From positions 248,001 to 312,000 of the forward strand of contig NZ_JAIUFY010000005.1 of the NCBI RefSeq assembly GCF_020165855.1: a stretch of 64,000 bases of DNA, read 5' to 3'. This stretch comes from Celeribacter litoreus. Its GTDB lineage: Bacteria; Pseudomonadota; Alphaproteobacteria; Rhodobacterales; Rhodobacteraceae. Position numbers and translations under genes: made by a program. Below are positions 1 to 64,000 of this stretch, in pieces; position 1 is the first letter of the stretch; the number at the start of each line of letters is the position of its first letter. The notes beneath the pieces were generated by a model that did not search any database, was not told where the DNA came from, and saw only the letters and a program-made list of their open reading frames with translations.

Positions 1-281
1 GTCGCCCACCGGCGCAGGGTGGCGAGGAACCGCGCGTCGAGGTCTGGTCGCGCTGGGCGGCTGACGAGGTCGGGACAAAAGGCGCGGGCATCGGCAAAGC
101 TCATCCCGCGCGAGAGACCGAGGCGCTCTGCCGCCTCGTTGAGGCAGTAGACCCGCTCTGTGTTGTTGGTTTTCAGCGTGAGCGCGAAGGGTCCATCAAT
201 GGGATGCGCGCGGAGAACCCGGTCACTCGACAGCCGGGGGAACCACATGCACACGACGCGTTTTCTGATTCCATCGAACAT
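1..281 (-). CDS. imuB: ImuB-like Y-family DNA polymerase homologue, N-terminal part
   Basis: Only the first 93 codons are in the window; the gene runs off its left edge. The translation begins with the VVCMWFPRLSSDR block typical of the N-terminus of ImuB, a catalytically inactive Y-family polymerase relative that works with ImuA and DnaE2 in SOS-induced mutagenic repair. The ATG at 281 lies inside the end of imuA, giving a 59-base overlap in another frame, which implies translational coupling. A Met further in (just before WFPRL) is a possible alternative start. The family call rests on the N-terminal block and the imuA neighbour. Confidence 0.8.
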   Translation of the reverse strand, partial: MFDGIRKRVVCMWFPRLSSDRVLRAHPIDGPFALTLKTNNTERVYCLNEAAERLGLSRGMSFADARAFCPDLVSRPARPDLDARFLATLRRWA

Positions 282-786
282 TCCAGACACCTAATGTTCC
301 TGATTTGTTCTTTTTAATTTCCCACCGCATCAGAGTCGAGTCTTCCTGCAAAGGATCGGGGGTTTGGTTGAACATCGGAGCGGCGAGCCAACGTGTTTCG
401 GCCGCGTTCGATCCCATGCCTTCGGGGATGATGCAGAGTCCTGTGGTGCCGCCCGCCTTGGCCGCCAATTGCAGCCTACGTCCCTCGCGGAGGTTCAGAG
501 GTCGTGTTATTTCAATGACAACAAATGGCAATGCACCGTCTTTGAGAGCCTCTTCGGCAACGGCGAGACTGTCGATCTGTTCCTTCGGGCGCGCCAAGAG
601 GAGGCGGCTCGGATCACAGAAGGGCAACAGGCCCTGCGGTGTCATTGTGTCAGACAGCCAGCTTTCCCGAATCCAGAGCAGATCTCCCTGTGCCGCCATT
701 GCGGCAAAGGTCATCGCGCTCGGGCCAAAGACCTCATGGACCCGGGACCGGCGCAGGGGAAAGCAGCTATGGAAATCGACTCGCAT
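223..786 (-). CDS. imuA: ImuA-like SOS mutagenesis protein
   Basis: A 187-residue RecA/SulA-related protein of the ImuA family, partner of ImuB and DnaE2 in DNA-damage-induced translesion synthesis. Recognisable blocks are HEVFGPSA near residues 17-24, DLLWIRESW at 35-43, and a C-terminal KNKSGTLGVWNV block. No Walker A motif is seen, as usual for this family. A perfect alphaproteobacterial SOS box sits 5 bases before the ATG, so transcription probably starts at or almost at the start codon. imuB follows with overlap. The family is usually somewhat longer, so a non-ATG upstream start is possible but would cut into the SOS box. Confidence 0.85.
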   Translation of the reverse strand: MRVDFHSCFPLRRSRVHEVFGPSAMTFAAMAAQGDLLWIRESWLSDTMTPQGLLPFCDPSRLLLARPKEQIDSLAVAEEALKDGALPFVVIEITRPLNLREGRRLQLAAKAGGTTGLCIIPEGMGSNAAETRWLAAPMFNQTPDPLQEDSTLMRWEIKKNKSGTLGVWNVRWNQKTRRVHVVPPAVE

Positions 787-791
787 AAAAA

Positions 792-806
792 GAACATAAA
801 GTGAAC
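792..806 (-). promoter_or_regulatory. SOS (LexA) box of imuA-imuB
   Basis: Plus-strand GAAC-ATAAAGT-GAAC, which reads GTTC-N7-GTTC on the imuA strand, is the exact LexA box pattern known for alphaproteobacteria. It lies 5 bases upstream of the imuA ATG. A plausible -35/-10 pair (TTGGAA, 16 bases, TTATGT) overlaps it, which would give a leaderless or nearly leaderless mRNA. The box lies about 110 bases from the divergent hydrolase start and need not affect that gene. Confidence 0.88.
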
Positions 807-914
807 ATTAACCATTTCCAATGGGCCTGCGGGTGGCTCGTGCGGAGAGAGGTGTTCAACTCGGTGACTTATCTCGTCTATGCTTTCGAAAAGATTTTAA
901 GAGGTAGGGCAAAG

Positions 915-1784
915 ATGAGTGCACAAGGGCGGGAGTGCCAATGGGATGTGGATGATCTGCATCTGACGGGACTGGCATGGGGTCCCGAGGACGGTGTGCC
1001 CGTTTTGGCCCTTCACGGCTGGATGGATCACGCCGAGAGTTTTCGCGAGTTGGCGCCGCGATTGACGGGCTGTCATGTGGTCGCGCTCGACCTGAGTGGG
1101 CAGGGACTTAGCGGGCATCGTGCGGCCCATGCGACCTATAATATCTGGGATGACCTACCGCAGATCGTAGGCCTTCTGGACCTCCTCGGATGGGAGGAGT
1201 GCGTTCTTCTCGGACACTCTCGCGGGGCAAACATCGCGGCCCTTCTCGCCGCCTCGCTGCCGGAACGGGTGAAAGCCCTCATCTCTCTCGACTCGCTTGT
1301 CTCCATGCCGACGGAAAACGACATCGTCGCGACGCTCCGCGCGTTTCTTCAGCAAACGCAAAAACAAAAGAGCCGCCCGCCGAGAACCTTTCAAACACAC
1401 GAAGACTATATCCAGCGCCGCTCTGGTCAGGGGAATGCCAGAGCAACGGCAGAGGCGCTCGCAGCCCGCGCCCTCGAAAGTCACGAGGGTGGTTTCCGGT
1501 TGCGCGGCGATCCGAGGCTGTTTGCCAGCTCCGCAGTCAAACTGACCCCGTCCGATGTCGAGGCCGTGCTCAAAGCGATCCAATGTCCGGTTCTGAACAT
1601 TTGGGCAAAAGAGGGGATGCTGCAGACGCGCCCCGACAACGGGGTGTTGGCTCGCTTGGGCGCGGACCTCATCCTGCGGTATGAGGCGATTGAACTTGCG
1701 GGGGATCACCATTTCCACCTTGAGCCGCAGGCGGCCGAAGAAATGGCGCAGGCTATTCAAGATTTCCTGCAACGGGTCGAATAG
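915..1784 (+). CDS. Alpha/beta-fold hydrolase
   Basis: A 289-residue cytosolic alpha/beta hydrolase. The oxyanion-side motif LHGWMDHAESF is at about residues 34-44, the nucleophile elbow GHSRG has Ser102, and the C-terminal catalytic His is in GDHHFH near 270. The candidate acid is less clear. I chose the ATG at 915 because GAGGTAGGG lies just upstream and the homologous part begins there; the open frame extends to 801 but that stretch crosses the imuA promoter. It resembles serine-hydrolase-like (SERHL) proteins; substrate unknown. It stands alone, divergent from imuA and followed by an AT-rich gap. Confidence 0.8.
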   Translation: MSAQGRECQWDVDDLHLTGLAWGPEDGVPVLALHGWMDHAESFRELAPRLTGCHVVALDLSGQGLSGHRAAHATYNIWDDLPQIVGLLDLLGWEECVLLGHSRGANIAALLAASLPERVKALISLDSLVSMPTENDIVATLRAFLQQTQKQKSRPPRTFQTHEDYIQRRSGQGNARATAEALAARALESHEGGFRLRGDPRLFASSAVKLTPSDVEAVLKAIQCPVLNIWAKEGMLQTRPDNGVLARLGADLILRYEAIELAGDHHFHLEPQAAEEMAQAIQDFLQRVE

Positions 1785-1964
1785 CTTCAGGGATTGAGCA
1801 AAGCTGTGGCATGTGTGAGTTTCGGATGGATGGCGAGATTTCTGACCAAAAACTCAGCAGTTCAGCCCGTATGGATGACAAATCAAAAATGAAATAAAAA
1901 ATTCATTTGTATTTATAAATAAAAAATAAGAAAAAAAGATAACATTTATCAGAGAGGGTATTCC
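1785..1964. promoter_or_regulatory. AT-rich promoter region before the ligase operon
   Basis: This 180-base gap becomes very AT-rich from about 1885 to 1950, in sharp contrast to the surrounding genes, and ends in an AGAGAGGG ribosome-binding site before the ATG at 1965. It most likely holds the promoter of the 1965-4651 operon. I could not assign -35/-10 boxes or an operator with confidence. Confidence 0.5.
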
Positions 1965-3269
1965 ATGAAACAGTCAGACGTCATGTTGGCTTGTATCGCG
2001 GACTATGGTGGGCGCGTGCGCGGCAAGGGTTATCCGGTCGCGGAAAAAGAGAAGTATGTTCGCCGTGGCGTCGGTCTCGCGCCGACGAACCTGATGATCA
2101 CGAGTTTCGGGGCGATTGTGAACAGCCCGTGGGGTCCGCGTGGGGATCTCTTGATGATGCCGGATCCGGCGACGGAAGTTGTGGTGGATCATGGTGATGC
2201 GTGGCCTGCCGAGCGCTTTGTCTTGTGTGATCTGACGACGCTCGATGGCGCGCCGTGGGCCTGTTGCCCGCGCAGTTGGCTCAAAGCGGGTCTTGCGCGT
2301 TTGGAGGGCGAATACGGGCTGCGGCTCTATTCGGCGTTCGAGCATGAGTTCCATTACACCGGCGTGTCCGAGAGCGGCGGCAATGCCTACGCGCTGGACA
2401 GTTTCCGTCAGCAGGGGGATTTTCTGTCACGCTTGGTTGGCGCCTTGGATGAGGCGGGGATCGAGCCAGAGATGGTTATGCCCGAATATGGCGCAGGCCA
2501 GTTCGAGGTGACGAATTCTCCAGCGATTGGCGTAGCGTCCGCGGATCGCGCCGTCCAGTTGCGTGAAGTCACGCGGTCTGTCGCCCGTGCCAAGGGCGAG
2601 AAAGCTTGCTTCTCGCCGGTGATGGGCGCAGGGCTCGTCGGGAATGGCGTCCATGTGCACTTCAGCCTACAGGATCGAGACGGCACGCCGATGTCATATG
2701 ATGCGACTGGCGCGCATGAAATGTCCGCCCCGATGTCGGCCTTCGTCGCGGGCATTTTGGCGCATATGTCGGAGTTTCTGCCCCTCACGGCCTCCTCGGC
2801 GATTTCTTACGAACGTCTGCAACCAAACCGTTGGAGTGCGGCCTACAATAATCTCTCGGTTCAAGACCGCGAGGCGGGCCTGCGGATTTGTCCGCTGGCG
2901 GAGGGCGCATCGAAAGCTGGGTTCAATGTCGAATACCGCGCCTCGGACGCTAGCGCGAATCCCTACCTTCTTTTGGGCGCACTCGTCTGGGCGGGCCTCG
3001 AAGGGCTTGCGAAAGACCTTCCCGCGCCGCAGCCGACCGACGGGGATCCAAGTGCCGTTCCCCAGGCAGAGGCCGAAAAGCGCGGCCTCAAGCGTCTCCC
3101 CATGAGCCTCTCAGAAGCGCTTGATCTCATGGAAGCCTCTCCTGTCGTGCGCGAGTGGATGGGGGATGAGTTCCTCGGTGCCTACGTGATGAACAAACGC
3201 AGCGAACTCTCGCTTCTCGACGGTCTCGATCTCGATGAACAGGTGGCAAAATATGTCGACTGCTTCTGA
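1965..3269 (+). CDS. Glutamine-synthetase-like ligase (probable gamma-glutamyl-amine synthetase)
   Basis: A 434-residue member of the glutamine synthetase superfamily. Such enzymes activate glutamate with ATP and join it to ammonia or to an amine. Visible active-site elements are EHEFH (residues 126-130), PEYGAGQFE (173-181), GNGVHVHFS (227-234), the NRWSA loop (288-292) and EYRASD (323-328), so the catalytic set looks intact. The N-terminal beta-grasp part is degenerate relative to housekeeping GlnA, as in PuuA-like and GlnA3/GlnA4-like enzymes that glutamylate amines. It is first in an operon with an N-formylglutamate-amidohydrolase-like gene and an isochorismatase-fold hydrolase, which suggests amine catabolism through a gamma-glutamyl intermediate. 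The actual amine is unknown. Confidence 0.85.
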   Translation: MKQSDVMLACIADYGGRVRGKGYPVAEKEKYVRRGVGLAPTNLMITSFGAIVNSPWGPRGDLLMMPDPATEVVVDHGDAWPAERFVLCDLTTLDGAPWACCPRSWLKAGLARLEGEYGLRLYSAFEHEFHYTGVSESGGNAYALDSFRQQGDFLSRLVGALDEAGIEPEMVMPEYGAGQFEVTNSPAIGVASADRAVQLREVTRSVARAKGEKACFSPVMGAGLVGNGVHVHFSLQDRDGTPMSYDATGAHEMSAPMSAFVAGILAHMSEFLPLTASSAISYERLQPNRWSAAYNNLSVQDREAGLRICPLAEGASKAGFNVEYRASDASANPYLLLGALVWAGLEGLAKDLPAPQPTDGDPSAVPQAEAEKRGLKRLPMSLSEALDLMEASPVVREWMGDEFLGAYVMNKRSELSLLDGLDLDEQVAKYVDCF

Positions 3270-4053
3270 GCAATTGCTCTCGCAGGATGATCCTGCGCCG
3301 CTCATTCAGGTCTTCCGGCCAGGCAAGAGCCCTTTTGTTTTTTGCTGTGATCATGCGGGGGCTCTCGTTCCCGCACAGCTCGCCGATCTCGGGCTGGATG
3401 AGGAACATCTGAACGATCATATCGGCGTTGATATAGGGATATTCGCGGTGACAAGCTGGCTCTCCGGCTTGATGCTGGCCCCGATGGTGGCGCAGCCCTA
3501 TTCCCGGCTTGTCATCGACAACAATCGCAGACCCGGAAACCCGACCTCCATTCCCGCAGTTAGTGATGCGCGGGCGATCCCCGGGAATGAGGACTTGGAT
3601 GACGCTGCGCGTCTTCAGCGTGAGCAGGAAATCCTGATGCCTTATCAGGAGGCCCTCGGCGCCCTGCTCAGAGACCAGCGTGAGGTGCTCGGACAGTGGC
3701 CGATCCTGATGACCATGCATTCCTTCACGCGCCGGATGAAGAGCGGGGCGAGGCGCGAGGTTGATATCGGCGTGATCTACGAGGGTGAGAGCGCTTTCGC
3801 AGCGGCTTTGCAAAAGCACCTTGCGAACGAGACCTATGTCGTGCGGCGGAACGAACCCTATAGCGTTGGCATTGAGGAGGATTTTACTGTGCCGCTGCAG
3901 GCCATCGCGAAGGGGATTCCCTATGTCGAGATCGAAATCTGTCAGGATCTGATCGAGACCTGCGCGGGGCAGAGGCGTCTGGCGTCGACGATGCGACGGG
4001 CGATGCTCGCAGCGCTTCGTGAAATTGAACCGATGGAGCGACAAAATGTCTAA
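3253..4053 (+). CDS. N-formylglutamate amidohydrolase family protein (HutG-like)
   Basis: A 266-residue member of the N-formylglutamate amidohydrolase family. Family landmarks are the CDHAG metal-site motif (residues 32-36), GVDIG (58-62), and YSRLVIDNNR (83-92). The ATG at 3253 is preferred because AGGTGG lies 6 bases upstream; an ATG at 3235 would start deeper inside the ligase gene. It overlaps the ligase stop by 17 bases, so the two are translationally coupled. Known members hydrolyse N-formyl-glutamate to formate and glutamate. Here it may instead hydrolyse a glutamyl or formyl amide produced by the neighbouring ligase; this is inference. Confidence 0.8.
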   Translation: MSTASEQLLSQDDPAPLIQVFRPGKSPFVFCCDHAGALVPAQLADLGLDEEHLNDHIGVDIGIFAVTSWLSGLMLAPMVAQPYSRLVIDNNRRPGNPTSIPAVSDARAIPGNEDLDDAARLQREQEILMPYQEALGALLRDQREVLGQWPILMTMHSFTRRMKSGARREVDIGVIYEGESAFAAALQKHLANETYVVRRNEPYSVGIEEDFTVPLQAIAKGIPYVEIEICQDLIETCAGQRRLASTMRRAMLAALREIEPMERQNV

Positions 4054-4651
4054 CCAAAACCGTCACGTCCCGATGAAAGCAGGCAGCACAGCTTTGCTGA
4101 TCATTGATGTTCAGAACGGCACGCTGAATGACCGTCTCGCAGATACAAAGCCATGGTTCTATGAACAGGCCACGACAAAAGTGGTGCCGAACATCCAGAA
4201 ACTGATGGCAGCGTGCAGGGCGGCGGGGATCGAAGTCATTTATACGGTTATGGAAAGCCTGACGCTCGACGGACGCGACCGGAGCCTCGATTACAAGCTC
4301 AGCAACTTCAACTACCCGAAGGGCTGTTGGGAGGCCAAGGTCATCGACGATATCGCGCCGCAGGGCGACGAGATTGTACTCCCCAAAACGTCCTCTTCGC
4401 TCTTCAATTCTACGAACTTTGACTACGTGATGCGGAATTTGGGTGTGAGTCAGATCCTCGTCACCGGCTTCCTGACCGATCAATGCGTCGATCAGACGGT
4501 GCGGGATGGCGCGGATCGCGGGTATTTCATGACGTGCATCACCGACGGTTGCACGACAGAGACGCAAGAGCGCCATGACTGGGCGCTGTCTCTTTTCAAA
4601 GGATACTGCCGACAGGCAACCACGGACGCGGTCCTTTCAGAAATCGACTAA
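4046..4651 (+). CDS. Isochorismatase-fold cysteine hydrolase
   Basis: A 201-residue isochorismatase-superfamily hydrolase with the full catalytic triad: Asp21 in LLIIDVQNG, Lys114 in VLPKTSSS and Cys147 in TDQCVDQ. Such enzymes hydrolyse amides, ureido groups or vinyl ethers. The ATG at 4046 has GGAG upstream and overlaps the previous stop by 8 bases; a GTG at 4019 also opens the frame but lacks this support. It is the last gene of the three-gene operon and is followed at once by a hairpin terminator. The substrate is likely an amide or carbamoyl intermediate of the same pathway, but the sequence does not say which. Confidence 0.85.
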   Translation: MSNQNRHVPMKAGSTALLIIDVQNGTLNDRLADTKPWFYEQATTKVVPNIQKLMAACRAAGIEVIYTVMESLTLDGRDRSLDYKLSNFNYPKGCWEAKVIDDIAPQGDEIVLPKTSSSLFNSTNFDYVMRNLGVSQILVTGFLTDQCVDQTVRDGADRGYFMTCITDGCTTETQERHDWALSLFKGYCRQATTDAVLSEID

Positions 4652-4678
4652 TGCCTCCTCCCCTTCAGGCCAAGTCGA

Positions 4679-4706
4679 GCCCCGCACGGCGTAAACCGTG
4701 CGGGGC
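4679..4706 (+). terminator. Terminator after the ligase operon
   Basis: A perfect 11-base-pair stem (GCCCCGCACGG with CCGTGCGGGGC) closes a CGTAAA loop and is followed by a loosely T-rich ATTCTCGTTTT on the plus strand. It lies between convergent genes (stops at 4651 and 4716), so it may also slow readthrough from the minus strand. Confidence 0.8.
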
Positions 4707-4715
4707 ATTCTCGTT

Positions 4716-6038
4716 TTACCAGCCTGCGTAGGGCGCGACATCTTCTTCCGAGACTTTCCCCGCAGCGGCGTCAGCAATCGCCTGGGCAAGGATCGAGACA
4801 GCCGTGTCCACCTCGTCGTCGGTGATGACGAGCGGCGGAGTGATCTCGAGCGTGTTGCCACCCACGTAATGCACAACCGCGCCAAGTTCGAACGCGCGAT
4901 ACACCACTTTTGCCGCGAGCTTCGCATCGGGGGCCATTGTCTCTTTGTCGGTCACAAGCTCGAGCCCGATGGCTAGACCCGCGCCCCGGACGTCGCCGAT
5001 CACGGGGCTCTGTGCCATCACCTCACGCAGGCCTGCGATGAACCGCTCACCCGCACGTCCGGCCCGCGCAGGCAGGTCTTCCTCAATGAGCGTGCGCATG
5101 ACCTGACGGCCCACGGCAGTGCAAATCGGGTTGCCTGCGGTGGTGAGCAGTGCGGTTGCAGGCGGGCCGTCGATCACCCATGCGGGGGCAACTGCGGCGG
5201 AAAGTGGAAGGCCCGATCCGATTACCTTGCCGAAGGTGACGATCTCTGGGGTGATGCCGTCAAGCTGGAAGGCGTGGAGCACACCAGGGCGCCCGAGCCC
5301 CATCTTCACCTCGTCAATCGCGAGGAGCACGTCATGTTTCCGGCAGGTCGCGTGGAGCGCGGTCAAAAAGCCCTTCGGCGGGAGGATCATGCCACCGTCC
5401 GAAAGGATTGGCTCTGCCATCAGAACGCAAACATCGCCCTTCGCAAGCTCGCGATCAATCTCTGCAATTGACGCCTCAAGCGACGCCTGCACCGGATCCG
5501 GACCCTCGGCATGGGGGCGGAACGGGTTCGGGTAAGTTGCGAGGTAAAGGTCCGGGTCCGGCGCAGCACCCGCGTCGATGTGCACGCCGGAGACGCCCAT
5601 GGAGATGCCGATGCCGCCGTGATAGCCGAGTTTGAAGGTCACGATCCGGCGCTTTCCAGTCGCCATTCGCGCCGCGCGGAAGATGACCTCGTTCGCGTCC
5701 GTCCCGGCATGGCCGAAGTAAACTCGCCGCTCGCCTTCTCCGGGCGTCAGTGCGAGGAGTTCTTCTGCAAACCCAACTGAATCCGGATGCGTTGCGGATA
5801 GGCCTCCGGCCCCCGCAGGCGATTGTGCCGCGCGGGTCATCGCTTCGATGATCTTCGGATGGCCATGCCCGAGACCGCAGGCGGTCCATGTGGCCGAAAG
5901 ATCAAGCAGCTTGCGCCCGCCGACTTCTGTCAGCCATGAGCCCTTCCCACTCTCTAGAGCGATCGGGAAAAAGCGCAGTTTTTCGATGCCTGCGACGGCA
6001 GCGGCGTCGCGGGCGAGGAGGTCTTGAGCAGTCGTCAT
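4716..6038 (-). CDS. Class III PLP-dependent aminotransferase
   Basis: A 440-residue fold-type I, class III aminotransferase of the 4-aminobutyrate/omega-amino-acid group. The PLP ring-stacking Asp is Asp242 in LLAIDEVKMG and the Schiff-base Lys is Lys271 in TFGKVIGSG; the phosphate-side glycine block FGHAGTDAN is at 108-116. It is the last gene of a minus-strand cluster with a polyamine-type ABC importer, beginning 10 bases after the inner permease stop, so it probably deaminates the imported amine or a product of it. The donor is not predictable from sequence. Confidence 0.87.
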   Translation of the reverse strand: MTTAQDLLARDAAAVAGIEKLRFFPIALESGKGSWLTEVGGRKLLDLSATWTACGLGHGHPKIIEAMTRAAQSPAGAGGLSATHPDSVGFAEELLALTPGEGERRVYFGHAGTDANEVIFRAARMATGKRRIVTFKLGYHGGIGISMGVSGVHIDAGAAPDPDLYLATYPNPFRPHAEGPDPVQASLEASIAEIDRELAKGDVCVLMAEPILSDGGMILPPKGFLTALHATCRKHDVLLAIDEVKMGLGRPGVLHAFQLDGITPEIVTFGKVIGSGLPLSAAVAPAWVIDGPPATALLTTAGNPICTAVGRQVMRTLIEEDLPARAGRAGERFIAGLREVMAQSPVIGDVRGAGLAIGLELVTDKETMAPDAKLAAKVVYRAFELGAVVHYVGGNTLEITPPLVITDDEVDTAVSILAQAIADAAAGKVSEEDVAPYAGW

Positions 6039-6047
6039 AATGTTGCC

Positions 6048-6881
6048 TTAGGTTTTGGTGCGGCCGAACAGGACCCAGAACGCGAGCGCCACCAAGGCGG
6101 AACTCACGATCAGGATGAGGACGTTCAGCGGATAAATCAGTGGAACGTGAGAAGAGTGTGAGGCAGCTTGCTGCCAAAGGTAGATGGGCAGTGTCTCGGT
6201 CTTCCCGCGTAGATAGATTGAACGCGCGATTTCGTTAAAGGAGAGCAGAAAGGCAAAGAGGCCACCGGATATGATTCCGTCTTTGAGTTGGGGAAGCTCG
6301 ACGCGCCAGAAACGCTCAAGCGGACCGGAGCCGAGATCCGCAGCCGCATCGAGCAAACGCACATCGAAGCGCAGCGCGACAATGAGAACCGACAGGAAGC
6401 TGAAGGGAAACGCCCAAATCAGGTGCCCGAGGAACAGGGACCAAAGCCCGAGTTTCATATCGAGACCAACGCGGAAATAGAGGAATAGCGCTGTGCCGAT
6501 CACTACACCCGGGATCATCATCGGGAGCAACATCACACCTGTGAGCGTAAATTGCCCGCGGCGAATGCGAGGGATCGCACGGCCTATCAGGGTCGAGGCA
6601 ATCATGGAGACGACGGCTACGCCGAGCGCGATCGCGACACTGTTGAGGAGCGGATCAACCCAGCCCGTTTGTTCGAGGAGTTGGCCATAATAAGTAAGGG
6701 TGAACGGCCCGGGAAAGCCACTGAGCGGGTCTTCGGACACAGACATTACGACCAGCCAGAGGATCGGGGCAAAGATAAAGGACAGTGCAATGAAGCCTGT
6801 CACTGCACCAAGACGACGCCAGCCATGTTTCTCGGACCAGTGGGGGATCGGATTGATTGTGGGTTGCCGGTTGGACATCAC
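6048..6881 (-). CDS. Polyamine-type ABC transporter permease (PotC/YdcV-like)
   Basis: A 277-residue inner-membrane permease of the spermidine/putrescine type, with about six hydrophobic segments and the cytoplasmic EAA-like loop (DAAADLGSGPLERFWRVELP) that docks on the ATPase. The first transmembrane segment follows a charged N-terminus ending near residue 27. Its start overlaps the upstream permease stop by 4 bases (ATGA-type coupling). Together with the genes at 6878, 7803 and 9009 it makes a complete PotABCD-like importer. Confidence 0.88.
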   Translation of the reverse strand: MMSNRQPTINPIPHWSEKHGWRRLGAVTGFIALSFIFAPILWLVVMSVSEDPLSGFPGPFTLTYYGQLLEQTGWVDPLLNSVAIALGVAVVSMIASTLIGRAIPRIRRGQFTLTGVMLLPMMIPGVVIGTALFLYFRVGLDMKLGLWSLFLGHLIWAFPFSFLSVLIVALRFDVRLLDAAADLGSGPLERFWRVELPQLKDGIISGGLFAFLLSFNEIARSIYLRGKTETLPIYLWQQAASHSSHVPLIYPLNVLILIVSSALVALAFWVLFGRTKT

Positions 6882-7735
6882 AGACCTCCCTTCGCAAAGC
6901 GGGCGGTGATGGCCGCGACAAGTGAGATCATGGCCACAAGGATGACGAGCATGAGCACAGAGAGTGCCGAGGCAACGGTGTAATTCAGAATGCGGAGCAA
7001 GCTCTGCACCGAGGCCGAGAGCACAACCACGTTCCCACCCCCGAGGAGTTCGGGCACTACCGGATCGCCAATCATCGGCACGAATGTGAAGACGATGCCA
7101 GCGCCAAGGCCGGGCAAGCCGAGCGGCACAATGACATTCCAGAACGTAAATGCCGGAGAGGCGCCAAGATCTTTGGAGGCCGCCAGCACCTCATCATCAA
7201 TCAGCATGAATGCGAGATAGAGAGGGAAGACCATAGTCGGGAAGTAGGGCCCAATCAGGCCGAGGATCACCGAGAACTGTGAAAACAGGAGCCAGTCAAG
7301 CGGCTCCTGGATGATACCGAGCTGGAGCAAGGCGGCATTGATCGGGCCGTTCAAGCCAAGCACACCGCGCCAAACGATGGTGCGCGAGGAAAGGGAGAGG
7401 AAAAATGGAATAGTCAGAAGTGCGAGGCTCACGGTGCGGACGCCCGCACTTTTCGTGCCCTTCGCGAGCCAGAGCGCAAACGGGACGGCGAGCAAGATTT
7501 CGATCAGCGTGACAATTGCCGCAATTTCGAGTGTGCGGATCGTGACCTGCCAACGCCCTGACGAGAGCACATCCCGATATGCCTGCAAGGACGGCTCCCA
7601 GACGATCTGAAAGTTTTCCATCGTGAGGGTTGACCAGAGGAGAAGTCCTGCCGTCGGGAGGAGGGCGACAAGCCCCCAAATCAGGACAAAAGACATATAG
7701 CTCGCTGGCGCGACGTGAGTGGGCGGTCGGAACAA
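6878..7735 (-). CDS. Polyamine-type ABC transporter permease (PotB-like), TTG start
   Basis: The second permease of the PotABCD-like importer, 285 residues from the proposed start. The reading frame stays open back into the binding-protein gene, but that part is unlike a permease. A TTG at 7735 with a strong AGGAGG nine bases upstream (7745-7750) is the best start; the first ATG (7696) would remove the N-terminal tail and has no such site. Several transmembrane segments and the EAA-like loop (ASKDLGASPAFTFWNVIVP) are visible. A hairpin separates it from the binding-protein gene. Confidence 0.85.
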   Translation of the reverse strand: MFRPPTHVAPASYMSFVLIWGLVALLPTAGLLLWSTLTMENFQIVWEPSLQAYRDVLSSGRWQVTIRTLEIAAIVTLIEILLAVPFALWLAKGTKSAGVRTVSLALLTIPFFLSLSSRTIVWRGVLGLNGPINAALLQLGIIQEPLDWLLFSQFSVILGLIGPYFPTMVFPLYLAFMLIDDEVLAASKDLGASPAFTFWNVIVPLGLPGLGAGIVFTFVPMIGDPVVPELLGGGNVVVLSASVQSLLRILNYTVASALSVLMLVILVAMISLVAAITARFAKGGL

Positions 7736-7771
7736 GGCTCGGAGCCTCCTGGGGTCGGAAGGGATTGGAGT

Positions 7772-7795
7772 GCGCCGGGCCGTAAAGCCCGGCGC
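7772..7795 (-). other. Intra-operon hairpin after the binding-protein gene
   Basis: A perfect 9-base-pair stem (GCGCCGGGC with GCCCGGCGC) with a six-base loop lies just after the binding-protein stop and before the permease ribosome-binding site. There is no T-run on the minus strand. Such hairpins commonly protect the upstream binding-protein message or partly reduce readthrough, so that the binding protein is made in excess over the permeases. Confidence 0.7.
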
Positions 7796-7802
7796 CTTTG
7801 GA

Positions 7803-8966
7803 TCAAGCCTGCTTGAAGCGGGCCCATTCGCTCTCGATGACGTCGACGTGGTCTGGCGATGCGTTCTGCCAGTAATCCGGCAGCGCCATTTTGCGCTCGA
7901 CCTTCGCCATGTTGTCTTCGATCGCGGCGGTCTGTTCCGCATCCCAGCCGTTATCGGCCGCGAACTGGAGCGAAGCTTCCGGGTTTGCAGTTGCGTAACC
8001 TTGGTTCACAGCAATCTGGGCGCCGTAGTCACCGCCGAGGAACCAGTCGATAGCTGTGTAGGCACGTGCGAGGCGTTCATCTTCTGCCTGCGACGGCAGA
8101 TAGGCCCCGATCATCCACTTGGAATAGCCTTCGCTACAGTTGGCATAGGCCACGTCTTTGCCTTCGCGCTGAAGCTGTTTGACCACCGGCTCCCAGCATT
8201 CTTCGATCATGGCTTCCTGGTTGCCGAGCATGTCGACAGATTCTTCGTAGGAGTGCCAGAAGGCGCGGAACTGTCCGGCTTTCTTGCGCTCAATGAGGAA
8301 GTCGACAACCATTTTGGCTTCTTCCGGCGTCATGTTCGACGGGTCGCCAATCGCAGCGCCTTTGCCTTTCAGGTAGAGTGCGGCATTGGGCATGGTGGTG
8401 AGCCACGTGTCTTCGAGCGCGACTTTGCCGAGCATGGCTTCATTTTCAAAAACCATTCCCCAGGACAGGTCTTCGCCAGCAGGCATGTCGTCGCTGACCC
8501 AGTAGCCGAAGCTGTCTGCGTTGAACACGATCGGGGCGCCGTATTGGGTGCCGTCCGGACCTTGGAGAAGCGGGCTGGCTTTCACGTCTGCGGACACCTT
8601 GTCCCACATCTTCATTGCGGCAGGGTCGAGGGCCTGAAAGTGACCGGATGCCCCAAGACGGTCTTCAATGCCGCCGTCGAAGATGAAGAGGTCAAAGTCA
8701 TCGCCAGCTTCGTTCGCGATCACTTCCTGGACGTAGAGGCCAGGGTTGGACTCGATTGGCACGAATTCGATTTCGAGGCCGGTGTCGGCCATGAAGCCAT
8801 CCCAGGCCGGAAGCGCAACGGTGGTCACGCCAAGGACGCGAACCTTGCCGGTCGCGGCGAACGCATTGCGGGCATAGAAAGGAGAAGCGAGTGCAGCGCC
8901 GCCAAGAGCAGCGCCAGCGCGCAGCACGGAGCGGCGCGTCAGCAGCGAAGAAGAGGACTTTTTCAT
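7803..8966 (-). CDS. Extracellular solute-binding protein, PotD-like, Tat signal
   Basis: A 387-residue periplasmic binding protein of the spermidine/putrescine (PotD/PotF) class. The N-terminus carries a twin-arginine signal (TRRSVLRAGAA, residues 10-20) followed by a hydrophobic stretch and a cleavage-like ARNAFAA site, so it is probably exported folded. It lies between the ATPase and the permeases in one minus-strand operon. The true ligand could be a polyamine, an omega-amino acid or a related amine; the adjacent aminotransferase favours an amino compound. Confidence 0.87.
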   Translation of the reverse strand: MKKSSSSLLTRRSVLRAGAALGGAALASPFYARNAFAATGKVRVLGVTTVALPAWDGFMADTGLEIEFVPIESNPGLYVQEVIANEAGDDFDLFIFDGGIEDRLGASGHFQALDPAAMKMWDKVSADVKASPLLQGPDGTQYGAPIVFNADSFGYWVSDDMPAGEDLSWGMVFENEAMLGKVALEDTWLTTMPNAALYLKGKGAAIGDPSNMTPEEAKMVVDFLIERKKAGQFRAFWHSYEESVDMLGNQEAMIEECWEPVVKQLQREGKDVAYANCSEGYSKWMIGAYLPSQAEDERLARAYTAIDWFLGGDYGAQIAVNQGYATANPEASLQFAADNGWDAEQTAAIEDNMAKVERKMALPDYWQNASPDHVDVIESEWARFKQA

Positions 8967-9008
8967 GGGAGGAGTTCCTGTTGTTGGACGTTGAGTTGGA
9001 GGAGAGTT

Positions 9009-10094
9009 TTATGATTTTGGGCAAAGGATCGTCTGATCCTTGTGCCAAGCGATGCGGGCCGTTTCGGTCGGCGCAGCATGGGATTGCCAGCTCCGCATCC
9101 GGATCGGTCCGAGCGCGGTCTGGTATGTCAGATCAAGGTATTTACCCTTGTAGATATGGCTGGTGAGCTTGCCCTCGAGGCTGTTCATGGACGTGGTGCT
9201 GTCGTCGGCAATCTGAACCCGTTCAGACCGGAACCCGCAGCAGATTGTCTCGCCCACTGAAGGCAGGGAGGCGCCGGTCCAGACCCCTTCGATAGAGGCC
9301 CCGTTGACCTCGACGGTCAGGCCCGCGTCCGACACGGCAACGACCTTCGCGTCAAATAGATTTTCGACCCCCATGAAACTCGCCGAAAAGCGTGAGTTCG
9401 GCCGGTCAAACATGTCTTCGGGCGTCCCTGTTTGGACAATGTCGCCGTCATTCATCAGAAGGATGCGATCAGACATGGTGAGCGCTTCTTCCTGAGAGTG
9501 CGTGACGTAAATGAAAGTCATCTCGAGGCGTCGCTGCAATTCGAGCAGCTCGACCTGCATGTCGATCCGCAGCTTTTCATCGAGTGCGCCGAGCGGTTCG
9601 TCGAGCAACAGGATGACGGGTTCGAGAACGAGGCTCCGCGCAATCGCAACGCGCTGCTTTTGTCCACCGGACAGGCGAGCGATGGGGCGCTCGGCAAAGT
9701 CGCTTAACTGCACCTGCTCGAGCATCTTGAGAGCGCGCTCTCGTCGATCGGCAGCAGGCACCTTTCGCGCACGGAGGCCGTATTCGACGTTCTCGCGCAC
9801 GTTCAGGTGCGGGAACAAGCCGTAGTGCTGGAAGACGGTGGAGACGTTTCGGCGGTTTGCCGGAATGTTGGACACGTCCTGACCGTCAAGCGTCATCACA
9901 TTCACATCCGTCGGTAGCTCAAGGCCCGCAAGAATCCGCAGCAGTGTCGATTTGCCGGAACCGGACGGGCCGAGGAGCGTGACGAACTCCCCGCGGCGTG
10001 CTTCGAGATCAATGCCGCGAAGCGCCGGTGTGTTTCCGTAGTAATGCCAGAGAGTCTTGACCTCTAGTATCCGGTCTTGTGAGGTGTTCGTCAT
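9009..10094 (-). CDS. Polyamine-type ABC transporter ATPase (PotA-like)
   Basis: A 361-residue ATP-binding subunit. Walker A GPSGSGKST is at residues 42-50, the signature LSGGQKQR begins at 141, and Walker B ILLLDE ends with the catalytic Glu166; the C-terminal third is a TOBE-type domain as in PotA and MalK. It is the first gene of the minus-strand operon and is read divergently from the RpiR regulator. Confidence 0.92.
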   Translation of the reverse strand: MTNTSQDRILEVKTLWHYYGNTPALRGIDLEARRGEFVTLLGPSGSGKSTLLRILAGLELPTDVNVMTLDGQDVSNIPANRRNVSTVFQHYGLFPHLNVRENVEYGLRARKVPAADRRERALKMLEQVQLSDFAERPIARLSGGQKQRVAIARSLVLEPVILLLDEPLGALDEKLRIDMQVELLELQRRLEMTFIYVTHSQEEALTMSDRILLMNDGDIVQTGTPEDMFDRPNSRFSASFMGVENLFDAKVVAVSDAGLTVEVNGASIEGVWTGASLPSVGETICCGFRSERVQIADDSTTSMNSLEGKLTSHIYKGKYLDLTYQTALGPIRMRSWQSHAAPTETARIAWHKDQTILCPKS

Positions 10095-10276
10095 ATCATT
10101 CCCTGGTATTGCGGTCGTCTTGTGGCGCGACCGAGGATGCCCGCGGTCGAGGTTTGAGTTAATGGGATAAATATTGCAAAAAAATTGTCAATGGATATTA
10201 ATGAAACAAATTTTTCCAAAGCGCGACCGGCTTTTCTGCCAATGCTCGACGCAGAACCGAATGGATATGCTAAAAA
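10095..10276. promoter_or_regulatory. Divergent promoter region, ABC operon and rpiR-type gene
   Basis: This 182-base gap holds both promoters and is AT-rich from about 10155 to 10220. An imperfect 17-base palindrome (TGAAACAAATTTTTCCA, 10202-10218; six of eight arm positions symmetric) is a candidate operator for the adjacent RpiR-family regulator, whose relatives bind short AT-rich palindromes. No second copy was seen. Confidence 0.4.
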
Positions 10277-11173
10277 ATGTCGCGAAATGAAAAGAGTGAG
10301 GCGCCAGTGACGATTCGAGAACGCATCCAGAATTTGGACACAGGTCTGACCAAGGCGGAGCAGCGAATATCGCGTGTCATCCTCTCGGATTATCCCGTCT
10401 CTGCGATGAAGACGCTGGCGGATCTCGGCAAAGACGCCGCGACCAGCCCGGCGACTGTGCTGCGCTTTGTCGGGAAGCTGGGGTACTCCGGCTATCCCGA
10501 GTTTCAAAAGTTTCTGCGTGACGAAATTCAGGGGGCGTTGGATACGCCCTTGAGCCGATTGCGTGCGGCGGCGGGGGAGACCGATGGTGGGGCGCCGCTT
10601 GAGAAATACGGGCGCTATGCGATGGAGTTGGTCCAAGAAACGATCGATATGGTTCCGCCCCAAACCATCGCTGAAGTTGTCGATATTCTCGCGGATATTA
10701 AGCGGCCGGTTTATCTCATCGGTGGGCGATATTCGCGGGGGCACGCGACGATCCTCGGTTACGGCCTCTCGTCTGTCCGAGGTCAAGTGCGCGAAGTTGA
10801 GGCAGAAGCCCGTGACATGGTCACAACTCTCGCGGACATCGGGCGTCGGGATATTGTCGTCGTGTTCGATTTTCGTCGATACCAGAGCAACATCGTCCAC
10901 TTTACCGAAGAAGCGCGCGCGGCAGGTGCCCGCCTGATCCTGTTTACAGATCGCTGGCAAAGCCCCTGTGCCGCTCACGCGGATCAGGTCATTGCCTTGC
11001 CGGTCGCGAGCCCCTCTCTCTTCGATACAGGACTTTCGACGCTCTTGTGTGTCGAGACGATTGTCTCTCAGTTGACGGATGCTCTCGGCTCCAAGAGTGC
11101 GGACCGGGTTGCGCGGATCGAACAGCTTTACAACAAAATCAACGATCTCGGGCCCTCTGGCGGAGGGGCGTGA
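10277..11173 (+). CDS. RpiR-family transcriptional regulator
   Basis: A 298-residue MurR/RpiR-family regulator. An N-terminal helix-turn-helix domain (about residues 10-85, including TSPATVLRFVGKLGYSGYPE) is followed by a SIS domain (about 125-265), which usually binds phosphosugars. It is divergent from the polyamine-type ABC operon and so is the likely local regulator. A SIS-domain regulator beside an amine importer is unusual; the effector may not be a sugar phosphate. The ribosome-binding site before the ATG is weak. Confidence 0.88.
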   Translation: MSRNEKSEAPVTIRERIQNLDTGLTKAEQRISRVILSDYPVSAMKTLADLGKDAATSPATVLRFVGKLGYSGYPEFQKFLRDEIQGALDTPLSRLRAAAGETDGGAPLEKYGRYAMELVQETIDMVPPQTIAEVVDILADIKRPVYLIGGRYSRGHATILGYGLSSVRGQVREVEAEARDMVTTLADIGRRDIVVVFDFRRYQSNIVHFTEEARAAGARLILFTDRWQSPCAAHADQVIALPVASPSLFDTGLSTLLCVETIVSQLTDALGSKSADRVARIEQLYNKINDLGPSGGGA

Positions 11174-11214
11174 GAGGTGATTGCGAGGCGGCTGTTCGAT
11201 CATTGCAAGTCCCC

Positions 11215-12660
11215 TCAGAACAGCTCCGAGATGAACTTGGTGCGCAAATAGGCCTCTAGGCCCTCAATCCCGCTTTCTGATCCGAAGCCGGATTCATTTA
11301 CGCCGCCGAACGGAGTTTCCGGTGTCGAAACGGCCGTATGGTTCACGCCGACAAGTCCAGCATCAAGCGCGAGTTCGGTTTTCTGTGCGAGGCCGCCGTC
11401 ACGAGTAAAGACGAAGGAGGCGAGGCCGTAGGGGAGGGCGTTCGCCTTCTTGATCACTTCATCGAACGTGTCGAACGGCACTGCGGAGGCGATGGGGCCG
11501 AAGGGTTCTTCGCTCATAATCTTCGCTGTAGAGGGAACGTCTGCCAGAACAGTCGGTGCGAAATACCATCCCTGAAGTTCGAGAGCTGTGCCGCCCGCCA
11601 TAAGGCGTGCGCCTTTTTCGACCGCATCCTCCACGAGGTCGCGCATCGCGTCGACGCGGCGGGGGGCGATCATTGGACCCATCTGGGTGCCGTCGTCCAT
11701 TCCGTGGCCAATAACGACGGCATTGGCCGCATCTGCCATTTTCTGACAGAATTCTTCGTAGATCGAGCTGTGAATGAAGAAGCGCGTCGGCGATGTGCAG
11801 ACCTGTCCCGCGTTTCGGAATTTAGCGGCCGCAAGTGTGCCGACAGCATGATCGACATCTGCATCACCATAGACGATGACGGGAGAGTGTCCGCCAAGTT
11901 CCATCGTGGTGCGTTTGAGAGTTTCGGCCGCGCGCGCTTGAAGGAGTTTGCCGACGCGTGTTGAGCCGGTTAGGGACACCTTTTTGATTTCAGGCGCTGC
12001 GAGAAGATGCTTTGAAATATCATCTGGCACGCCGAATACGAGGTTGAGAACGCCAGCGGGCAGCCCTGCATCCTCAAAGGCACGTGTGAACGCGACCGCT
12101 GTGCCTGGTGTTTCCTCGGCTGCTTTTAGAATCAGCGAACACCCCGCGCCGAGGGCTGCGGAAATTTTGCGAATGACGTTCGATGCAGGGAAGTTCCACG
12201 CCGCAAATGCGGCGGTCGGACCGACCGGTTCCTTGAGTACCATCTGGCGCGCGCCGGGAATGCGTGCGGGGACCATCCGGCCATAGGTGCGCTTTCCTTC
12301 TTCGGCATACCAACGCGTTGCTTCGGCGGAGAAAATGACTTCCGCACGCGCTTCCGCGAGTGGCTTGCCGTTCTCCAGAGTCAGAACTTCGGCAATTGCA
12401 TCAGCGCGTGCTTCGATCAGATCTGCCGCTGCTTCCATGATCTTTGCGCGTGCGATCGGCGGCATATCTTTCCAAATGAGGAATGCGTCGGTTGCCGTCG
12501 CGACCGCGCGATCTAAGTCTTCAGTCGTCGCATGGGGAATCGATGCGAGGGTGCGCCCCGAGCCCGGATCGACCAGAGGGCTGTTTTCTCGTGAATCAGG
12601 GCCGATCCATTCGCCGCCGATGTAGAGTTCAATTGTCTCGGCGTAATTGTGTGCGGGCAT
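11215..12660 (-). CDS. NAD(P)-dependent aldehyde dehydrogenase, succinate-semialdehyde dehydrogenase type
   Basis: A 481-residue aldehyde dehydrogenase closest in pattern to GabD-type semialdehyde dehydrogenases. Catalytic residues are Cys288 (AGQVCTS), general base Glu254 (MELGGHSP) and Asn156 (WNFP); Lys179 is the expected cofactor-binding lysine. It would oxidise an omega-oxo acid made by an omega-aminotransferase. It is divergent from hyuB, and the intergenic space contains a GTGATC-N3-GATCAC operator about 90 bases upstream of its start, so it may share control with the hydantoinase-family genes and the aminotransferase at 16800-18203. Confidence 0.9.
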   Translation of the reverse strand: MPAHNYAETIELYIGGEWIGPDSRENSPLVDPGSGRTLASIPHATTEDLDRAVATATDAFLIWKDMPPIARAKIMEAAADLIEARADAIAEVLTLENGKPLAEARAEVIFSAEATRWYAEEGKRTYGRMVPARIPGARQMVLKEPVGPTAAFAAWNFPASNVIRKISAALGAGCSLILKAAEETPGTAVAFTRAFEDAGLPAGVLNLVFGVPDDISKHLLAAPEIKKVSLTGSTRVGKLLQARAAETLKRTTMELGGHSPVIVYGDADVDHAVGTLAAAKFRNAGQVCTSPTRFFIHSSIYEEFCQKMADAANAVVIGHGMDDGTQMGPMIAPRRVDAMRDLVEDAVEKGARLMAGGTALELQGWYFAPTVLADVPSTAKIMSEEPFGPIASAVPFDTFDEVIKKANALPYGLASFVFTRDGGLAQKTELALDAGLVGVNHTAVSTPETPFGGVNESGFGSESGIEGLEAYLRTKFISELF

Positions 12661-12747
12661 AGCTTTCTTTCGTTCAATCTGAATTTTTCAGTCACGCGGA
12701 AGGATTTTCCGCTTGCTGTATGGGTGGCTCGCCGCTAACCGTAGATT

Positions 12748-12762
12748 GTGATCTGTGATCAC
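12748..12762. promoter_or_regulatory. Operator A: GTGATC-TGT-GATCAC
   Basis: A perfect inverted repeat with 6-base arms and a 3-base centre in the divergent promoter region between the aldehyde dehydrogenase and hyuB. The same element occurs before the aminotransferase (18244-18258) and, with one arm mismatch, before the GntR gene (19036-19050). It is the probable binding site of that GntR regulator. Confidence 0.75.
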
Positions 12763-12791
12763 GCAATAGCAAAAACATGGAGTGCCCGACC

Positions 12792-14606
12792 ATGACGGAA
12801 GCGGCCGGAAATATGGGGCGTGAAACCGACGCTCCCGAACTCGAAGCACACCTCCTGCCGGTGCTGTCTGCGCGCCTCTCCGCGATTGTGCGAGAGATGA
12901 ACGCGACTCTGATGAAGTGCAGCCGGTCCTCGGTCATCAAAAACTCAAAAGACTTTTCATGTGGCCTTTTGACATATGATCACAGATTGCTCTCGGTCGA
13001 GGATTGTATTCCGATCCACATCGCTGCGCTTGAGCATGCGACGAAACCGATCACCGAGTTTTTCGACGACATCCGCCCTGGCGATGCCTTTATGAATAAT
13101 TGCCCTTACACGGGGAACTCGCACCACGCCGATATGACGTTGTGTGTGCCGGTGTTCGTCGATGGTGAACCCCTGTTTTGGACTTTGTCCCGGGCGCACC
13201 ACGCCGATATCGGAGCACCGATTCCGACGACGTATTTGACGGAGGCCGCGACGATTTATGAGGAGGGTGTGCACCTCCCCTGTGTGCAAATCCAGCAAGA
13301 TTATCGCGACCGCAACGACATCATTCGGATGTGCCGCACGAAAATTCGTGTCGCGGATCTCTGGTATGGTGACTACCTCGCACAAGTCGGCGCCTGCCGG
13401 ACGGGCGAGCGCCGTTTGCAAGAGTTGGCGGACCGCTATGGAAAGGATGTTCTGAAGGCATTTATCCGAAAGTGGATCGACTATGGCGATCGCATGATGG
13501 AGGCTGAAATCCGTAAACTACCTGCGGGGCGGTGGCGGTTTGAGACGCGCCATGATCCTGTTCCCGGTGTTGCTGATGACGGAATTCCCGTGAACGTCGA
13601 AGTGGAGATCGATCCAGTAGCGGCGACGATCACGGTTGATGCGACGGATAACGTCGATTGTGTTCCGGGCGGGCTAAACCTAACCGAAGCAACTGCGACC
13701 GCCGCGTGTCGTATTGGTGTCTTCTACAACCTCAATCCGGACCTTCCGCACAATCAGGGGAGTGCGGATCGCATACAGATCCGGCTGCGCGAAAACTGTG
13801 CCGTCGGCATCCCGCGTTATCCCGTTGGGACCTCTGTCGCGACAACCAACCTGACCTCTCGGCTGATCACCGCCGTGGCGTCCTGTTTCGCACAGATCGG
13901 CGAGAAAAACGGGATGGGCGAGTTCGCGTATTCACAAGCACTGGGCGAGGCTGTGATATCCGGCCAAGACCCGACGCGTGACGGTCTGCCTTATGTGAAT
14001 CAGGTATTCATCGGTTACGGCGGAGGTGGGGCCTCGCATGGTTTCGATGGCTGGTTGGCATCGGGTGCGGCCTGTGATGGCGGCCAGATGCAAATCGACT
14101 CCATTGAAATCACGGAGGGAATGTATCCCGTGCTCATCGAACAAAGGGGCTGTGCAGAAGACTCAGGTGGCCCCGGGCAGTGGGACGGTGCTCCTGGTAT
14201 TGAAGGCACTTTCCGTCCTCTTGCAGGCGAGATGACTGTTTACTGGGGATCGGATGGAGATGTGACGCCGGCCAAAGGTGTGGCGGGCGCGGGGGCGGCG
14301 GCAACCTCCGGCAACTGGATGCGCGAGCAAAACGGAGCCGAGAGGGTTTTGCCTGCATTCGGTGACACGACGATTTCGTCTGACCAAGCGGTCCGCTTCC
14401 GCGCATGCGGTGGCGGGGGTTACGGTGCGCCGTCCGAGCGCGATCCCGACAGCGTGGTGCGTTCTGTCAGACGTGGATGGGTCAGCCCATCGAGAGCGCA
14501 GGATGTCCATTGCGTCGCAGTTGAATGGGATGCGAGCGCCTTGGACTGGACATTGAACGAAACAGAAACGCAACGGTTGCGCGAGAAAGCTGGAGATGCT
14601 CGATGA
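12792..14606 (+). CDS. hyuB: ATP-dependent hydantoinase/oxoprolinase family, subunit B
   Basis: A 604-residue HyuB-family subunit. With HyuA it forms ATP-dependent ring-opening amidohydrolases (5-oxoprolinase, N-methylhydantoinase, lactamases such as CapAB and OplBA) or acetone/acetophenone-type carboxylases. Family-typical stretches are the DFSCGLLTYDHRLL region, the FMNNCPYTGNSHHADMTLC metal/substrate region and the glycine-rich RACGGGGYG near the C-terminus. The ATG at 12792 is chosen because GGAG precedes it by 9 bases; an in-frame ATG at 12777 lacks such a site. It overlaps hyuA by an ATGA. The aldehyde dehydrogenase and omega-aminotransferase nearby favour a lactam substrate, by inference. 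Confidence 0.88.
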   Translation: MTEAAGNMGRETDAPELEAHLLPVLSARLSAIVREMNATLMKCSRSSVIKNSKDFSCGLLTYDHRLLSVEDCIPIHIAALEHATKPITEFFDDIRPGDAFMNNCPYTGNSHHADMTLCVPVFVDGEPLFWTLSRAHHADIGAPIPTTYLTEAATIYEEGVHLPCVQIQQDYRDRNDIIRMCRTKIRVADLWYGDYLAQVGACRTGERRLQELADRYGKDVLKAFIRKWIDYGDRMMEAEIRKLPAGRWRFETRHDPVPGVADDGIPVNVEVEIDPVAATITVDATDNVDCVPGGLNLTEATATAACRIGVFYNLNPDLPHNQGSADRIQIRLRENCAVGIPRYPVGTSVATTNLTSRLITAVASCFAQIGEKNGMGEFAYSQALGEAVISGQDPTRDGLPYVNQVFIGYGGGGASHGFDGWLASGAACDGGQMQIDSIEITEGMYPVLIEQRGCAEDSGGPGQWDGAPGIEGTFRPLAGEMTVYWGSDGDVTPAKGVAGAGAAATSGNWMREQNGAERVLPAFGDTTISSDQAVRFRACGGGGYGAPSERDPDSVVRSVRRGWVSPSRAQDVHCVAVEWDASALDWTLNETETQRLREKAGDAR

Positions 14607-16660
14607 CCTACAAGATTTGCATCGACATCGGCGGGACCTTTACCGACTGTCTCGTTGAAGACTCTCAAGGCGCACGCCACATTTTCAAGGCGCCGACGAC
14701 GCCGGGCGTGTTCCAGAACGGATTCATGAACGCGATTGGCAAAGCTGCCGAAGGTTTCGGGTTTGAGATCGGCGCATTCCTCGATCAGGTGGATCGCATT
14801 GTCCATGGTTCGACCGTCTCGACGAATGCCCTCGTTGAGGGAAAAGTCGCCAAGACAGGCTACCTGTGTAATGCAGGACACCTCGATGTGCTGACCATCC
14901 GAGAGGCGCTTCCGAAGCCCGTTTTCGAATGGCGTCTCGATTACCCTGATCCTTATGTTCCGCGCAGCCGAACTTTTGGTGTCGCTGGCCGGATGACCGC
15001 GACGGGCGACGAAATCGAACCACTTGATGAAGCCGCAGTTGCCGACGCTGTGACCGCAATGAAAGCCGCTGATGTTGAGGCGATTGCCGTCTCCTATCTT
15101 TGGTCGATTGCGAATCCTGCACACGAGCTGCGCACGCGCGAGATTATCCGCGAAATCTGGCCGGAGGTGCCTGTTACCCTCGGCCATGAGCTCAACCCGA
15201 TCGGCCGTGAATATCGTCGGACCATTGCGGCAGTCACAGATGCGTCCTTGCAGCCCATCGTCTCGCGCTATGTGAGTGCGCTCACTGGTGCACTGAAAGA
15301 TGCGGGGTGGGACGGTGAATTGCTTCTGGCGAACTGTGTTGGGGGCATGATGCCGCCCGAGGACCTCATCCGCCAGCCGATCTACTCGGTCATGTCGGGG
15401 CCGACGCTAGCTCCCGTTGCGGCACAACAGCTTATGCCGGGGCAGAGCGTGATTGTGGCTGACATGGGGGGCACGACCTTTGACGTGTCCGCCCTTCGTG
15501 ATGGCGCTCTCGTCGTCTCACCAGAGGCGCGGATCGGCCATGACATGTTGGGCATCTCGAAGATCGATGTGCGCTCTGTCGGTGCGGGTGGCGGGTCCAT
15601 CGCGCGTCTCGATGCGGGCGGCATGTTGCGCGTTGGCCCAGAGAGTGCTTCTGCGGTTCCAGGGCCTGCCTGCTACATGCGCGGGGGGACAAAACCGACA
15701 ATCACGGACGCAAACCTCGTGATGGGGCTGCTCGATCCGGACCAGTTCCTTGGCGGGACAATGCCGCTCGACAAAGAGGCAGCCATCGCGGTCCTGACCC
15801 CGCTCGCGGAAGAGATGGGCGTCAGTCTCGAAGAGGCCGCCCATGCGATCTACACGACCTCGAACAATGCCATGGTCGGCCTGATCAATGACATGACCGT
15901 CAAAGAGGGGATCGACCCACGCGATAGTTCGATCGTCGTCGGTGGCGGTGCGACGGCGCTACACATCGCAGAGATTGCGCGAGAATTGGGTATTCGCGAA
16001 GTCCTGATCCCACGCTTTGCGGCGGGACTTTCCGCCTTCGGCGGTCTGATCTCCGATATTCGGCGTGAGGAAACTGCGACGCTTATGCAATCGTCTGAAG
16101 CCTTCGACGCTGACCGCGTGACGGAGGCGCTTATGTCGCTACAAGCGCAGGGTAAGGCATTCCTCGACGCCGCGGGCGTCGCGGAGAAACAGCACCGCTT
16201 CGAGTTTATCTTCCTCGGACGCTATCGCTATCAGAGCTGGGAAATCGAGGTGCCGTTCACGCTCACGGATGCGGGGCTGACGGAAGCAGATTTGGAGCGG
16301 CTCGTGAAGGCCTTCCATGATATGCACGAGCGCATCTATTCAGTTCGTATGGATGAGGATGTGGTCGAGTTCACCACCTGGAAAGTGCGTGTGACGGGAG
16401 AATGCGCAGAGAAAATTGCGCCTGCAGGCAAAGTACCTTCAGAGACAAAAGAGGCGACAGTCCGGCAGAAACGCCCGCTGTATCTCTATTCGGCAGGGGC
16501 CAAAGTGGAGTGTCCTGTGCACATGGGGGGCGATCTCATCGCGGGCGATATGATCGAAGGGCCTGCATTGATTGAGGAGCCGACGACAACGATCTATGTG
16601 CCGGAGGGCGTTTCGATCACCTTGGATACCGAAAGCAATTATTTGATGCGGGTTGGGTGA
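14603..16660 (+). CDS. hyuA: ATP-dependent hydantoinase/oxoprolinase family, subunit A
   Basis: A 685-residue HyuA-family subunit that carries the ATP site of the acetate-kinase/Hsp70-like fold: DIGGTFTDCLV near residue 8, DMGGTTFDVS near 289, and GAGGGSIARLD near 330. It would phosphorylate the lactam or imide for hydrolysis together with HyuB. The ATG at 14603 lies in the hyuB stop (ATGA), with GGAG upstream; the frame's extension to 14525 only shadows hyuB. Regulation is probably through operator A upstream of hyuB. A strong terminator follows. Confidence 0.88.
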   Translation: MTYKICIDIGGTFTDCLVEDSQGARHIFKAPTTPGVFQNGFMNAIGKAAEGFGFEIGAFLDQVDRIVHGSTVSTNALVEGKVAKTGYLCNAGHLDVLTIREALPKPVFEWRLDYPDPYVPRSRTFGVAGRMTATGDEIEPLDEAAVADAVTAMKAADVEAIAVSYLWSIANPAHELRTREIIREIWPEVPVTLGHELNPIGREYRRTIAAVTDASLQPIVSRYVSALTGALKDAGWDGELLLANCVGGMMPPEDLIRQPIYSVMSGPTLAPVAAQQLMPGQSVIVADMGGTTFDVSALRDGALVVSPEARIGHDMLGISKIDVRSVGAGGGSIARLDAGGMLRVGPESASAVPGPACYMRGGTKPTITDANLVMGLLDPDQFLGGTMPLDKEAAIAVLTPLAEEMGVSLEEAAHAIYTTSNNAMVGLINDMTVKEGIDPRDSSIVVGGGATALHIAEIARELGIREVLIPRFAAGLSAFGGLISDIRREETATLMQSSEAFDADRVTEALMSLQAQGKAFLDAAGVAEKQHRFEFIFLGRYRYQSWEIEVPFTLTDAGLTEADLERLVKAFHDMHERIYSVRMDEDVVEFTTWKVRVTGECAEKIAPAGKVPSETKEATVRQKRPLYLYSAGAKVECPVHMGGDLIAGDMIEGPALIEEPTTTIYVPEGVSITLDTESNYLMRVG

Positions 16661-16686
16661 TTTAGCATCAAGAAGACCTTTGAAGA

Positions 16687-16716
16687 GGCCGGATGATTTT
16701 CGTCCGGCCTTTTTTG
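16687..16716 (+). terminator. Terminator of hyuB-hyuA
   Basis: A 10-base-pair stem (GGCCGGATGA with TCGTCCGGCC, one wobble pair) with a TTT loop is followed by a run of Ts from 16710. This is a textbook intrinsic terminator for the plus-strand hyu operon. Confidence 0.9.
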
Positions 16717-16736
16717 TTCCCAGTGACGCACAAATG

Positions 16737-16763
16737 AAAAGGACCGGAGGCGAGCCTCCGGTC
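16737..16763 (-). terminator. Terminator of the omega-aminotransferase gene
   Basis: On the minus strand, GACCGGAGGC pairs perfectly with GCCTCCGGTC (16742-16763, almost no loop beyond the central bases) and is followed by TTTTCATTTG. It lies downstream of the aminotransferase stop at 16800 and faces the hyuA terminator. Confidence 0.8.
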
Positions 16764-16799
16764 TAGATGTTTGGGAAGAGATTATTGTTATGAGGGGAC

Positions 16800-18203
16800 T
16801 TAAATCTCGCCTGCTGTCTTGTGCAGGTCTGTCACGGTCGCGACGGATGTCTTGAGGGCGGAGACGAGAGTTTCGACGTTTTCCTCGGTCATCGTGAGCG
16901 GCGGAGACATGGCGATCACGTCGCGGTGGGGAAGTGTCCTGACAAGCAGACCATTCTCATAGCCTTGTGCCTGAACCTTGCCTGCCGTTTTGAGGCCCAG
17001 TTCGAAAGCTTCCTTGGTGTCGCGGTTTTTTACGAATTCGACACCGAAGATCATCCCCTCACCACGGATGTCACCAACAATCGGGCTGTCGCCCAGTTCT
17101 TCTTTCAGGCGTTTCATCATGTATGCGCCTGTCGTTGCGGCTTTCTCAATCAGGTTCTCGCGTTCCATGATCTCGATGTTTGCGAGCGCTGCTGCGGCGC
17201 AAACGGGATGCGCGGAGTAGGTGAAGCCGTGGCCAAAGCTTGCCATCTGCGAAGATGTGTCACGCAGCACGTCCCAAATGCGTTCGCTGATCGCGCTGGC
17301 GGAGAGGGGGAGATAGCCGGAGGACAGGCCTTTCGCCATCGTCATAATATCCGGGCGAATTTCGTAGAGATCGGAGCCGAACCAGCGGCCGAGACGCCCG
17401 AAGCCACAGATCACCTCATCGGCGATCATCAGCACGTCGTACTTGTCGAGGACCTTCTGAACTTCTTTGAAGTAGCCGGCGGGCGGCGGAAGAACCCCGC
17501 CGGTTCCCATCACCGGTTCTGCGATGAAGGCCCCAACGGTTTCCGGGCCTTCTGCGATGATCATGTCTTCAATCTCGCTCGCGAGTTTCTTGGCGAAATC
17601 GGCTTCGCTCATGTCATCCGGTTTGCCCCGATACATGTCGACGGAGGAAGCGTAGCGCATCTGCGGCAGCGGCAGGTCGAACTTCTCATGATAGAGAGGC
17701 AGGCCTGTTAGACTGCCGGAACCGATGGTCACGCCGTGATAGGCGCGGTCGCGGGAGATGATCTTCTTCTTCTCCGGTTTGCCGCGCAGGTTGTTGTAAT
17801 ACCAGACGAGCTTGATGTTGGTGTCGTTGGCGTCGGAGCCGCCGGAGCCGAAAATGATCTTGCTCATGCCTTTCGGGGTATGGCTCAGGACCTTGTCGCC
17901 AAGAAGGATTGAGGCCTCGTTCGACATGGACGTGAAGGAGTGAAAGAACGGCAGGGTCGAAATCTGTTTGTTCACGGCATCAACGATTTCCTGACGGCCA
18001 TAGCCGACGTTCACACACCATAGACCTGCGGCGCCGTCGATGAAGGTGTTGCCCTTGCTGTCGGTCACATGGACGCCTTTGCCCTCCGACATGATGCGTG
18101 GCCCGTTGGCCAGATGATCCGCGATGGAGGTCGCGGGGTGCAGGAGACGCTCTTTGTCGAGCTCCTCAAGGGAGAGGTTATGGGTAGAGGGCGTTTGGTC
18201 CAT
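16800..18203 (-). CDS. Class III omega-aminotransferase (pyruvate-dependent type)
   Basis: A 467-residue class III aminotransferase of the omega-amino-acid/amine:pyruvate group. The PLP Asp is Asp262 (ADEVICGFGR) and the Schiff-base Lys is Lys291 (MAKGLSSGY); FGSGGSDAN at 118-126 binds the cofactor phosphate. I chose the ATG at 18203, with GGAG six bases upstream; the frame opens at a GTG at 18251, but that lies inside operator B and adds 16 atypical residues. The operator lies 41-55 bases upstream of this ATG. In the proposed pathway it turns the omega-amino acid released by HyuAB into a semialdehyde for the dehydrogenase at 11215-12660. Confidence 0.88.
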   Translation of the reverse strand: MDQTPSTHNLSLEELDKERLLHPATSIADHLANGPRIMSEGKGVHVTDSKGNTFIDGAAGLWCVNVGYGRQEIVDAVNKQISTLPFFHSFTSMSNEASILLGDKVLSHTPKGMSKIIFGSGGSDANDTNIKLVWYYNNLRGKPEKKKIISRDRAYHGVTIGSGSLTGLPLYHEKFDLPLPQMRYASSVDMYRGKPDDMSEADFAKKLASEIEDMIIAEGPETVGAFIAEPVMGTGGVLPPPAGYFKEVQKVLDKYDVLMIADEVICGFGRLGRWFGSDLYEIRPDIMTMAKGLSSGYLPLSASAISERIWDVLRDTSSQMASFGHGFTYSAHPVCAAAALANIEIMERENLIEKAATTGAYMMKRLKEELGDSPIVGDIRGEGMIFGVEFVKNRDTKEAFELGLKTAGKVQAQGYENGLLVRTLPHRDVIAMSPPLTMTEENVETLVSALKTSVATVTDLHKTAGEI

Positions 18204-18243
18204 TTCGGGCTCCGAATCTGATGTTTCGAGGCCACTGTAATCC

Positions 18244-18258
18244 GTGATCACAGATCAC
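18244..18258. promoter_or_regulatory. Operator B: GTGATC-ACA-GATCAC
   Basis: A perfect 6-3-6 inverted repeat immediately upstream of the omega-aminotransferase start. Its arms match operator A exactly, and the flanking GCAAT is also shared. Confidence 0.75.
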
Positions 18259-18313
18259 GCAATGAACGACGTGAAAATTGTGTAAGCGTTTGATTGTCAG
18301 CGTATGCCGACAG

Positions 18314-18329
18314 GACGCCCGAGGGCGTC
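18314..18329 (-). terminator. Hairpin downstream of the GntR gene
   Basis: A perfect 7-base-pair stem (GACGCCC with GGGCGTC) with a two-base GA centre lies 26 bases after the GntR stop. It has no T-run, so it is a weak or Rho-assisted terminator at best. Confidence 0.4.
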
Positions 18330-18354
18330 TCATTCATTGAATTGTCGATTGAGG

Positions 18355-19020
18355 TTAGTCTTCGGGCGCTGTTCGCTTGAGGAATTCAATGCCGTCGAGA
18401 ATATCGCGCTCCATTTCGACGCGTGCCCGTTCTGCATCGCCCTCACGGATCGCGTCGACGACTTGGTGATGTCGGTCAATCTCAGCTTGGTGCGCGACAT
18501 CGTTTTGGAACATGTACATGAATGGGCCGACCTGTAGCCATAGGCGCGAGACGAGGTCCTGAAGGGGCTCTGAAGCTGCGGCTTCTACGACCGCAAATTT
18601 GAATTTCTTATTGGCGTTGACGTAGCCGCGAGCATCGCCTGCCACAGAGGCTTCGCTCAGTGCGTCAGCCAGCTTTTCGAGATGAGAGACTGTACGTTTG
18701 TTCGCCTTCGCTGCCGCGAGGGCAGCCGCACGTCCCTCCAGAAGCGCGCGAAGTTCGATACGCTCCAAATATTCTTCGTGCGACATTTTCGGAAGTTCGA
18801 CGCCGCCAGTTGCGTTTTGTGTTGCGATTTTTTCTGCGACGAGCCGCGTAAGCGCCGCACGGACCGGCATAGCAGACACACCGAACTCATCCGCAATGCC
18901 ACGAACCGTCAACCGCTCGCCTGGGGCAAATCGACCAGCCATGATGGCAGACCGCAATTCATGATAAACTTTGTCGTGAAGCGGTTCGCGGGAAATCTTT
19001 TGAAAACGGGATTTGGTCAT
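18355..19020 (-). CDS. GntR-family regulator with FCD domain
   Basis: A 221-residue GntR-family (FadR subgroup) regulator. The winged helix lies at about residues 12-78 (LTVRGIADEFGVSAMPVRAAL) and the all-helical FCD ligand-binding domain at about 85-210. Operator C sits 16 bases before its start, so it probably represses itself. Perfect copies of the same palindrome before hyuB/aldehyde dehydrogenase and before the aminotransferase mark those as its targets. FCD domains usually bind carboxylic acids, which suits an omega-amino acid or dicarboxylate effector. Confidence 0.9.
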   Translation of the reverse strand: MTKSRFQKISREPLHDKVYHELRSAIMAGRFAPGERLTVRGIADEFGVSAMPVRAALTRLVAEKIATQNATGGVELPKMSHEEYLERIELRALLEGRAAALAAAKANKRTVSHLEKLADALSEASVAGDARGYVNANKKFKFAVVEAAASEPLQDLVSRLWLQVGPFMYMFQNDVAHQAEIDRHHQVVDAIREGDAERARVEMERDILDGIEFLKRTAPED

Positions 19021-19035
19021 ATGAAGCGCCTATTT

Positions 19036-19050
19036 GTGATCACTTATCAC
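19036..19050. promoter_or_regulatory. Operator C: GTGATC-ACT-TATCAC
   Basis: Third copy of the 6-3-6 inverted repeat, with a single arm mismatch, 16 bases upstream of the GntR start. The position fits autorepression. Confidence 0.7.
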
Positions 19051-19430
19051 ATATATCAAGGTGTTGGCCGGTGCTAGGGCTTTGTGGGTGTGGCGCCGCT
19101 CAAGCCCCGGTTCCGGAAACTCGCCATTTCCTTCATGGCGGTGAACAAAATTTGCCAGCGAAGAGATTCTCTCTCTGAGTCGTGGTCTTATGCACAGAAG
19201 CAGCGTGCGGTTGCGCTAAGTTGTTCGTAAATGCGGCATTTCGGTTCGGTTTGCCCAAAATTACGTCAGTTTCCTCCAAAAATCTATGATGCGTTGACCC
19301 ATTTCGCTGCGAGTCCTTCTGCAAATTCTATCTAAGCGACAAGCTTGAAGAGACGGAGCCGGATTTTGCGGCTTTGGTTTGTCGGGCCTTTATGACCCTT
19401 CTTTGATCTCTTTTCATTTAAGGTTCTGCC
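19051..19430. other. Long intergenic region between gntR and araC-type genes
   Basis: About 380 bases without a convincing gene. A 63-codon frame at 19133-19324 (minus) has no recognisable protein character. The region should contain the araC-type promoter; GC falls somewhat toward 19420 and AAGGTT precedes the ATG at 19431. I see no clear operator, small RNA or repeat in it. Confidence 0.5.
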
Positions 19431-20366
19431 ATGATCATGATGCCCCACGGGATGCAGCACTCTTTACCACGCACGCATGGTGGCAAAGCCACGGGCGTGC
19501 GCCTGTCGGCTCAATCGCCTCGAGAGATTCGGCAGCGTGAAGGATTTGGACTGACTGCGCAAATCCGGCAGAGTCAGGCGCTCATGGCCATGCATGTCAC
19601 GGTCGATGCTCCGATGCTCGTGGCGATCCGGTCTGGTCGCAAGATCATTCGGAACGCAAAAGGCAAAGTGACGGTGAATGCCGGCGAATACATCGTCATC
19701 ACACCAGGCGTCTATGATAGCTATAACGAGCCGGCGGAAGACGCGCCCTATATCGCAGACTGGATCATCTTCGCTCCCGAAGTGCTCGACGAGAACGAAC
19801 GCCGTCAGGAATTCGCACGTCCAAAGGCGTTGGATCACATTCGACGGGTTGAGCCCGTATACGAAGGGTTCGAACAAAGCTTTATCTCGACGCGACAGGC
19901 CTTGATTGACGCGGATGAGGTGTCCGATTTCGTCGCCTATCTGCGGTTGTTCGAGACGCTCGCATGGCTGCGCGAGAGCGGTATTCACCTCGCGAACAAG
20001 GAGCCAGAGATCGACCAACTCGTGCGTGCCCTGATTTCCAAAGACATCGCACACAGCTGGACAGCCGCAGAAGTTTCAGAAGCCATGGCAATGAGTGAGG
20101 CGACACTGCGACGGCGCCTCTCGAAACTCGGCACATCTCTCTCTGCTATTCAAGTGAACACGCGGATGTCTTGTGCGCTGAGCATGCTTCAGGAAACGGA
20201 GCTTCCTATTAATCGCATCGCGCTCGACGTGGGCTACGAATCTGCATCCCGCTTTGCAATTCGGTTCCGGCAGCGTTTCGGGTTCGCTCCGTCAGATGTG
20301 CGCAACCTTCCCGATGAAATTGATCGTTTCAGCGCCGAGGTTGATCGGAACGGCATCACGCAGTGA
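19431..20366 (+). CDS. AraC-family transcriptional regulator
   Basis: A 311-residue AraC/XylS-family regulator. The N-terminal ligand domain is cupin-like (GEYIVITPGVYDSY near residues 84-97), and the C-terminal third holds two helix-turn-helix motifs (WTAAEVSEAMAMSEATLRRR near 208 and INRIALDVGYESASRFAIRF near 260). It faces the same way as the large catabolic array that follows and is the only regulator adjacent to its 5' end, so it is the best candidate activator for 20416 onward. Its ligand is unknown. Confidence 0.88.
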   Translation: MIMMPHGMQHSLPRTHGGKATGVRLSAQSPREIRQREGFGLTAQIRQSQALMAMHVTVDAPMLVAIRSGRKIIRNAKGKVTVNAGEYIVITPGVYDSYNEPAEDAPYIADWIIFAPEVLDENERRQEFARPKALDHIRRVEPVYEGFEQSFISTRQALIDADEVSDFVAYLRLFETLAWLRESGIHLANKEPEIDQLVRALISKDIAHSWTAAEVSEAMAMSEATLRRRLSKLGTSLSAIQVNTRMSCALSMLQETELPINRIALDVGYESASRFAIRFRQRFGFAPSDVRNLPDEIDRFSAEVDRNGITQ

Positions 20367-20374
20367 GTCTCGCT

Positions 20375-20406
20375 CGTTAGTCTGAGTTTAAGAAAACAGA
20401 CTAACG
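20375..20406. repeat. Perfect 10-base inverted repeat
   Basis: CGTTAGTCTG (20375-20384) and CAGACTAACG (20397-20406) are separated by 12 bases, between the araC-type stop and the next start at 20416. The arms are 22 bases centre to centre, about two helical turns, which fits a dimeric regulator site; as RNA it could be a terminator hairpin, but no T-run follows. Confidence 0.6.
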
Positions 20407-20415
20407 GACGCACTT

Positions 20416-20979
20416 ATGACCCCTCTGAAATCTGCAGCTACCGCTGCGCTCTCCGCGCTTTGTCTCACAGGGCCGACATCGGCTTGGGCGGCAGACTTCT
20501 CCCTCTCTTCTTCATCGGCTCCTGACGGGGTCTTCAAGAACGCGCAACTGCTCTCCGAGCCCTATGGCTTTGGATGTGACGGAGAAAATCTATCCCCGCA
20601 ACTGACCTGGAGCGATGTGCCTGAGGGCACTCAGAGTTTTGTTCTACGCATGCACGACCCGGATGCGCCAACCGGAATTGGCGGGTGGACACACTGGGTT
20701 GTCGTCAATCTTCCGGCGGATGTGACGGGTATCCCCGAAGGTGGGCCAATGCCCGCCGGTGCGCTGGAAACGCGCACCGATTTCGGGATGCCGGGCTATG
20801 GTGGGGCCTGTCCGCCGGAAGGCCCCGCGCATCGCTATGTCTTCACGCTCGACGCGCTCAGCATCCCGCAACTCCCAGCCGACATGATCACCGCAGACAG
20901 TATGCCCGCCTTCGTCGGGTTCCTGACGGGCGCTTACTCGCTTGGGCAGGCCAGTCTGACTGTGACCTATGGCCAGTGA
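20416..20979 (+). CDS. YbhB/YbcL-family (PEBP-like) secreted protein
   Basis: A 187-residue protein of the phosphatidylethanolamine-binding/Raf-kinase-inhibitor-like family. A Sec signal peptide covers residues 1-25 (cleavage-like SAWAA), and the core motifs DPDAPTGIGGWTHW and GPAHRYVFTLDAL are clear. Bacterial members are periplasmic or cytosolic with poorly known roles. It ends 18 bases before the deacetylase-family gene and probably shares its transcript. Confidence 0.85.
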   Translation: MTPLKSAATAALSALCLTGPTSAWAADFSLSSSSAPDGVFKNAQLLSEPYGFGCDGENLSPQLTWSDVPEGTQSFVLRMHDPDAPTGIGGWTHWVVVNLPADVTGIPEGGPMPAGALETRTDFGMPGYGGACPPEGPAHRYVFTLDALSIPQLPADMITADSMPAFVGFLTGAYSLGQASLTVTYGQ

Positions 20980-20997
20980 TGAACCGGGGGCGACGTT

Positions 20998-21885
20998 ATG
21001 ACGAAGACTGATTTCTCGTGGCCTGACGGCAAGAAGCTCGCCATTTCGATTGTTGTGAACATTGAAGAGGGCTCCGAGCTTTCGATCAAGGAAGGCGACA
21101 AAAAACCGGAGCCGGTCGATGAGCTTGGAGTCGCGCTGCGCATTCCAATCCGCAACTATATCAACGAGAGCAACTATGCCTACGGGATCAACGAGGGCGC
21201 GCGCCGTGTCTTTGATTTGCTCGAGGCGCGCGAGATGGATTGCACGGTCACGGCGGCGGCTTTGTCCTTGGAACGTGCGCCCGCTCTCGCGGCACGCATT
21301 GTCGAAAATGGCTATGAAGTCTGCTCACACGGCTACCGATGGGTGCACCAGTTCTCCTTTGATGAAGAGCGCGAGCGGGAGTTTATCTCGAAGGCCGCGA
21401 CGAGCATCGAAAGTACCTGCGGCGCCCGCCCGCAAGGTTGGCTGAGCCGCTATCTGCATACGGACAATACGCATCGCCTGCTGCTCGAAGAGGGCTACAG
21501 CTACCACATGGACAACCTGTCGAGCGATCTTCCGTTCTGGGAAGAGGTCGCCATGACAGACGGAAGCACCAAGCCGCTCCTCTGCGTGCCCTACGCAATC
21601 GACACCAACGACATGAAGATGTGGACCTCTCCGAGTTACACGCCGGAGCAATGGCTCGCCTACAACATCCAGAGCTTCGACTGGTATCTGCGCGAGGCGC
21701 GCGAGCTCGGTCCGCGGATGACCTCGGTCGGGCTTCATCTTCGCATCATCGGACGACCCGGGCGCATCTGGGCGCTCGAAAAATTCCTCGATCACGTGGA
21801 CCAGTTCCGCGACGAGGTCTGGATCACAAGCCGCGCGAAAATCGCAGAAAGTTTTATGTCAGCACACCCCTTCTCAGGGGGCTGA
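20998..21885 (+). CDS. Polysaccharide-deacetylase-fold hydrolase, PuuE-like
   Basis: A 295-residue NodB-fold protein of the branch that includes PuuE allantoinase and cyclic-imide-type hydrolases. The N-terminal VVNIEEGSELS stretch, ALRIPIRNYINES, and CSHGYRWVHQFSFDEE match that branch, where the sequence is shorter than true peptidoglycan deacetylases and cleaves small cyclic amides. There is no signal peptide, so it acts in the cytosol, which also argues against polysaccharide. It opens the catabolic array with TRAP genes following after 87 bases. A ring-opening or deacylating first step is inferred. Confidence 0.78.
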   Translation: MTKTDFSWPDGKKLAISIVVNIEEGSELSIKEGDKKPEPVDELGVALRIPIRNYINESNYAYGINEGARRVFDLLEAREMDCTVTAAALSLERAPALAARIVENGYEVCSHGYRWVHQFSFDEEREREFISKAATSIESTCGARPQGWLSRYLHTDNTHRLLLEEGYSYHMDNLSSDLPFWEEVAMTDGSTKPLLCVPYAIDTNDMKMWTSPSYTPEQWLAYNIQSFDWYLREARELGPRMTSVGLHLRIIGRPGRIWALEKFLDHVDQFRDEVWITSRAKIAESFMSAHPFSGG

Positions 21886-21972
21886 CGGCGTGCCGCGCCT
21901 TGGGGAGGGGAAGCGGCTTCAGACAGGCATAACCAAATAAAAAACCACCAACATCTACCAACAGAGAGACCA

Positions 21973-22953
21973 ATGAAACACCTCCTCAAATCTACCGCTC
22001 TTGCGGCCGCTCTGACGGTCGGAACATTTGCCGCTCACGCTGAAACCTGGGATGTCTCCATTCCCTGGGGTCCATCCGAATTCCACACAATCGACGCGCA
22101 GAACTTTGCTGCTGCTGTGTTGGAGGCCACCGACGGCGAGCTTGAACTCATCATCCATCCCGCCGGTGCGCTGGGCGTTCGGCCGAATGAAACCGTGCGC
22201 GCCCTCGAAGACGGCGTCGTTCCGATGGGCGAAACTGCGGCCTTCCTCAATGTCGGTGACGTGCCGCTCCTCGGTCTCGATGGCCTTCCGTTCCTCATCC
22301 AGTCCGAAGAGGATCTCGACCGGTTCTTCGCGCTGATCCGTCCGGTTTGGGCCGAGGCGCTCGAAGAACGGAACCAGAAACTGCTCTACGCTGTGCCGTG
22401 GCCGACCCAGCTCATTTACACCAAGAAAGAGGTCAACACACTCGACGATCTCAAAGGTGTGCCGATCCGCACGCTCGATGCGATCACGACCACGATGGCC
22501 GACAGCCTCGGGATGCTCCCGCTGATCCTCGGCTCCGGTGACATTGTTCCTGCGCTCGCGACCGGCAAGCTTGAGTCCGTCATGACCTCCGGCACCACGG
22601 CTGTCGCACAGAAATATTGGGAGTTCATGGACTACGGCTACGTCACCGACCACATCATTTCGCTCAACATTATGTCCGTAAACATGGACTACTGGAACGA
22701 TCTCGATCCGGAGACGCAAAAGACCGTCGAAGACCTCGCCCTGAAAATGGAACCTGAGTTCTGGGAAGTCGCAGCGGCTGAACACGAGACCCGCATCGCC
22801 GAACTGGAAGCCAATGGCATGACCATCGAAGAACCCTCCGAGGAACTTCTGGCCACCATGCGTGCGGCAACAGCGGATATGGAAGGCGCTTTGATCGAAC
22901 GCGCCGGTCCGAAAGCCGCAGAAGTACTCGAGGCGTTCCACGCAGGCGAATAA
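21973..22953 (+). CDS. TRAP transporter solute-binding protein (DctP family)
   Basis: A 326-residue periplasmic DctP-type binding protein with a signal peptide (residues 1-23, AAHAE cleavage). The conserved LDDLKGVPIRTLDA region near 158 carries the Arg that usually pairs with a substrate carboxylate. It is followed by small and large permease genes, giving a full tripartite, sodium-driven importer for an organic acid. Confidence 0.9.
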   Translation: MKHLLKSTALAAALTVGTFAAHAETWDVSIPWGPSEFHTIDAQNFAAAVLEATDGELELIIHPAGALGVRPNETVRALEDGVVPMGETAAFLNVGDVPLLGLDGLPFLIQSEEDLDRFFALIRPVWAEALEERNQKLLYAVPWPTQLIYTKKEVNTLDDLKGVPIRTLDAITTTMADSLGMLPLILGSGDIVPALATGKLESVMTSGTTAVAQKYWEFMDYGYVTDHIISLNIMSVNMDYWNDLDPETQKTVEDLALKMEPEFWEVAAAEHETRIAELEANGMTIEEPSEELLATMRAATADMEGALIERAGPKAAEVLEAFHAGE

Positions 22954-22970
22954 GCCACGCGACGCCTCAT

Positions 22971-22999
22971 GGACTGCGGGATGGTAGACCCCGCAGTCC
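22971..22999 (+). other. Intra-operon hairpin after dctP-type gene
   Basis: A perfect 10-base-pair stem (GGACTGCGGG with CCCGCAGTCC) and a nine-base loop lie 18 bases after the binding-protein stop and before the small permease. Without a T-run it is best read as a stabiliser or attenuator that favours binding-protein expression. Confidence 0.7.
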
Positions 23000-23030
23000 T
23001 CCTAACCAATTCCCTAACGAGAGGTCTGCG

Positions 23031-23552
23031 ATGAAAGCGGTCCACCGTCTTTGCCTTGTCCTCACGCGCGCCGGAGCCGTGTTTGGTGCTGTCGCCACGG
23101 CGATCCTCGCCACCATGCTGGTGCTTGAGGTTGTGCTGAACTCGGTCTTTAAAACGTCCCAACCTTGGGCGACCGAATACGCCAGCTATTTCCTCTGTGC
23201 GGGTCTGTTTGCAGGGTCTGGATGGGTGCTGACCGAGGAGGGGCATATCCGTGTCAGCCTTCTCACCGATAAACTACCTCCCAAGGTTGAACGCATCTTC
23301 GCTGTCATCACCGCTCTCATCGGCCTGACAATCGCCGCTTTCGCCGCATGGCATCTGACGGAATACGCGCTGAAGAGCCTCGATCGCGGTTCTGTGAGCC
23401 TCTACCCCTCCCGCACGCCGATGTGGGTGCCGCAGATGGTCCTCGCGGTCTCTCTTTGGCTCCTCGTCATCGGAATTTTCGCCCGCATTCTCGAATTGGT
23501 CGGTCTCGCAGAAGCCGCGCCGCACGAATTCGATCCGCTGACGGAGGTCTAA
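23031..23552 (+). CDS. TRAP transporter small permease (DctQ family)
   Basis: A 173-residue DctQ-type protein with four predicted transmembrane segments (about residues 12-36, 48-66, 85-106 and 130-152). The family pattern ATEYASYFLCAGLFAGSGWVL is present in the second segment. It begins after a GAGAGG ribosome-binding site and is followed three bases later by the large permease. It completes the membrane complex but is not itself the conducting channel. Confidence 0.88.
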   Translation: MKAVHRLCLVLTRAGAVFGAVATAILATMLVLEVVLNSVFKTSQPWATEYASYFLCAGLFAGSGWVLTEEGHIRVSLLTDKLPPKVERIFAVITALIGLTIAAFAAWHLTEYALKSLDRGSVSLYPSRTPMWVPQMVLAVSLWLLVIGIFARILELVGLAEAAPHEFDPLTEV

Positions 23553-23555
23553 GAT

Positions 23556-24839
23556 ATGGGATTTCCGGCTGCATTTATCCTCGGGTTTCTGGCGCTCCTT
23601 CTGGTGAGCGGGACGTGGATCGGACTGTCGCTCATGGGCGTCGGAATCCTTTCCCTCGAATTGTTCAAAAACATGAAGGTCGGGAGCTTTCTCGCCTCCG
23701 ACATCTGGGCGAACGCGACGTCTGCCGAGATGGTCACACTGCCTCTGTTCGTTCTGATGGGCGAGTTGCTCTATCACACCCGACTGTCCAAAAGCCTGTT
23801 CGACGGTCTGGCTCCGTTTGCGCGCAAGTTGCCCGGTGGTCTCATTCAGGTGAACGTGCTCGCGTCCGCGCTTTTCGCCGCAATTTCGGGGTCTTCTGCG
23901 GCTACAACCGCCACGGTCGGACGCATTACGCTCGATGAGATCGACCGCCGCGGGTTCGATCCTTTGCTTAATCGTGGCTCTTTGGCGGGCGCTGGCTCCA
24001 TTGGCCTGCTCATCCCGCCGTCCATCCCGATGATCGTTTACGGCGTGATTGCTCAGGTCTCGATCCTCGACCTTTTTGTGGCGGGTGTTGTTCCAGGGCT
24101 GCTGCTGTGCGTCCTCTTCATGACGTGGATCGGTTTCAAATCCAAAGCGCCTGAAGAAGCCGATGTTGCGCCGCTGACCTTCCTCTCCGGCCTGCGGGCG
24201 ATTTCTAAACTCGCGCCGACCCTCCTGTTGGTGCTCTGCGTGATGGGGTCTATGTTTTCTGGCCTCGCGTCGATTACAGAGGCGGCTGCCATCGGTGTCG
24301 CTGGTGCTCTCGTCCTCCTGCTCATCGAACCGGACAGATCGATCGCGAAAATTGCCGAGGCGCTCATGGGCACGGTGAAAACTTGCGGCATGATCGCTCT
24401 CATCCTCGCAGGCGCACTGTTCCTGACCAAAGCCATGGCGCGGCTCAGCATCCCCGGTGAGATCGCGACCACCATCGAGGCGATGAACCTCGCGCCGCTG
24501 ACCCTCATCGCCCTCTTGGTGGTGTTCTACCTCATGCTCGGCTGCGTCATCGACGGGCTATCCACTATCGTGATGACGCTACCGGTGACATTGCCGCTCG
24601 TAACGGCGGCGGGCTTTGACCCGATCTGGTTCGGCGTCTTTCTGATCGTCACGATCGAGATGGCCCAGATCACGCCGCCCGTCGGCATCAATCTCTTTGT
24701 TTTGAAACGCTTGTCGGGGGATCCGATTGGCCGATTAGCGCGGGCTGCGCTGCCATTCTGCCTCTTGATGATCCTGCATGTCGTTCTTTTGACCGCATTC
24801 CCTGCGCTGGCCACATGGCTGCCGGCAGTGCTGCGGTGA
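23556..24839 (+). CDS. TRAP transporter large permease (DctM family)
   Basis: A 427-residue, roughly 12-segment DctM-type membrane protein that conducts the solute with sodium. Family hallmarks are FAAISGSSAATTATVGRI near 108, GSIGLLIPPSIPMIVYG near 147, and the C-terminal ITPPVGINLFVL. GGAGG of the preceding gene serves as its ribosome-binding site. The crotonase-fold gene starts 17 bases after its stop. Confidence 0.92.
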   Translation: MGFPAAFILGFLALLLVSGTWIGLSLMGVGILSLELFKNMKVGSFLASDIWANATSAEMVTLPLFVLMGELLYHTRLSKSLFDGLAPFARKLPGGLIQVNVLASALFAAISGSSAATTATVGRITLDEIDRRGFDPLLNRGSLAGAGSIGLLIPPSIPMIVYGVIAQVSILDLFVAGVVPGLLLCVLFMTWIGFKSKAPEEADVAPLTFLSGLRAISKLAPTLLLVLCVMGSMFSGLASITEAAAIGVAGALVLLLIEPDRSIAKIAEALMGTVKTCGMIALILAGALFLTKAMARLSIPGEIATTIEAMNLAPLTLIALLVVFYLMLGCVIDGLSTIVMTLPVTLPLVTAAGFDPIWFGVFLIVTIEMAQITPPVGINLFVLKRLSGDPIGRLARAALPFCLLMILHVVLLTAFPALATWLPAVLR

Positions 24840-24856
24840 CTTTTCTCGGAGCTGAA

Positions 24857-25639
24857 ATGACCAACGAACCCTCAATCTTGTTGTCCAAGTCCGGTGCCGT
24901 CGCACGTCTGACGCTCAATCGGCCGGACAAGCTCAATGCGCTGGATACAGAAAGCTGGAGCGCCTTGGGGCGGATGGTGTCCGATCTGGATGCCGACCCT
25001 GAAACCCGCGCGATTGTCGTATCCAGCGCAGGTGAAAAGGCCTTCTGCTGTGGCGCGGATATCTCCGAGTTTTCCGTTACCTACGCGACACCTGAAAGCG
25101 CCAACGCGTTTTCAGAGATTTTCACAGGCGCGCTGGACGCTCTGATGCACTGCTCGAAACCGATCATCGCGGAGATCGACGGTCTCTGTGTCGGAGGTGG
25201 CTGTGCGCTGATCATGGCCTGTGATCTCCGCTACGCCAGTGACCGGAGCCGCTTTGCCATCACGCCGACGAAAATCGGCGCGGCCTACAGTTTCGGCGAC
25301 ACCAACCGTCTCGTTCAACTGGTCGGGCCGGGTCGTGCCAAGGAGATGCTGTTCTTCGCGGAACTGGCTGCCGCGTCAGATGCCTGTCGTGACGGTCTGA
25401 TCGACCGCGTCTGCGCGTCTGACGGCCTCACAGCCTTCGTCAATGAACGCGCCGCCAAACTGGCAAGCCTTTCCCGAAATTCGCTCTCCGTTGCCAAAGC
25501 AGCAGTGAACGCAATCGTCGCCCAGACATCCGACGCGCCTACGCACGTCAACCGGATGTTGGGAGACATCTTCTCCTCCGACGACTTCCGCGAAGGCTAC
25601 AGCGCTTTTCTGGAAAAACGCAGCCCTGAATTCAGCTGA
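24857..25639 (+). CDS. Crotonase-fold (enoyl-CoA hydratase/isomerase family) protein lacking both catalytic glutamates
   Basis: A 260-residue crotonase-superfamily protein. The CoA-binding and oxyanion pattern is clear (RLTLNRPDKLNALD, AFCCGADISEF, VGGGCALIMACD). At the two positions where hydratases carry glutamate (Glu144 and Glu164 of rat mitochondrial enoyl-CoA hydratase) it has Ala117 (GGGCA) and Thr138 (TPT). It is therefore unlikely to hydrate enoyl-CoA and may be an isomerase, decarboxylase or hydrolase. The ATG at 24857 has GGAG upstream; the frame opens earlier inside dctM. It sits between the TRAP genes and the first MmgE/PrpD gene. Confidence 0.85.
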   Translation: MTNEPSILLSKSGAVARLTLNRPDKLNALDTESWSALGRMVSDLDADPETRAIVVSSAGEKAFCCGADISEFSVTYATPESANAFSEIFTGALDALMHCSKPIIAEIDGLCVGGGCALIMACDLRYASDRSRFAITPTKIGAAYSFGDTNRLVQLVGPGRAKEMLFFAELAAASDACRDGLIDRVCASDGLTAFVNERAAKLASLSRNSLSVAKAAVNAIVAQTSDAPTHVNRMLGDIFSSDDFREGYSAFLEKRSPEFS

Positions 25640-25649
25640 GGCCCCTGAG

Positions 25650-27011
25650 ATGACTATTAACACTTCTGAGCAATCGTTGACCGAGGGGCTGTTTGACCTT
25701 CTCCAGCGTGACATTCCCGAAGCTACTCTTCAGCGTGCTCCTCTTCATCTGCTCGACTGGATCGGCTGTGCCATTGGCGGCTCTGTAACGCCGGTCGGCC
25801 GTAAATTGACCACAGTCGGCCCAGTCTATGGAACGGGCGGTTGCATCGTTATCGGTCACAACGCTGGTCTTTCGGCCGACGGTGCGGCCTTCATCAATGG
25901 CGGGTTGGGCAATATCCTCGAGATGGACGACATCCATCGCAGTTCGATCCTTCACCCAGGTCCGATTGTGATCCCCGCTGCGCTTGCAGCTGCCGAAATC
26001 CATCATCTCTCTCCAAAGTTCCTCCTCGAGAGCATCATTTGTGGCTACGAGACAACGATCCGTATCGGGCGCTCCGCTGGTCCGGCGCACTACCGGCATT
26101 TCCACGCGACAGCGACCTGCGGAACCTTTGGCGCAGCGTCTGGAGTCGCGCGTGCACTCGGCCTCGAAAAGGAACGTTTTGTTTGGGCGCTCGGCAACGC
26201 AGGCGGCACCGCAGGCGGTGTCTGGCGCTGTATCCATGAGCAGGTGATGACAAAGCAGTGGCACAATGCGCTTGCCGCGTCGTCCGGTCTGCGTGCCGCG
26301 ACTTTGGCAGATGGCGGCTTCTCGGGGAGCACTTTTGTCCTGGAAGGAACAGATGGATTTTTCGAAGCCCTCGCGCCTGACGCTGATCCTGACTACGTGC
26401 TCGCCGATCCGGATGCGGAATGGCTCATTCACGAGACCTCGTTCAAACCTTGGCCGTCCTGTCGCCACACCCACCCTGCGCTCGATGCTGTGCGCATGGC
26501 GCGTGAGGAAGGAATTAGATCCGAAAATGTGCGCTCAATTGATCTTAAGGTGTATCGAGATGCGACGCGCTTTTGTAACCGTCCCCAGCCGAAAACAGAA
26601 AACGACGCCAAGTTCAGTCTGCAACATACGGCGGCAGTCGCGCTGCTGCGTGAGCAGCCGGAGATGGAAGATTTCGCGATCGAAAGCTTTGCCGACCGCG
26701 CTCTGACGGATCTTCGTGGGCGCGTCACCGTCACCGAAGATCCTGCCATCACCGCCGCTTATCCCGATCACTATGGCGCGTCCGCGACCCTCACCCTCAC
26801 CGATGGCTCGACGCGTGAATTCGCCGTCGCGGATGCATGGGGCGATCCGGAGCGACCGCTCGATCAGGACGGCATCATTCGCAAGTTCTGCATGCTCGGA
26901 GACTACGCCGGCGTCTCTGATCAGGCGCTCTCCCGCATCATCGACGCCACGCTGTCGCTGCCTTGGGCGCGCGGACTTGCCGACCTCAACGCAACTTTTG
27001 CCGAAATTTAA
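25650..27011 (+). CDS. MmgE/PrpD family protein (first copy)
   Basis: A 453-residue protein of the MmgE/PrpD family, which includes 2-methylcitrate dehydratase, cis-aconitate decarboxylase and iminodisuccinate epimerase. Recognisable stretches are HLLDWIGCAIGG, AAFINGGLGNILEMDDIH near 80 and FKPWPSCRHTHPALDA near 271, including the conserved histidines. It lies between the crotonase-like and ligase-like genes, ten bases after the former. The reaction probably removes water, carbon dioxide or changes stereochemistry of a polycarboxylate, but cannot be chosen from sequence. Confidence 0.85.
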   Translation: MTINTSEQSLTEGLFDLLQRDIPEATLQRAPLHLLDWIGCAIGGSVTPVGRKLTTVGPVYGTGGCIVIGHNAGLSADGAAFINGGLGNILEMDDIHRSSILHPGPIVIPAALAAAEIHHLSPKFLLESIICGYETTIRIGRSAGPAHYRHFHATATCGTFGAASGVARALGLEKERFVWALGNAGGTAGGVWRCIHEQVMTKQWHNALAASSGLRAATLADGGFSGSTFVLEGTDGFFEALAPDADPDYVLADPDAEWLIHETSFKPWPSCRHTHPALDAVRMAREEGIRSENVRSIDLKVYRDATRFCNRPQPKTENDAKFSLQHTAAVALLREQPEMEDFAIESFADRALTDLRGRVTVTEDPAITAAYPDHYGASATLTLTDGSTREFAVADAWGDPERPLDQDGIIRKFCMLGDYAGVSDQALSRIIDATLSLPWARGLADLNATFAEI

Positions 27012-27021
27012 GGAGTCCGTC

Positions 27022-28416
27022 ATGGATTACTTCGCAGCCCTCGATCTCAAACTTTTGCGCGAACGCTATCCCGTCGGGCAGGCGTTCATGGATCGCTATG
27101 TCGGCATGAGCAAAGACGAACTGTTCGCCATTCAGAACGAGCGTTTCCTCGAACTGATGGGCGCAGGATGGAAGGTGCCTTTCTACCAGCGTCACTGGGG
27201 CGCAGCGGGCATCGAGCCGGGCGATATCAAAAGCCTCGAAGACATCACACGTCTGCCGACCTATTCGAAAGATGATCTGATGGCATCGGTGGAAAAGTAT
27301 CCGCCGCTCGGCGACTTTAACCTGTTCGACACCTATCCCGAAGACCAACGTCCGCCGCTCGTGTTCCAAACCACCTCCGGCACGACCGGTCGTCCACAGC
27401 CGCTCCTCTACGGTCCGATGACCCGCGAGGTGCAGAACCTGCTGCTCGGCCGTCTGTATCAAATGCAGGGTCTCACCAACCGCGATGTGGTTCATTCCGT
27501 GTATGGCCACGGCACGGTGAACGGCGGGCACTACATTCGCGAAGCCGTGTCGCACTGGGTCGGCGCGCAATTCCTGAGCGCGGGGACGGGGATCGAAACC
27601 CGCTCCGCCAAGCAAGTCGAATTGATGCGCGACTTTGGCGTGACCGCGATTGTCGGCTTCGGGGACTACATTCGAAAACTGGCCATCGTTGCAAAAGAGG
27701 CCGGGTTTGAGCCGGGTCGCGATATCCCGGTGCGGATGATCTCCGGCCACCTCGGGTCGGAAACGGCAGAGGGCCTCGGTGCGCTCTGGGGCGGCGCGCA
27801 GGTCTTCGACTGGTATGGCGTTGGGGACACAGGCGCGATCACAGGGCAAGGCGCCGATCGCACCGGCCAGCACATCATGGAAGACGCGCAATATGTCGAA
27901 CTGCTCGATGTAGACACGCATGAACCCGTCGCAGATGGCGAGCTTGGTGATCTCGTCTGCACCTGCCTCTACACCACCGACGTTTTCCCGATCATCCGCT
28001 TCAACACCCACGACGTGACGCGCGTGAAATCGGGCGACAACCCTCTGAACCTGCCTTTCCGCCAGACCGAAGGCTTCCTTGGGCGCTCCGATAACATGGT
28101 CAAACTGCGCGGGATCAACATCTATCCGCAGGGCATCGGGGCCGTGCTTTCGGCAGGGTTTGCCGAGACCAACGGTGAATATTTCTGCGAAGTCGTGACC
28201 CATCCGGATCGCGCGGAAATGACAGTGCATGTGGAGGCGACGAACGGGAGCACCGAGCTCTCGTCCGCGATGGAAGACCTCCTGCGCTCGCGTCTAGGCG
28301 TCCAAATCGAGGTGAAGCTTTGCGCACCGGGTGCCACGGCTGAAGTTACCCAACTCGAAAAGCGTCAAAAACCGATCCGCCTCGTGAAACGTGCGGCTGA
28401 AGGGGTTGATGCATGA
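27022..28416 (+). CDS. PaaK-like AMP-forming acyl-CoA ligase
   Basis: A 464-residue adenylate-forming enzyme of the phenylacetate-CoA ligase group. The phosphate loop TTSGTTGRPQP is near residue 115, the substrate-side YGVGDTGAI near 268, and the C-terminal hinge GRSDNMVKLRGINIYP near 353. The ATG at 27022 follows AGGAG; the longer frame is a shadow of the previous gene. It would activate a carboxylic acid to its CoA thioester, giving the crotonase-like protein a substrate. It overlaps the amidase by 4 bases. Confidence 0.88.
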   Translation: MDYFAALDLKLLRERYPVGQAFMDRYVGMSKDELFAIQNERFLELMGAGWKVPFYQRHWGAAGIEPGDIKSLEDITRLPTYSKDDLMASVEKYPPLGDFNLFDTYPEDQRPPLVFQTTSGTTGRPQPLLYGPMTREVQNLLLGRLYQMQGLTNRDVVHSVYGHGTVNGGHYIREAVSHWVGAQFLSAGTGIETRSAKQVELMRDFGVTAIVGFGDYIRKLAIVAKEAGFEPGRDIPVRMISGHLGSETAEGLGALWGGAQVFDWYGVGDTGAITGQGADRTGQHIMEDAQYVELLDVDTHEPVADGELGDLVCTCLYTTDVFPIIRFNTHDVTRVKSGDNPLNLPFRQTEGFLGRSDNMVKLRGINIYPQGIGAVLSAGFAETNGEYFCEVVTHPDRAEMTVHVEATNGSTELSSAMEDLLRSRLGVQIEVKLCAPGATAEVTQLEKRQKPIRLVKRAAEGVDA

Positions 28417-29762
28417 TCGGCGCGTCTTCTTCCAAAGCGACGGAGCAGACGGTTTCGGTCCTTGCACGGACCGAAGCGGCTCTCGCGCGCATCTCTGCAG
28501 AGAACGATCGCGACCACATCTTTATCTCCGTTTGTGGCGAGACTGCGTTGGAAGAAGCCCGCGCCGCAGATGCTCGGGCGCTGGAAGGGAAAAGCTTCGG
28601 GCCGCTCGACGGGAAACTCGTCGCGGTTAAGGATAATCTCGCTGTCAAAGGCCTGCCGCATAGCGCGGGGACCAAAGCACTCTCCGGCGTGATTGCAGGA
28701 GCCGATGCACTGTCAGTCGCGGCCCTGCGCGTGGGTGGTGCGGTCGTTCTTGGGACGTTGAACATGCACGAGGGCGCGCTCGGCGCGACGAACGATAACC
28801 CGTTCTATGGCAAATGCGCCAACCCGCTTGCGGAAGGCTTCACGCCCGGAGGCTCTAGCGGCGGGTCCGGTGCGGCGGTCGCTGCTGGGTTGGTCGATCT
28901 CGCGCTCGGCACGGATACGATGGGGTCTGTGCGTATTCCGTCTGCCTATTGCGGGACCTTTGGTTTGAAACCGACAGATGGTCTCGTTCCGCGCGACGGT
29001 TTGGCGTTTCTGTGCACGCATCTGGATTGCATCGGGCCGCTGTCTGACGATCCAGCGTTGCTACTGCCCGCTTTGCAACTGATGGCGACGGGAACAGCTG
29101 AGGCGAACGATCCGCTTCGCCTATTGCCGCCCGACGGGTGCGCAGACGAGGGAGTGTGCCTCGACGGGCTGCGCATTCTTTGCCCTACAGAAATCAATGA
29201 AACGGACAGTGAGCCCGAAGTGCTGGCCGCCATGGAGCGCGCCGCCGCGTATCTGAAGGCCTGCGGAGCTGAGGTCGCGCGAGCGCCCCTCGGTGATTGG
29301 ACGCCGAGCCATACACGCCGTGGCGGGCTGCTTCTTATTGAGGCGGACGGGGCGCGGATATTTGCGGATGAGCTGGCGAACCCCGAGAGCGCATTGAGCG
29401 AGGACTTCAAAGCGCTCCTGTCCTATGGCGCTTCCGCCAGCGCGCCGCGCCTCGCAGAAGCCATGCTGCGTATTCAGGCGGCGGGCGCGATGGTGCATCG
29501 GGCGCTAGCGGCCTACGACATGATCCTCCTGCCGACCGCGCCGCAGCGGGCCTTCCGATTTGGGGAACCCGTTCCTGCTAATCAGGCAGACTTCACCTCT
29601 CTCGCGAATTTCGCGGCCTGTCCTGCGGTCGCCTGTCCCGTCGCAGCCTCCGATGAGGGGTTGCCTGCCTCGGTCCAGTTGATCGGCCGCCCTTGGTCTG
29701 ACACCACGCTATGCCGTGTCGCCGAAACTCTCTCCCCCCTTGCTGAGAATGTTGCCTCATGA
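28413..29762 (+). CDS. Amidase-signature hydrolase (complete catalytic triad)
   Basis: A 449-residue amidase-signature enzyme. The Lys-cisSer-Ser triad is intact: Lys73 in VAVKDN, Ser148 in GGSSGGS and Ser172 in TMGSVRIPS; the 75- and 24-residue spacings match fatty acid amide hydrolase. It would hydrolyse an amide to acid plus ammonia or amine. The start overlaps the ligase stop (ATGA), and its own stop overlaps the next start, so three proteins are translationally coupled. It contrasts with the second amidase-like gene at 48372. Confidence 0.9.
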   Translation: MIGASSSKATEQTVSVLARTEAALARISAENDRDHIFISVCGETALEEARAADARALEGKSFGPLDGKLVAVKDNLAVKGLPHSAGTKALSGVIAGADALSVAALRVGGAVVLGTLNMHEGALGATNDNPFYGKCANPLAEGFTPGGSSGGSGAAVAAGLVDLALGTDTMGSVRIPSAYCGTFGLKPTDGLVPRDGLAFLCTHLDCIGPLSDDPALLLPALQLMATGTAEANDPLRLLPPDGCADEGVCLDGLRILCPTEINETDSEPEVLAAMERAAAYLKACGAEVARAPLGDWTPSHTRRGGLLLIEADGARIFADELANPESALSEDFKALLSYGASASAPRLAEAMLRIQAAGAMVHRALAAYDMILLPTAPQRAFRFGEPVPANQADFTSLANFAACPAVACPVAASDEGLPASVQLIGRPWSDTTLCRVAETLSPLAENVAS

Positions 29763-31177
29763 CGATTGAAACTGCCTCCAAATCGGATGAAGAAAATGCA
29801 ATCATCGAGTGGTTGCTGACGCGTGTCGCTGAGACCTCCTACGAGGACCTGCCGGACCGCGCGATCGAGAAGACGAAGACTTTTCTGCTCGATACGTTTG
29901 GCGTCGGTGTTGCTGGGTGTCACGGGTTCGGTCTCGACCGCATCCGCGATCTGACCCGCGCGTGGGGGCAGGGAGATGAGGCAACGGTTTGGGTGAGCGG
30001 AGAACGCGTTCCCGCCCCGACAGCAGCCTTTCTTAATGGCTACCAGATTCACTCCCTCGAATTCGACTGTCTCTGTGACGAGGCCGTGATGCACCCGATG
30101 GCGACGATGATGTCGGCGGTCATGGCGCATGTGGAACGGCGCTCGCATGCGGGCCGTCCGGTGTCGGGTCAGGATCTGATCCGTGCGGTTGTTCTCGGGA
30201 TTGATCTCGCCGTGTTCCTCGGGCTCGCCTCACGCCAGAGGCTTCGGTTCTTCCGTCCGGCGACCGCTGGCGGGTTCGGAGCGGCGGCGGCGATTTCCCT
30301 GCTCGAAGGGTTTGATCGCGAGGGGCTGCGGCAGGCGATGGGACATCAATACGGCCAGATGTGCGGCACGATGCAGGCGCATGTCGAGGGCTCGCCCCAA
30401 CTCGGTCTTCAGATCGGCTACAACGCCCGCGCGGCGCTCATTTCAGTCGATATGGTCAAAGCCGCCATCCCCGCGCCGAAGCAGGCCTTTCTCGGGGAGC
30501 ATGGCTATTTCCGCCTCGTGGAGGGCGATGCCTACGACCTTCAGGAGGCCAAGGACTTTCTCGAAGCACATCACGTCATGGAGCGCATGGCGCACAAGCC
30601 GTTTCCCTCGGGTAGACTGACCCACGGCACGATTGATGCTCTCACCACGTTGATGAGCGAGCATGGTTTCGGTGCGTCGGATGTGGAGCGTGTCGTGCTC
30701 ACCATGCCGTCACTCGTCTATCGCCTCATGGGGCGGCCCGATGTTCCCGAACCCGAACCGAACTACGCGAAACTCTGTCTTCCGTTCGTCTCGGCGCTCG
30801 CCATGCGGTTCGGAGATGTGACGATCGAGCACTTCCTCTCGCGTGACATTCTCAATGATCCGGCCACCCACGCCCTCGCGGGGCGTGTCGAGATGGTGCA
30901 GGACGAGAACCCCGACGAGAACGCGATGATGCCGCAGCGGATTGAGGTCTATCTGTCGGATGGAACCTCCCACGACGTGCTCCTCACCGCCGCCATCGGC
31001 CATCCGGACAAGCCACTCTCGGAAGAGCGCAATGTCGAAAAGTTCCTCGCCTGCCTGCGTTACGCCGGGCGGCTTCCGGAAGAGAGTGCTGCCCGTGTGA
31101 TCGAGGCCGTCAAGACAATCGAGAACTGTCCCGATGTGGCGCAGATCGTGCCGTTTCTCGTGGCGTTACCCGACTGA
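29759..31177 (+). CDS. MmgE/PrpD family protein (second copy)
   Basis: A 472-residue MmgE/PrpD-family protein, clearly diverged from the copy at 25650. The family pattern is seen in LLDTFGVGVAGCHG, AAFLNGYQIHSLEFD near 85 and the glycine-rich TAGGFGAAAAISLLEGFD near 170. The coupling to the amidase (4-base overlap) implies a joint step. Two copies in one operon suggest two successive or subunit-like steps on related acids. A 47-base gap follows before the ABC binding protein. Confidence 0.83.
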   Translation: MTIETASKSDEENAIIEWLLTRVAETSYEDLPDRAIEKTKTFLLDTFGVGVAGCHGFGLDRIRDLTRAWGQGDEATVWVSGERVPAPTAAFLNGYQIHSLEFDCLCDEAVMHPMATMMSAVMAHVERRSHAGRPVSGQDLIRAVVLGIDLAVFLGLASRQRLRFFRPATAGGFGAAAAISLLEGFDREGLRQAMGHQYGQMCGTMQAHVEGSPQLGLQIGYNARAALISVDMVKAAIPAPKQAFLGEHGYFRLVEGDAYDLQEAKDFLEAHHVMERMAHKPFPSGRLTHGTIDALTTLMSEHGFGASDVERVVLTMPSLVYRLMGRPDVPEPEPNYAKLCLPFVSALAMRFGDVTIEHFLSRDILNDPATHALAGRVEMVQDENPDENAMMPQRIEVYLSDGTSHDVLLTAAIGHPDKPLSEERNVEKFLACLRYAGRLPEESAARVIEAVKTIENCPDVAQIVPFLVALPD

Positions 31178-31224
31178 TTTCTAACCACAAAATACAAACA
31201 AAGAGACCAACAGGAGAATTAAAC

Positions 31225-32901
31225 ATGAAGAGAAAGAATATGTCTTCGCCTTTCTTGGCGAGCGTGGCTCTCGCAGCGCTTTTGCCCGTCGCGGCCTCTG
31301 CGCAAGAGATCCTGATCCTTGCAGAAGACGTCCCGTCGGGCCTCGACTATGATGGTCCGTCTGCCGCTGTTCCGGCCTCCCAGCAGGGGATGGTCAACAC
31401 CATGGAACCTCTCGTGTTCTACCCCAAAGGTGAAGTGAACGAAGACGGCGTGCAACTTCCGGATTTCAGCACCATCGAGGGGCGTCTGGCGGAAAGTTGG
31501 ACCTATGATGAAGAGACCCTGACATGGACCTTCAAACTCCGCGAGGGCGTTGTCGGTTGCGGTGGGGCGACGTTCAACGCAGACGATGTGCTCTACACCT
31601 TCGCCCGCGCAAAGTCCGTCTCCGGCGCTGCTCCGATTGGTTGGTTCCTCTCCAACGTGTCGTCTATTGCAGGCTTTGATGCCTCGGTCTTCGGCGATGA
31701 CCCGGCGGCCAAAGAGCTTGGCGATGAAATCGTTAAAATCGACGATTACACTGTTCAGATCAAACAATCCGAGCCGAATGCGCTCTTCCTGCCGGCGCTG
31801 ACGGCCTTTGGTCTTCTGATGTTCGACAAAGAGACCATGGAGGCCCACGCGACCGATGCCGACCCGTGGACGCACGACTGGGCGAATGCCACGAGCTCCG
31901 CAAGCTTTGGCGCCTACTGTGTGTCCGAGTGGGCGAAGAACGAGAAGATTGTCTACACTGCGAACGAGGACTACTTCCTCGGCGCGCCGGCGATCAAAAA
32001 GGTGACGGTCCAGCGCGTGCCGCAGAGCTCCAACCGCGCCGTCGTCCTCATGAGCGGGCAGGCGCAACTCGCCTCCGGTCTGACGCCACGCGAATATGAC
32101 AGCATGCGTGGCCGTGCAGGTCTCGCTGTGTCCGGTGTGACGGGCAACGAGAGCACCTTTGTTCACATGAACTTCGATGTCGAACCGTTCGACAATCCGA
32201 AGCTGCGCGAGGCCATCGCCTATGCCGTGCCCTATGACCAGATCATCGCGAACGGTTATTTCGGTCAGGCCGAACAATGGAACGGCGTCGTGCCGTCGTC
32301 CTACCCGGGTTACAAGGATGTCACTTCCTTCACCTATGATCCGGAGAAAGCCAAAGCACTTCTCGCTGAGGCAGGCTATCCTGAGGGCGCGGGCCTCGAG
32401 GCATTCGGCGATGCGTTCCAGCTGACCTATGTGGCAGAGAAGGAATCTACCCTCGGTCCGATCGTGAACATCATCCAGACGGCGCTCCGTGGTGTCGGTG
32501 TTCCGGTCACGCTCAACCCGATCCCGCTTTCGCAATACGGTGACCGCCAGCTTGTGAAACGCGATCTCGGGTTTGCCATCAATGATCAGGAAAAGCCGGT
32601 CGTCGTCGATGCGGGTTACGGCATCCAGCTGTTCTTTGTCTCTCCTGATAAAGGCGGTCTGAACAACATGGTCAACTACTCGTCTGACATCGTCGACGAA
32701 ACCTGGGCCGCCGCCCGTGTGGAGCCGGACATGGAGAAACGCGACGCTATGGTTGCCGAGATCCAAGAACAGATCGCGAGCGATATCGCGTGGTTGCCGG
32801 TCGTCGAATACCGCACGCAGTGGGCACACTCCGAACGCCTCAAAGGGCAGTCGTGGTACGCCGACAACGCCCCGCGCTATTTCGACCTCTACATCGAGTG
32901 A
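31225..32901 (+). CDS. ABC transporter substrate-binding protein, peptide/nickel family 5
   Basis: A 558-residue periplasmic family-5 binding protein (DppA/OppA type) with a Sec signal (residues 1-26, AASAQ). The typical WTFKLREGV and NADDVLYTFARA block is near residues 93-120. Family members bind peptides, but also opines, glycosides and small acids. It starts after a GGAG site and leads a five-component importer ending at 36656. Confidence 0.9.
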   Translation: MKRKNMSSPFLASVALAALLPVAASAQEILILAEDVPSGLDYDGPSAAVPASQQGMVNTMEPLVFYPKGEVNEDGVQLPDFSTIEGRLAESWTYDEETLTWTFKLREGVVGCGGATFNADDVLYTFARAKSVSGAAPIGWFLSNVSSIAGFDASVFGDDPAAKELGDEIVKIDDYTVQIKQSEPNALFLPALTAFGLLMFDKETMEAHATDADPWTHDWANATSSASFGAYCVSEWAKNEKIVYTANEDYFLGAPAIKKVTVQRVPQSSNRAVVLMSGQAQLASGLTPREYDSMRGRAGLAVSGVTGNESTFVHMNFDVEPFDNPKLREAIAYAVPYDQIIANGYFGQAEQWNGVVPSSYPGYKDVTSFTYDPEKAKALLAEAGYPEGAGLEAFGDAFQLTYVAEKESTLGPIVNIIQTALRGVGVPVTLNPIPLSQYGDRQLVKRDLGFAINDQEKPVVVDAGYGIQLFFVSPDKGGLNNMVNYSSDIVDETWAAARVEPDMEKRDAMVAEIQEQIASDIAWLPVVEYRTQWAHSERLKGQSWYADNAPRYFDLYIE

Positions 32902-32915
32902 GCTGAGCACAGACC

Positions 32916-33941
32916 ATGCTGAAATATGTCTCCAGACGGGTCGGGGTCGGTCTCCTCCAGCTTCTTGCGCTGACCATCGCCGTTTTCTTCATCATCCGCT
33001 TGTTGCCTGCCGATCCGGTGGCGCGTCTCGTGGGCATGAATGCCAGTCCGGAGGCATATGCCCAAGCAGAACAACAGTTGGGGCTCCATCGGCCCCTTCT
33101 GACCCAACTCGGTGTTTACCTTGGCTTTGATCCCGAGATCGCGCCGGGTCTCATTCAGGCCTCTCTCGGTGTCTCATGGGTGACGGGGGAACCTGTGCTC
33201 AAAGAGATCGGGACCTTCCTGCCTGTGACGCTCCAACTCGTCACGCTCGCCTTCGTCTTTGCCTTCGTGCTCTCGGTGCCCATCGGGATGGCCGGTGCGC
33301 TCAATCCGGGCGGTGGGGCGGACAAGGGGGTCTTTGTCTACTCGCTTTTCGCGGGCAGTCAGCCGGAGTTCTGGTGGGGGCTTTTGCTCATCTACCTCTG
33401 CTTCTTCCAATGGGGAATTGCGCCTGCGCCGCTGGGTCTTTTGTCTCCCCTGACGAGCGCGCCAGAGCCGATCACAGGGTTCCTTCTGGTCGACGCGGTT
33501 TTGCGAGGCCGGTTCGACGTGCTGCACGAAGCCCTGAGCCACCTCGTGCTCCCCGTGATCTGCCTCTCCTTCGTTGTCTCCGGCCCGATCATCAAAATGA
33601 TCCGCCAGAACATGATGCGCGCGCTCCAGTCCGATTTCATCCTCTACGGGCGTTCCATCGGTCTGCCGAAAAAGCGGATCGGGCGTTATGCGCTCCGCGC
33701 GGCGATGGCGCCGTCCATGACCATCATCGGCATCCTCTACGGATTCATGCTGTCGGGTGCGGTGCTGATCGAAAGCGTCTTTTCCCTCAACGGCATCGGG
33801 CAATACGCCATCCGTTCGGTGCTCAATTTCGACTATCCCGCCATTCAGGGTGTGGTGCTGGTGATCGCGGCCGTGTCGCTCGTGATCTATCTCCTGCTCG
33901 ACCTGATCCAAGCGGCTATCGACCCGAGGATTGTCTATTGA
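32916..33941 (+). CDS. ABC transporter permease, DppB-like
   Basis: A 341-residue permease with about six transmembrane segments. The N-terminal RVGVGLLQLLALTIAVFFIIRLLPADPV stretch marks the DppB/OppB family; the cytoplasmic GRSIGLPKKRIGRYALR loop contacts the ATPase. It lies 14 bases after the binding protein and overlaps the next gene by four bases. Confidence 0.9.
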   Translation: MLKYVSRRVGVGLLQLLALTIAVFFIIRLLPADPVARLVGMNASPEAYAQAEQQLGLHRPLLTQLGVYLGFDPEIAPGLIQASLGVSWVTGEPVLKEIGTFLPVTLQLVTLAFVFAFVLSVPIGMAGALNPGGGADKGVFVYSLFAGSQPEFWWGLLLIYLCFFQWGIAPAPLGLLSPLTSAPEPITGFLLVDAVLRGRFDVLHEALSHLVLPVICLSFVVSGPIIKMIRQNMMRALQSDFILYGRSIGLPKKRIGRYALRAAMAPSMTIIGILYGFMLSGAVLIESVFSLNGIGQYAIRSVLNFDYPAIQGVVLVIAAVSLVIYLLLDLIQAAIDPRIVY

Positions 33942-34828
33942 ACGAGTTTGCCGATACCACCTTTGCCGCACCGAAGCGGCGCTTTAACTGGCTGTTCGCG
34001 ATTGGGGTGACCATCGTCGCGGGCGTCACGTTGCTTGCCCTGATCGGTCCCTATATCGGGCCTTATGATCCGACGCTCACGACGCCGCGCGTATCTGTCC
34101 CGCCGCCGTCACTGTCCGAAATTCCCGGCCTCTTGTTCGGCAGTTTCTCCAATACGCTGGAGCATCCGCCGCATTGGATGGGCACGGACAGTTCCGGCTA
34201 TGACGTGTTCAGTCGTGTTATCGCTGCGCCGCGCACCGACCTCACCATTGCACTTGCCGCGAATTTTGTCTCGCTCGGCATCGGCGCGGTGCTCGGACTG
34301 CTCGCGGGGTATTTCCGGAACTGGGGGACGGAGCTTCTCATGCGTGTCTCCGACGTGCTTCAGAGCTTTCCGGTCTTCATCTCTGCGATGGTTCTGGTGG
34401 CTCTGGCTGGCCGCTCGATGGGCAACATCGTGCTCGCGCTCGCGCTCGTTTACACGCCGATCTACATCCGCCTGACCCGCGCCGAAGTGCTTCAGAAAAA
34501 GGTTGCTGGTTACGTCGAAGCCGCCCGCGCGATGGGGACGCCGGAGATCGCCATCGCCTTCCGTCATGTGCTGCCGAACTCAATGACGCCTGCGCTGATC
34601 CAGTCGTCCGTGACCATCGGCTTTGCCATCCTGCTGACCTCCGGCCTGTCCTTCGTCGGTGCGGGTGTGCGCCCGCCGACACCGGAATGGGGTCTCTCGA
34701 TCTCGACAGGCGCGAACCAGATCATCCTCGGTGAATGGTGGCCATCGGTCTTCCCCGGCATCGCAATCTCGATCACCGTGTTTGGCTTTGCTGTTCTCGG
34801 AAACGCTCTGGAGGAACGCTATGAGTAA
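33938..34828 (+). CDS. ABC transporter permease, DppC-like, TTG start
   Basis: A 296-residue DppC/OppC-type permease. A TTG at 33938, overlapping the dppB-type stop, is the best start: GAGGA lies eight bases upstream and the protein then begins with the usual short cytoplasmic tail (NEFADTTFAAPKRRFNW) before the first membrane segment. The open frame extends far upstream only as a shadow. The ARAMGTPEIAIAFRHVLPNS loop is the ATPase-coupling EAA motif. Confidence 0.88.
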   Translation: MNEFADTTFAAPKRRFNWLFAIGVTIVAGVTLLALIGPYIGPYDPTLTTPRVSVPPPSLSEIPGLLFGSFSNTLEHPPHWMGTDSSGYDVFSRVIAAPRTDLTIALAANFVSLGIGAVLGLLAGYFRNWGTELLMRVSDVLQSFPVFISAMVLVALAGRSMGNIVLALALVYTPIYIRLTRAEVLQKKVAGYVEAARAMGTPEIAIAFRHVLPNSMTPALIQSSVTIGFAILLTSGLSFVGAGVRPPTPEWGLSISTGANQIILGEWWPSVFPGIAISITVFGFAVLGNALEERYE

Positions 34829-36656
34829 TCTCGAAAAACCGCTCCTCGACGCACGCGATCTGATCGTCGGCTACCCCTCGGGCGGTCACTATTCTCGTCC
34901 GGTCAATGGCGCCTCGCTGACCATTCGTCCGCGTGAGGTGGTTGGCCTCATTGGTGACGCAGGCTCCGGCAAATCGACCCTTGCGCTCGCGCTCATGGGG
35001 CTCGTGCAAGCCCCTGGGCGCATTCTCGGCGGATCAGTTGAGTTCGGTGGGCAGGACCTGACAAAGCTCTCCGAAGATGAGCTTCGGGCCTTTCGGGGCC
35101 GCGACATCTCCGCCATCGTCCAGAACCCGCGCGGCGCGCTCAACCCGCTCATCCGGATCGGAGAGCAGATTTCTAACGCCTACCGCGCGCATACCAGAGC
35201 CACGCCTGCTGAGGGACGTGCCAAGGCGATTGAGATGCTCACCATGGTGGGTATCAACGATCCGGAGCGACGTGTGAATGCCTATGCCCATGAGCTTTCG
35301 GGCGGAATGGCGCAGCGGGCGATGATCGCTATGGCTCTCGCCGCAAAGCCCCGTCTCCTCATCGCGGATGAGCCAACCTCCGGTCTCGACGTGACCATTC
35401 AGGCGCAGCTTCTCGATCAGATGTGGCAGACGGTGCAGGACACCGAGTCCGCCATTCTGTTGGTTTCTCAGGACCTTGGCGCGATCGCGAATTATTGCGA
35501 CCGCGTGCTGGCGCTCCACGACGGAAAGATCGTTGAAGACGCCCCAGTGCGGCAGTTCTTCGCGATGCCGCAGCATGACTATTCCAAGGAAATTCTCGGT
35601 CTCCACCATGCGCAAGGTGACCGTTTCCCCGAGCAGGTATCTGATGCCGCCAATGATATTCTGGAAGTCGAAAAACTCCGCATGGAGTTTCCGGTGCGCA
35701 ATTCCGACAATGTGGTCCACGCGGTTGGTGATTTCCGGTTGAACATCAAGGCGGGCGAAGCGGTTGGTCTCGTCGGTGAAAGTGGCTCGGGCAAGACCAC
35801 CGTGGGTCGCTGCCTCGTACGCCTCCTTGATCCGACCGAGAGCATCATCCGTTTCGACGGGTTCGACATTGGTTCACTCGATCAACGGTCCATGCGGAAG
35901 TTCCGCTCGCGCATCCAGTTCGTCTTCCAAGACCCGTTTGATAGCGTCAATCCGCGTTGGAGTGTGTCCGACATCCTGATCGAACCGTTGCGCCAGTTGG
36001 CGGACATGTCCCGCGCGGAGCGGCGAAAGCGGGCAGAGGAGGTGATGGAGCTCGTTGGTCTGCCAGTCGAACTGTTGGAGCGAAAACCCCGTGGCCTCGG
36101 TGCGGGTATCCTCCAGCGGATCAATATTGCGCGCGCGCTGATCTGCGAGCCGGAGTTCCTTGTGTTGGACGAGCCGACCTCTGTCCTCGCCCCGCGTGCG
36201 CGGAACGCTCTGATCGAACTCCTGGGCAAACTCCAGAAGGAACTGGGGATTGCTCTGCTGTTCATCACGCACGACCTCACCACGGTGCGGTATCTGTGCC
36301 AAAGGGTGGCCGTCATGTATCTCGGCCAGATCGTCGAAGAAGGGAGCGTCGAGCAGGTCTTCACCGCGCCGCGCCACCCCTATTCTCAAGCTCTTCTTGA
36401 GGCGCACCTCTTCCCAGATCCGGATCACCGGCGTGTGGACCATCCTAGCGATTCTGCGCTCGACGGAGAAATCCCGAGCCCGATCGACCTGCCGACCGGA
36501 TGCTACCTCGCGAGCCGCTGTCCACACGCGGATGAGACCTGCCGATCCATACCACAGAACCTCTCCGTTCTCTCGGATGGCCAAACGGTGCGCTGCTGGA
36601 AAGCCGAACACGAAGAGGAGCCAGCAGAGATGGCTCCCGCAACCAAAACAGGGTGA
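34821..36656 (+). CDS. Fused double-ATPase of a peptide-type ABC importer, with one degenerate ATP site
   Basis: A 611-residue DppD-DppF fusion, overlapping dppC by 8 bases. NBD1: Walker A 45-53, Q101, signature LSGGM 159-163, Walker B Glu184, but Gln217 where the switch His should be. NBD2: Walker A 319-327, Q370, Glu451, switch His484, but the signature reads GLGAGI (425-430) rather than LSGGQ. Both changes fall on the same composite site (NBD1 Walker motifs plus NBD2 signature), so one site should be weakly or not catalytic. C-terminal cysteines 561, 567, 574 and 592 match the cluster seen in DppD/OppD-type proteins. Confidence 0.9.
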   Translation: MSNLEKPLLDARDLIVGYPSGGHYSRPVNGASLTIRPREVVGLIGDAGSGKSTLALALMGLVQAPGRILGGSVEFGGQDLTKLSEDELRAFRGRDISAIVQNPRGALNPLIRIGEQISNAYRAHTRATPAEGRAKAIEMLTMVGINDPERRVNAYAHELSGGMAQRAMIAMALAAKPRLLIADEPTSGLDVTIQAQLLDQMWQTVQDTESAILLVSQDLGAIANYCDRVLALHDGKIVEDAPVRQFFAMPQHDYSKEILGLHHAQGDRFPEQVSDAANDILEVEKLRMEFPVRNSDNVVHAVGDFRLNIKAGEAVGLVGESGSGKTTVGRCLVRLLDPTESIIRFDGFDIGSLDQRSMRKFRSRIQFVFQDPFDSVNPRWSVSDILIEPLRQLADMSRAERRKRAEEVMELVGLPVELLERKPRGLGAGILQRINIARALICEPEFLVLDEPTSVLAPRARNALIELLGKLQKELGIALLFITHDLTTVRYLCQRVAVMYLGQIVEEGSVEQVFTAPRHPYSQALLEAHLFPDPDHRRVDHPSDSALDGEIPSPIDLPTGCYLASRCPHADETCRSIPQNLSVLSDGQTVRCWKAEHEEEPAEMAPATKTG

Positions 36657-36664
36657 ATGACATC

Positions 36665-38299
36665 ATGGCTGAATATGATTTTATTGTCGTGGGCGCTGGA
36701 TCTGCGGGGGCTGTCCTCGCAAACCGCCTCTCTGAAGATCCGAAAAACAAAGTCCTCCTGATCGAAGCGGGCGGCGGCGATAAGAACCCCATCTTTCGTC
36801 TCCCGATCCTCGCGGGTGGGGCCTATTGGTATAAACGCTCGAATTGGGGCTATGTCACCGAGCCACAGGCGGGGCTGAAGGGCCGAACTCTGAAATGGCC
36901 GCGCGGAAAGGTGCTTGGTGGCTCTTCGACCATCAACGGCATGATGTATATGCGCGGGAACCGGTCGGTCTATGACGACTGGGCAACGAAAGAGGGTCTC
37001 ACCGGTTGGTCCTATTCCGAGGTGCTGCCCTATTTCCTCCGCGGCGAAGATGCGCCTGCGCGGGCGGGCAGTCCGTTCCACAATGTCGGCGGCGAACTGC
37101 GCGTGTCTCCGGCGCCTGCGCTCAACCCGCTCTATGACGATTTCCTCGCGTCGGGGCGTGAGGTCGGGCACCCCGAGATGCCAGACCCGAATGTGGCAGA
37201 GCCTGAGGGTCTCGGGCCGTTCGACTTCAACATCCGTGACGGGCGCAGAGAGTCGAGTTCGACCGCGTTCCTCTGGCCCGTGAAAACCCGACCCAATCTC
37301 GAAATCCGGACAGAAGTAATGGTGCGGAAGCTGATGATCGAGGGGTCGCGGGTGACGGGTGTAGAGCTGGATGGTCCCGCCGGTCCGCGTAATGTCACCT
37401 GCCGCCGCGAGATTATTCTCTCGTCCGGCGTGATCAACACGCCCCAAATTCTGATGCTGTCCGGCATTGGTCCGGGCGAGGTGCTGCAAAAGGCGGGTAT
37501 CGAAACCGTCCGCGATCTCAAGGGCGTCGGTGAGAACCTGCATGATCACATCGGTGTCTATCTGACCTACGCCTGCAAAGATCCCGTCAGCCTCTATTCA
37601 CTCTTCCGCCCTGATCGCGGTGCGATGCAGCTTGCGAATGCCGTGTTCCGCCGCAAAGGACCGATGGCCTGCGCGCCACTCGAGGCCGGTGGGTTCCTCC
37701 GCACGCGCGAAGGTCTCTCAGAGCCGGATATCCATATGACTTTCGTGCCCGGCCTGAGTTTGGAGACCAGCCAGAAGGGGCAGGGGCAGCACGGGTTCAT
37801 CATCCACGTCTATCCGACACGTCCTGAGAGCCGTGGACGCCTTTGGATCGAAAGTGCGGACCCGCGCCAAGCGCCGAAGATTGATCCGAACTGTTTCGGT
37901 GCGCCGAGCGACATGGAGACGTTCTACGGCGGTATCCGTCTCGCGCATGAGATTGCCACAACCGGGCCGCTTTCCGCGCGTCGCAAGGAGTTTTTGTCCT
38001 ACGATCCGACGATGCTCTCGGATGAGAGTGCGATGGCAGACTGGGTGCGCGGGAGCGCGGAGACCGTCTTCCACCCCGTTGGAACGGCCCGCATGGGCAC
38101 GGGCGCTGATGCGGTCGTCGATGCGGAGTTGAAGGTTCGCGGCCTCGAAGGTCTACGCATCGCGGACGCCTCTGTCATGCCATGTGTGACGGGGGCCAAT
38201 ACCTCCGCACCGTCGATGATGATTGCTGAAAAAGCGGCTGACATGATCTTGGGACGCACGCCGCTCGCGGCGATGGATCCCGATGCTGTGGCTGCGTGA
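36665..38299 (+). CDS. GMC-family FAD-dependent oxidoreductase (choline-dehydrogenase-like)
   Basis: A 544-residue glucose-methanol-choline oxidoreductase. The FAD-binding VVGAGSAGAVLANRL is at the N-terminus, GMC signature GKVLGGSSTINGMMYMRG near 82, and the active-site pair His (FHPVGTARMG) and Asn (TGANTSAP) in the C-terminal part are present. It would oxidise a primary alcohol or alkanol-like group to aldehyde. The ATG at 36665 gives a start right before the FAD fold; a GTG at 36653 inside the previous stop is also possible. It is followed 14 bases later by the GlcG-like gene. Confidence 0.9.
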   Translation: MAEYDFIVVGAGSAGAVLANRLSEDPKNKVLLIEAGGGDKNPIFRLPILAGGAYWYKRSNWGYVTEPQAGLKGRTLKWPRGKVLGGSSTINGMMYMRGNRSVYDDWATKEGLTGWSYSEVLPYFLRGEDAPARAGSPFHNVGGELRVSPAPALNPLYDDFLASGREVGHPEMPDPNVAEPEGLGPFDFNIRDGRRESSSTAFLWPVKTRPNLEIRTEVMVRKLMIEGSRVTGVELDGPAGPRNVTCRREIILSSGVINTPQILMLSGIGPGEVLQKAGIETVRDLKGVGENLHDHIGVYLTYACKDPVSLYSLFRPDRGAMQLANAVFRRKGPMACAPLEAGGFLRTREGLSEPDIHMTFVPGLSLETSQKGQGQHGFIIHVYPTRPESRGRLWIESADPRQAPKIDPNCFGAPSDMETFYGGIRLAHEIATTGPLSARRKEFLSYDPTMLSDESAMADWVRGSAETVFHPVGTARMGTGADAVVDAELKVRGLEGLRIADASVMPCVTGANTSAPSMMIAEKAADMILGRTPLAAMDPDAVAA

Positions 38300-38313
38300 C
38301 GAAAGGGATGACA

Positions 38314-38718
38314 ATGACGAAACTCACACAAAAGGCGGTGTTTGACGCCTTGCAAGCAGGGCAGGCGAAAGCGGCTGAACTCGGGACGCCTGTCTCGATG
38401 GTGGTGCTCGACGAGGGCGGCCATTTGCTTGGCTTCCTGCGCTGTGATGGCGCGTCCTTCGGGACGGGCGATGTGGCACAGCGCAAGGCCTATACCGCCG
38501 CGGCCATGCATCTCCCCACTGCGGCCTTGTCCCCGCTCGCGCAACCGGGAGAGGTCTTCTACGGGTTGGAAGTGTCGGGTGGTGCGCCCTACGTGCTCTT
38601 CCCCGGTGGGGTGCCGGTCGTGGTGGATGGGAATGTTCTCGGCGCTGTCGGCGTCTCGGGCGGGCCGCCGGATGGAGACGTCGCGATCGCTGAGGCGATG
38701 TGCGCGGCCCTGGTCTAA
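38314..38718 (+). CDS. GlcG/HbpS-family protein
   Basis: A 134-residue GlcG/HbpS-type protein (former DUF336), with the typical VVLDEGGHLLGFLR and GVSGGPPDGDVAIAEA blocks. Members accompany oxidoreductases and may bind haem or cobalamin or act as small catalytic partners, so association with the GMC enzyme is typical. The ATG at 38314 follows AAAGGGA; upstream GTG 38296 and ATG 38308 are weaker. It closes the 20416-38718 array. Confidence 0.85.
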   Translation: MTKLTQKAVFDALQAGQAKAAELGTPVSMVVLDEGGHLLGFLRCDGASFGTGDVAQRKAYTAAAMHLPTAALSPLAQPGEVFYGLEVSGGAPYVLFPGGVPVVVDGNVLGAVGVSGGPPDGDVAIAEAMCAALV

Positions 38719-38731
38719 GTCAGTTATCAAG

Positions 38732-38770
38732 AATTCGCGCCTCTCTGGGAACTCCACTGAGGCGCGAATT
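38732..38770 (+). terminator. Terminator closing the plus-strand array
   Basis: A perfect 12-base-pair stem (AATTCGCGCCTC with GAGGCGCGAATT) with a 15-base loop, followed by TGGTTT, lies between convergent stops at 38718 and 38776. It can act on both strands. Confidence 0.8.
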
Positions 38771-38775
38771 TGGTT

Positions 38776-39516
38776 TCAGGCGGCAGCTGAAATGAGCGCG
38801 TCGACCTCGTCACTGCCGTTGAACGCGATTTTCAGGCAGGCCCAGAGGGTTGCTGTATTCGAACTGATGACGGGGACGCCGAACTCTTTGGAGAGTTTGT
38901 AGATCAACGGAAGGCTCGGAAAATCCGTGCAGGTGATGAGGAGCGCCCCGCTCCCCGGCACAAAGATGCGCCGCGCGAGGGCTTCAATCTCCGCGATTGG
39001 TGTTTGTGCGATCAATGGAAAATCGCAGGGGCCGTTTGCACCGAGACCGAGGCCTTCAATGGCAAGCGTGTCGATGCCGTGTGCCTTCAAAAAATCGACC
39101 TCATGCGCGTTCATCGCATCCGTGTAAGGTGTCGCGATGCTGACTTGAGACACGCCTAGGTGCCTGAGCGCTTTAACGATGCTATCGGCTGTTGTCACCG
39201 TCTTGATGCCGGTGCGTTCCGTCATCTCGTCACCCAATTGATCGGATGGCACGAGCATGGAGCCGGCAGTGCAGGCGTAGGCCATGACGTCCGGCTTCAT
39301 TGGTGCGAGCATACCGATTGTGTCCTCGAGATCGTCCTTGAGCGCCTTCTTCCCTGCTTCACTTTGCGTGTCGGCATGAAGCGCCATGCGGTGACTGTGA
39401 GCTGTTGCGCCCGACGGCAGCAGTTGCGCCCATTCCGCCTCGTTGACGGTGTTGGTCGGGGGGACGATGAGGCCGATGCGGGCTCGGGTAGAGTAGGTCG
39501 AGAGGGGGCGTGTCAT
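38776..39516 (-). CDS. Maleate isomerase/Asp-Glu racemase family protein with both catalytic cysteines
   Basis: A 246-residue protein of the maleate cis-trans isomerase/arylmalonate decarboxylase family. Both active-site cysteines are present: Cys82 in AYACTAGS and Cys196 in LITCTDFP, as in maleate isomerase and racemases. It may convert maleate to fumarate or racemise a related acid. It is last in a minus-strand cluster (43040 to 38776) with an SDR, a GntR regulator, a cysteine-less paralogue and an FAD monooxygenase. Confidence 0.85.
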   Translation of the reverse strand: MTRPLSTYSTRARIGLIVPPTNTVNEAEWAQLLPSGATAHSHRMALHADTQSEAGKKALKDDLEDTIGMLAPMKPDVMAYACTAGSMLVPSDQLGDEMTERTGIKTVTTADSIVKALRHLGVSQVSIATPYTDAMNAHEVDFLKAHGIDTLAIEGLGLGANGPCDFPLIAQTPIAEIEALARRIFVPGSGALLITCTDFPSLPLIYKLSKEFGVPVISSNTATLWACLKIAFNGSDEVDALISAAA

Positions 39517-39523
39517 AGGGGGC

Positions 39524-40342
39524 TCACATGATTGAGGGGCGGTCTACGTGCGGAGAACAGGCGGCAGGCGCAGGGGCATCTTCGTCGCCCCAGAACCGTC
39601 CGATATAGCGGCCGCCGGTGACGCCATCTGATCCCGAGCCGCAGAGCCAGAGAATGCCAGTGGCCATCACCTCGGGCGACAAGAGATTGCCATCTGCGCC
39701 TTTTTTGTCCGGGCTGGGCGGAAGGAGATCGGTGTCTGCCGCGCCGCCAGGGAGGAAGACGTTCACCGTCACGCCCGTGCCGTCGAGATCCTGCGCCCAG
39801 ACCCGGCTTGCGGCCTCAAGGGCGGCTTTCGACGGGCCATAGGGAGAGTAACCGCGCCGCACCATGGTCTGATCCGAGGTGGAGATGTTGATGACTTTAC
39901 CGTAACCGCGTTCGACCATCGCGGGCACCACAGCGCGGGCCATGTTGAAGCTGCCGTTCACGTTTGTCGCGATGATGTCGGCCCAGTCTCGCGCATCTGC
40001 TTCCCAGAATTTCGTCGGGACGGTGTTGAAGGTTTCGGAAATCCGCCGCATGCCGAGACCGGCATTGTTGACGAGAGCGGTAATCGGGCCGAGCTGCTCT
40101 TCCGCAGCGTCGACGGCAGCGGCGCAGGCGTCTGGGTCTGCGATGTCAAAAGCATGTGTGGAGACGGCGCGCGCGCCTGCCTCAAGACAGTCTTCAGCAG
40201 CGCCGGACAATGCGTCGCCCTCGGAGGTCGCGCAGAGGGCAAGGGACGCACCCTGCGAGGCAAGAGAGAGGGCCATCGCACGTCCGAGACCACGGCTCGC
40301 TCCGGTCAGGAGAACCGTTGTGTCATGAAAATCGGATGTCAT
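39524..40342 (-). CDS. Short-chain dehydrogenase/reductase
   Basis: A 272-residue SDR. The nucleotide-binding TGASRGLG is at residues 13-20, NNAG at 92-95, the catalytic Tyr168 and Lys172 in SPYGPSKAA, with Ser154/156 as partner. The Arg17 after TGAS is compatible with NADP. The C-terminal tail after residue 250 is longer than usual. It lies between the isomerase-like gene and the GntR gene in the minus-strand cluster. Substrate unknown. Confidence 0.88.
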   Translation of the reverse strand: MTSDFHDTTVLLTGASRGLGRAMALSLASQGASLALCATSEGDALSGAAEDCLEAGARAVSTHAFDIADPDACAAAVDAAEEQLGPITALVNNAGLGMRRISETFNTVPTKFWEADARDWADIIATNVNGSFNMARAVVPAMVERGYGKVINISTSDQTMVRRGYSPYGPSKAALEAASRVWAQDLDGTGVTVNVFLPGGAADTDLLPPSPDKKGADGNLLSPEVMATGILWLCGSGSDGVTGGRYIGRFWGDEDAPAPAACSPHVDRPSIM

Positions 40343-40357
40343 GAGTTTTATGGGACC

Positions 40358-41047
40358 TTAATCTGATGTGTTCGGGAGGGACGGGCGCGTCGAGAGAATA
40401 TGCGCGCGCATGGCCATCTCCGCCCAATCCGCGTTGCCTGCGCTCAGAGCGCGATGGATTTCGCGGTGCTGCTGGTTCGACGCGCGGATGTTGATTGGTT
40501 GCTCCATGACCACGCGTTTGATTGAGGCAATCGGGACGGCCGCGATCGGACGCATCATAATTTTGATCTGTGTAGAGCGGCAGGCATCCACCAGAGTTTG
40601 GTGGAAATCTTCGTTCAGCGCGAGAAAGGCACTCGTAGCTCCGTCCGCATCGGGGTCGATCGCATCCATCTCTTCGATCAAGAGCATCAACGCGTCGAGT
40701 TCCTTCGGTTGAATACGTTCTGCAGCAATGCGGGCGGTGTAGCCTTCGATCTGGGCGCGCAGATCGAACATGATAACGACTTCGGAAAAGGAGAAGTCGT
40801 TAACGTATTTGTGGCGGTTCTCTTCGACAGCAAGGCCATCCGCCACGAGGCGACGCAGGGCCTCGCGGACGGGTGTGCGGCTCGTCCCCGTCATCTCGCA
40901 AAGCGTCTCCTCTCTCAAATGCGTGCCGAAGGGCAGGTCCTGGGAGAGGATTGCGTCACGAATAATCTCGTAAGCGCGCGCGGCCGCGCGGGATCGCGCG
41001 GCGCCGTCGGCACCGGAAGATGGCGTTTGGGGCTCAGGGTCCTTCAT
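40358..41047 (-). CDS. GntR-family regulator with FCD domain
   Basis: A 229-residue GntR (FadR subgroup) regulator with a winged helix at about residues 20-90 (HLREETLCEMTGTSRTPVREAL) and an FCD domain after it. I chose the ATG at 41047, with AAGG six bases upstream; the longer frame adds 62 atypical residues shadowing the neighbouring gene. It probably controls the cluster in which it lies and perhaps the divergent TAXI-TRAP operon. No operator comparable to the 18-kb GntR site was found. Confidence 0.87.
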   Translation of the reverse strand: MKDPEPQTPSSGADGAARSRAAARAYEIIRDAILSQDLPFGTHLREETLCEMTGTSRTPVREALRRLVADGLAVEENRHKYVNDFSFSEVVIMFDLRAQIEGYTARIAAERIQPKELDALMLLIEEMDAIDPDADGATSAFLALNEDFHQTLVDACRSTQIKIMMRPIAAVPIASIKRVVMEQPINIRASNQQHREIHRALSAGNADWAEMAMRAHILSTRPSLPNTSD

Positions 41048-41063
41048 CCGATGCCTTTCTGTC

Positions 41064-41810
41064 TTAGTAGTGGGAGAGGAGCGAGCCGAAGCCCTGAACC
41101 TTATCCTGAATGCCGTTGGTTCGCAGCGCGTGCCAATAGGTGGCCGTGTTGATGGCGAGCACAGGTTTGTCGAGCCAGAATTCAGCCATTGCGCCGACCT
41201 TCGCCATGGCAAGGTTCGTGCCGGCCTGAACAATTGCTTCTACAGACGGATCGTTCACTTCGATGAGTGCATCGCGCAAGGCTTGAGGCGTTTCGTGGGC
41301 GATTAGCATCGGAGAGTTGCATTTCAGCCCTTTGACGGTTGCGACCTCGTAACCGCAATCCTCGAAGAATTTGCGCACCTGATCATCCCCAACCGGCATG
41401 TAGGGCGTGATGACTGCGATGCGTTTGACATCGCCGAAGCATTTCAGCGCGGCCTGACAGGCATCGGAGCCGAGTGTCACTGGGACGCCAGCACGTTCTT
41501 CGACCTGTGCTTTCAGGGTGTCGGCACGTTCCTTACCGTCCCAGAAAGTCTCAGCGGACATGCCCATCACGACGGCTTGCGGGGAGCAGGTCATCACGGA
41601 ATCGATGGCTTCCATCGTGGCGCCGCGAATGCGCATGACGAGTTCGTTGAAGTCCTCGTTGGAATGGACCGGATCGTCAGGGATGACGATGCGGGAGAAG
41701 TGGTTGGTCACGCCAACGGGACGCATGTCGTCGAATTCAGGCTGCACAGAGGTGTTGGTCGACGGGGCGACAACACCGAATTTCATGCGATAACCGAGAG
41801 AGTCAGTCAT
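41064..41810 (-). CDS. Maleate isomerase/EutA-like family protein without the catalytic cysteines
   Basis: A 248-residue relative of the protein at 38776 (VVAPSTNTSVQPEF corresponds to IVPPTNTVNEAEW). At the two cysteine positions this copy has Met84-Ser85 (VMGMSAETFW) and Gly197 (VQAGTNLA). It cannot use the two-cysteine mechanism and resembles the EutA-like branch with its SAETFW motif. It may be a decarboxylase or lyase, or a non-catalytic partner. It is placed just before gntR in the minus-strand cluster. Confidence 0.82.
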   Translation of the reverse strand: MTDSLGYRMKFGVVAPSTNTSVQPEFDDMRPVGVTNHFSRIVIPDDPVHSNEDFNELVMRIRGATMEAIDSVMTCSPQAVVMGMSAETFWDGKERADTLKAQVEERAGVPVTLGSDACQAALKCFGDVKRIAVITPYMPVGDDQVRKFFEDCGYEVATVKGLKCNSPMLIAHETPQALRDALIEVNDPSVEAIVQAGTNLAMAKVGAMAEFWLDKPVLAINTATYWHALRTNGIQDKVQGFGSLLSHY

Positions 41811-41837
41811 AAGGGTCGTTCCTTTTTCGGGGGGAGC

Positions 41838-43040
41838 TTAGGCCACAGTTTCCAGGTCGCGGAGCGATTGGATCATGGAGGATTTCAGGAGGTGCGCGCG
41901 GTGCTTTGCGCGGTCCGCAACAATGCCGCGCAATTCGTCATGATAGGCTTTGCGTGCAGAGGCGTTGGTTTCCGACATCATCTTGCGATTGCGCAGGGTG
42001 GTCGCCTGAACCGTTTCGAGAGCAACTTTACGACGCTGGCGTTCGTAGCGGTTGAGCGTGTCGCTCGACGCGCCGTCGAACACATTGATGAGCTTCTCGG
42101 TCAGGTTCATGGCGTCGTGGATGCCGCCGTTCATGCCCATGCCGCCCAACGGGTTGTTCAGGTGGGCTGCGTCGCCAGCGAGGAAGACACGACCGTGAAC
42201 ATAGGAATCGGCCACACGTTCGTGCACGCGGTAGGCGGTCGCGTGTTTGATCTCATAGGCTTCCGGATTCGGGCAGAGGTCCTGAAGGCGCTTTTCGATG
42301 ACTTCCGGCGCTTTGATCTGTTCGTCCGTGAGGGTCGGATCGGTCGGCAAAAGCACGCGCCAAAGTGTCGGCGTGCGCAGCAGCACCAGCCACTCCGAAG
42401 GGTCGGAGACATAAGCAATCGGCGAAAGCTGTTCGATGTGTTCCGCAAAATCGAAGGTGGTCGAGATTGAGAGAAAGATTTCCGGAATGGTAAGGCCGTC
42501 AAACGCGACGCCTAACTGCTTGCGGATCGGGCTATGTGCGCCGTCGGCTGCAATCAGGTAGCTGCCTTTGATCTCGCCTTCGTCCCCTTCCGGGTCGGTG
42601 AAGAGAACTGTCACACCATCATCATCCTGACGGAAACCCGTCACAGAATGTCCGTAGCGCAGTTCAACACCGTCCGTTGCATCCAGATCGGCGCGGAGCA
42701 TTTCAGAGAGTTTCCATTGCTCACACTGGAGGCGGAACGGATAGTCGGTGTCTTCGGACAGAACGCCGAGGTCGAAGGTGGCGACGATGCCCTCGTCACG
42801 GTCGCGATACTGCCAGTCAGGGCAGACAAGACCCTGTTCGACAAGACGATCAGAGAGATTGAACTTCGCGAGCATATCAAGGGTCGGCGGGTGGAAGGTC
42901 GACGCGCGGAGGTCTTTGGGGACCGTCGCGCTTTTTTCCAGAATGATGACGGGAATGCCCGCTTGGTTCAGGTTTCTCGCGGCAACGAGACCCACAGGTC
43001 CGGCACCGGAGATAATCACAGGAGAAGAGGGAGTTCCCAT
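41838..43040 (-). CDS. FAD-dependent aromatic-ring monooxygenase
   Basis: A 400-residue flavoprotein monooxygenase of the p-hydroxybenzoate hydroxylase/MhpA group. The N-terminal FAD motif GAGPVGLVAARN is near residues 12-23, the DG motif AADGAHSPIRKQLG near 163 and the GD motif FLAGDAAHLNNPLGGMGMN near 286. It would hydroxylate a phenol-like or hydroxypyridine-like ring. It is the first gene of the minus-strand cluster, read divergently from the TAXI-TRAP operon. No ring-cleavage dioxygenase is visible nearby. Confidence 0.9.
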   Translation of the reverse strand: MGTPSSPVIISGAGPVGLVAARNLNQAGIPVIILEKSATVPKDLRASTFHPPTLDMLAKFNLSDRLVEQGLVCPDWQYRDRDEGIVATFDLGVLSEDTDYPFRLQCEQWKLSEMLRADLDATDGVELRYGHSVTGFRQDDDGVTVLFTDPEGDEGEIKGSYLIAADGAHSPIRKQLGVAFDGLTIPEIFLSISTTFDFAEHIEQLSPIAYVSDPSEWLVLLRTPTLWRVLLPTDPTLTDEQIKAPEVIEKRLQDLCPNPEAYEIKHATAYRVHERVADSYVHGRVFLAGDAAHLNNPLGGMGMNGGIHDAMNLTEKLINVFDGASSDTLNRYERQRRKVALETVQATTLRNRKMMSETNASARKAYHDELRGIVADRAKHRAHLLKSSMIQSLRDLETVA

Positions 43041-43363
43041 CGTATTTTCCTACATAGTTTGTATCCAAGAATATTTGTGCGCGAGAGTGGGTCGTTCGAG
43101 CAATTAGATTTTCCTCAGCACCCCTGAAAATAGCTCTCATGACTGGTTGGATTTTGTGATATTTAAAAAATGTATTTAAAAACAGTATCTTAAATTAAAT
43201 GTGCTCGTGAAGTTTGATGCTGCGACGGTGTGAAGAAAATCTCATTCATGGTTTTCCCCAAGTTTGTGTCATCGTTTCGATACGTCGAGAGCGGCTTGCA
43301 ATGTATACGAGGCATTCGGCGAAAAAACGCACAAATATACATACCAACATGGAGTGAAACATA
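43041..43363. promoter_or_regulatory. AT-rich divergent promoter region
   Basis: This 323-base gap separates the FAD monooxygenase (minus) and the TAXI binding protein (plus). Bases about 43155-43200 are strongly AT-rich (TTTAAAAA-like tracts), and GTATAC occurs at about 43303 with related ATATAC near 43336, which could be parts of a GntR-type operator, though neither is a long palindrome. GGAG precedes the ATG at 43364. No small gene is convincing here. Confidence 0.45.
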
Positions 43364-44311
43364 ATGTATTTAGCGAAACTGGCGCTCGCCGGCGCGATGG
43401 TTTTCGGTCTCGCTGGAGGCGCGGCTGCCCAGACTGTCGCACTTGGCACGACCAAAGGCGGTTCCACTAATCAGGTCGGGACTGCGATCGCGAATATTGC
43501 AACGACTGCAGGCGAAATTCGCGTGATTCCGCAGGAGACCGCAAACACGGCTCAATATATTCCGATGGTGGATCAGGGTCGTATCGAATTCGGTATCGCG
43601 AACTATCCGCAAACGTCTTTCGCCATCAACGGGAAGGGCACGTCCGAGGGGATGCCATCTCCGAACCTGAGAATCGTCGCGTCGATGATGGACTTCACCT
43701 CCGGCATGCTGGTCCTTAAGGAATCCGGAATTGAATCTGTGGCTGATCTCGCGGGTCACAAAGTGCCGCGCTTCCCGGATAAATCCCTTGGTGACTTCGT
43801 GATCCGTGCCGTGCTCGCGACCGCGAATCTCACCTACGACGATGTGGTGCCGGTTCCGACCGCGAACTTTCCTTCGATGTTTGATGGCTTGAAAGACGGG
43901 TCTTTGGATACATCCATCGCAACCGCAGGCGCCGCACACGTCATGGATATCAAAGCCTCCGCAGGCGATGTCATGTTCCTCTCCTTCGATGAAGAAGATG
44001 ACGAAGCGCAGATGGATGCCGTTCTCCCGGGCACGAAGGTCTACGATATCACCGGCCTCGAAGCGGAAGGTGTGGAAGGCACGACCAAGATTTTCGGCTA
44101 CGACTACATGCTCTTCGCTCACGTCGACACGCCGGATGATGTGGTCACCTCCATGGTTAAAGCGCTCTATGAAGGCAAAGAGGCCCTCGTCGCGACGAGC
44201 CCTCTTTGGGAAACCTTCCGTCCCGAGGGTATGGCACGCTCCCCAGGCCTGCCGTATCACCCGGCTGCGGTCGCGTTCTATGAAGCTCACGGCGTCCCTG
44301 TCGCCGAGTAA
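43364..44311 (+). CDS. TAXI-family TRAP transporter solute-binding protein
   Basis: A 315-residue TAXI-type binding protein with a signal peptide (1-22, GGAAAQ). Family marks are LGTTKGGSTNQVGTAIA at the mature N-terminus and FGIANYPQTSFA. TAXI systems take up organic acids, often dicarboxylates such as 2-oxoglutarate. It leads an operon with a fused permease and an AbrB-like protein, divergent from the monooxygenase cluster. Confidence 0.9.
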   Translation: MYLAKLALAGAMVFGLAGGAAAQTVALGTTKGGSTNQVGTAIANIATTAGEIRVIPQETANTAQYIPMVDQGRIEFGIANYPQTSFAINGKGTSEGMPSPNLRIVASMMDFTSGMLVLKESGIESVADLAGHKVPRFPDKSLGDFVIRAVLATANLTYDDVVPVPTANFPSMFDGLKDGSLDTSIATAGAAHVMDIKASAGDVMFLSFDEEDDEAQMDAVLPGTKVYDITGLEAEGVEGTTKIFGYDYMLFAHVDTPDDVVTSMVKALYEGKEALVATSPLWETFRPEGMARSPGLPYHPAAVAFYEAHGVPVAE

Positions 44312-44325
44312 TCCCCCGAGCGGAA

Positions 44326-44350
44326 GCGGGCCTCAATTTCTGAGGCCTGC
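44326..44350 (+). other. Intra-operon hairpin after the TAXI gene
   Basis: A 10-base-pair stem (GCGGGCCTCA with TGAGGCCTGC, one wobble) and an ATTTC loop lie 14 bases after the binding-protein stop; TTTCCTCT follows. It could be a partial terminator or a stabiliser, giving more binding protein than permease. Confidence 0.72.
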
Positions 44351-44384
44351 TTTCCTCTAATTAATACCGACAGGAGCGCTCTGA

Positions 44385-46298
44385 ATGAGACTTTCCAGTG
44401 ATGTCCGCTACATCCGTATGACGAACGCCCTCTTTGGCGCGTTGATCCCTTTGCTCGCAATTGGATGGGTGCTGAAGCTCCCGATGCGCGCGGGGCTCCT
44501 GATCTTTCCGGAGCAGATCGCCGCGATCATGCTCGCTATCTCTTTTTCGAGCACCTACCTCAAAACGATGGGCAAGGCAGGCTTTCCGTCGATCGTGGAT
44601 CTCGCTCTTGCGCTTCTCTCACTCGGGGTCGGTGTCTGGGTGTTTGTCCGCTTTCAGGTGCTGTCGGAAATGGCGATGTTCTATCCGACCGAGGCGCTCA
44701 TTCTCGGCATTCTCGTAGTCGGGCTTATGCTCGACACATTGCGCCGGATCATCGGCTGGACCCTTGTCTGTATTTTCCTGATGTTCGTCTCCTACGCACT
44801 GTGGGGCGATCACTTCCCTTCGGCCATTGCGGGCCGTCCAATGTCGCTCGCAGAAGTGCTGCAATATCTCGCGTCTGATAGCTCCGCGACGTGGGGTTCC
44901 TCCCTGCAGGTCGCGGCCTACATCGTTGTGATCTTTGTGCTCTTCGGCAGTTTTCTCCTCGCCGTCGGTGGCGGTGATTTCTTTACCCAGCTTTCCATGC
45001 GCGTTTCGGGCACCGGCCCGGGCGGCGCCGCGAAAATCGCTGTGACGGCCTCCGGTCTGTTTGGCTCGATTTCCGGCAGCGCGGTGTCCAACGTGATGTC
45101 CACGGGCGTTATGACCATTCCGATGATGCAAAAGTCCGGCATTCATCCCGCCAAAGCTGGCGCGATTGAAGCGGTCGCGTCGACGGGTGGTCAGCTCATG
45201 CCGCCGATTATGGGGGCTGCGGCCTTCCTGATGGCTGAAATTCTGCAGATGCCGTATCGCGATATCCTGATCGCGGCGCTGCTACCCGCAGTGATCTACT
45301 ATCTTTCGGTATTCATCCAGATCGACTTCATGTCGCGGCGTGACAATGTTGGCTCTCTACAAGGGGAAGTTCGGCAGAAGATGAAGACGATTGTCCAAAA
45401 GGGATGGATCACCATTATTGGCTTTGTCATCCTGCTCTCCGGCATCTTCGCCTTGAACCTGAAGGCCGAAGTCGCCGCCACTTGGACAATTTTTTCTTTG
45501 ATTGCCATTGCTGTCGCCACACATTTCCTGCGCCCGGGAATGCCAGGAGCGCTCACTCTTCGCAGTGTTTGGACCACGCTGTCCAACACGGGGATCGCGA
45601 CGGCTGAGGTGCTGCTCGTGACCGCCGCTGCAGGGATGATTGTTGGCATTCTGTCGGTCACTGGTCTGGGCTTCTCGCTCTCGATCCTCCTGCTGCAACT
45701 TGGCGGCTCGAACATGTTTGCGATGCTACTTGTGACGGCTGTCGTCGCGATCTTTCTCGGGCTTGGCCTGCCGACGACGGCGGTCTACCTCTTGCTCGCC
45801 TCTCTGGCCGCTCCGGCCCTCGTTCAGGCGGGGATTGATCCGATCGCCGCGCATATGTTCGTCTTCTACTATGGCATGTTGTCCATGATCACACCGCCGA
45901 TCGCGCTCGCTGCATTCGCCGCCGCTTCCATCACGGGGGCGGGGCAGGTGCGCACCGGGATCGAAGCCTTCCGCGTCGGTTGGGTCGCCTACTTCCTGCC
46001 GTTCCTTTTCATCTACAAGCCGGGCCTCCTGATGGAGGGGCATGTCCTCGACATCGCTTACGTGGCGATCAGTTCTGTTGTTGCGCTGGCGCTTGTGGCA
46101 GGCGGGTTCATCGGCTTTGGCGCGCGGCCCATCGGTCGTATGATGCGCCTGCTGTGGATTGTGATCGGAATGCTGACGATTTCTCCGCTCGCCCATATTG
46201 CTGGGCTCGGTGTTGAACTCGCAATCACTCTTATTGGCATGGCGTTGATGGCCCATCATTGGGGCGGCTCAGCACGCGCACGGCGGGTGCTTGCGTGA
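44385..46298 (+). CDS. Fused TRAP permease (4TM-12TM type) for the TAXI system
   Basis: A 637-residue fused small-plus-large permease typical of TAXI-TRAP systems. The first four segments (to about residue 170) correspond to DctQ, and the remainder to DctM, with FGSISGSAVSNVMSTGVMTIPMM near 226 and GLGLPTTAVYLLLASLAAPAL in the C-terminal half. The stop overlaps the GTG start of the next gene. Confidence 0.92.
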   Translation: MRLSSDVRYIRMTNALFGALIPLLAIGWVLKLPMRAGLLIFPEQIAAIMLAISFSSTYLKTMGKAGFPSIVDLALALLSLGVGVWVFVRFQVLSEMAMFYPTEALILGILVVGLMLDTLRRIIGWTLVCIFLMFVSYALWGDHFPSAIAGRPMSLAEVLQYLASDSSATWGSSLQVAAYIVVIFVLFGSFLLAVGGGDFFTQLSMRVSGTGPGGAAKIAVTASGLFGSISGSAVSNVMSTGVMTIPMMQKSGIHPAKAGAIEAVASTGGQLMPPIMGAAAFLMAEILQMPYRDILIAALLPAVIYYLSVFIQIDFMSRRDNVGSLQGEVRQKMKTIVQKGWITIIGFVILLSGIFALNLKAEVAATWTIFSLIAIAVATHFLRPGMPGALTLRSVWTTLSNTGIATAEVLLVTAAAGMIVGILSVTGLGFSLSILLLQLGGSNMFAMLLVTAVVAIFLGLGLPTTAVYLLLASLAAPALVQAGIDPIAAHMFVFYYGMLSMITPPIALAAFAAASITGAGQVRTGIEAFRVGWVAYFLPFLFIYKPGLLMEGHVLDIAYVAISSVVALALVAGGFIGFGARPIGRMMRLLWIVIGMLTISPLAHIAGLGVELAITLIGMALMAHHWGGSARARRVLA

Positions 46299-47377
46299 CG
46301 TTTACTACCTTGAAGTCCCGCGCCTTTGTCTCGTGGGTAGTCTTGATCGCCAGCTCGACCCTGATGATGCTCCTGCTCGAGCTCATCGGTATCCCGGGGT
46401 CCATGCTTCTCGGCCCGATTGCTGTCGGAATCGTGTTCGGCCTGCGGAATATCCGTCTGAGGTTCTCCGGCTCTTTGCGGACGATGGCACAGGGCATCAC
46501 AGGCGTCTTGATCGCGCAAAGTCTGCGGCCCGATACGTTCCTTGAACTCGCGCAATACTGGGAGGCCGCGCTTTCCGTGGTCGGCGTCACCCTTCTCGCG
46601 GCGATTGCGGTGGGTGCTCTTATTGGCCGATTCAGTGCGCTGCCATTCGAGGAGGCCGTCTGGGGCTTTCTGCCCGGAATGGCAACGGCGGTGATTGCCA
46701 TGAGCGAAGAGCGCAAACTAGACGCCCGCGCCGTAGCGGTCGTGCAGGTTGTCCGCCTCTTGGTCGTGATTGTCGGGATGTCGATCCTCGCGACGGTGCT
46801 ACGCGTCTCGTCACCTGAGGCCTCGGCTGAGACAAGCCTCTTCACGTGGGAGCACTTGGTCTCTGTCGGCCTCGTTGCGATCTCTATATTGGCGCATCGT
46901 TATGCCACCTTTGTTCCGGCGGCGGCCATGATGGTGCCGATGATGGCGGGTGTGGTGTGCAAGGCGATCGGCCTCGATTTCGCCTTGCCGCATGAGGTCA
47001 TTTTTTGCGGCTATTTTGTTATTGGGGCGGGTGTAGGACTTGGTTTTGATCTCAATTTGATCAGAAGTGCAGGTCGTGCACTGCCCGCGCTCGTTGGCGC
47101 AGCAGTCCTTCTCGTGACGCTTGGCGCGAGCATGGGGGCGGGGCTAGGGATGCTTTTTGGTCTCGACCCGTTGAGCAGTGTTCTCTCCGCCGTGCCGGGG
47201 AGTGTCGATGCCGTGGCGGCGATTGCCTACTCCACGGGATCTGATCTGTCTTTCATCATGGCGCTACAGGTGTTCCGTCTGTTCGCGGTCGTTATGTTCG
47301 GCCCGCCGATCGCGCGATATGTCGCGGAACGGTTTCAGGCGATGCGTGCGAAAGAGCAGCCCGAAGGCCTTAAATGA
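46295..47377 (+). CDS. AbrB-family membrane protein, GTG start
   Basis: A 360-residue membrane protein of the bacterial AbrB (former putative ammonia monooxygenase) family, with about ten transmembrane segments in two repeats; GIPGSMLLGPIAVGIVFG near residue 25 and a second-half SAVPGSVDAVAAIA motif are typical. Function is uncertain; members are often linked to TTT/TRAP-type transport. The GTG at 46295 overlaps the permease stop and adopts GGGTG upstream. Its 3' end overlaps the convergent metallo-hydrolase gene by 8 bases. Confidence 0.83.
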   Translation: MTFTTLKSRAFVSWVVLIASSTLMMLLLELIGIPGSMLLGPIAVGIVFGLRNIRLRFSGSLRTMAQGITGVLIAQSLRPDTFLELAQYWEAALSVVGVTLLAAIAVGALIGRFSALPFEEAVWGFLPGMATAVIAMSEERKLDARAVAVVQVVRLLVVIVGMSILATVLRVSSPEASAETSLFTWEHLVSVGLVAISILAHRYATFVPAAAMMVPMMAGVVCKAIGLDFALPHEVIFCGYFVIGAGVGLGFDLNLIRSAGRALPALVGAAVLLVTLGASMGAGLGMLFGLDPLSSVLSAVPGSVDAVAAIAYSTGSDLSFIMALQVFRLFAVVMFGPPIARYVAERFQAMRAKEQPEGLK

Positions 47378-48251
47378 ATTCAGGAATGAAATGATCGTCT
47401 CGGGATGTGACGCGCATCCCGAGCGCGCCGCGGAAGTGCGCGGGAATGAGCAGCGTGCCCTTGTCCGCTGCAGAGGTCATGAGATCCCGCCGCGTCTTCG
47501 TCGAGAGCGCAGGGTCGTGACAGAAGCGGCTGCTCCAGTCCGGGAAGAAGGTTTGGACCGGAGAATGGATCGCGTCGCCGCAAAAGAGGATGTCACCTTT
47601 GGAGGACGACATTTCCAGCCCGATCTGTCCAACGGAATGCCCCGGCAAACCACAGACATGGAACTGGTCCGCCACTGTGTCGCCCGCTGAGACAAGATCG
47701 GCGAGACCAGCGGCAACAATCGGCAGGACGCTATCGGCATAGGCGCCATGGTTCGCAACGCCCGGCGCGGCCTGTTCCTCGGCGGCCCAATGCGCAAGCT
47801 CTTCGCGGCCCATGATGTAGCGCGCGTTCGGGAAAGTGGGCACCCATTCGCCGTTTTGTAGGCATGTGTTCCAACCGACGTGATCGGCGTGCAAATGGGT
47901 GCACATCACGAGGTTGATGTCTTCGGGGCGAAGGCCCTCCCGCGCGAGGGCTTCGAGATACCCGCTGGCGCGGCGGTTGTGCCAGTCCGCACGCCGCCCA
48001 CGCGGTTTGCATTCTCCGACACAAGTGTCGATGAGCGCGACAAACCCTTTGTCTCGGATCAAGAGGCTATGAACGCCGAGCAGGATTTCGGAAGTTGCAA
48101 AATCAACGTGATCTCCGTCGAGGACGGCTTTGAACGGCATGAGGGCTTCGAGCGTCGCGCCGGGAAGCAGGAAATCCAGATCGAGCGCAAAGCGCGGAAG
48201 ATCATTGATCCGTGTCACCGAGAATGAGCCGAAGTTGATCTGATCTGTCAT
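47370..48251 (-). CDS. Metallo-beta-lactamase-fold hydrolase
   Basis: A 293-residue MBL-fold enzyme. The zinc motif HLHADH is at residues 119-124; further ligands are His in GLPGHSVGQ near 209, Asp in LFCGDAIHSP near 230 and His in IPAHFRG near 274. The resemblance is to lactonase-like (AHL-lactonase/4-pyridoxolactonase) members rather than to beta-lactamases. It is alone on the minus strand and convergent with the AbrB-like gene, with overlapping ends and no terminator space. Confidence 0.88.
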   Translation of the reverse strand: MTDQINFGSFSVTRINDLPRFALDLDFLLPGATLEALMPFKAVLDGDHVDFATSEILLGVHSLLIRDKGFVALIDTCVGECKPRGRRADWHNRRASGYLEALAREGLRPEDINLVMCTHLHADHVGWNTCLQNGEWVPTFPNARYIMGREELAHWAAEEQAAPGVANHGAYADSVLPIVAAGLADLVSAGDTVADQFHVCGLPGHSVGQIGLEMSSSKGDILFCGDAIHSPVQTFFPDWSSRFCHDPALSTKTRRDLMTSAADKGTLLIPAHFRGALGMRVTSRDDHFIPEFI

Positions 48252-48371
48252 GTGTTTGCCTGCTGAGTTCTCTAATCGACGAAGATGGGTTCGAGTGACT
48301 TTAAGCGACCGAAAAGAATACGGAATTGAAAATTCGTCATCTTTCGGGCTGAAGAATAGTTATGCTGCGCG

Positions 48372-49652
48372 TCACGCCATCGTGTTCTCGAGCGCAAAGA
48401 GGTCGCCCACGAGACAGGCAATCGCAATCGCGCGTCTGTCAGAGTAGCGGGGGGTGATGATCGACATTCCGAGCGGCAGCCCGTGGGGCCCCGTCAGCCC
48501 GGGCACGGAAAGAACGGGCACGTGAAGGAGCGTGGAAATTGCATCCATCGCGGCCTCGCCCTGGTCGACACCCGCCTCGGGAGCTTCGTCACAGGCGGAC
48601 GGTGTCAAGATGGCGTCGACGCCCGAGATGATGTCTTCGAACTCGCTGCGGCAGATATCCGAGAGCGTATAAGCGTTCCGCATCTCTGTGGGAGACAGAC
48701 GTTTTGCTGAGTCGATCGTGTCGCGGAGGGCGGGATCTTGCTCTGGGGCATTAGTGAGCATTTCACCGAGAAATGTCGCCAGACCTTCCTTCGCCGTGAT
48801 TTTTCTGTGCGCCTCTGGAAGGCCATCAAACAGTGACGGGAGACGGACCTCTATGACGTCTGCGCCTTCTAATCTAAGGGACTTTGCGGCGCTCTCGTAT
48901 GCGTCGATCATCGCGGGCTTGATGTTTTCCCAGTCTGGGCCACGGCAAAGGCCGATACGAAGGCCTTTAAGGCACTTTGGCGTCGGTTGTTGGTCGTCTG
49001 GCACATGGAGGGCATCTGCGAGGAGTGAGAAATCGACGCCACTACGCGCGAAAAAACCGACAGTGTCGCAGGTCGGGGAGGCCTGTCTGAACCCGTCCTG
49101 AGAGATCAGACTCCAGGTTGGCTTCCATCCCCAAACGCCGCAATACGAGGCCGACAGTGACGTTTCGCCTGCGGTTTGCGTTCCTAAGCCTAATGCGCAT
49201 AGGCCGGAGGCGACGGCGGCCGCCGCGCCACCGGAGGAGCCACCGGCAGTTCGGGAAAAATCGTGCGGGTTGCGCGTCTTCGCCGGTGGACTACTCGGCG
49301 TCAAACCTGCGCTCACCGTTTGCCCGACCAAGATGGCGCCATGCGTGCGCAATGCGCTAACACAGGTCGCGTCGAGGCCGGAAACCGGCGCGCGCCGCAC
49401 CGAATGCTTGGTTGCGATGCTCTCCGAGAGTCCAACAGTGATCCCAGCGAGGAGTCCTTTGTCCCGCTGGTTGTCGACGTCCTCCGCTTGGGACATGGCC
49501 AGTTCGGAACTTACCTGGGAGTAGGCGCCTATCAGTGGGTCGAACTTTGCAATACGCATAGCTGCGTTCGCTGCGATGTCACGCGCGCTGATCTTGCCGC
49601 TTTGCACCGCTTCGGCAATCTCGTGGCCGTGGAGCTTTTCGATCGCGCTCAT
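48372..49652 (-). CDS. Amidase-signature family protein, probably inactive (pseudo-amidase)
   Basis: A 426-residue amidase-fold protein with GGSSGGAAAAVASG and the YCGVWGWKPT region well kept. The catalytic Lys is replaced (Ser76, TVGLSES instead of AVKDN), and the nucleophilic Ser is replaced by Glu163 (TAGETS instead of TMGSVR); only the cis-Ser139 remains, with the usual 24-residue spacing. It should not cleave amides by the normal mechanism. It may be a binding or partner protein, or use different chemistry. It is monocistronic, between the LysR gene and the metallo-hydrolase. Confidence 0.82.
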   Translation of the reverse strand: MSAIEKLHGHEIAEAVQSGKISARDIAANAAMRIAKFDPLIGAYSQVSSELAMSQAEDVDNQRDKGLLAGITVGLSESIATKHSVRRAPVSGLDATCVSALRTHGAILVGQTVSAGLTPSSPPAKTRNPHDFSRTAGGSSGGAAAAVASGLCALGLGTQTAGETSLSASYCGVWGWKPTWSLISQDGFRQASPTCDTVGFFARSGVDFSLLADALHVPDDQQPTPKCLKGLRIGLCRGPDWENIKPAMIDAYESAAKSLRLEGADVIEVRLPSLFDGLPEAHRKITAKEGLATFLGEMLTNAPEQDPALRDTIDSAKRLSPTEMRNAYTLSDICRSEFEDIISGVDAILTPSACDEAPEAGVDQGEAAMDAISTLLHVPVLSVPGLTGPHGLPLGMSIITPRYSDRRAIAIACLVGDLFALENTMA

Positions 49653-49756
49653 ACAGGTCTCCTTCGTTCCCCCTCAGTGAAACATGCATCGCCGGACGCG
49701 CCACGCCGTGATTTCTCAGCCGTGAAATGAGAATTCTTCAGGGTCGCGCGGAAGTG

Positions 49757-49790
49757 CCAAAAAGAGAAAGGGCCGCCATGAGGCAGCCCT
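49757..49790 (-). terminator. Terminator of the LysR gene
   Basis: On the minus strand, AGGGCTGCC pairs with GGCGGCCCT (49769-49790, one wobble) around TCAT and is followed by TTCTCTTTTT. It starts 21 bases after the LysR stop. Confidence 0.85.
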
Positions 49791-49810
49791 GTATTACTAG
49801 CGAGTTTCGA

Positions 49811-50728
49811 TCAGATCGCGTGGACGTAATCGTTGGCTTCGACGCTCCGAAGGAGCCAGTCCTTGAACTTTTGAAGGACCGAGGCGCGGTCGGTTTTCCA
49901 AGGGGAAAGCATGTAATATGCGCTCCGCTCCGGAAAGCTCTCGGCCACACGGACGAGGTCGCCCTTTTCCAGAGAGGATTGGATGAGAAGCGAACGCCCG
50001 AGCAGAATGCCAACGCCGGAGCGTGCGGCTTCGGTAGCGGTGCCCGCCTGATTGAAACGGGGACCATGCAGGATGTCCTTCCGTTCGACCCCGTATTCGG
50101 CGAAGTATTTCGACCAGTCAGGAACAGATCCGTCAAAGCCAATGCGATCCGAATGGATCAACGGTGCCTCTGCCAAAAGGCGTTTGGTGTCGTTGCCATA
50201 TCGCGCTGCAAGTTCCGGGGTGCAGACGGGAAGGATTTCTTCCTCGACGAGCGGCTCTTTCATGCAGTCGAGGTTGCTGTCCCAATTGCAGATTGTGAGG
50301 TCGATTTGCTGTGTCTCCGCCTCGCGGAGTGTCAGGTAGGTGTGCAGGCTCAGATCGATCTCGGGGGCCTCTGAGAGGAATTGACCAATGCGCGGCATGA
50401 GAAAGTGTGAGGCCACGGAACTCGATGCGCCGACGGCAAGGCGGCGATCCTGCTCTTCCTGAATGTTCTGGAGCGAGAGAACCGAGTCCTCGATCAGATC
50501 AAGCGCTGAGGACACGCGCTCCAATACCGAATTGGACTCCGGCGTCAGATAAATCCGGCTGTTCTTGCGGGTGAACAATTCGACCTGAAGAAAGTCCTCA
50601 AGGAGACGGATTTGGTGACTCACAGCTGTTGGTGTCACGCACAACTCGTCTGCCGCTTTCGCAACGGATTGATGCCGTGCAACGGCTTCGAATGCCCGTA
50701 TCGCGTTTAACGGAACTCTTTTGCGCAT
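49811..50728 (-). CDS. LysR-family regulator (GcvA-like)
   Basis: A 305-residue LysR-type regulator. The N-terminal winged helix (residues 1-60, RAFEAVARHQSVAKAADEL, VTPTAVSHQIRLLE) is of the GcvA/AmpR style; the rest is a two-lobed effector domain. It lies between the pseudo-amidase and the isochorismatase-fold gene, all on the minus strand. Two copies of a 15-base sequence flank its promoter region and are candidate binding sites for autoregulation or for control of the neighbour. Confidence 0.9.
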   Translation of the reverse strand: MRKRVPLNAIRAFEAVARHQSVAKAADELCVTPTAVSHQIRLLEDFLQVELFTRKNSRIYLTPESNSVLERVSSALDLIEDSVLSLQNIQEEQDRRLAVGASSSVASHFLMPRIGQFLSEAPEIDLSLHTYLTLREAETQQIDLTICNWDSNLDCMKEPLVEEEILPVCTPELAARYGNDTKRLLAEAPLIHSDRIGFDGSVPDWSKYFAEYGVERKDILHGPRFNQAGTATEAARSGVGILLGRSLLIQSSLEKGDLVRVAESFPERSAYYMLSPWKTDRASVLQKFKDWLLRSVEANDYVHAI

Positions 50729-50820
50729 GTGGACCGTGGCTCCCTATTGGTTTTGTCGCCTAGGTGTGGTCCTCCCTAACGCTGAAATTGTGTGATCGTT
50801 CACGTAACGGCAATCCGAGA

Positions 50821-50907
50821 GCTGCAGGATTGTGCGTAAATCGCATTGGTTGCGCCAAAAAGATGTGAATATTTGCTCTCGTGGCCGCAGATGCACAATC
50901 CTGCAGC
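50821..50907. repeat. Perfect 15-base inverted repeat around the lysR promoter
   Basis: GCTGCAGGATTGTGC (50821-50835) and its exact reverse complement (50893-50907) are separated by 57 bases, about 93 bases upstream of the lysR start. The chance of a 15-base match here is low. Possible meanings are two regulator sites facing each other, or the ends of a tiny mobile remnant; there is no target-site duplication visible. Confidence 0.8.
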
Positions 50908-50936
50908 AATTTCCGAATTCTGGTTTCAGCCCTGGA

Positions 50937-50965
50937 AAATGAAAAGCCCCGCGAACTTGCGGGGC
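50937..50965 (-). terminator. Terminator of the N-carbamoylsarcosine-amidase-like gene
   Basis: A 7-base-pair stem (GCCCCGC with GCGGGGC, 50946-50965) and a six-base loop, followed on the minus strand by TTTTCATTTT, lie 23 bases after the stop at 50989. Confidence 0.85.
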
Positions 50966-50988
50966 CTGTTCTCTCGCTTTTGGCTCGC

Positions 50989-51639
50989 TCAGGCTGCAGT
51001 CGTTTCTTTCGCAAAACCAGCGATGTAGCTGAGGATGTCTGCCTCGCTCACCACGTCGGCGTATTTCGCGTTCATATCAAAAAGGTTGGCCTCATGCGGG
51101 GCGGGGTGACGATCGCCGCAGGCATCGGACACAACAGCAGTGCGGAAGCCGTAAGACATCGAGTCGACGCAGCTTGCGCGGACGCAGCCGGAGGTGGATA
51201 GGCCGCCGAGGATGACGGTATCGATCCCCATCGCGGTTAGCATCGGTGCAAGCGAGCTACCGAAGAACGCCGAGGGGTATTGTTTCGAGATGATCACTTC
51301 GTCCTCGCGTGGGACGAGACCGTCTGCGAAAGCTGCGGTTGAACGCCCAGGAATGAAGCTTTCAAGCGGTTTTGATTTCTCGAAGAAGCGACCGGCATTT
51401 ACGCCCGACGGGTGCAGCGACATTTCGGTCAATACAACGGGCAGGCCCGCGGCATGCGCCGCTTCGCGAATGCGGAGCGCGGACTCGAGCGCCGTTTTGC
51501 ATCCCTCGCCGCCGAAGAGCGGGCACTCGGGATCATAATACGCCTGCGCAAAATCGATGAGAACAAGCGCGGGGCGGTCGCCCAGTCCGATCGCGTTATC
51601 GAAGGCCTTTTTATAGTTTGCGGCGAGATCGTCACTCAC
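50989..51639 (-). CDS. Isochorismatase-fold amidohydrolase, N-carbamoylsarcosine-amidase-like
   Basis: A 216-residue cysteine hydrolase with Asp29 (VLIDFAQAY), Lys119 (ISKQYPSAF) and Cys152 (STSGCVRASCVDS) as the catalytic triad. The Cys motif and the following SMSYGFRT resemble N-carbamoylsarcosine amidase and maleamate amidase (NicF) more than true isochorismatase. It would release ammonia from an amide or ureide. A link with the maleate-isomerase-like genes is tempting but they are 8 kb away. Confidence 0.87.
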   Translation of the reverse strand: MSDDLAANYKKAFDNAIGLGDRPALVLIDFAQAYYDPECPLFGGEGCKTALESALRIREAAHAAGLPVVLTEMSLHPSGVNAGRFFEKSKPLESFIPGRSTAAFADGLVPREDEVIISKQYPSAFFGSSLAPMLTAMGIDTVILGGLSTSGCVRASCVDSMSYGFRTAVVSDACGDRHPAPHEANLFDMNAKYADVVSEADILSYIAGFAKETTAA

Positions 51640-51758
51640 GTTTCGTTCCTCTCGGGTCAGTCAGATTGCTGTCTGAATATAACGGCCGAAGCTGCGGGAG
51701 CGGACTGAGGATTTCTCACTGTCGGGTCGAATGCATCTCAGGGGAGGGGGGGGACGCT

Positions 51759-52505
51759 TTATCCCCAGATCACTGTCTTCTGGTTTTCAACCTCGGTGAG
51801 ACGCAGGCGCACTTCGTAGAGGTCAGACAGTGTCTCAGACGTGATGACCTCATCCCATGCACCCGCACAATGGACTGAGCCACCTTTGAGGCCGATTACC
51901 CAATCTGCGTGGTTGGCTGCAACGGACAGGTCGTGCAGCACGATGAGGATGCTCCTGTCTTTGAGGCCGCGAAGGCGATCCATGATGTCACGTGTGTATT
52001 TCGGATCAAGCGCCGCGAGCGGTTCATCGAGAAACATCCATGGTGTGCTCTGTGCGTAAGCCATTGCGATATAGGCGCGCTGTTTTTGACCGCCCGAGAG
52101 CGACTCGACTTCGCGGCTTTCCAATGCGTTCAGGTCGAACCGGTCGATCGCATCGTCGATGATGGCGCGGTCCTCTGCCGTCGGTCGTCCGCGGTGATGC
52201 GGCCAACGTCCGAAGGAGATAAGGTCACGTACAGAGAGGCGCGGCACGGCGCCTTGGCTCTGCGTGAGGAAAGAGAGCACTTTTGCGCGATCTTGCTCTT
52301 TCATATTGTGGATGTCTCCGCCGCCAATTTCGACCGTTCCACTGTCGGGCTTCTGCAGCCCCGCCAAGCTGTGGAGCAGAGTAGACTTACCTGCACCATT
52401 CGGGCCGATGATCGCGACGATCCCTTTGTCCGGGATTTGCAGATCAATCTGGTCAAGAACGGTCGAGCCGCCACGGCGCAGCGTCAGGTTGGAAACGGTG
52501 ATCAT
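51759..52505 (-). CDS. Iron-siderophore ABC transporter ATPase (FecE/CeuD-like)
   Basis: A 248-residue ATPase with Walker A GPNGAGKST near residue 34, Q-loop, LSGGQKQRAYIAMA near 137 and Walker B WMFLDEP near 157. The ATG at 52505 follows GAGGAG; the longer frame is a shadow. It is last in a minus-strand operon with two FecCD permeases and a binding protein, overlapping its neighbour by four bases. Order SBP-permease-permease-ATPase matches the FatBCD/CeuBCDE type of ferric catechol or petrobactin importers. Confidence 0.9.
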   Translation of the reverse strand: MITVSNLTLRRGGSTVLDQIDLQIPDKGIVAIIGPNGAGKSTLLHSLAGLQKPDSGTVEIGGGDIHNMKEQDRAKVLSFLTQSQGAVPRLSVRDLISFGRWPHHRGRPTAEDRAIIDDAIDRFDLNALESREVESLSGGQKQRAYIAMAYAQSTPWMFLDEPLAALDPKYTRDIMDRLRGLKDRSILIVLHDLSVAANHADWVIGLKGGSVHCAGAWDEVITSETLSDLYEVRLRLTEVENQKTVIWG

Positions 52506-53443
52506 GAAGATCTCCTCAGGACAAGAGCGAGGAAGAGCAACCCGCCAGCGAATTCGACGACGATGGCGAGCGAGGATTGAAGGCCGAAGACGCGCTCGAA
52601 CGCTGTTTGGCCTGTAACGAGAATTGTTGCGCCGATGAGTGCTGCTGCGGGAATGAGGACGAGGTGCCTGTGGTCCTTGAGCGCCGCGTGAGCGAGGCTC
52701 GCGGCGAGGAGACCAAGGAAGATAACTGGCCCAACAAGCGCAGTTGAGACAGAGACCATCACTGAGACAACGATCAGCGCGAGAAAGACAAACCGGTCGT
52801 AATGCAGGCCCAAGGTGCGTGCTTTGTCGCGACCGAGCGAGGCGACATCCAGACCGCGCGCCATCCAGAGGCACACCGCGAGCGCGACACATAGTGCAAT
52901 GCCCGCTGGGGCAATCAATTCATCATCAATCACATTGAAGCTCGCGACGAGGGATTGTTGGAGAACAGCGAACTCTGACGGGGCGAGCAATCTCTGCGCA
53001 AAACCTGCGAGCGCACGGAGCAATGTGCCGAGAATGACGCCGGTCAAAATCATCCGAACAACGTCACGCGCACCGGTGCGAAACAGGATTCCGAAGAGAG
53101 CCGTCGCAAAGAGGGTGAGCACCGCCGTCTCAGTCAGAAATTTCGGAAGGGCGGGGAGCGTCGCAAAGCCGGCACTTCCCAAGGCCATGACTGCCATGGT
53201 TTGGATAAAAATAAACAGCGCATCGAAGCCGACGATGCCGGGCGTGAGGAGACGGTTGCTTGCAACCGTCTGAAACACGATGGTCGCCGCGCCAGATGCT
53301 GCGCCGACGAAGATCAGTGTCGCGAGTTTTTCGGCGCGAAGGTTCAGGATGAACCCGACAGGGCCGCGCAAGTTCCAGAAGAGAAAGAAGGCGGACACGC
53401 CGATGAGAATCAGCGCGAGGTAGGTCAAACGACGCTTAGCCAT
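52502..53443 (-). CDS. Iron-siderophore ABC permease (FecCD family), second
   Basis: A 313-residue FecCD-type permease with about nine or ten transmembrane segments, including GAASGAATIVFQTVASNRLLTPGI. The ATG at 53443 gives the usual short N-terminus and overlaps the first permease stop by 8 bases; the frame remains open further upstream only as a shadow. It forms a heterodimer with the permease at 53436. Confidence 0.9.
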   Translation of the reverse strand: MAKRRLTYLALILIGVSAFFLFWNLRGPVGFILNLRAEKLATLIFVGAASGAATIVFQTVASNRLLTPGIVGFDALFIFIQTMAVMALGSAGFATLPALPKFLTETAVLTLFATALFGILFRTGARDVVRMILTGVILGTLLRALAGFAQRLLAPSEFAVLQQSLVASFNVIDDELIAPAGIALCVALAVCLWMARGLDVASLGRDKARTLGLHYDRFVFLALIVVSVMVSVSTALVGPVIFLGLLAASLAHAALKDHRHLVLIPAAALIGATILVTGQTAFERVFGLQSSLAIVVEFAGGLLFLALVLRRSS

Positions 53444-54380
53444 GAGACCCTGCCTTCCGCACGTTGAGCAGCCAGAGGAAGATGACGGCTCCAACGATTG
53501 CAAAGATCGTCGCCGCAGGAATTTCGTAGGGCCAGCGCACAATCCGTCCAATGACGTCCGAGCCGAGCACAAAGACCGCGCCCAGCAAAGCAATGATCGG
53601 GAGATTTCGGCGCAGGTTATCCCCCCAGATGCGGGAAACAATGTTAGGGACAACGAGCCCGACAAAAGGCATCGCGCCGACGGTGACAACGATCACAGCG
53701 ACCATCAGGGCGACAATGGCGAGGCCGAGATAGACGGTCTGACGGTAATTGAGGCCGAGCGACCGCGCGTAATCCTCCCCCAGCCCGAGAATCGTGATCC
53801 GGTCTGCGAGGAAATAGAGCGCCACGGCGAGCGCGGCGATAATCCACAGAAGTTCGTAACGCCCTCTCAGAACGCCGGAGAATTCCCCCGACTGCCATAT
53901 GTTGATGTACTGGACGAGATCGGTAATCCACGCGACATAGGTGGCCGCCGCACCAAGAATACCTGCGTAAATCATACCAGTCAGGGGCAGAAGCATCGGG
54001 TCACGGCGCGGGACCATGCGGGCGAGCAGGAAAAAACCGAATGTGCCGATCAGCGCAGTCGTTGCCGCGACGGACATTTTGGCAATCACAGGCGCCCCCG
54101 GCGCGATGAGCGTGATCGCCAAAAGACCGATCATGGCGGCTTCTGGCGTTCCGACGAGGCTCGGCTCGACCAGTCTGTTCTGGACGACCTGTTGTGTGAC
54201 CACGCCTGCCAAAGCCAATCCCGCCCCCGCCAGAATGGCCGCAAAGGTTCTCGGAACACGACTGACCGCGAGAATGAGGCCCGTGTCGAGATCGCCGGAA
54301 AAGATATTGGTGGCGCCGATCAAAAGGCTCGCACTGATGAGAAGCGCGAGCCCGAGGACGACGAGTGTCATCTTCTTCAA
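53436..54380 (-). CDS. Iron-siderophore ABC permease (FecCD family), first, TTG start
   Basis: A 314-residue FecCD-type permease. The landmark AGVVTQQVVQNRLVEPSLVG and PFVGLVVPNIVSRIWGDN are clear. A TTG at 54380 has GGGAG eight bases upstream and is preferred; an ATG at 54371 is the alternative. It begins five bases after the binding-protein stop. Confidence 0.88.
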   Translation of the reverse strand: MKKMTLVVLGLALLISASLLIGATNIFSGDLDTGLILAVSRVPRTFAAILAGAGLALAGVVTQQVVQNRLVEPSLVGTPEAAMIGLLAITLIAPGAPVIAKMSVAATTALIGTFGFFLLARMVPRRDPMLLPLTGMIYAGILGAAATYVAWITDLVQYINIWQSGEFSGVLRGRYELLWIIAALAVALYFLADRITILGLGEDYARSLGLNYRQTVYLGLAIVALMVAVIVVTVGAMPFVGLVVPNIVSRIWGDNLRRNLPIIALLGAVFVLGSDVIGRIVRWPYEIPAATIFAIVGAVIFLWLLNVRKAGSHG

Positions 54381-54384
54381 GGTG

Positions 54385-55299
54385 TTAGCTCCCGGCTGTC
54401 GCGTAGCCTTCGATTAGCTGGTCGAGAACGATCTGAGTTGCGGTTGCCCCGCCTGCCGCGAGGTAGAGCGCGGCGCTATCGAGATAGATGATCTGGCCCT
54501 TCGTCCCTGCGGTCGTGCCCGCCACCAGCGGGTTGTCGAGGGTTGCTGCCGCAGCTTCGCCTTCGCGCCCGATTGCGGACAGGCGGTCAATCACGAGGAT
54601 CCAGTCGGGGTTCACGTCCGCAATGAATTCGAACGACACAGACTGTCCGTGATCCTCGGCGGTCACGTCAGGATAGGCCTCCGGAATGCCTGTCTCAGTG
54701 TGCAGCCACCCAAAACGGCTGTCGTCGCCGTAGGCAGAGAGCTTGCCGCCGTTAGTCATGAGGATGAGCGCGTTACCTTTGTCGGCGACGACAGACCGCA
54801 CGTCTTCGAGTTTGGCATCGAGTGCCCCAATCAACTCGGCCGCTTCGGCTTCTTTCTCGAAAATCGCGCCATAGGCTTTGGTCCGCGCCTTGGATTCCGC
54901 GAGGAGGTCTTCGCCCTCGATGGTCATGTCTAGCGTCGGAGCAACCTCGCGCATTGCGCCAATTGCTTCTTGGGATCGTCCGCCGGCGACGATGAGGTCG
55001 GGTCCGAGAATGGCGAGCGCTTCGAGGTCGGGCTCAAACAGTGTGCCGACTGTATTCGTCTCCTCAAAGACATCCTTGAGGTACGTGGGCGCGGCAACTG
55101 ACGGAATACCGTCCAGCGTCACGCCCAGTGCGTTCAGGGTGTCGATGGCGGCCAAGTCAAAGGCGACGACAGATTTCGGAGAGGTCTCGACGGTGGCTGT
55201 TCCATCCCATGCTGGAACTGTGACCTCGGCAGCAAAAGCAACAAGCGGCGTCAACGCGACAGAGAATGTCGCAGCTAGAAGTCTCATGGATTTTCCCAT
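54385..55299 (-). CDS. Iron-siderophore ABC substrate-binding protein
   Basis: A 304-residue periplasmic FepB/CeuE-type binding protein with signal peptide (residues 1-23, VAFAA). The DLAAIDTLNALGV and LEALAILGPDLIVAGGRS stretches mark the family. It has no lipobox at the cleavage site that I can see. First gene of the operon; two tandem palindromes lie 28-71 bases upstream and probably make it iron-responsive. Confidence 0.9.
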   Translation of the reverse strand: MGKSMRLLAATFSVALTPLVAFAAEVTVPAWDGTATVETSPKSVVAFDLAAIDTLNALGVTLDGIPSVAAPTYLKDVFEETNTVGTLFEPDLEALAILGPDLIVAGGRSQEAIGAMREVAPTLDMTIEGEDLLAESKARTKAYGAIFEKEAEAAELIGALDAKLEDVRSVVADKGNALILMTNGGKLSAYGDDSRFGWLHTETGIPEAYPDVTAEDHGQSVSFEFIADVNPDWILVIDRLSAIGREGEAAAATLDNPLVAGTTAGTKGQIIYLDSAALYLAAGGATATQIVLDQLIEGYATAGS

Positions 55300-55326
55300 C
55301 GTGATGAATTTTAAGTGCGTTACTTT

Positions 55327-55347
55327 TTCCGACTAATAGAGTCGGAA
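55327..55347. promoter_or_regulatory. Palindrome 1 before the siderophore operon
   Basis: TTCCGACT-AATAG-AGTCGGAA: perfect 8-base arms with a 5-base AT-rich centre, 28 bases before the binding-protein start. Its layout is repeated by palindrome 2. The shared core is CGASTAATARASTCG. Probably an iron-dependent repressor site (RirA/IscR/Fur type undetermined). Confidence 0.7.
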
Positions 55348-55351
55348 TTTA

Positions 55352-55370
55352 CCCGAGTAATAAACTCGGG
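55352..55370. promoter_or_regulatory. Palindrome 2 before the siderophore operon
   Basis: CCCGAGT-AATAA-ACTCGGG: perfect 7-base arms and a 5-base AT-rich centre, centred 24 bases from palindrome 1. The repeated AATAR centre argues that the pair is bound by one protein family; alternatively each could form a hairpin in the leader RNA. Confidence 0.7.
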
Positions 55371-55477
55371 CTTGCTGCGAGCGCAACCACTAGTTTGCGA
55401 TTGCGACAGCTTCCTCCGCGTAATGTGAACTGGCGCTGCAAGCCCATTTATGTCACATCCAGATGGGAAATGCGGAT

Positions 55478-56305
55478 CTAGTTGGGCGAACGTGTTCCTC
55501 GCGCAGTCACGAACTCACCCGGGATCGCATAGCTCCCGTCGGTCCGCTTGCAATCTTTGATCGACGCCAAGAACTCCTGACAAACTTCGGACCAGACATC
55601 CGCGTCAAACCGTTTGACAGCGAGCGCCACAGGCCCGCCGAGCAGAACGGACTCCACGACGTCAGCCTCTGACTTGAACACCAATGTCTCGAACTGGCGG
55701 TGCTCCTCTATGTCTATCAGACCCGCGTCGGCAAAGAGCCGTGTCAGCGCATTAGGAGCGCCGGTTCCAAAAAACATCGGACAGACCTCTGATGCCACGC
55801 GAGCATCAACGATGGGGAAGACATCGGCCCACCCACAATTGCGGCGTTCGCCCCAGACGGTTGCCGCGACCGTGCCGCCAGGGATGACGACCCGAGACAT
55901 CGCTGTGACAGCCGCGGCGGGATCGGGCGTATACATCAGCCCAAGAGCGCAGATCGCAGCATCAAAAGACTGGTCCTGCACGTCGAGTTTCTCTGCGGCC
56001 ATACGTGCAACTTCGATGTGCGTGACATCGCACGCGTCCAATCGGCTCTGTAGGTCGTTAATCATTCCCTGCGAAAGGTCCGTCGCGAGAATATGTCCGG
56101 TATCGGCAACCGCTTCGGAGAGCCGAAGCGTCACGAGCCCGCTGCCGCATGCTGTCTCAATGACCCGCTGTCCCTTTTCCAAATCAGCCATCTTAAGAAG
56201 CTGGTCATGAGCAGGTCGCAACTGGTCCTCCCATGCGGCGTGGTAGTGCGATGCTGCGACATCCCAGCCGTAGCGCTGTACGCGGAGTTGAAGCCTGGCA
56301 TCCAT
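55478..56305 (-). CDS. SAM-dependent methyltransferase, class I
   Basis: A 275-residue class I methyltransferase of the UbiE/small-molecule type. SAM-binding motif I VIETACGSG is near residue 49, and ATDLSQGMI is motif II with the acidic ribose ligand. I chose ATG 56305, with AGGAG seven bases upstream; a GTG at 56308 is also possible. It starts in the osmC-like stop codon (TGATG), so the two are coupled. Acceptor unknown. Confidence 0.86.
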   Translation of the reverse strand: MDARLQLRVQRYGWDVAASHYHAAWEDQLRPAHDQLLKMADLEKGQRVIETACGSGLVTLRLSEAVADTGHILATDLSQGMINDLQSRLDACDVTHIEVARMAAEKLDVQDQSFDAAICALGLMYTPDPAAAVTAMSRVVIPGGTVAATVWGERRNCGWADVFPIVDARVASEVCPMFFGTGAPNALTRLFADAGLIDIEEHRQFETLVFKSEADVVESVLLGGPVALAVKRFDADVWSEVCQEFLASIKDCKRTDGSYAIPGEFVTARGTRSPN

Positions 56306-56823
56306 CACTTAGCTCCTTCCAAAACAGAAATCGCGGTGCTGATCGGCTGCGCATCCCGAAAGGCGAGGAACCAAGGGTCGTGCGAAAGCGCGCGTCGGAC
56401 CAACTCCCGAACCTTTTCCTCCGGCTCAGGGCTTCTGATCTCGATGGTGATCCGCGTGTCGTTCGGCGCGGCGTTTACGCCCTCCATTCCGAGCACTCCG
56501 CGGTTGTCCCAGTCCTGCTCGATCCCGACGCGGACTGTGTCGATATTAAAACCCTCTCGCGCGGCCGTCATTTTGATCCCGATTGCGAGACAGCTGCAAA
56601 TCGCAGCGCGGCCGAAGTAGCCCGGTGCAGGCCCTTCTTCGCTTCCTCCGATTGCGCTGGGCATGTCGACGGAGACTTTGTGCCCATCCTGTTCATAGAT
56701 GCAGCTCAACCCGTCCCGCACTTCGGCGGAGCCGCGATTGATCGCGCGTGCGCTCTCCGGTCGCTGCGAGAAAATTGAAATCGCGCGAAGCTGTGCGTCT
56801 CTGGCGTGGATGTTCCGGTTCAT
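56305..56823 (-). CDS. OsmC-like protein
   Basis: A 172-residue OsmC/Ohr-superfamily protein. The conserved N-terminal cysteine region is present (GRAAICSCLAIGI), but where OsmC has the second cysteine (CPVS-like) this protein has Gln (DAQPISTAIS), so peroxidase activity by the two-cysteine mechanism is doubtful. ATG 56823 is used; the open frame upstream runs through a hairpin and is atypical. It lies between tautomerase and methyltransferase genes. Confidence 0.82.
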   Translation of the reverse strand: MNRNIHARDAQLRAISIFSQRPESARAINRGSAEVRDGLSCIYEQDGHKVSVDMPSAIGGSEEGPAPGYFGRAAICSCLAIGIKMTAAREGFNIDTVRVGIEQDWDNRGVLGMEGVNAAPNDTRITIEIRSPEPEEKVRELVRRALSHDPWFLAFRDAQPISTAISVLEGAK

Positions 56824-56852
56824 AGCGGCATCTCCCGAAAAATGTTGAGGTG

Positions 56853-56882
56853 GCGGCGACCGACCCGCTGTCCGGTCGCCGC
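56853..56882 (-). other. Hairpin between tautomerase and osmC-like genes
   Basis: A perfect 10-base-pair stem (GCGGCGACCG with CGGTCGCCGC) with a ten-base loop lies within the minus-strand operon, just after the tautomerase stop. No T-run follows on the minus strand; probably a processing or attenuation element. Confidence 0.6.
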
Positions 56883-56887
56883 GCAAT

Positions 56888-57103
56888 TCATCCTGCGGCC
56901 ATGGCCTTGATGTCATCGGCACTTGGCGTGTTGCCGCCAATTCCCCACTGGCCACTGCGGACTTCCTTCACCCGCACCCAAGTGACGCCGCGCATGTTTT
57001 CCCCTTCCACCTCGACCATGGCGTCGGTCACTTTCTGGATCATCTGCGCTTTCTGATCGGCGTCGAATACGCCTTCGATCACTTCAATATCTACCAACGG
57101 CAT
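56888..57103 (-). CDS. 4-oxalocrotonate tautomerase family protein
   Basis: A 71-residue tautomerase-fold protein. After Met removal the N-terminal residue is Pro (MPLVDIEVIEG), the catalytic base of this family, followed by DADQKAQMIQKVTDAM. ATG 57103 has GGAG upstream; the longer frame upstream is not tautomerase-like. First gene of the minus-strand trio with the OsmC-like protein and methyltransferase, divergent from the HxlR regulator. Confidence 0.87.
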   Translation of the reverse strand: MPLVDIEVIEGVFDADQKAQMIQKVTDAMVEVEGENMRGVTWVRVKEVRSGQWGIGGNTPSADDIKAMAAG

Positions 57104-57254
57104 TGCGGTTCTCCTTCGCTCTAAACTCTGGTGAAACGAGGGTGACACGGAGCGCGTCAGGCGGGCCAGTTCAGGAAATGGAGCAAACCCACTACAGTTT
57201 CTGAAGTGGACGGATCGGCTCAATCAGTGCTTTCCTTGAGGGGGAGGTGCCGAA

Positions 57255-57974
57255 ATGTCAGATTCGAATTACCCGAAGTTTTGTCCCGTTGCGATGGCTG
57301 CGAGCCTTTTGGAGCCGCGATGGACCATGCTCCTCCTGTGCGAAATGTGGTCCGGCTCGACCCGTTTCAACGAGATTCAGCGCGGCGTTCCGGGGATGTC
57401 ACCCGGACTTTTGTCCAAGCGTTTGAAAGAGATGGAGATGAATGGCCTGGTTGTCCGTAGCGGCGGTGGCCCGGGCGCTCATGCCGAGTATCTGACGACG
57501 CCGCTCGCGGACGAATTGGAGCCGCTCATTCGTGGTCTGGGCGAATGGGCACATCGCAATATCGACTGCGAGGCATCCCTCCAGACTCTCGATGCACGTG
57601 TGCTGATGTGGAATATCCGCCGGAAGATTGATCTTTTACAATTGCCAAAGCGAAAAAGTGTCATCCAGTTCATCCTCAAAAACGAGCCGGACGATACGGT
57701 GAATTACTGGCTGGTGGCGAAACCCGGTGAAGAGACCGATCTCTGCTATACCGATCCGAAATTTGACGTGGATCTTTTCGTCGTCTGCGAGTTGCGCGCG
57801 TTGACGGCGGCATGGATGGGGCACTCGACTTTTGAGGCGGAGATCGACAGCGGGCGGATCAGCCTGACAGGTCATGACCTCATGGAAAGAACGCTGACCA
57901 AGTGGCTCATCCGCAGCAGCTTTGCCGACGTCGCGAAATGCGCGCCGGTTGAGCAACAGAGGATCGCGACTTAG
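57255..57974 (+). CDS. HxlR-type winged-helix regulator with SCP2-like C-terminal domain
   Basis: A 239-residue regulator. The N-terminal HxlR domain (about residues 8-95) has CPVAMAASLLEPRWTMLLL and the recognition-helix stretch GMSPGLLSKRLKEMEMNGLV; Cys8 in KFCPVA is in the place of the redox-active HxlR/HypR cysteine. The remaining 130 residues look like the SCP2-like domain often fused to it. It is divergent from the tautomerase operon and may respond to electrophiles or redox stress. Confidence 0.85.
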   Translation: MSDSNYPKFCPVAMAASLLEPRWTMLLLCEMWSGSTRFNEIQRGVPGMSPGLLSKRLKEMEMNGLVVRSGGGPGAHAEYLTTPLADELEPLIRGLGEWAHRNIDCEASLQTLDARVLMWNIRRKIDLLQLPKRKSVIQFILKNEPDDTVNYWLVAKPGEETDLCYTDPKFDVDLFVVCELRALTAAWMGHSTFEAEIDSGRISLTGHDLMERTLTKWLIRSSFADVAKCAPVEQQRIAT

Positions 57975-58002
57975 CGATCCAAATCGGTCATTCCGACATG
58001 GA

Positions 58003-58027
58003 AAAGGGGCGCACGAGGCGCCCCTTT
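58003..58027. terminator. Bidirectional terminator
   Basis: A perfect 10-base-pair stem (AAAGGGGCGC with GCGCCCCTTT) with an ACGAG loop lies between convergent genes ending at 57974 and 58051. It has AT-rich ends on both sides and can serve both strands. Confidence 0.85.
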
Positions 58028-58050
58028 GATGTTTGATCGGAAAGCGCGCC

Positions 58051-60612
58051 TTAGCTGCGCGGTTTGGAGTTTTCCGGATCGTAGAGCGGCGCGTAGCCGA
58101 CACCTGCGACTTCGACCGGATAGGTCTCGTCGAGGTAGGTGACGTGGAGCGTGCGACCCACTTCACAGTACTCTTTCGGCAGGTAAGCGAGCGCGATGTT
58201 TTTACCAACGGTCGGGCCATAGGCCACAGAGGTGGTGAACGAACGACGGCCCAGTTCGTCGATGAGAACCTCACCCGTTTCCGGATCCATCACCGGCATG
58301 GTGGTGTTCGGATAACGCTTCACGCCGTTGGAGTCCGTGTGCTCATGCATCACCAGCGTGCAGAGCATCGCCGGCTGTTGTTCGCGGGCACGGTATTCGA
58401 GGTGCTTCGCTTTGCCAACGAAGTCGGCCTCTTTCACCTTCGGACGCGACAGGTCAGCCTCGTAGAGGTTGTACATCGTGTTCAGGTCGGCGTTCTGCAG
58501 ACGCAGGGATTTCTCCAGACGACGGGAGTTGGCGTAGGTTTCGACACCCACGGCCATCACGCCGGTCGAGCGCAGTGCATCCCAGACAGCGAGGCCGTCT
58601 TCGTAACGCATGTGAAGTTCCCAACCTTGCTCACCCACATAGGAGATGCGGAACGCGGAGACTTTCTTGCCTGCGATTTCGATCGTCTTGATCGCTGCAA
58701 ACGGGAAGTTCTCGATGTCGAGCATGTCCGGATCGGCGACAACCTTTTTCAGGTTCTCACGCGCGTTCGGACCCCAGATGCCGATGGTGGTGAAGTCTTC
58801 GGTCGTCTCGGTGATGGTCACGTCGAGACCGCGGTCTTCGGCCATGCGCTTCATGTACATGAGATCGCGCGGACCAGCGTCGGCACCGTTCACGAGGCGG
58901 CAGCGGTCTTCCATGCGGAACACCGTGAAGTCGGCGCGAACCATGCCTTCTTCATCGAGCATGTGGGTGTAGATACCCTTGCCGATGTTGTTGTCGCCAC
59001 CGATTTTCGCCGCACAGAGGTATTCCATCAGCTCGACGTGGTCCGGTCCGGAGATGTCGGTCATGTGGAAGTGCGACAGGTTGATGATGCCGCAGTCTGC
59101 GGACATCTCGAGTTGCTCGGCGTTGGAGACGCGCCAGAAGTGACGGTTGTCCCACTCGGCTTCACGCACCGGAACCTGATCTGCGTATTTTTCGAGAAGG
59201 TGCTCGTTGGCTGCGTAGCCATGGGCACGTTCCCAGCCGCCAAGCTCCATGAAGTAGCCACCGAGTTCGACTTCGCGCTCGTAGAACGGCGAACGACGGA
59301 CGCCGCGACCGTTAGCGAAAGGCTCACGCGGGTGCACTGGCGGGTTGTAGATTTTGGCAGCGGTTTCTTCGCAGCGGCCCCAAATCCACTCTTCGGTCAA
59401 CTGGTAGTCGCTGAAACGTGCGTAATCGATGCCGTTGTGGTCCACATCGGTGCGGCCTTTGGTCATCCAGTCGGCGATGAGCTTGCCCATGCCCGGGCCG
59501 TCTTTGACCCAGATCGCGACGGCGTACCACAGGCCACGCAGTTTGCGGCTCTCACCCATGGACGGACCGCCATCGGTGGTGGTTTGCAGCAGGCCGTTGA
59601 AGGAGTGCGCTTCGTTGAAGCCGAGTTCTGCGAGGATCGGGGTGAGTTCCATCGCTTTTTCGAGCGGCTCGATCACGTCTTCCAGAACGAGGTCGCGCAT
59701 GGACGGACCCATGCGGGCTTCTTCTTTTTCGAGAATGTCGCGCGGGTGAACCATGCGCACGTCTTTCTCGTAGTAGTAGCCCCATTCCATCTGGCCACCT
59801 TCGGTGGTCGCAGGATCGCCGGTGTCGCGCATGTAGGCGGAGTTGCCTTGGTCGCGGAGCAGCGGGCGGCCGATCTCGAGGCCGGTGCCTGCAAATTCAT
59901 CATACGGTCCGAAGAAGGTCAGCGGGTGGTCGACCGGCATGACCGGAAGGTCTTCGCCAGCCATTTCGGCGATCAGGCGGCCCCAGAGACCGGCACAGAC
60001 CACGACGTAATCGGCCATGATGGTGCCACGGTGGGTTTTCACGCCGGTGACGCGACCGTTTTCGGTCAGAAGTTCCAGAGCCGGGGTGTTCGCGAACACT
60101 TTGAGCTTGCCAGATTTCTCGGCAGCGTCGATCAGCTCGCCTGCAACGGCTTGGGAGCGCGGCACAACGAGACCGGCATCCGGATCCCACATTGCGCATT
60201 CGATCTCGTCTTCTTCGAGAAGCGGGAATTTTTCTTTGGCTTCTGCTGCCGTGATCATCTTCACGTTGGAGCCGAACGCACGACCGGAGTCACAGCGACG
60301 CTTGAGCTCGGTCAGACGGTCCTCGTCGCCTTTGCGGCAGACTTCGATGCCGCCGATGCGGGAATAACGGCCCATCTTCTCGTAGAAGTCCATCGAGTAC
60401 ATGGTGCTCCATGTGCTCAACAGATCGTGGCTGGTGGCGAAACAGAAATCGGACGCGTGACCGGTGGAGCCGATGTCCGTGGGAACTGCGGATTTGTCGA
60501 TGCCGACAATATCTTCCCAACCGTTTTCGATGAGGTGATGCGCGACGGACGCGCCAACGATACCGCCAAGACCGACGATAACGACTTTAGCCCTGCTGGG
60601 GAACGAAGACAT
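58051..60612 (-). CDS. Dimethylglycine/sarcosine-dehydrogenase-like FAD protein with GcvT domain
   Basis: An 853-residue two-part enzyme: an N-terminal FAD-dependent DAO-type oxidase domain (residues about 8-370, GLGGIVG at 14-20), an FAO_M linker, then a GcvT aminomethyltransferase domain and its C-terminal beta-barrel. His52 in STGHAS lies where dimethylglycine dehydrogenase binds FAD covalently. Such enzymes oxidise N-methyl amines and pass the methyl carbon to tetrahydrofolate. ATG 60612 is used (TTG 60621 is an alternative). FolD, PurU and ETF upstream fit this chemistry. The exact N-methyl substrate is unknown. Confidence 0.88.
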   Translation of the reverse strand: MSSFPSRAKVVIVGLGGIVGASVAHHLIENGWEDIVGIDKSAVPTDIGSTGHASDFCFATSHDLLSTWSTMYSMDFYEKMGRYSRIGGIEVCRKGDEDRLTELKRRCDSGRAFGSNVKMITAAEAKEKFPLLEEDEIECAMWDPDAGLVVPRSQAVAGELIDAAEKSGKLKVFANTPALELLTENGRVTGVKTHRGTIMADYVVVCAGLWGRLIAEMAGEDLPVMPVDHPLTFFGPYDEFAGTGLEIGRPLLRDQGNSAYMRDTGDPATTEGGQMEWGYYYEKDVRMVHPRDILEKEEARMGPSMRDLVLEDVIEPLEKAMELTPILAELGFNEAHSFNGLLQTTTDGGPSMGESRKLRGLWYAVAIWVKDGPGMGKLIADWMTKGRTDVDHNGIDYARFSDYQLTEEWIWGRCEETAAKIYNPPVHPREPFANGRGVRRSPFYEREVELGGYFMELGGWERAHGYAANEHLLEKYADQVPVREAEWDNRHFWRVSNAEQLEMSADCGIINLSHFHMTDISGPDHVELMEYLCAAKIGGDNNIGKGIYTHMLDEEGMVRADFTVFRMEDRCRLVNGADAGPRDLMYMKRMAEDRGLDVTITETTEDFTTIGIWGPNARENLKKVVADPDMLDIENFPFAAIKTIEIAGKKVSAFRISYVGEQGWELHMRYEDGLAVWDALRSTGVMAVGVETYANSRRLEKSLRLQNADLNTMYNLYEADLSRPKVKEADFVGKAKHLEYRAREQQPAMLCTLVMHEHTDSNGVKRYPNTTMPVMDPETGEVLIDELGRRSFTTSVAYGPTVGKNIALAYLPKEYCEVGRTLHVTYLDETYPVEVAGVGYAPLYDPENSKPRS

Positions 60613-60711
60613 ATCTCTCAATCCTTCTTTTCGAGGTGTTTGTCTGGGTGTGGCGCGGGGAGCGAGCGCCGAGAATTACGGGGAAGCGTGTCGGCCCCGA
60701 AACCGACGACA

Positions 60712-60742
60712 GCCGCGCGGAGGAAAACTCCCTCCGCGCGGC
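60712..60742 (-). terminator. Hairpin 1 after folD
   Basis: A perfect 12-base-pair stem (GCCGCGCGGAGG with CCTCCGCGCGGC) with a seven-base loop lies between folD and the dehydrogenase gene. It is very stable but lacks a T-run on the minus strand, so it may reduce rather than end transcription. Confidence 0.65.
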
Positions 60743-60752
60743 CAGAATGCAT

Positions 60753-60772
60753 GCCGAAATTGGTATTTCGGC
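60753..60772 (-). other. Hairpin 2 after folD
   Basis: A perfect 8-base-pair stem (GCCGAAAT with ATTTCGGC) and TGGT loop begins seven bases after the folD stop, in tandem with hairpin 1. Together they fill the 166-base gap and separate expression of folD and the dehydrogenase. Confidence 0.6.
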
Positions 60773-60778
60773 GTCGTG

Positions 60779-61666
60779 TCATGCGCCCAGCTCCGGGATA
60801 TCGTAACCTTTGCAGCGATATGCGGCAATGAGCGTGTTGTGCATGAGCGTCATAATGGTCATCGGACCGACGCCCCCCGGCACGGGGGTGATGGCGCGCG
60901 CGCGCACAGCGGCGGAGGCAAAGTCCACATCGCCCACGAGGTGTTTCTCACCGTCGCGGATGATGCGGCTGGTGCCCACGTCGATCACGGTGGCGCCCGG
61001 TTTGATCCAGTCACCCTTGATCATTTCGGCCTGACCGACAGCGGCGACAACGATGTCCGCCTTGCCGACTTTTTCCGGAAGATCAGCGGTGCGCGAATGC
61101 GCCATGGTCACGGTGCAGTTCTCTGCGAGCAGAAGCTGCGCCATCGGCTTGCCGACGAGGATCGAGCGACCGACGACGATGGCATCCAGGCCCGAGAGGG
61201 AACCCAGTTGGTCCTTGAGAAGCATCAGGCAGCCGAGCGGCGTGCAGGACACGAGCCCTGGCAGACCGGATGCGAGATATCCCGCGCTCAGCGGATGGAG
61301 CCCGTCGACATCCTTGGCTGGATCGATGGCTTCGATAACCTGAAGACTATCGAGATGACGGGGCAGGGGCAGCTGGACGAGGATGCCGTCTACGGTTTCG
61401 TCGGCGTTCAGTTGCGCCACGAGGTCCATGAGGGTTTCCTGCGTCGTGTCTTCGGGCAGGCTGTGCTCGAAGCTTTCCATGCCCAGCTTGCGGGCCATGC
61501 GACCTTTGGAGCGGACGTAGATTTCGCTGGCCGGATCAGAGCCGACGAGCACCACAGCAAGACCGGGCGCGCGGCCCGATTTTTGGGTGAATACGGCTGC
61601 TTTTTCAGCAATCCGATCCCCGAGGCCGGCTGCAAAGGCTTTCCCGTCGATGATTTGTGCGGTCAT
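60779..61666 (-). CDS. folD: FolD bifunctional methylene-THF dehydrogenase/cyclohydrolase
   Basis: A 295-residue FolD that oxidises 5,10-methylene-THF and hydrolyses the product to 10-formyl-THF. The catalytic YVRSK lysine is at residue 54, the substrate Asp in KDVDGLHP near 121, the nucleotide-binding [11 protein letters not shown] near 166 and the C-terminal [11 protein letters not shown] near 262 are all present. It sits between PurU and the demethylating dehydrogenase, so it takes the methylene-THF made by that enzyme. It is likely an additional, pathway-specific copy. Confidence 0.95.
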
Positions 61667-61693
61667 TTGCGCACCTCCTTGATAATCATGAAA

Positions 61694-61715
61694 GGGGACC
61701 GGAGAACCGGTCCCC
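61694..61715 (-). terminator. Hairpin between purU and folD
   Basis: A perfect 9-base-pair stem (GGGGACCGG with CCGGTCCCC) with an AGAA-type loop, followed on the minus strand by TTTCATG, lies in the 62-base gap between purU and folD. Probably a partial terminator. Confidence 0.65.
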
Positions 61716-61728
61716 TAACGGGCAGGGA

Positions 61729-62586
61729 TTACGGAGTGAACACCACGGTGCGGTGATCATTGAGCATGACGCGGCCTTCGAGGTGGTATTTCACCGCACG
61801 CGCGAGAACGCGGGACTCGATGTCACGGCCGGTGGCCACAAAGTCTTCGGCAGACATGGTGTGGGTGACGCGCTCGGTTTCCTGTTCGATGATCGGGCCT
61901 TCGTCGAGGTCCGGGGTCACGTAGTGTGCGGTCGCGCCGATGAGTTTCACACCACGGTCATAGGCCTGGTGATACGGCTTTGCGCCTTTGAAGGACGGCA
62001 GGAAGGAGTGGTGGATGTTGATGATCATACCGAAGAGCTGGTTGGACAGCTCGTTGGAAATCACCTGCATATAGCGGGCGAGGATCACCAGCTCCGCACC
62101 GGTTTCCTGAACGAGAGCGGAGAGCTTTTCTTCCTGCTCTGCTTTGTTCTCTTTGTTCACCGGCCAGCAGTGGAACGGGATACCTTCCTGATCGGCAACT
62201 TTGCGGGCGTCTTCATGGTTGGACACGATGGCCACCACTTCTGCATCGAGCCAGCCAGTTTTGATCTGGTAGAGAAGGTGCAGCATCGCGTGGTCGAATT
62301 TCGACACCATGATGATGATCTTCGGCTTGCGGGTCTCGTCCTCAACTTTGAGCTTGAGGTTGAAGCGGTCCACAGACGGTTTCAGTGCCAGTTCGATGGC
62401 GTCGCGCTCGATGGCCTCCGGGAAGAGGCAGGACATACGCAGGAAGAACTTGTTCGTCTTGCGGTCCCAGAACTGGTTGGACTCAGCGATGTTCGCGCCG
62501 CGGGAGGACATTGCGGTGGTGACGGCGGCAACGATGCCCGGCTGGTCGTCACAGGCGATGCGCAGGGTGTAGGAATTGGAGCTCAT
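61729..62586 (-). CDS. purU: PurU formyltetrahydrofolate deformylase
   Basis: A 285-residue PurU. An N-terminal ACT domain (YTLRIACDDQPGIVAAVT) is followed by the formyl-transferase-like hydrolase domain with MVSKFDHAMLHLLYQIK, NIHHSFLPSF (active-site His) and TAHYVTPDLDEGPIIEQ. It releases formate from 10-formyl-THF and regenerates THF. I prefer the ATG at 62586 (GGAA upstream) over 62604. It completes the path from the demethylase-derived methylene-THF to formate. Confidence 0.95.
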   Translation of the reverse strand: MSSNSYTLRIACDDQPGIVAAVTTAMSSRGANIAESNQFWDRKTNKFFLRMSCLFPEAIERDAIELALKPSVDRFNLKLKVEDETRKPKIIIMVSKFDHAMLHLLYQIKTGWLDAEVVAIVSNHEDARKVADQEGIPFHCWPVNKENKAEQEEKLSALVQETGAELVILARYMQVISNELSNQLFGMIINIHHSFLPSFKGAKPYHQAYDRGVKLIGATAHYVTPDLDEGPIIEQETERVTHTMSAEDFVATGRDIESRVLARAVKYHLEGRVMLNDHRTVVFTP

Positions 62587-62624
62587 TGGTTTGGTTCCGT
62601 TCATAAATGTCTGATGGGTGAGCG

Positions 62625-63557
62625 TCAGAGTTGACGCTCAAGCTCAGGCACGATCTCGAAGAGATCGCCAACGATGCCGTAGTCGGCCACTTGGAAGATC
62701 GGCGCGTCTTCATCGGTGTTGATCGCAACGATGATTTTGCTGTCCTTCATGCCGGCGAGGTGCTGGATCGCACCGGAAATGCCACAGGCGATGTAGAGAT
62801 CTGGAGCCACGACTTTACCGGTCTGACCGACCTGAAGATCGTTTGCGGCATAGCCAGCATCCACAGCAGCGCGCGACGCGCCAACGGCGGCACCGAGTTT
62901 GTCGGCGAGCGGGGTGATGATCTCGTTGAATTTCTCGTCAGAACCGAGGGCACGGCCACCGGAGACGATGATTTTCGCGGAGTTCAGTTCCGGACGGTCG
63001 CTTTCAGACAGGATGTTCTGAACGAAGCTGGACAGATCGCTGCCCTCAGCCGGTGCATCCACTGAGGAAACCGCAGCGGAGCCACCTTCACCAGCGGCAG
63101 CGAAGCTCGCGGTGCGGACGGTGAGCACTTTGGTTGCATCGGTGGCTTGCACCACTTCGATGGCGTTGCCCGCGTAGATCGGACGTTTGAAGGTATCTGC
63201 AGAGACCACTTCGATCACCTCGGAGACCTGCATCACGTCGAGAAGGGCAGCGACGCGCGGCAGCACGTTTTTGCCTGTCGTGGTGGCCGGTGCGACGATG
63301 GTGTCGTAGTCGCCTGCGAGGGATACGATGAGAGCGGCAGATGCCTCTGCGAGACGCTCGGCGAGTGCATCGCTCTCGGCGACGAGCACTTTGCGCACGC
63401 CTGCGAGTTTCGCGGCGGCCTCAGCGGCAGCAGCGGCGTCTTTGCCCGCGATCAGGATGTCGACGTCACCGCCGATTTGGGACGCTGCGGTCAGGGCCTT
63501 TGCGGTCTGGTCCGACAGGGTCGCGTTGTCATGTTCTGCAAAAAGAAGAGTAGCCAT
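62625..63557 (-). CDS. etfA: Electron transfer flavoprotein alpha subunit
   Basis: A 310-residue ETF alpha (FixB family). The C-terminal FAD-binding stretch is clear ([13 protein letters not shown] near residue 224; [16 protein letters not shown] near 260; [19 protein letters not shown]). It takes electrons from the upstream-flavin dehydrogenase and hands them to ETF:quinone oxidoreductase. Coupled with the beta subunit 20 bases upstream. Confidence 0.95.
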
Positions 63558-63577
63558 GTTTTCAGTTCCCCTATCGG

Positions 63578-64000
63578 TCAGATGACGCCGGCTTCGTTTT
63601 TGAGCTTTTCGATCAGCTCGGCGGCGGAGGCGACTTTGATACCGGCCTGACGCTGTGCCGGCTCTTCGACGCGCAGCACGTTCAGACGGTTTTCGACGGT
63701 CACGCCGTAATCGGCGGGGGTCTTCTGATCGAGCGGCTTTTTCTTTGCCTTCATGATGTTCGGCAAAGAGGCATAGCGCGGCTCGTTGAGACGCAGGTCG
63801 GCGGTCACGACAGCGGGGAGCTTGATCTCGATGGCTTGAAGGCCGCCGTCCACCTCACGCGTGACTTTCGCGGAACCGTCGCTCAGTTCGACTTCGGAAG
63901 CGAAGGTGCCCTGCGACCAGCCGAGAAGGGCAGAGAGCATCTGACCGGTCTGGTTAGCGTCATCATCAATGGCCTGTTTGCCGAGGATCACGAGACCCGG
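63578..64000 (-). CDS. etfB: Electron transfer flavoprotein beta subunit, partial
   Basis: Only the last 140 codons are in the window; the gene continues past the right edge. The [18 protein letters not shown] stretch and the C-terminal [21 protein letters not shown] are diagnostic of ETF beta (FixA family). It precedes etfA with a 20-base gap. Confidence 0.95.

Follow-up and report, generated by a model that had tools for sequence, protein, structure and literature searches.

A candidate operator-linked gene set for the ATP-dependent opening of a cyclic amide in Celeribacter litoreus

Introduction

Which compound is degraded by a HyuAB pair that stands beside an omega-aminotransferase and a semialdehyde dehydrogenase, and are these genes controlled together? 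We asked this of a window, by which we mean the whole stretch of 64,000 nucleotides of Celeribacter litoreus DNA (contig NZ_JAIUFY010000005.1, positions 248,001 to 312,000). A sequence-only reading had placed here, at 11215-18251, a candidate co-regulated pathway from 2-pyrrolidone, valerolactam or caprolactam to an omega-amino acid, a semialdehyde and a dicarboxylate.

Results

The gene set

The four genes proved to be open frames at the places given for them, each matching its family far above chance. ALDH, the semialdehyde dehydrogenase gene (11215..12660, minus strand; Aldedh, 518 bits), diverges from the gene of HyuB, the metal-site subunit (12777..14606, plus strand; Hydantoinase_B, 435 bits). 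Then come HyuA, the ATP-site subunit (14603..16660, plus strand; Hydantoinase_A, 249 bits, with N- and C-terminal domains; best NCBIfam model CapA), and the omega-aminotransferase AT1 (16800..18251, minus strand; Aminotran_3, 292 bits). We set the start of HyuA at 14603, in an ATGA overlap with HyuB, and rejected the longest-frame start at 14525. The true start of AT1 is probably the ATG at 18203, because the GTG at 18251 falls within an operator (18243-18259). The gene of a GntR/FCD protein with FCD and GntR domains (18355..19020, minus strand), the predicted regulator, also belongs to the unit, so that the end previously set at 18251 was wrong; the adjoining importer and racemase-family gene (4716-10094) had been missed.

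These neighbours, all on the minus strand, are AT2, a class III PLP enzyme (4716..6038), two ABC importer permeases of PotC type (6048..6881) and PotB type (6878..7696, called by script), a periplasmic substrate-binding protein matching SBP_bac_8 (7803..8966) and a PotA-type ATPase (9009..10094). On the plus strand lie an RpiR/MurR regulator with HTH_6 and SIS domains (10277..11173) and, at 1965..4651, glutamine-synthetase-like, N-formylglutamate-amidohydrolase-like and isochorismatase-like genes, the rest of a racemase module, whose tie to HyuBA is uncertain. Genes in unannotated loci of other genomes were called by an in-house script.

AT1 scores 574 bits against the NCBIfam model PRK06105, over its cut-off of 517; its best-scoring model is PRK07482, with 618 bits, below the cut-off of 687. 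The best NCBIfam model of ALDH is SSADH (TIGR01780; 477 bits, below the cut-off of 646), and ALDH retains the positions of GabD R165, R283, C289 and S446, of which we take the two Arg and the Ser to be carboxylate-binding and C289 to be the catalytic Cys. The families of AT1 and ALDH are both broad.

A shared operator

Three promoters of the set carry a palindrome, YGTGAT-N5-ATCACD: TGTGAT-N5-ATCACG between ALDH and HyuB (12747..12763), CGTGAT-N5-ATCACG before AT1 (18243..18259) and TGTGAT-N5-ATCACA before the GntR gene (19035..19051). With this pattern, which was defined after viewing the window and Rhodobium and has its end letters fitted to both, we found four places in the 3.66-Mb genome, three of them preceding HyuBA/ALDH, AT1 and the GntR gene (binomial p 2e-8, uniform placement assumed), and 6 strand-matches in the window where 0.03 were expected. 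In Rhodobium orientis the palindrome stands at the same three promoters: the 17-mer between ALDH and HyuB is identical, and the other two copies have counterparts at L024:1228 and L024:484. Ancylobacter moscoviensis also has it at these three promoters, as three matches with 1-2 mismatches, a number reached by none of 100 shuffles; A. lacus has only two, reached by 4 of 100. Of 155 loci, four carry the exact pattern, among them two copies of the window or Rhodobium locus, and L064. The palindrome scan of the window found no copy at the importer/racemase operon, which the RpiR gene separates from HyuBA/ALDH, and none at the isochorismatase-like gene.

ALDH, HyuBA, AT1 and the GntR gene, judged by these sites, look like one regulon. 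The GntR/FCD protein would control HyuBA, ALDH, AT1 and, through the operator before its own gene, itself; the shared operator is observed in the sequence, and we infer that the protein binds it, represses and answers to an effector. A common regulator had earlier been a surmise, to which the three operator copies now lend support.

Recurrence in other genomes

The Rhodobium orientis set comprises the regulator, AT1, the racemase-family gene, the importer, ALDH, HyuB and HyuA at 69-86% identity, without an RpiR gene and, within the stretch seen, without the genes of 1965-4651. Identities to Rhodobium and Ancylobacter are 71% and 47-48% for the regulator, 77% and 66% for AT1, 69% and 51% for the PotA-type ATPase, and 75% and 47-48% for the PotC-type permease, which in Ancylobacter lies beside HyuBA. 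The substrate-binding protein is 82% identical in Rhodobium and 52-54% in Ancylobacter and L027; the PotB-type permease is 77% identical to the Rhodobium protein, to which the Ancylobacter and L027 copies are 59-61% identical. The Ancylobacter ALDH differs (33% identity), and the two Ancylobacter genomes gave no racemase-family gene at E 1e-70. In Rhodobium a same-strand run, ALDH-PotA-SBP-PotB-PotC-AT2, starts at the operator and ends with the racemase-family gene.

To count linkage we kept loci whose two flanks each spanned at least 9 kb, and excluded L073 and L079 (HyuB below 42%) as well as 19 of the remaining 54 loci, in which a flank was 9 kb or less. At an identity threshold of 38%, chosen after viewing the data, an AT1-type aminotransferase was present in 21 of 35 loci of the HyuAB clade against none of 20 other HyuAB loci (Fisher 5e-6), and any ALDH in 13 of 35 against 1 of 20 (p 0.01); the control loci, with about 9.2 kb each side, are from one family, so that taxonomy is unmatched. 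No control locus has an aminotransferase with AT1 as its best window match, at any identity. Fourteen of the 35 clade loci, despite long flanks, are without AT1, and two AT1-bearing loci among the 21 (L074, L078) have a broken HyuB. In loci other than those of Rhodobium and Ancylobacter, the linked aminotransferase is a putative counterpart of AT1 with 41-47% identity to it. One of three HyuA paralogue loci in the own genome (L023) has an aminotransferase best matching AT1 (34%). Together with the operators and the synteny in Rhodobium, this linkage backs the earlier claim of a co-regulated pathway of HyuAB, omega-aminotransferase and semialdehyde dehydrogenase.

In Roseovarius halotolerans (L059) a single strand carries importer, HyuA, HyuB, aminotransferase, ALDH and L-2-hydroxyglutarate oxidase. 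For such L-2-hydroxyglutarate-oxidase clusters, hereafter the oxidase clusters, which form a second clade, we rejected a use of the same operator, as the promoter stretches of seven loci showed no common palindrome; the racemase-family gene is found in none of four genomes of this clade. Genome co-occurrence of the racemase-family gene with a close HyuB (5 of 7 genomes against 9 of 384 others) was given little weight, because the L150 and L151 genes lie, by eye, among apparent housekeeping genes and the L031 genome is seemingly among the 385 counted. We also dismissed the idea that the isochorismatase regularly accompanies HyuBA: L027 alone has it, at a contig edge, and in G988 one lies near a more distant HyuA (42%).

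The ring-opening subunits

In a tree built from 70 of 102 rows, with no human or yeast sequence included, HyuA belongs to a 32-row clade of its own (support 100), and the CapA-like branch is separate (99, 7 rows). The CapA-like, fused-chain and carboxylase branches do not include it. HyuA and HyuB are separate genes, not the fused A-B chain of 5-oxoprolinases, and the three fused chains, presumably oxoprolinase-type, lie on another branch. Nor does HyuA group with AcxB/ApcC, and no further carboxylase subunit lies between HyuBA and the flanking ALDH and AT1. Hence the phylogeny, which had been proposed as a check of the lactam pathway, gave no grouping with oxoprolinases or carboxylases, given the references used. 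The N-methylhydantoinase 7hk5 is on a branch other than that of HyuA, with a long end branch; at the aligned positions of CapB H124 and Y136 it has Gln and Leu, and HyuB of the window keeps His and Tyr.

Both DxGGT phosphate motifs of HyuA are present (DIGGTFTD and DMGGT, aligned to CapA); at the adenosine motif GxxPGP it reads SAVPGP, one letter being different. HyuB keeps the CapB-type metal ligands D59, H116, D119 and H141, and Y153 at the position of CapB Tyr136. In its pocket, 6 of 12 non-ligand positions common to CapB and three relatives are changed, the changed letters including the Cys-Cys pair and five others that CapB shares with all three relatives. C433-D434 replaces the vicinal Cys-Cys (vicinal disulfide) of CapB, and further changes are L38->N, M339->T, A365->S, P408->A, L415->M and F468->G. 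The pocket is more polar than that of CapB and lacks the vicinal disulfide. HyuA is 35-38% identical to members of the CapA clade, and the NCBIfam scores (CapA 571 bits for HyuA, CapB 289 bits for HyuB) stay below the curated cut-offs of 1000. Thus, with a place outside the CapA clade, scores under the cut-offs and half of the 12 positions changed, the close kinship with CapAB/OplBA that had been suggested is not supported. This would be a second clade of ATP-dependent ring openers, apparently uncharacterised and distinct from the nylon-monomer enzymes. Viral contigs searched for HyuB gave one pattern match and no relative.

The racemase-family gene

Among PDB entries AT2 matches the amino acid amide racemase (396 bits), the alpha-amino-epsilon-caprolactam (ACL) racemase (392 bits) and class III homologues (381-385 bits); the next kind after the racemases is isoleucine 2-epimerase (230 bits). 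It is 46% identical to the ACL racemase and to the amino acid amide racemase, and 86% to the Rhodobium copy, and forms a separate branch together with one copy from Rhodobium and one from Klebsiella. By these matches we assign AT2 to the ACL/amino acid amide racemase family, whose substrates in two reports also include amino acid amides, esters and a thiolactone (PMC7431475, PMC11391342). HyuAB is present in none of 15 other racemase-family loci; an RpiR homologue (28-35%) is found in 9 of them, and homologues of the glutamine-synthetase-like, N-formylglutamate-amidohydrolase-like and isochorismatase-like genes in 10, 11 and 8, which suggests that the RpiR regulator elsewhere accompanies the racemase module. 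A literature search, weak since most subscription journals are outside its coverage, returned no paper on a cluster of ACL racemase and HyuAB or on the module of GS, FGase, isochorismatase, RpiR and racemase.

Discussion

On balance we favour a catabolic regulon that serves a cyclic amide and is induced by its substrate, with import, ATP-dependent opening, transamination and oxidation. Uptake of the lactam would fall to the ABC importer, whose binding protein is of putrescine type, and the racemase-family enzyme may interconvert the enantiomers of an alpha-amino-lactam, which is the weakest step. By analogy with CapAB, HyuA would activate the lactam at the cost of ATP, either through carboxyphosphate or as a phosphorylated lactim, and the metal site of HyuB would then hydrolyse it to an omega-amino acid. 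By their families, AT1 would pass the omega-amino group on to an oxo acid and ALDH would oxidise the semialdehyde to a dicarboxylate. The plain-lactam reading overlooked the importer as well as the racemase-family gene; these indicate a polar lactam with an alpha substituent rather than 2-pyrrolidone, valerolactam or caprolactam. The best reading is a polar, possibly alpha-amino, lactam opened with ATP, then transaminated and oxidised. Most likely it is five- to seven-membered with a polar group at C3, in the first place 3-amino-2-piperidone (ornithine lactam). It might instead be lysine lactam or a lactam without substituents, plain caprolactam or valerolactam being less likely. Ornithine lactam is named in metabolomics papers, as far as their accessible text goes; one diatom case is a silylated GC-MS feature and may be an artefact. 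It is possible, though doubtful, that an ACL-type racemase supplies the right enantiomer to the new lactamase clade, with the acidic D434, in place of the vicinal disulfide, for the alpha-ammonium, above all of ornithine lactam, that the oxidase clusters handle 3-hydroxy-2-piperidone, and that both routes meet at glutamate/2-oxoglutarate.

We think it unlikely that 2-pyrrolidone (or valerolactam/caprolactam) goes through GABA (or a homologue) and the semialdehyde to succinate (or a homologue), with the racemase gene adjacent but unrelated. ALDH is indeed nearest to SSADH (477 bits) with all three GabD positions kept, the enzymes follow the order found in the P. jessenii caprolactam cluster (PMC6061476), and N-methylpyrrolidone degraders use a HyuAB-like NmpAB and an SSADH (PMC6987047, PMC12866759). 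However, the Cys-Cys pair and five other CapB pocket letters are changed in HyuB, HyuA is outside the CapA clade, and in Rhodobium the racemase gene closes the operator-led run.

HyuAB might instead convert a hydantoin or dihydropyrimidine to an N-carbamoyl amino acid, which the isochorismatase-like hydrolase decarbamoylates and AT1 and ALDH burn. Among the PDB matches of HyuA, N-methylhydantoinase ranks second, matches of the isochorismatase-like protein include RutB and N-carbamoylsarcosine amidohydrolase, and in L027 a 58% relative of it stands upstream of HyuB. This route is nevertheless quite improbable, as the window keeps His and Tyr where the solved N-methylhydantoinase has Gln and Leu, just one of 56 loci, many of which are short, has an isochorismatase homologue close to HyuB (E 1e-10), and the isochorismatase-like gene is without an operator. 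Membership of the HyuAB superfamily would also fit a 5-oxoprolinase, or a ketone or other carboxylase, which we hold to be very improbable: HyuA groups neither with the fused chains nor with ApcC/AcxB, ALDH and AT1 directly flank HyuBA with no extra carboxylase subunit between, and an omega-aminotransferase and ALDH have no evident role after glutamate. A PxpA-family gene elsewhere in the genome means, moreover, that 5-oxoproline can be handled there.

Compared with known systems, the polar lactam pathway that we prefer comes near the P. jessenii caprolactam cluster, which, in the accessible text, holds CapAB, an omega-aminotransferase, 6-oxohexanoate dehydrogenase, LhgO, CsiD and CsiR (PMC6061476) and has a like reaction logic and the B-A gene order (PMC8453981, PMC6061476). 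The metal ligands and phosphate motifs of CapAB are kept in HyuAB, with the differences in clade, identity and pocket given above. The regulator CsiR is of GntR type, as here, and we take it to be FCD type as well. The window adds the importer and the racemase-family enzyme. We rejected the CsiD/LhgO glutarate route of P. jessenii: no genome of the 20 searched has a CsiD that reaches the family cut-off, the genome of the window giving a single weaker match (20 bits), and in that genome L-2-hydroxyglutarate oxidase (LhgO) is not above cut-off either. OplBA of Pseudomonas putida KT2440 (valerolactam) shares the ATP-dependent lactamase superfamily with the window and, being 80-86% identical to CapAB in the accessible part of PMC8453981, is about equally distant from it. 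Beside plasmid CapA-like pairs an allantoin-type permease adjoins in 2 of 3 bacterial loci seen, and not the set of the window. The nmpABCDEF genes of Alicycliphilus BQ1 and Paracoccus (N-methylpyrrolidone), compared by description and not by sequence, have a HyuAB-like first step and SSADH last, but an amino acid oxidase instead of the aminotransferase (accessible parts of PMC6987047, PMC12866759). The E. coli glaH-lhgD-gabDTP-glaR genes also lead from an omega-amino acid through a semialdehyde to a dicarboxylate under their own regulator, without a lactamase and with another transporter. From the ACL racemase of Achromobacter obae and the amino acid amide racemase 6gio, AT2 differs in its separate branch and its link to HyuAB.

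In marine and soil Alphaproteobacteria this clade comes with a regulon, an importer and partner enzymes of its own, and the operator lets the regulon be traced easily in near relatives. If the substrate is an amino lactam, there would be new lactamases for polar lactams. The amino-lactam pathway, if true, would give a physiological role to the ACL racemases, which are used in industry; as one of their relatives here stands beside a HyuAB regulon, their natural job may become testable.

Gene set and operator

The sequence-only reading had placed an aldehyde dehydrogenase, HyuB/HyuA and an omega-aminotransferase at 11215-18251. Gene calls and family matches confirmed all of them: the dehydrogenase (ALDH, minus strand, 11215-12660), HyuB (12777-14606) and HyuA (14603-16660), both on the plus strand with an ATGA overlap at 14603, and the class III omega-aminotransferase AT1 (minus strand). 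The set is in fact larger. A GntR/FCD regulator (18355-19020) adjoins this block, and to its left lie an RpiR regulator (10277-11173), an ABC importer (6048-10094), a further class III PLP enzyme, AT2 (4716-6038), and three genes at 1965-4651 which are glutamine-synthetase-like, N-formylglutamate-amidohydrolase-like (FGase) and isochorismatase-like. A second catabolic block (20416-38299) holds PEBP, polysaccharide deacetylase, a TRAP importer, enoyl-CoA hydratase, two MmgE/PrpD proteins, an AMP-ligase-like protein, an amidase, an oligopeptide-type ABC importer and a GMC oxidoreductase.

A side-by-side comparison of intergenic sequence from the window and from Rhodobium led us to a palindrome, YGTGAT-N5-ATCACD, which lies between ALDH and HyuB (12747-12763), before AT1 (18243-18259) and before the GntR gene (19035-19051), and at the same three promoters in Rhodobium orientis. 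The window contains six strand-matches against 0.03 expected. As the palindrome was fitted to these two genomes, the independent tests are its genome-wide rarity and the Ancylobacter sites. The whole genome has it at four places, only one of them outside the locus, and the grouping of three of the four within 6.3 kb has p 2e-8 if uniform placement is assumed. Ancylobacter moscoviensis has versions with one or two mismatches at the same three promoters; Ancylobacter lacus has two matches, a number reached by 4 of 100 shuffles. The importer/AT2 operon of the window contains no copy of this box. HyuBA, ALDH, AT1 and the GntR gene thus look like one regulon. Since the operator covers GTG 18251, ATG 18203 is the more likely start of AT1. 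The fourth genomic copy lies at G000:C9:464289-464305.

Recurrence in other genomes

The HyuB/HyuA pair is rare in the family of the window: counting the genome itself, HyuB (E 1e-100) matches in 2 of 295 genomes of the family and HyuA (E 1e-150) in 2 of 390 of the order. A HyuB profile scan yielded 56 loci. In the nearest, that of Rhodobium orientis, the following counterparts lie inside 14 kb (with identities: GntR 71%, AT1 77%, AT2 86%, PotC 75%, binding protein 82%, PotA 69%, ALDH 74%, HyuB 85%, HyuA 74%); ALDH, PotA, binding protein, PotB, PotC and AT2 run in one direction from the operator, opposite to HyuBA. Two Ancylobacter species have the importer, HyuBA, AT1 (66%), GntR (47-48%) and a different ALDH (33%). 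A second clade, which includes Mesorhizobium, Brucella haematophila and its relatives, Roseovarius and Poseidonocella, combines HyuA-HyuB with a TorT-type sugar-like importer; an aminotransferase with 41-47% identity to AT1 is often present as well. The Roseovarius halotolerans locus carries, in succession on a single strand, the importer, HyuA, HyuB, aminotransferase, ALDH and LhgO (L-2-hydroxyglutarate oxidase). In a third group HyuB and HyuA are split and accompanied by a branched-chain-type importer, which in loci L037, L038, L039, L041, L043 and L058 lies between the HyuB and HyuA of one pair.

For the linkage count we kept 54 loci, 35 of them with flanks longer than 9 kb on either side, and compared these 35 with 20 other HyuAB loci of the family. 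The AT1 type occurs in 21/35 against 0/20 (Fisher 5e-6) and any ALDH in 13/35 against 1/20 (Fisher 0.01); both occur together in 10 and LhgO in five of the 35. AT1 is missing in the remaining 14, and HyuB is broken in two of the 21 AT1-bearing loci (L074, L078).

Further associations were seen: a VOC protein with E1/E2 subunits of a 2-oxoacid dehydrogenase complex in second-clade loci L015, L044, L048, L074 and L010; a relative of the L068 class IV aminotransferase in ten distinct loci; and, on a Mesorhizobium plasmid (L008 11983-25764), two HyuAB pairs, an acetolactate-synthase-like gene, an aminotransferase, GntR and SSADH in one stretch.

Relation to known lactam systems

The set has the same reaction logic as the caprolactam cluster of P. 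jessenii, where LhgO, CsiD and CsiR are also present (PMC6061476), and a logic similar to that of nmpABCDEF (PMC6987047, PMC12866759). The proposed interpretation is partly supported: the lactam pathway is, but close kinship with CapAB (caprolactam) and OplBA (valerolactam) is not. In a tree of 70 rows the window HyuA belongs to a 32-row clade (support 100), while the CapA-like rows form a separate branch (7 rows, support 99), as do ApcC/AcxB (support 99); three fused chains, N-methylhydantoinase and 18 further rows, the genome's three other HyuA proteins among them, form another (support 98). Several non-window groups have long end branches and their mutual order is unsure. Identity to the window HyuA drops from 52% within its clade to at most 43% outside. 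The separate clade and this drop rule out a CapA/OplA orthologue. Checked against oxoprolinases and carboxylases, HyuA groups neither with the fused chains nor with ApcC/AcxB, and on present evidence its placement argues against either identity. The window HyuAB would work like the caprolactam and nmp systems, yet it lies outside the CapAB clade. CapA-clade HyuA proteins occur in the same family and in Paracoccus (L093/G023, L061, L105), apart from the clade of the window.

The racemase-family gene

AT2 scores 396 bits against 6gio (amino acid amide racemase) and 392 against 2zuk (alpha-amino-epsilon-caprolactam, ACL, racemase), with 46% identity to both, versus 230 for the next other kind of class III enzyme. 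It lies on a separate branch with the Rhodobium (86%) and Klebsiella plasmid (65%) copies. In 15 other loci of its family (L124-L138) we found glutamine-synthetase-like genes in 10, RpiR in 9, FGase in 11 and isochorismatase in 8, and HyuA or HyuB in none (0/15), so that AT2 is mostly part of another module. Three cases connect it with HyuBA: the window; Rhodobium, in which AT2 closes the run that starts at the operator; and, as a looser case, a Baikal MAG that has AT2, FGase, isochorismatase, an importer and a 42% HyuA as neighbours. Elsewhere in Rhodobium a complete module includes another racemase, a sign that the copy linked to HyuBA may serve a separate function.

The recurring module joins glutamine-synthetase-like, RpiR/MurR, N-formylglutamate-amidohydrolase-like, isochorismatase-like, importer and ACL-racemase-family genes (window 1965-4651, 4716-6038, 10277-11173; L124, L134-L138). 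It is carried on plasmids in Klebsiella, Maritalea, Shinella, Sulfitobacter and Rhizobium; 45 of 85 Klebsiella records match the racemase, the neighbours being known from one record. An Ensifer copy is 76% identical to A. obae ACL racemase.

Candidate substrates

The window HyuB keeps the metal ligands and also the Tyr; in CapAB these residues proved essential or were put forward as catalytic (PMC8453981). Of 12 non-ligand pocket positions (Tyr counted) common to CapB and three relatives, six are altered: M339 to T360, A365 to S386, P408 to A431, C411 to D434, L415 to M438 and F468 to G491. L38, a position less constant among CapB relatives, is N56. This more polar pocket argues against plain caprolactam. 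OplAB prefers valerolactam, with no or trace activity on butyrolactam (PMC11033972). 5-Oxoproline is unlikely, because the genome has a PxpA-family gene elsewhere. Other lactams would lie within the range of the superfamily, given that opening of opine lactams was proposed for Ti-plasmid HyuAB-like genes (PMC6733357).

The dehydrogenases differ from locus to locus. That of the window is nearest to SSADH, below the curated cut-off, and keeps the carboxylate-binding GabD positions R165, R283 and S446. For the Ancylobacter moscoviensis and Roseovarius enzymes the nearest families are the 2-oxoglutarate-semialdehyde / 2,5-dioxovalerate dehydrogenases, again below curated cut-offs. Both second-clade LhgO proteins scanned pass (550 and 578 against a cut-off of 299), though CsiD reached its cut-off in none of the 20 genomes searched, including the five LhgO-bearing ones of the linkage count; the five-carbon product of this clade may therefore carry a 2-hydroxyl from the outset.

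Substrates of the racemase family to which AT2 belongs include alpha-amino lactams, amides, esters and a thiolactone (PMC11391342, PMC7431475). Ornithine activated by LysRS2 is reported to cyclise to ornithine lactam (PMC8001834). Taken together, the pattern of dehydrogenases and LhgO, the racemase and the polar pocket point to C3-substituted lactams. We infer, tentatively and with more doubt than confidence, that the substrate may be a lactam bearing a group at C3, ornithine lactam being the first candidate.
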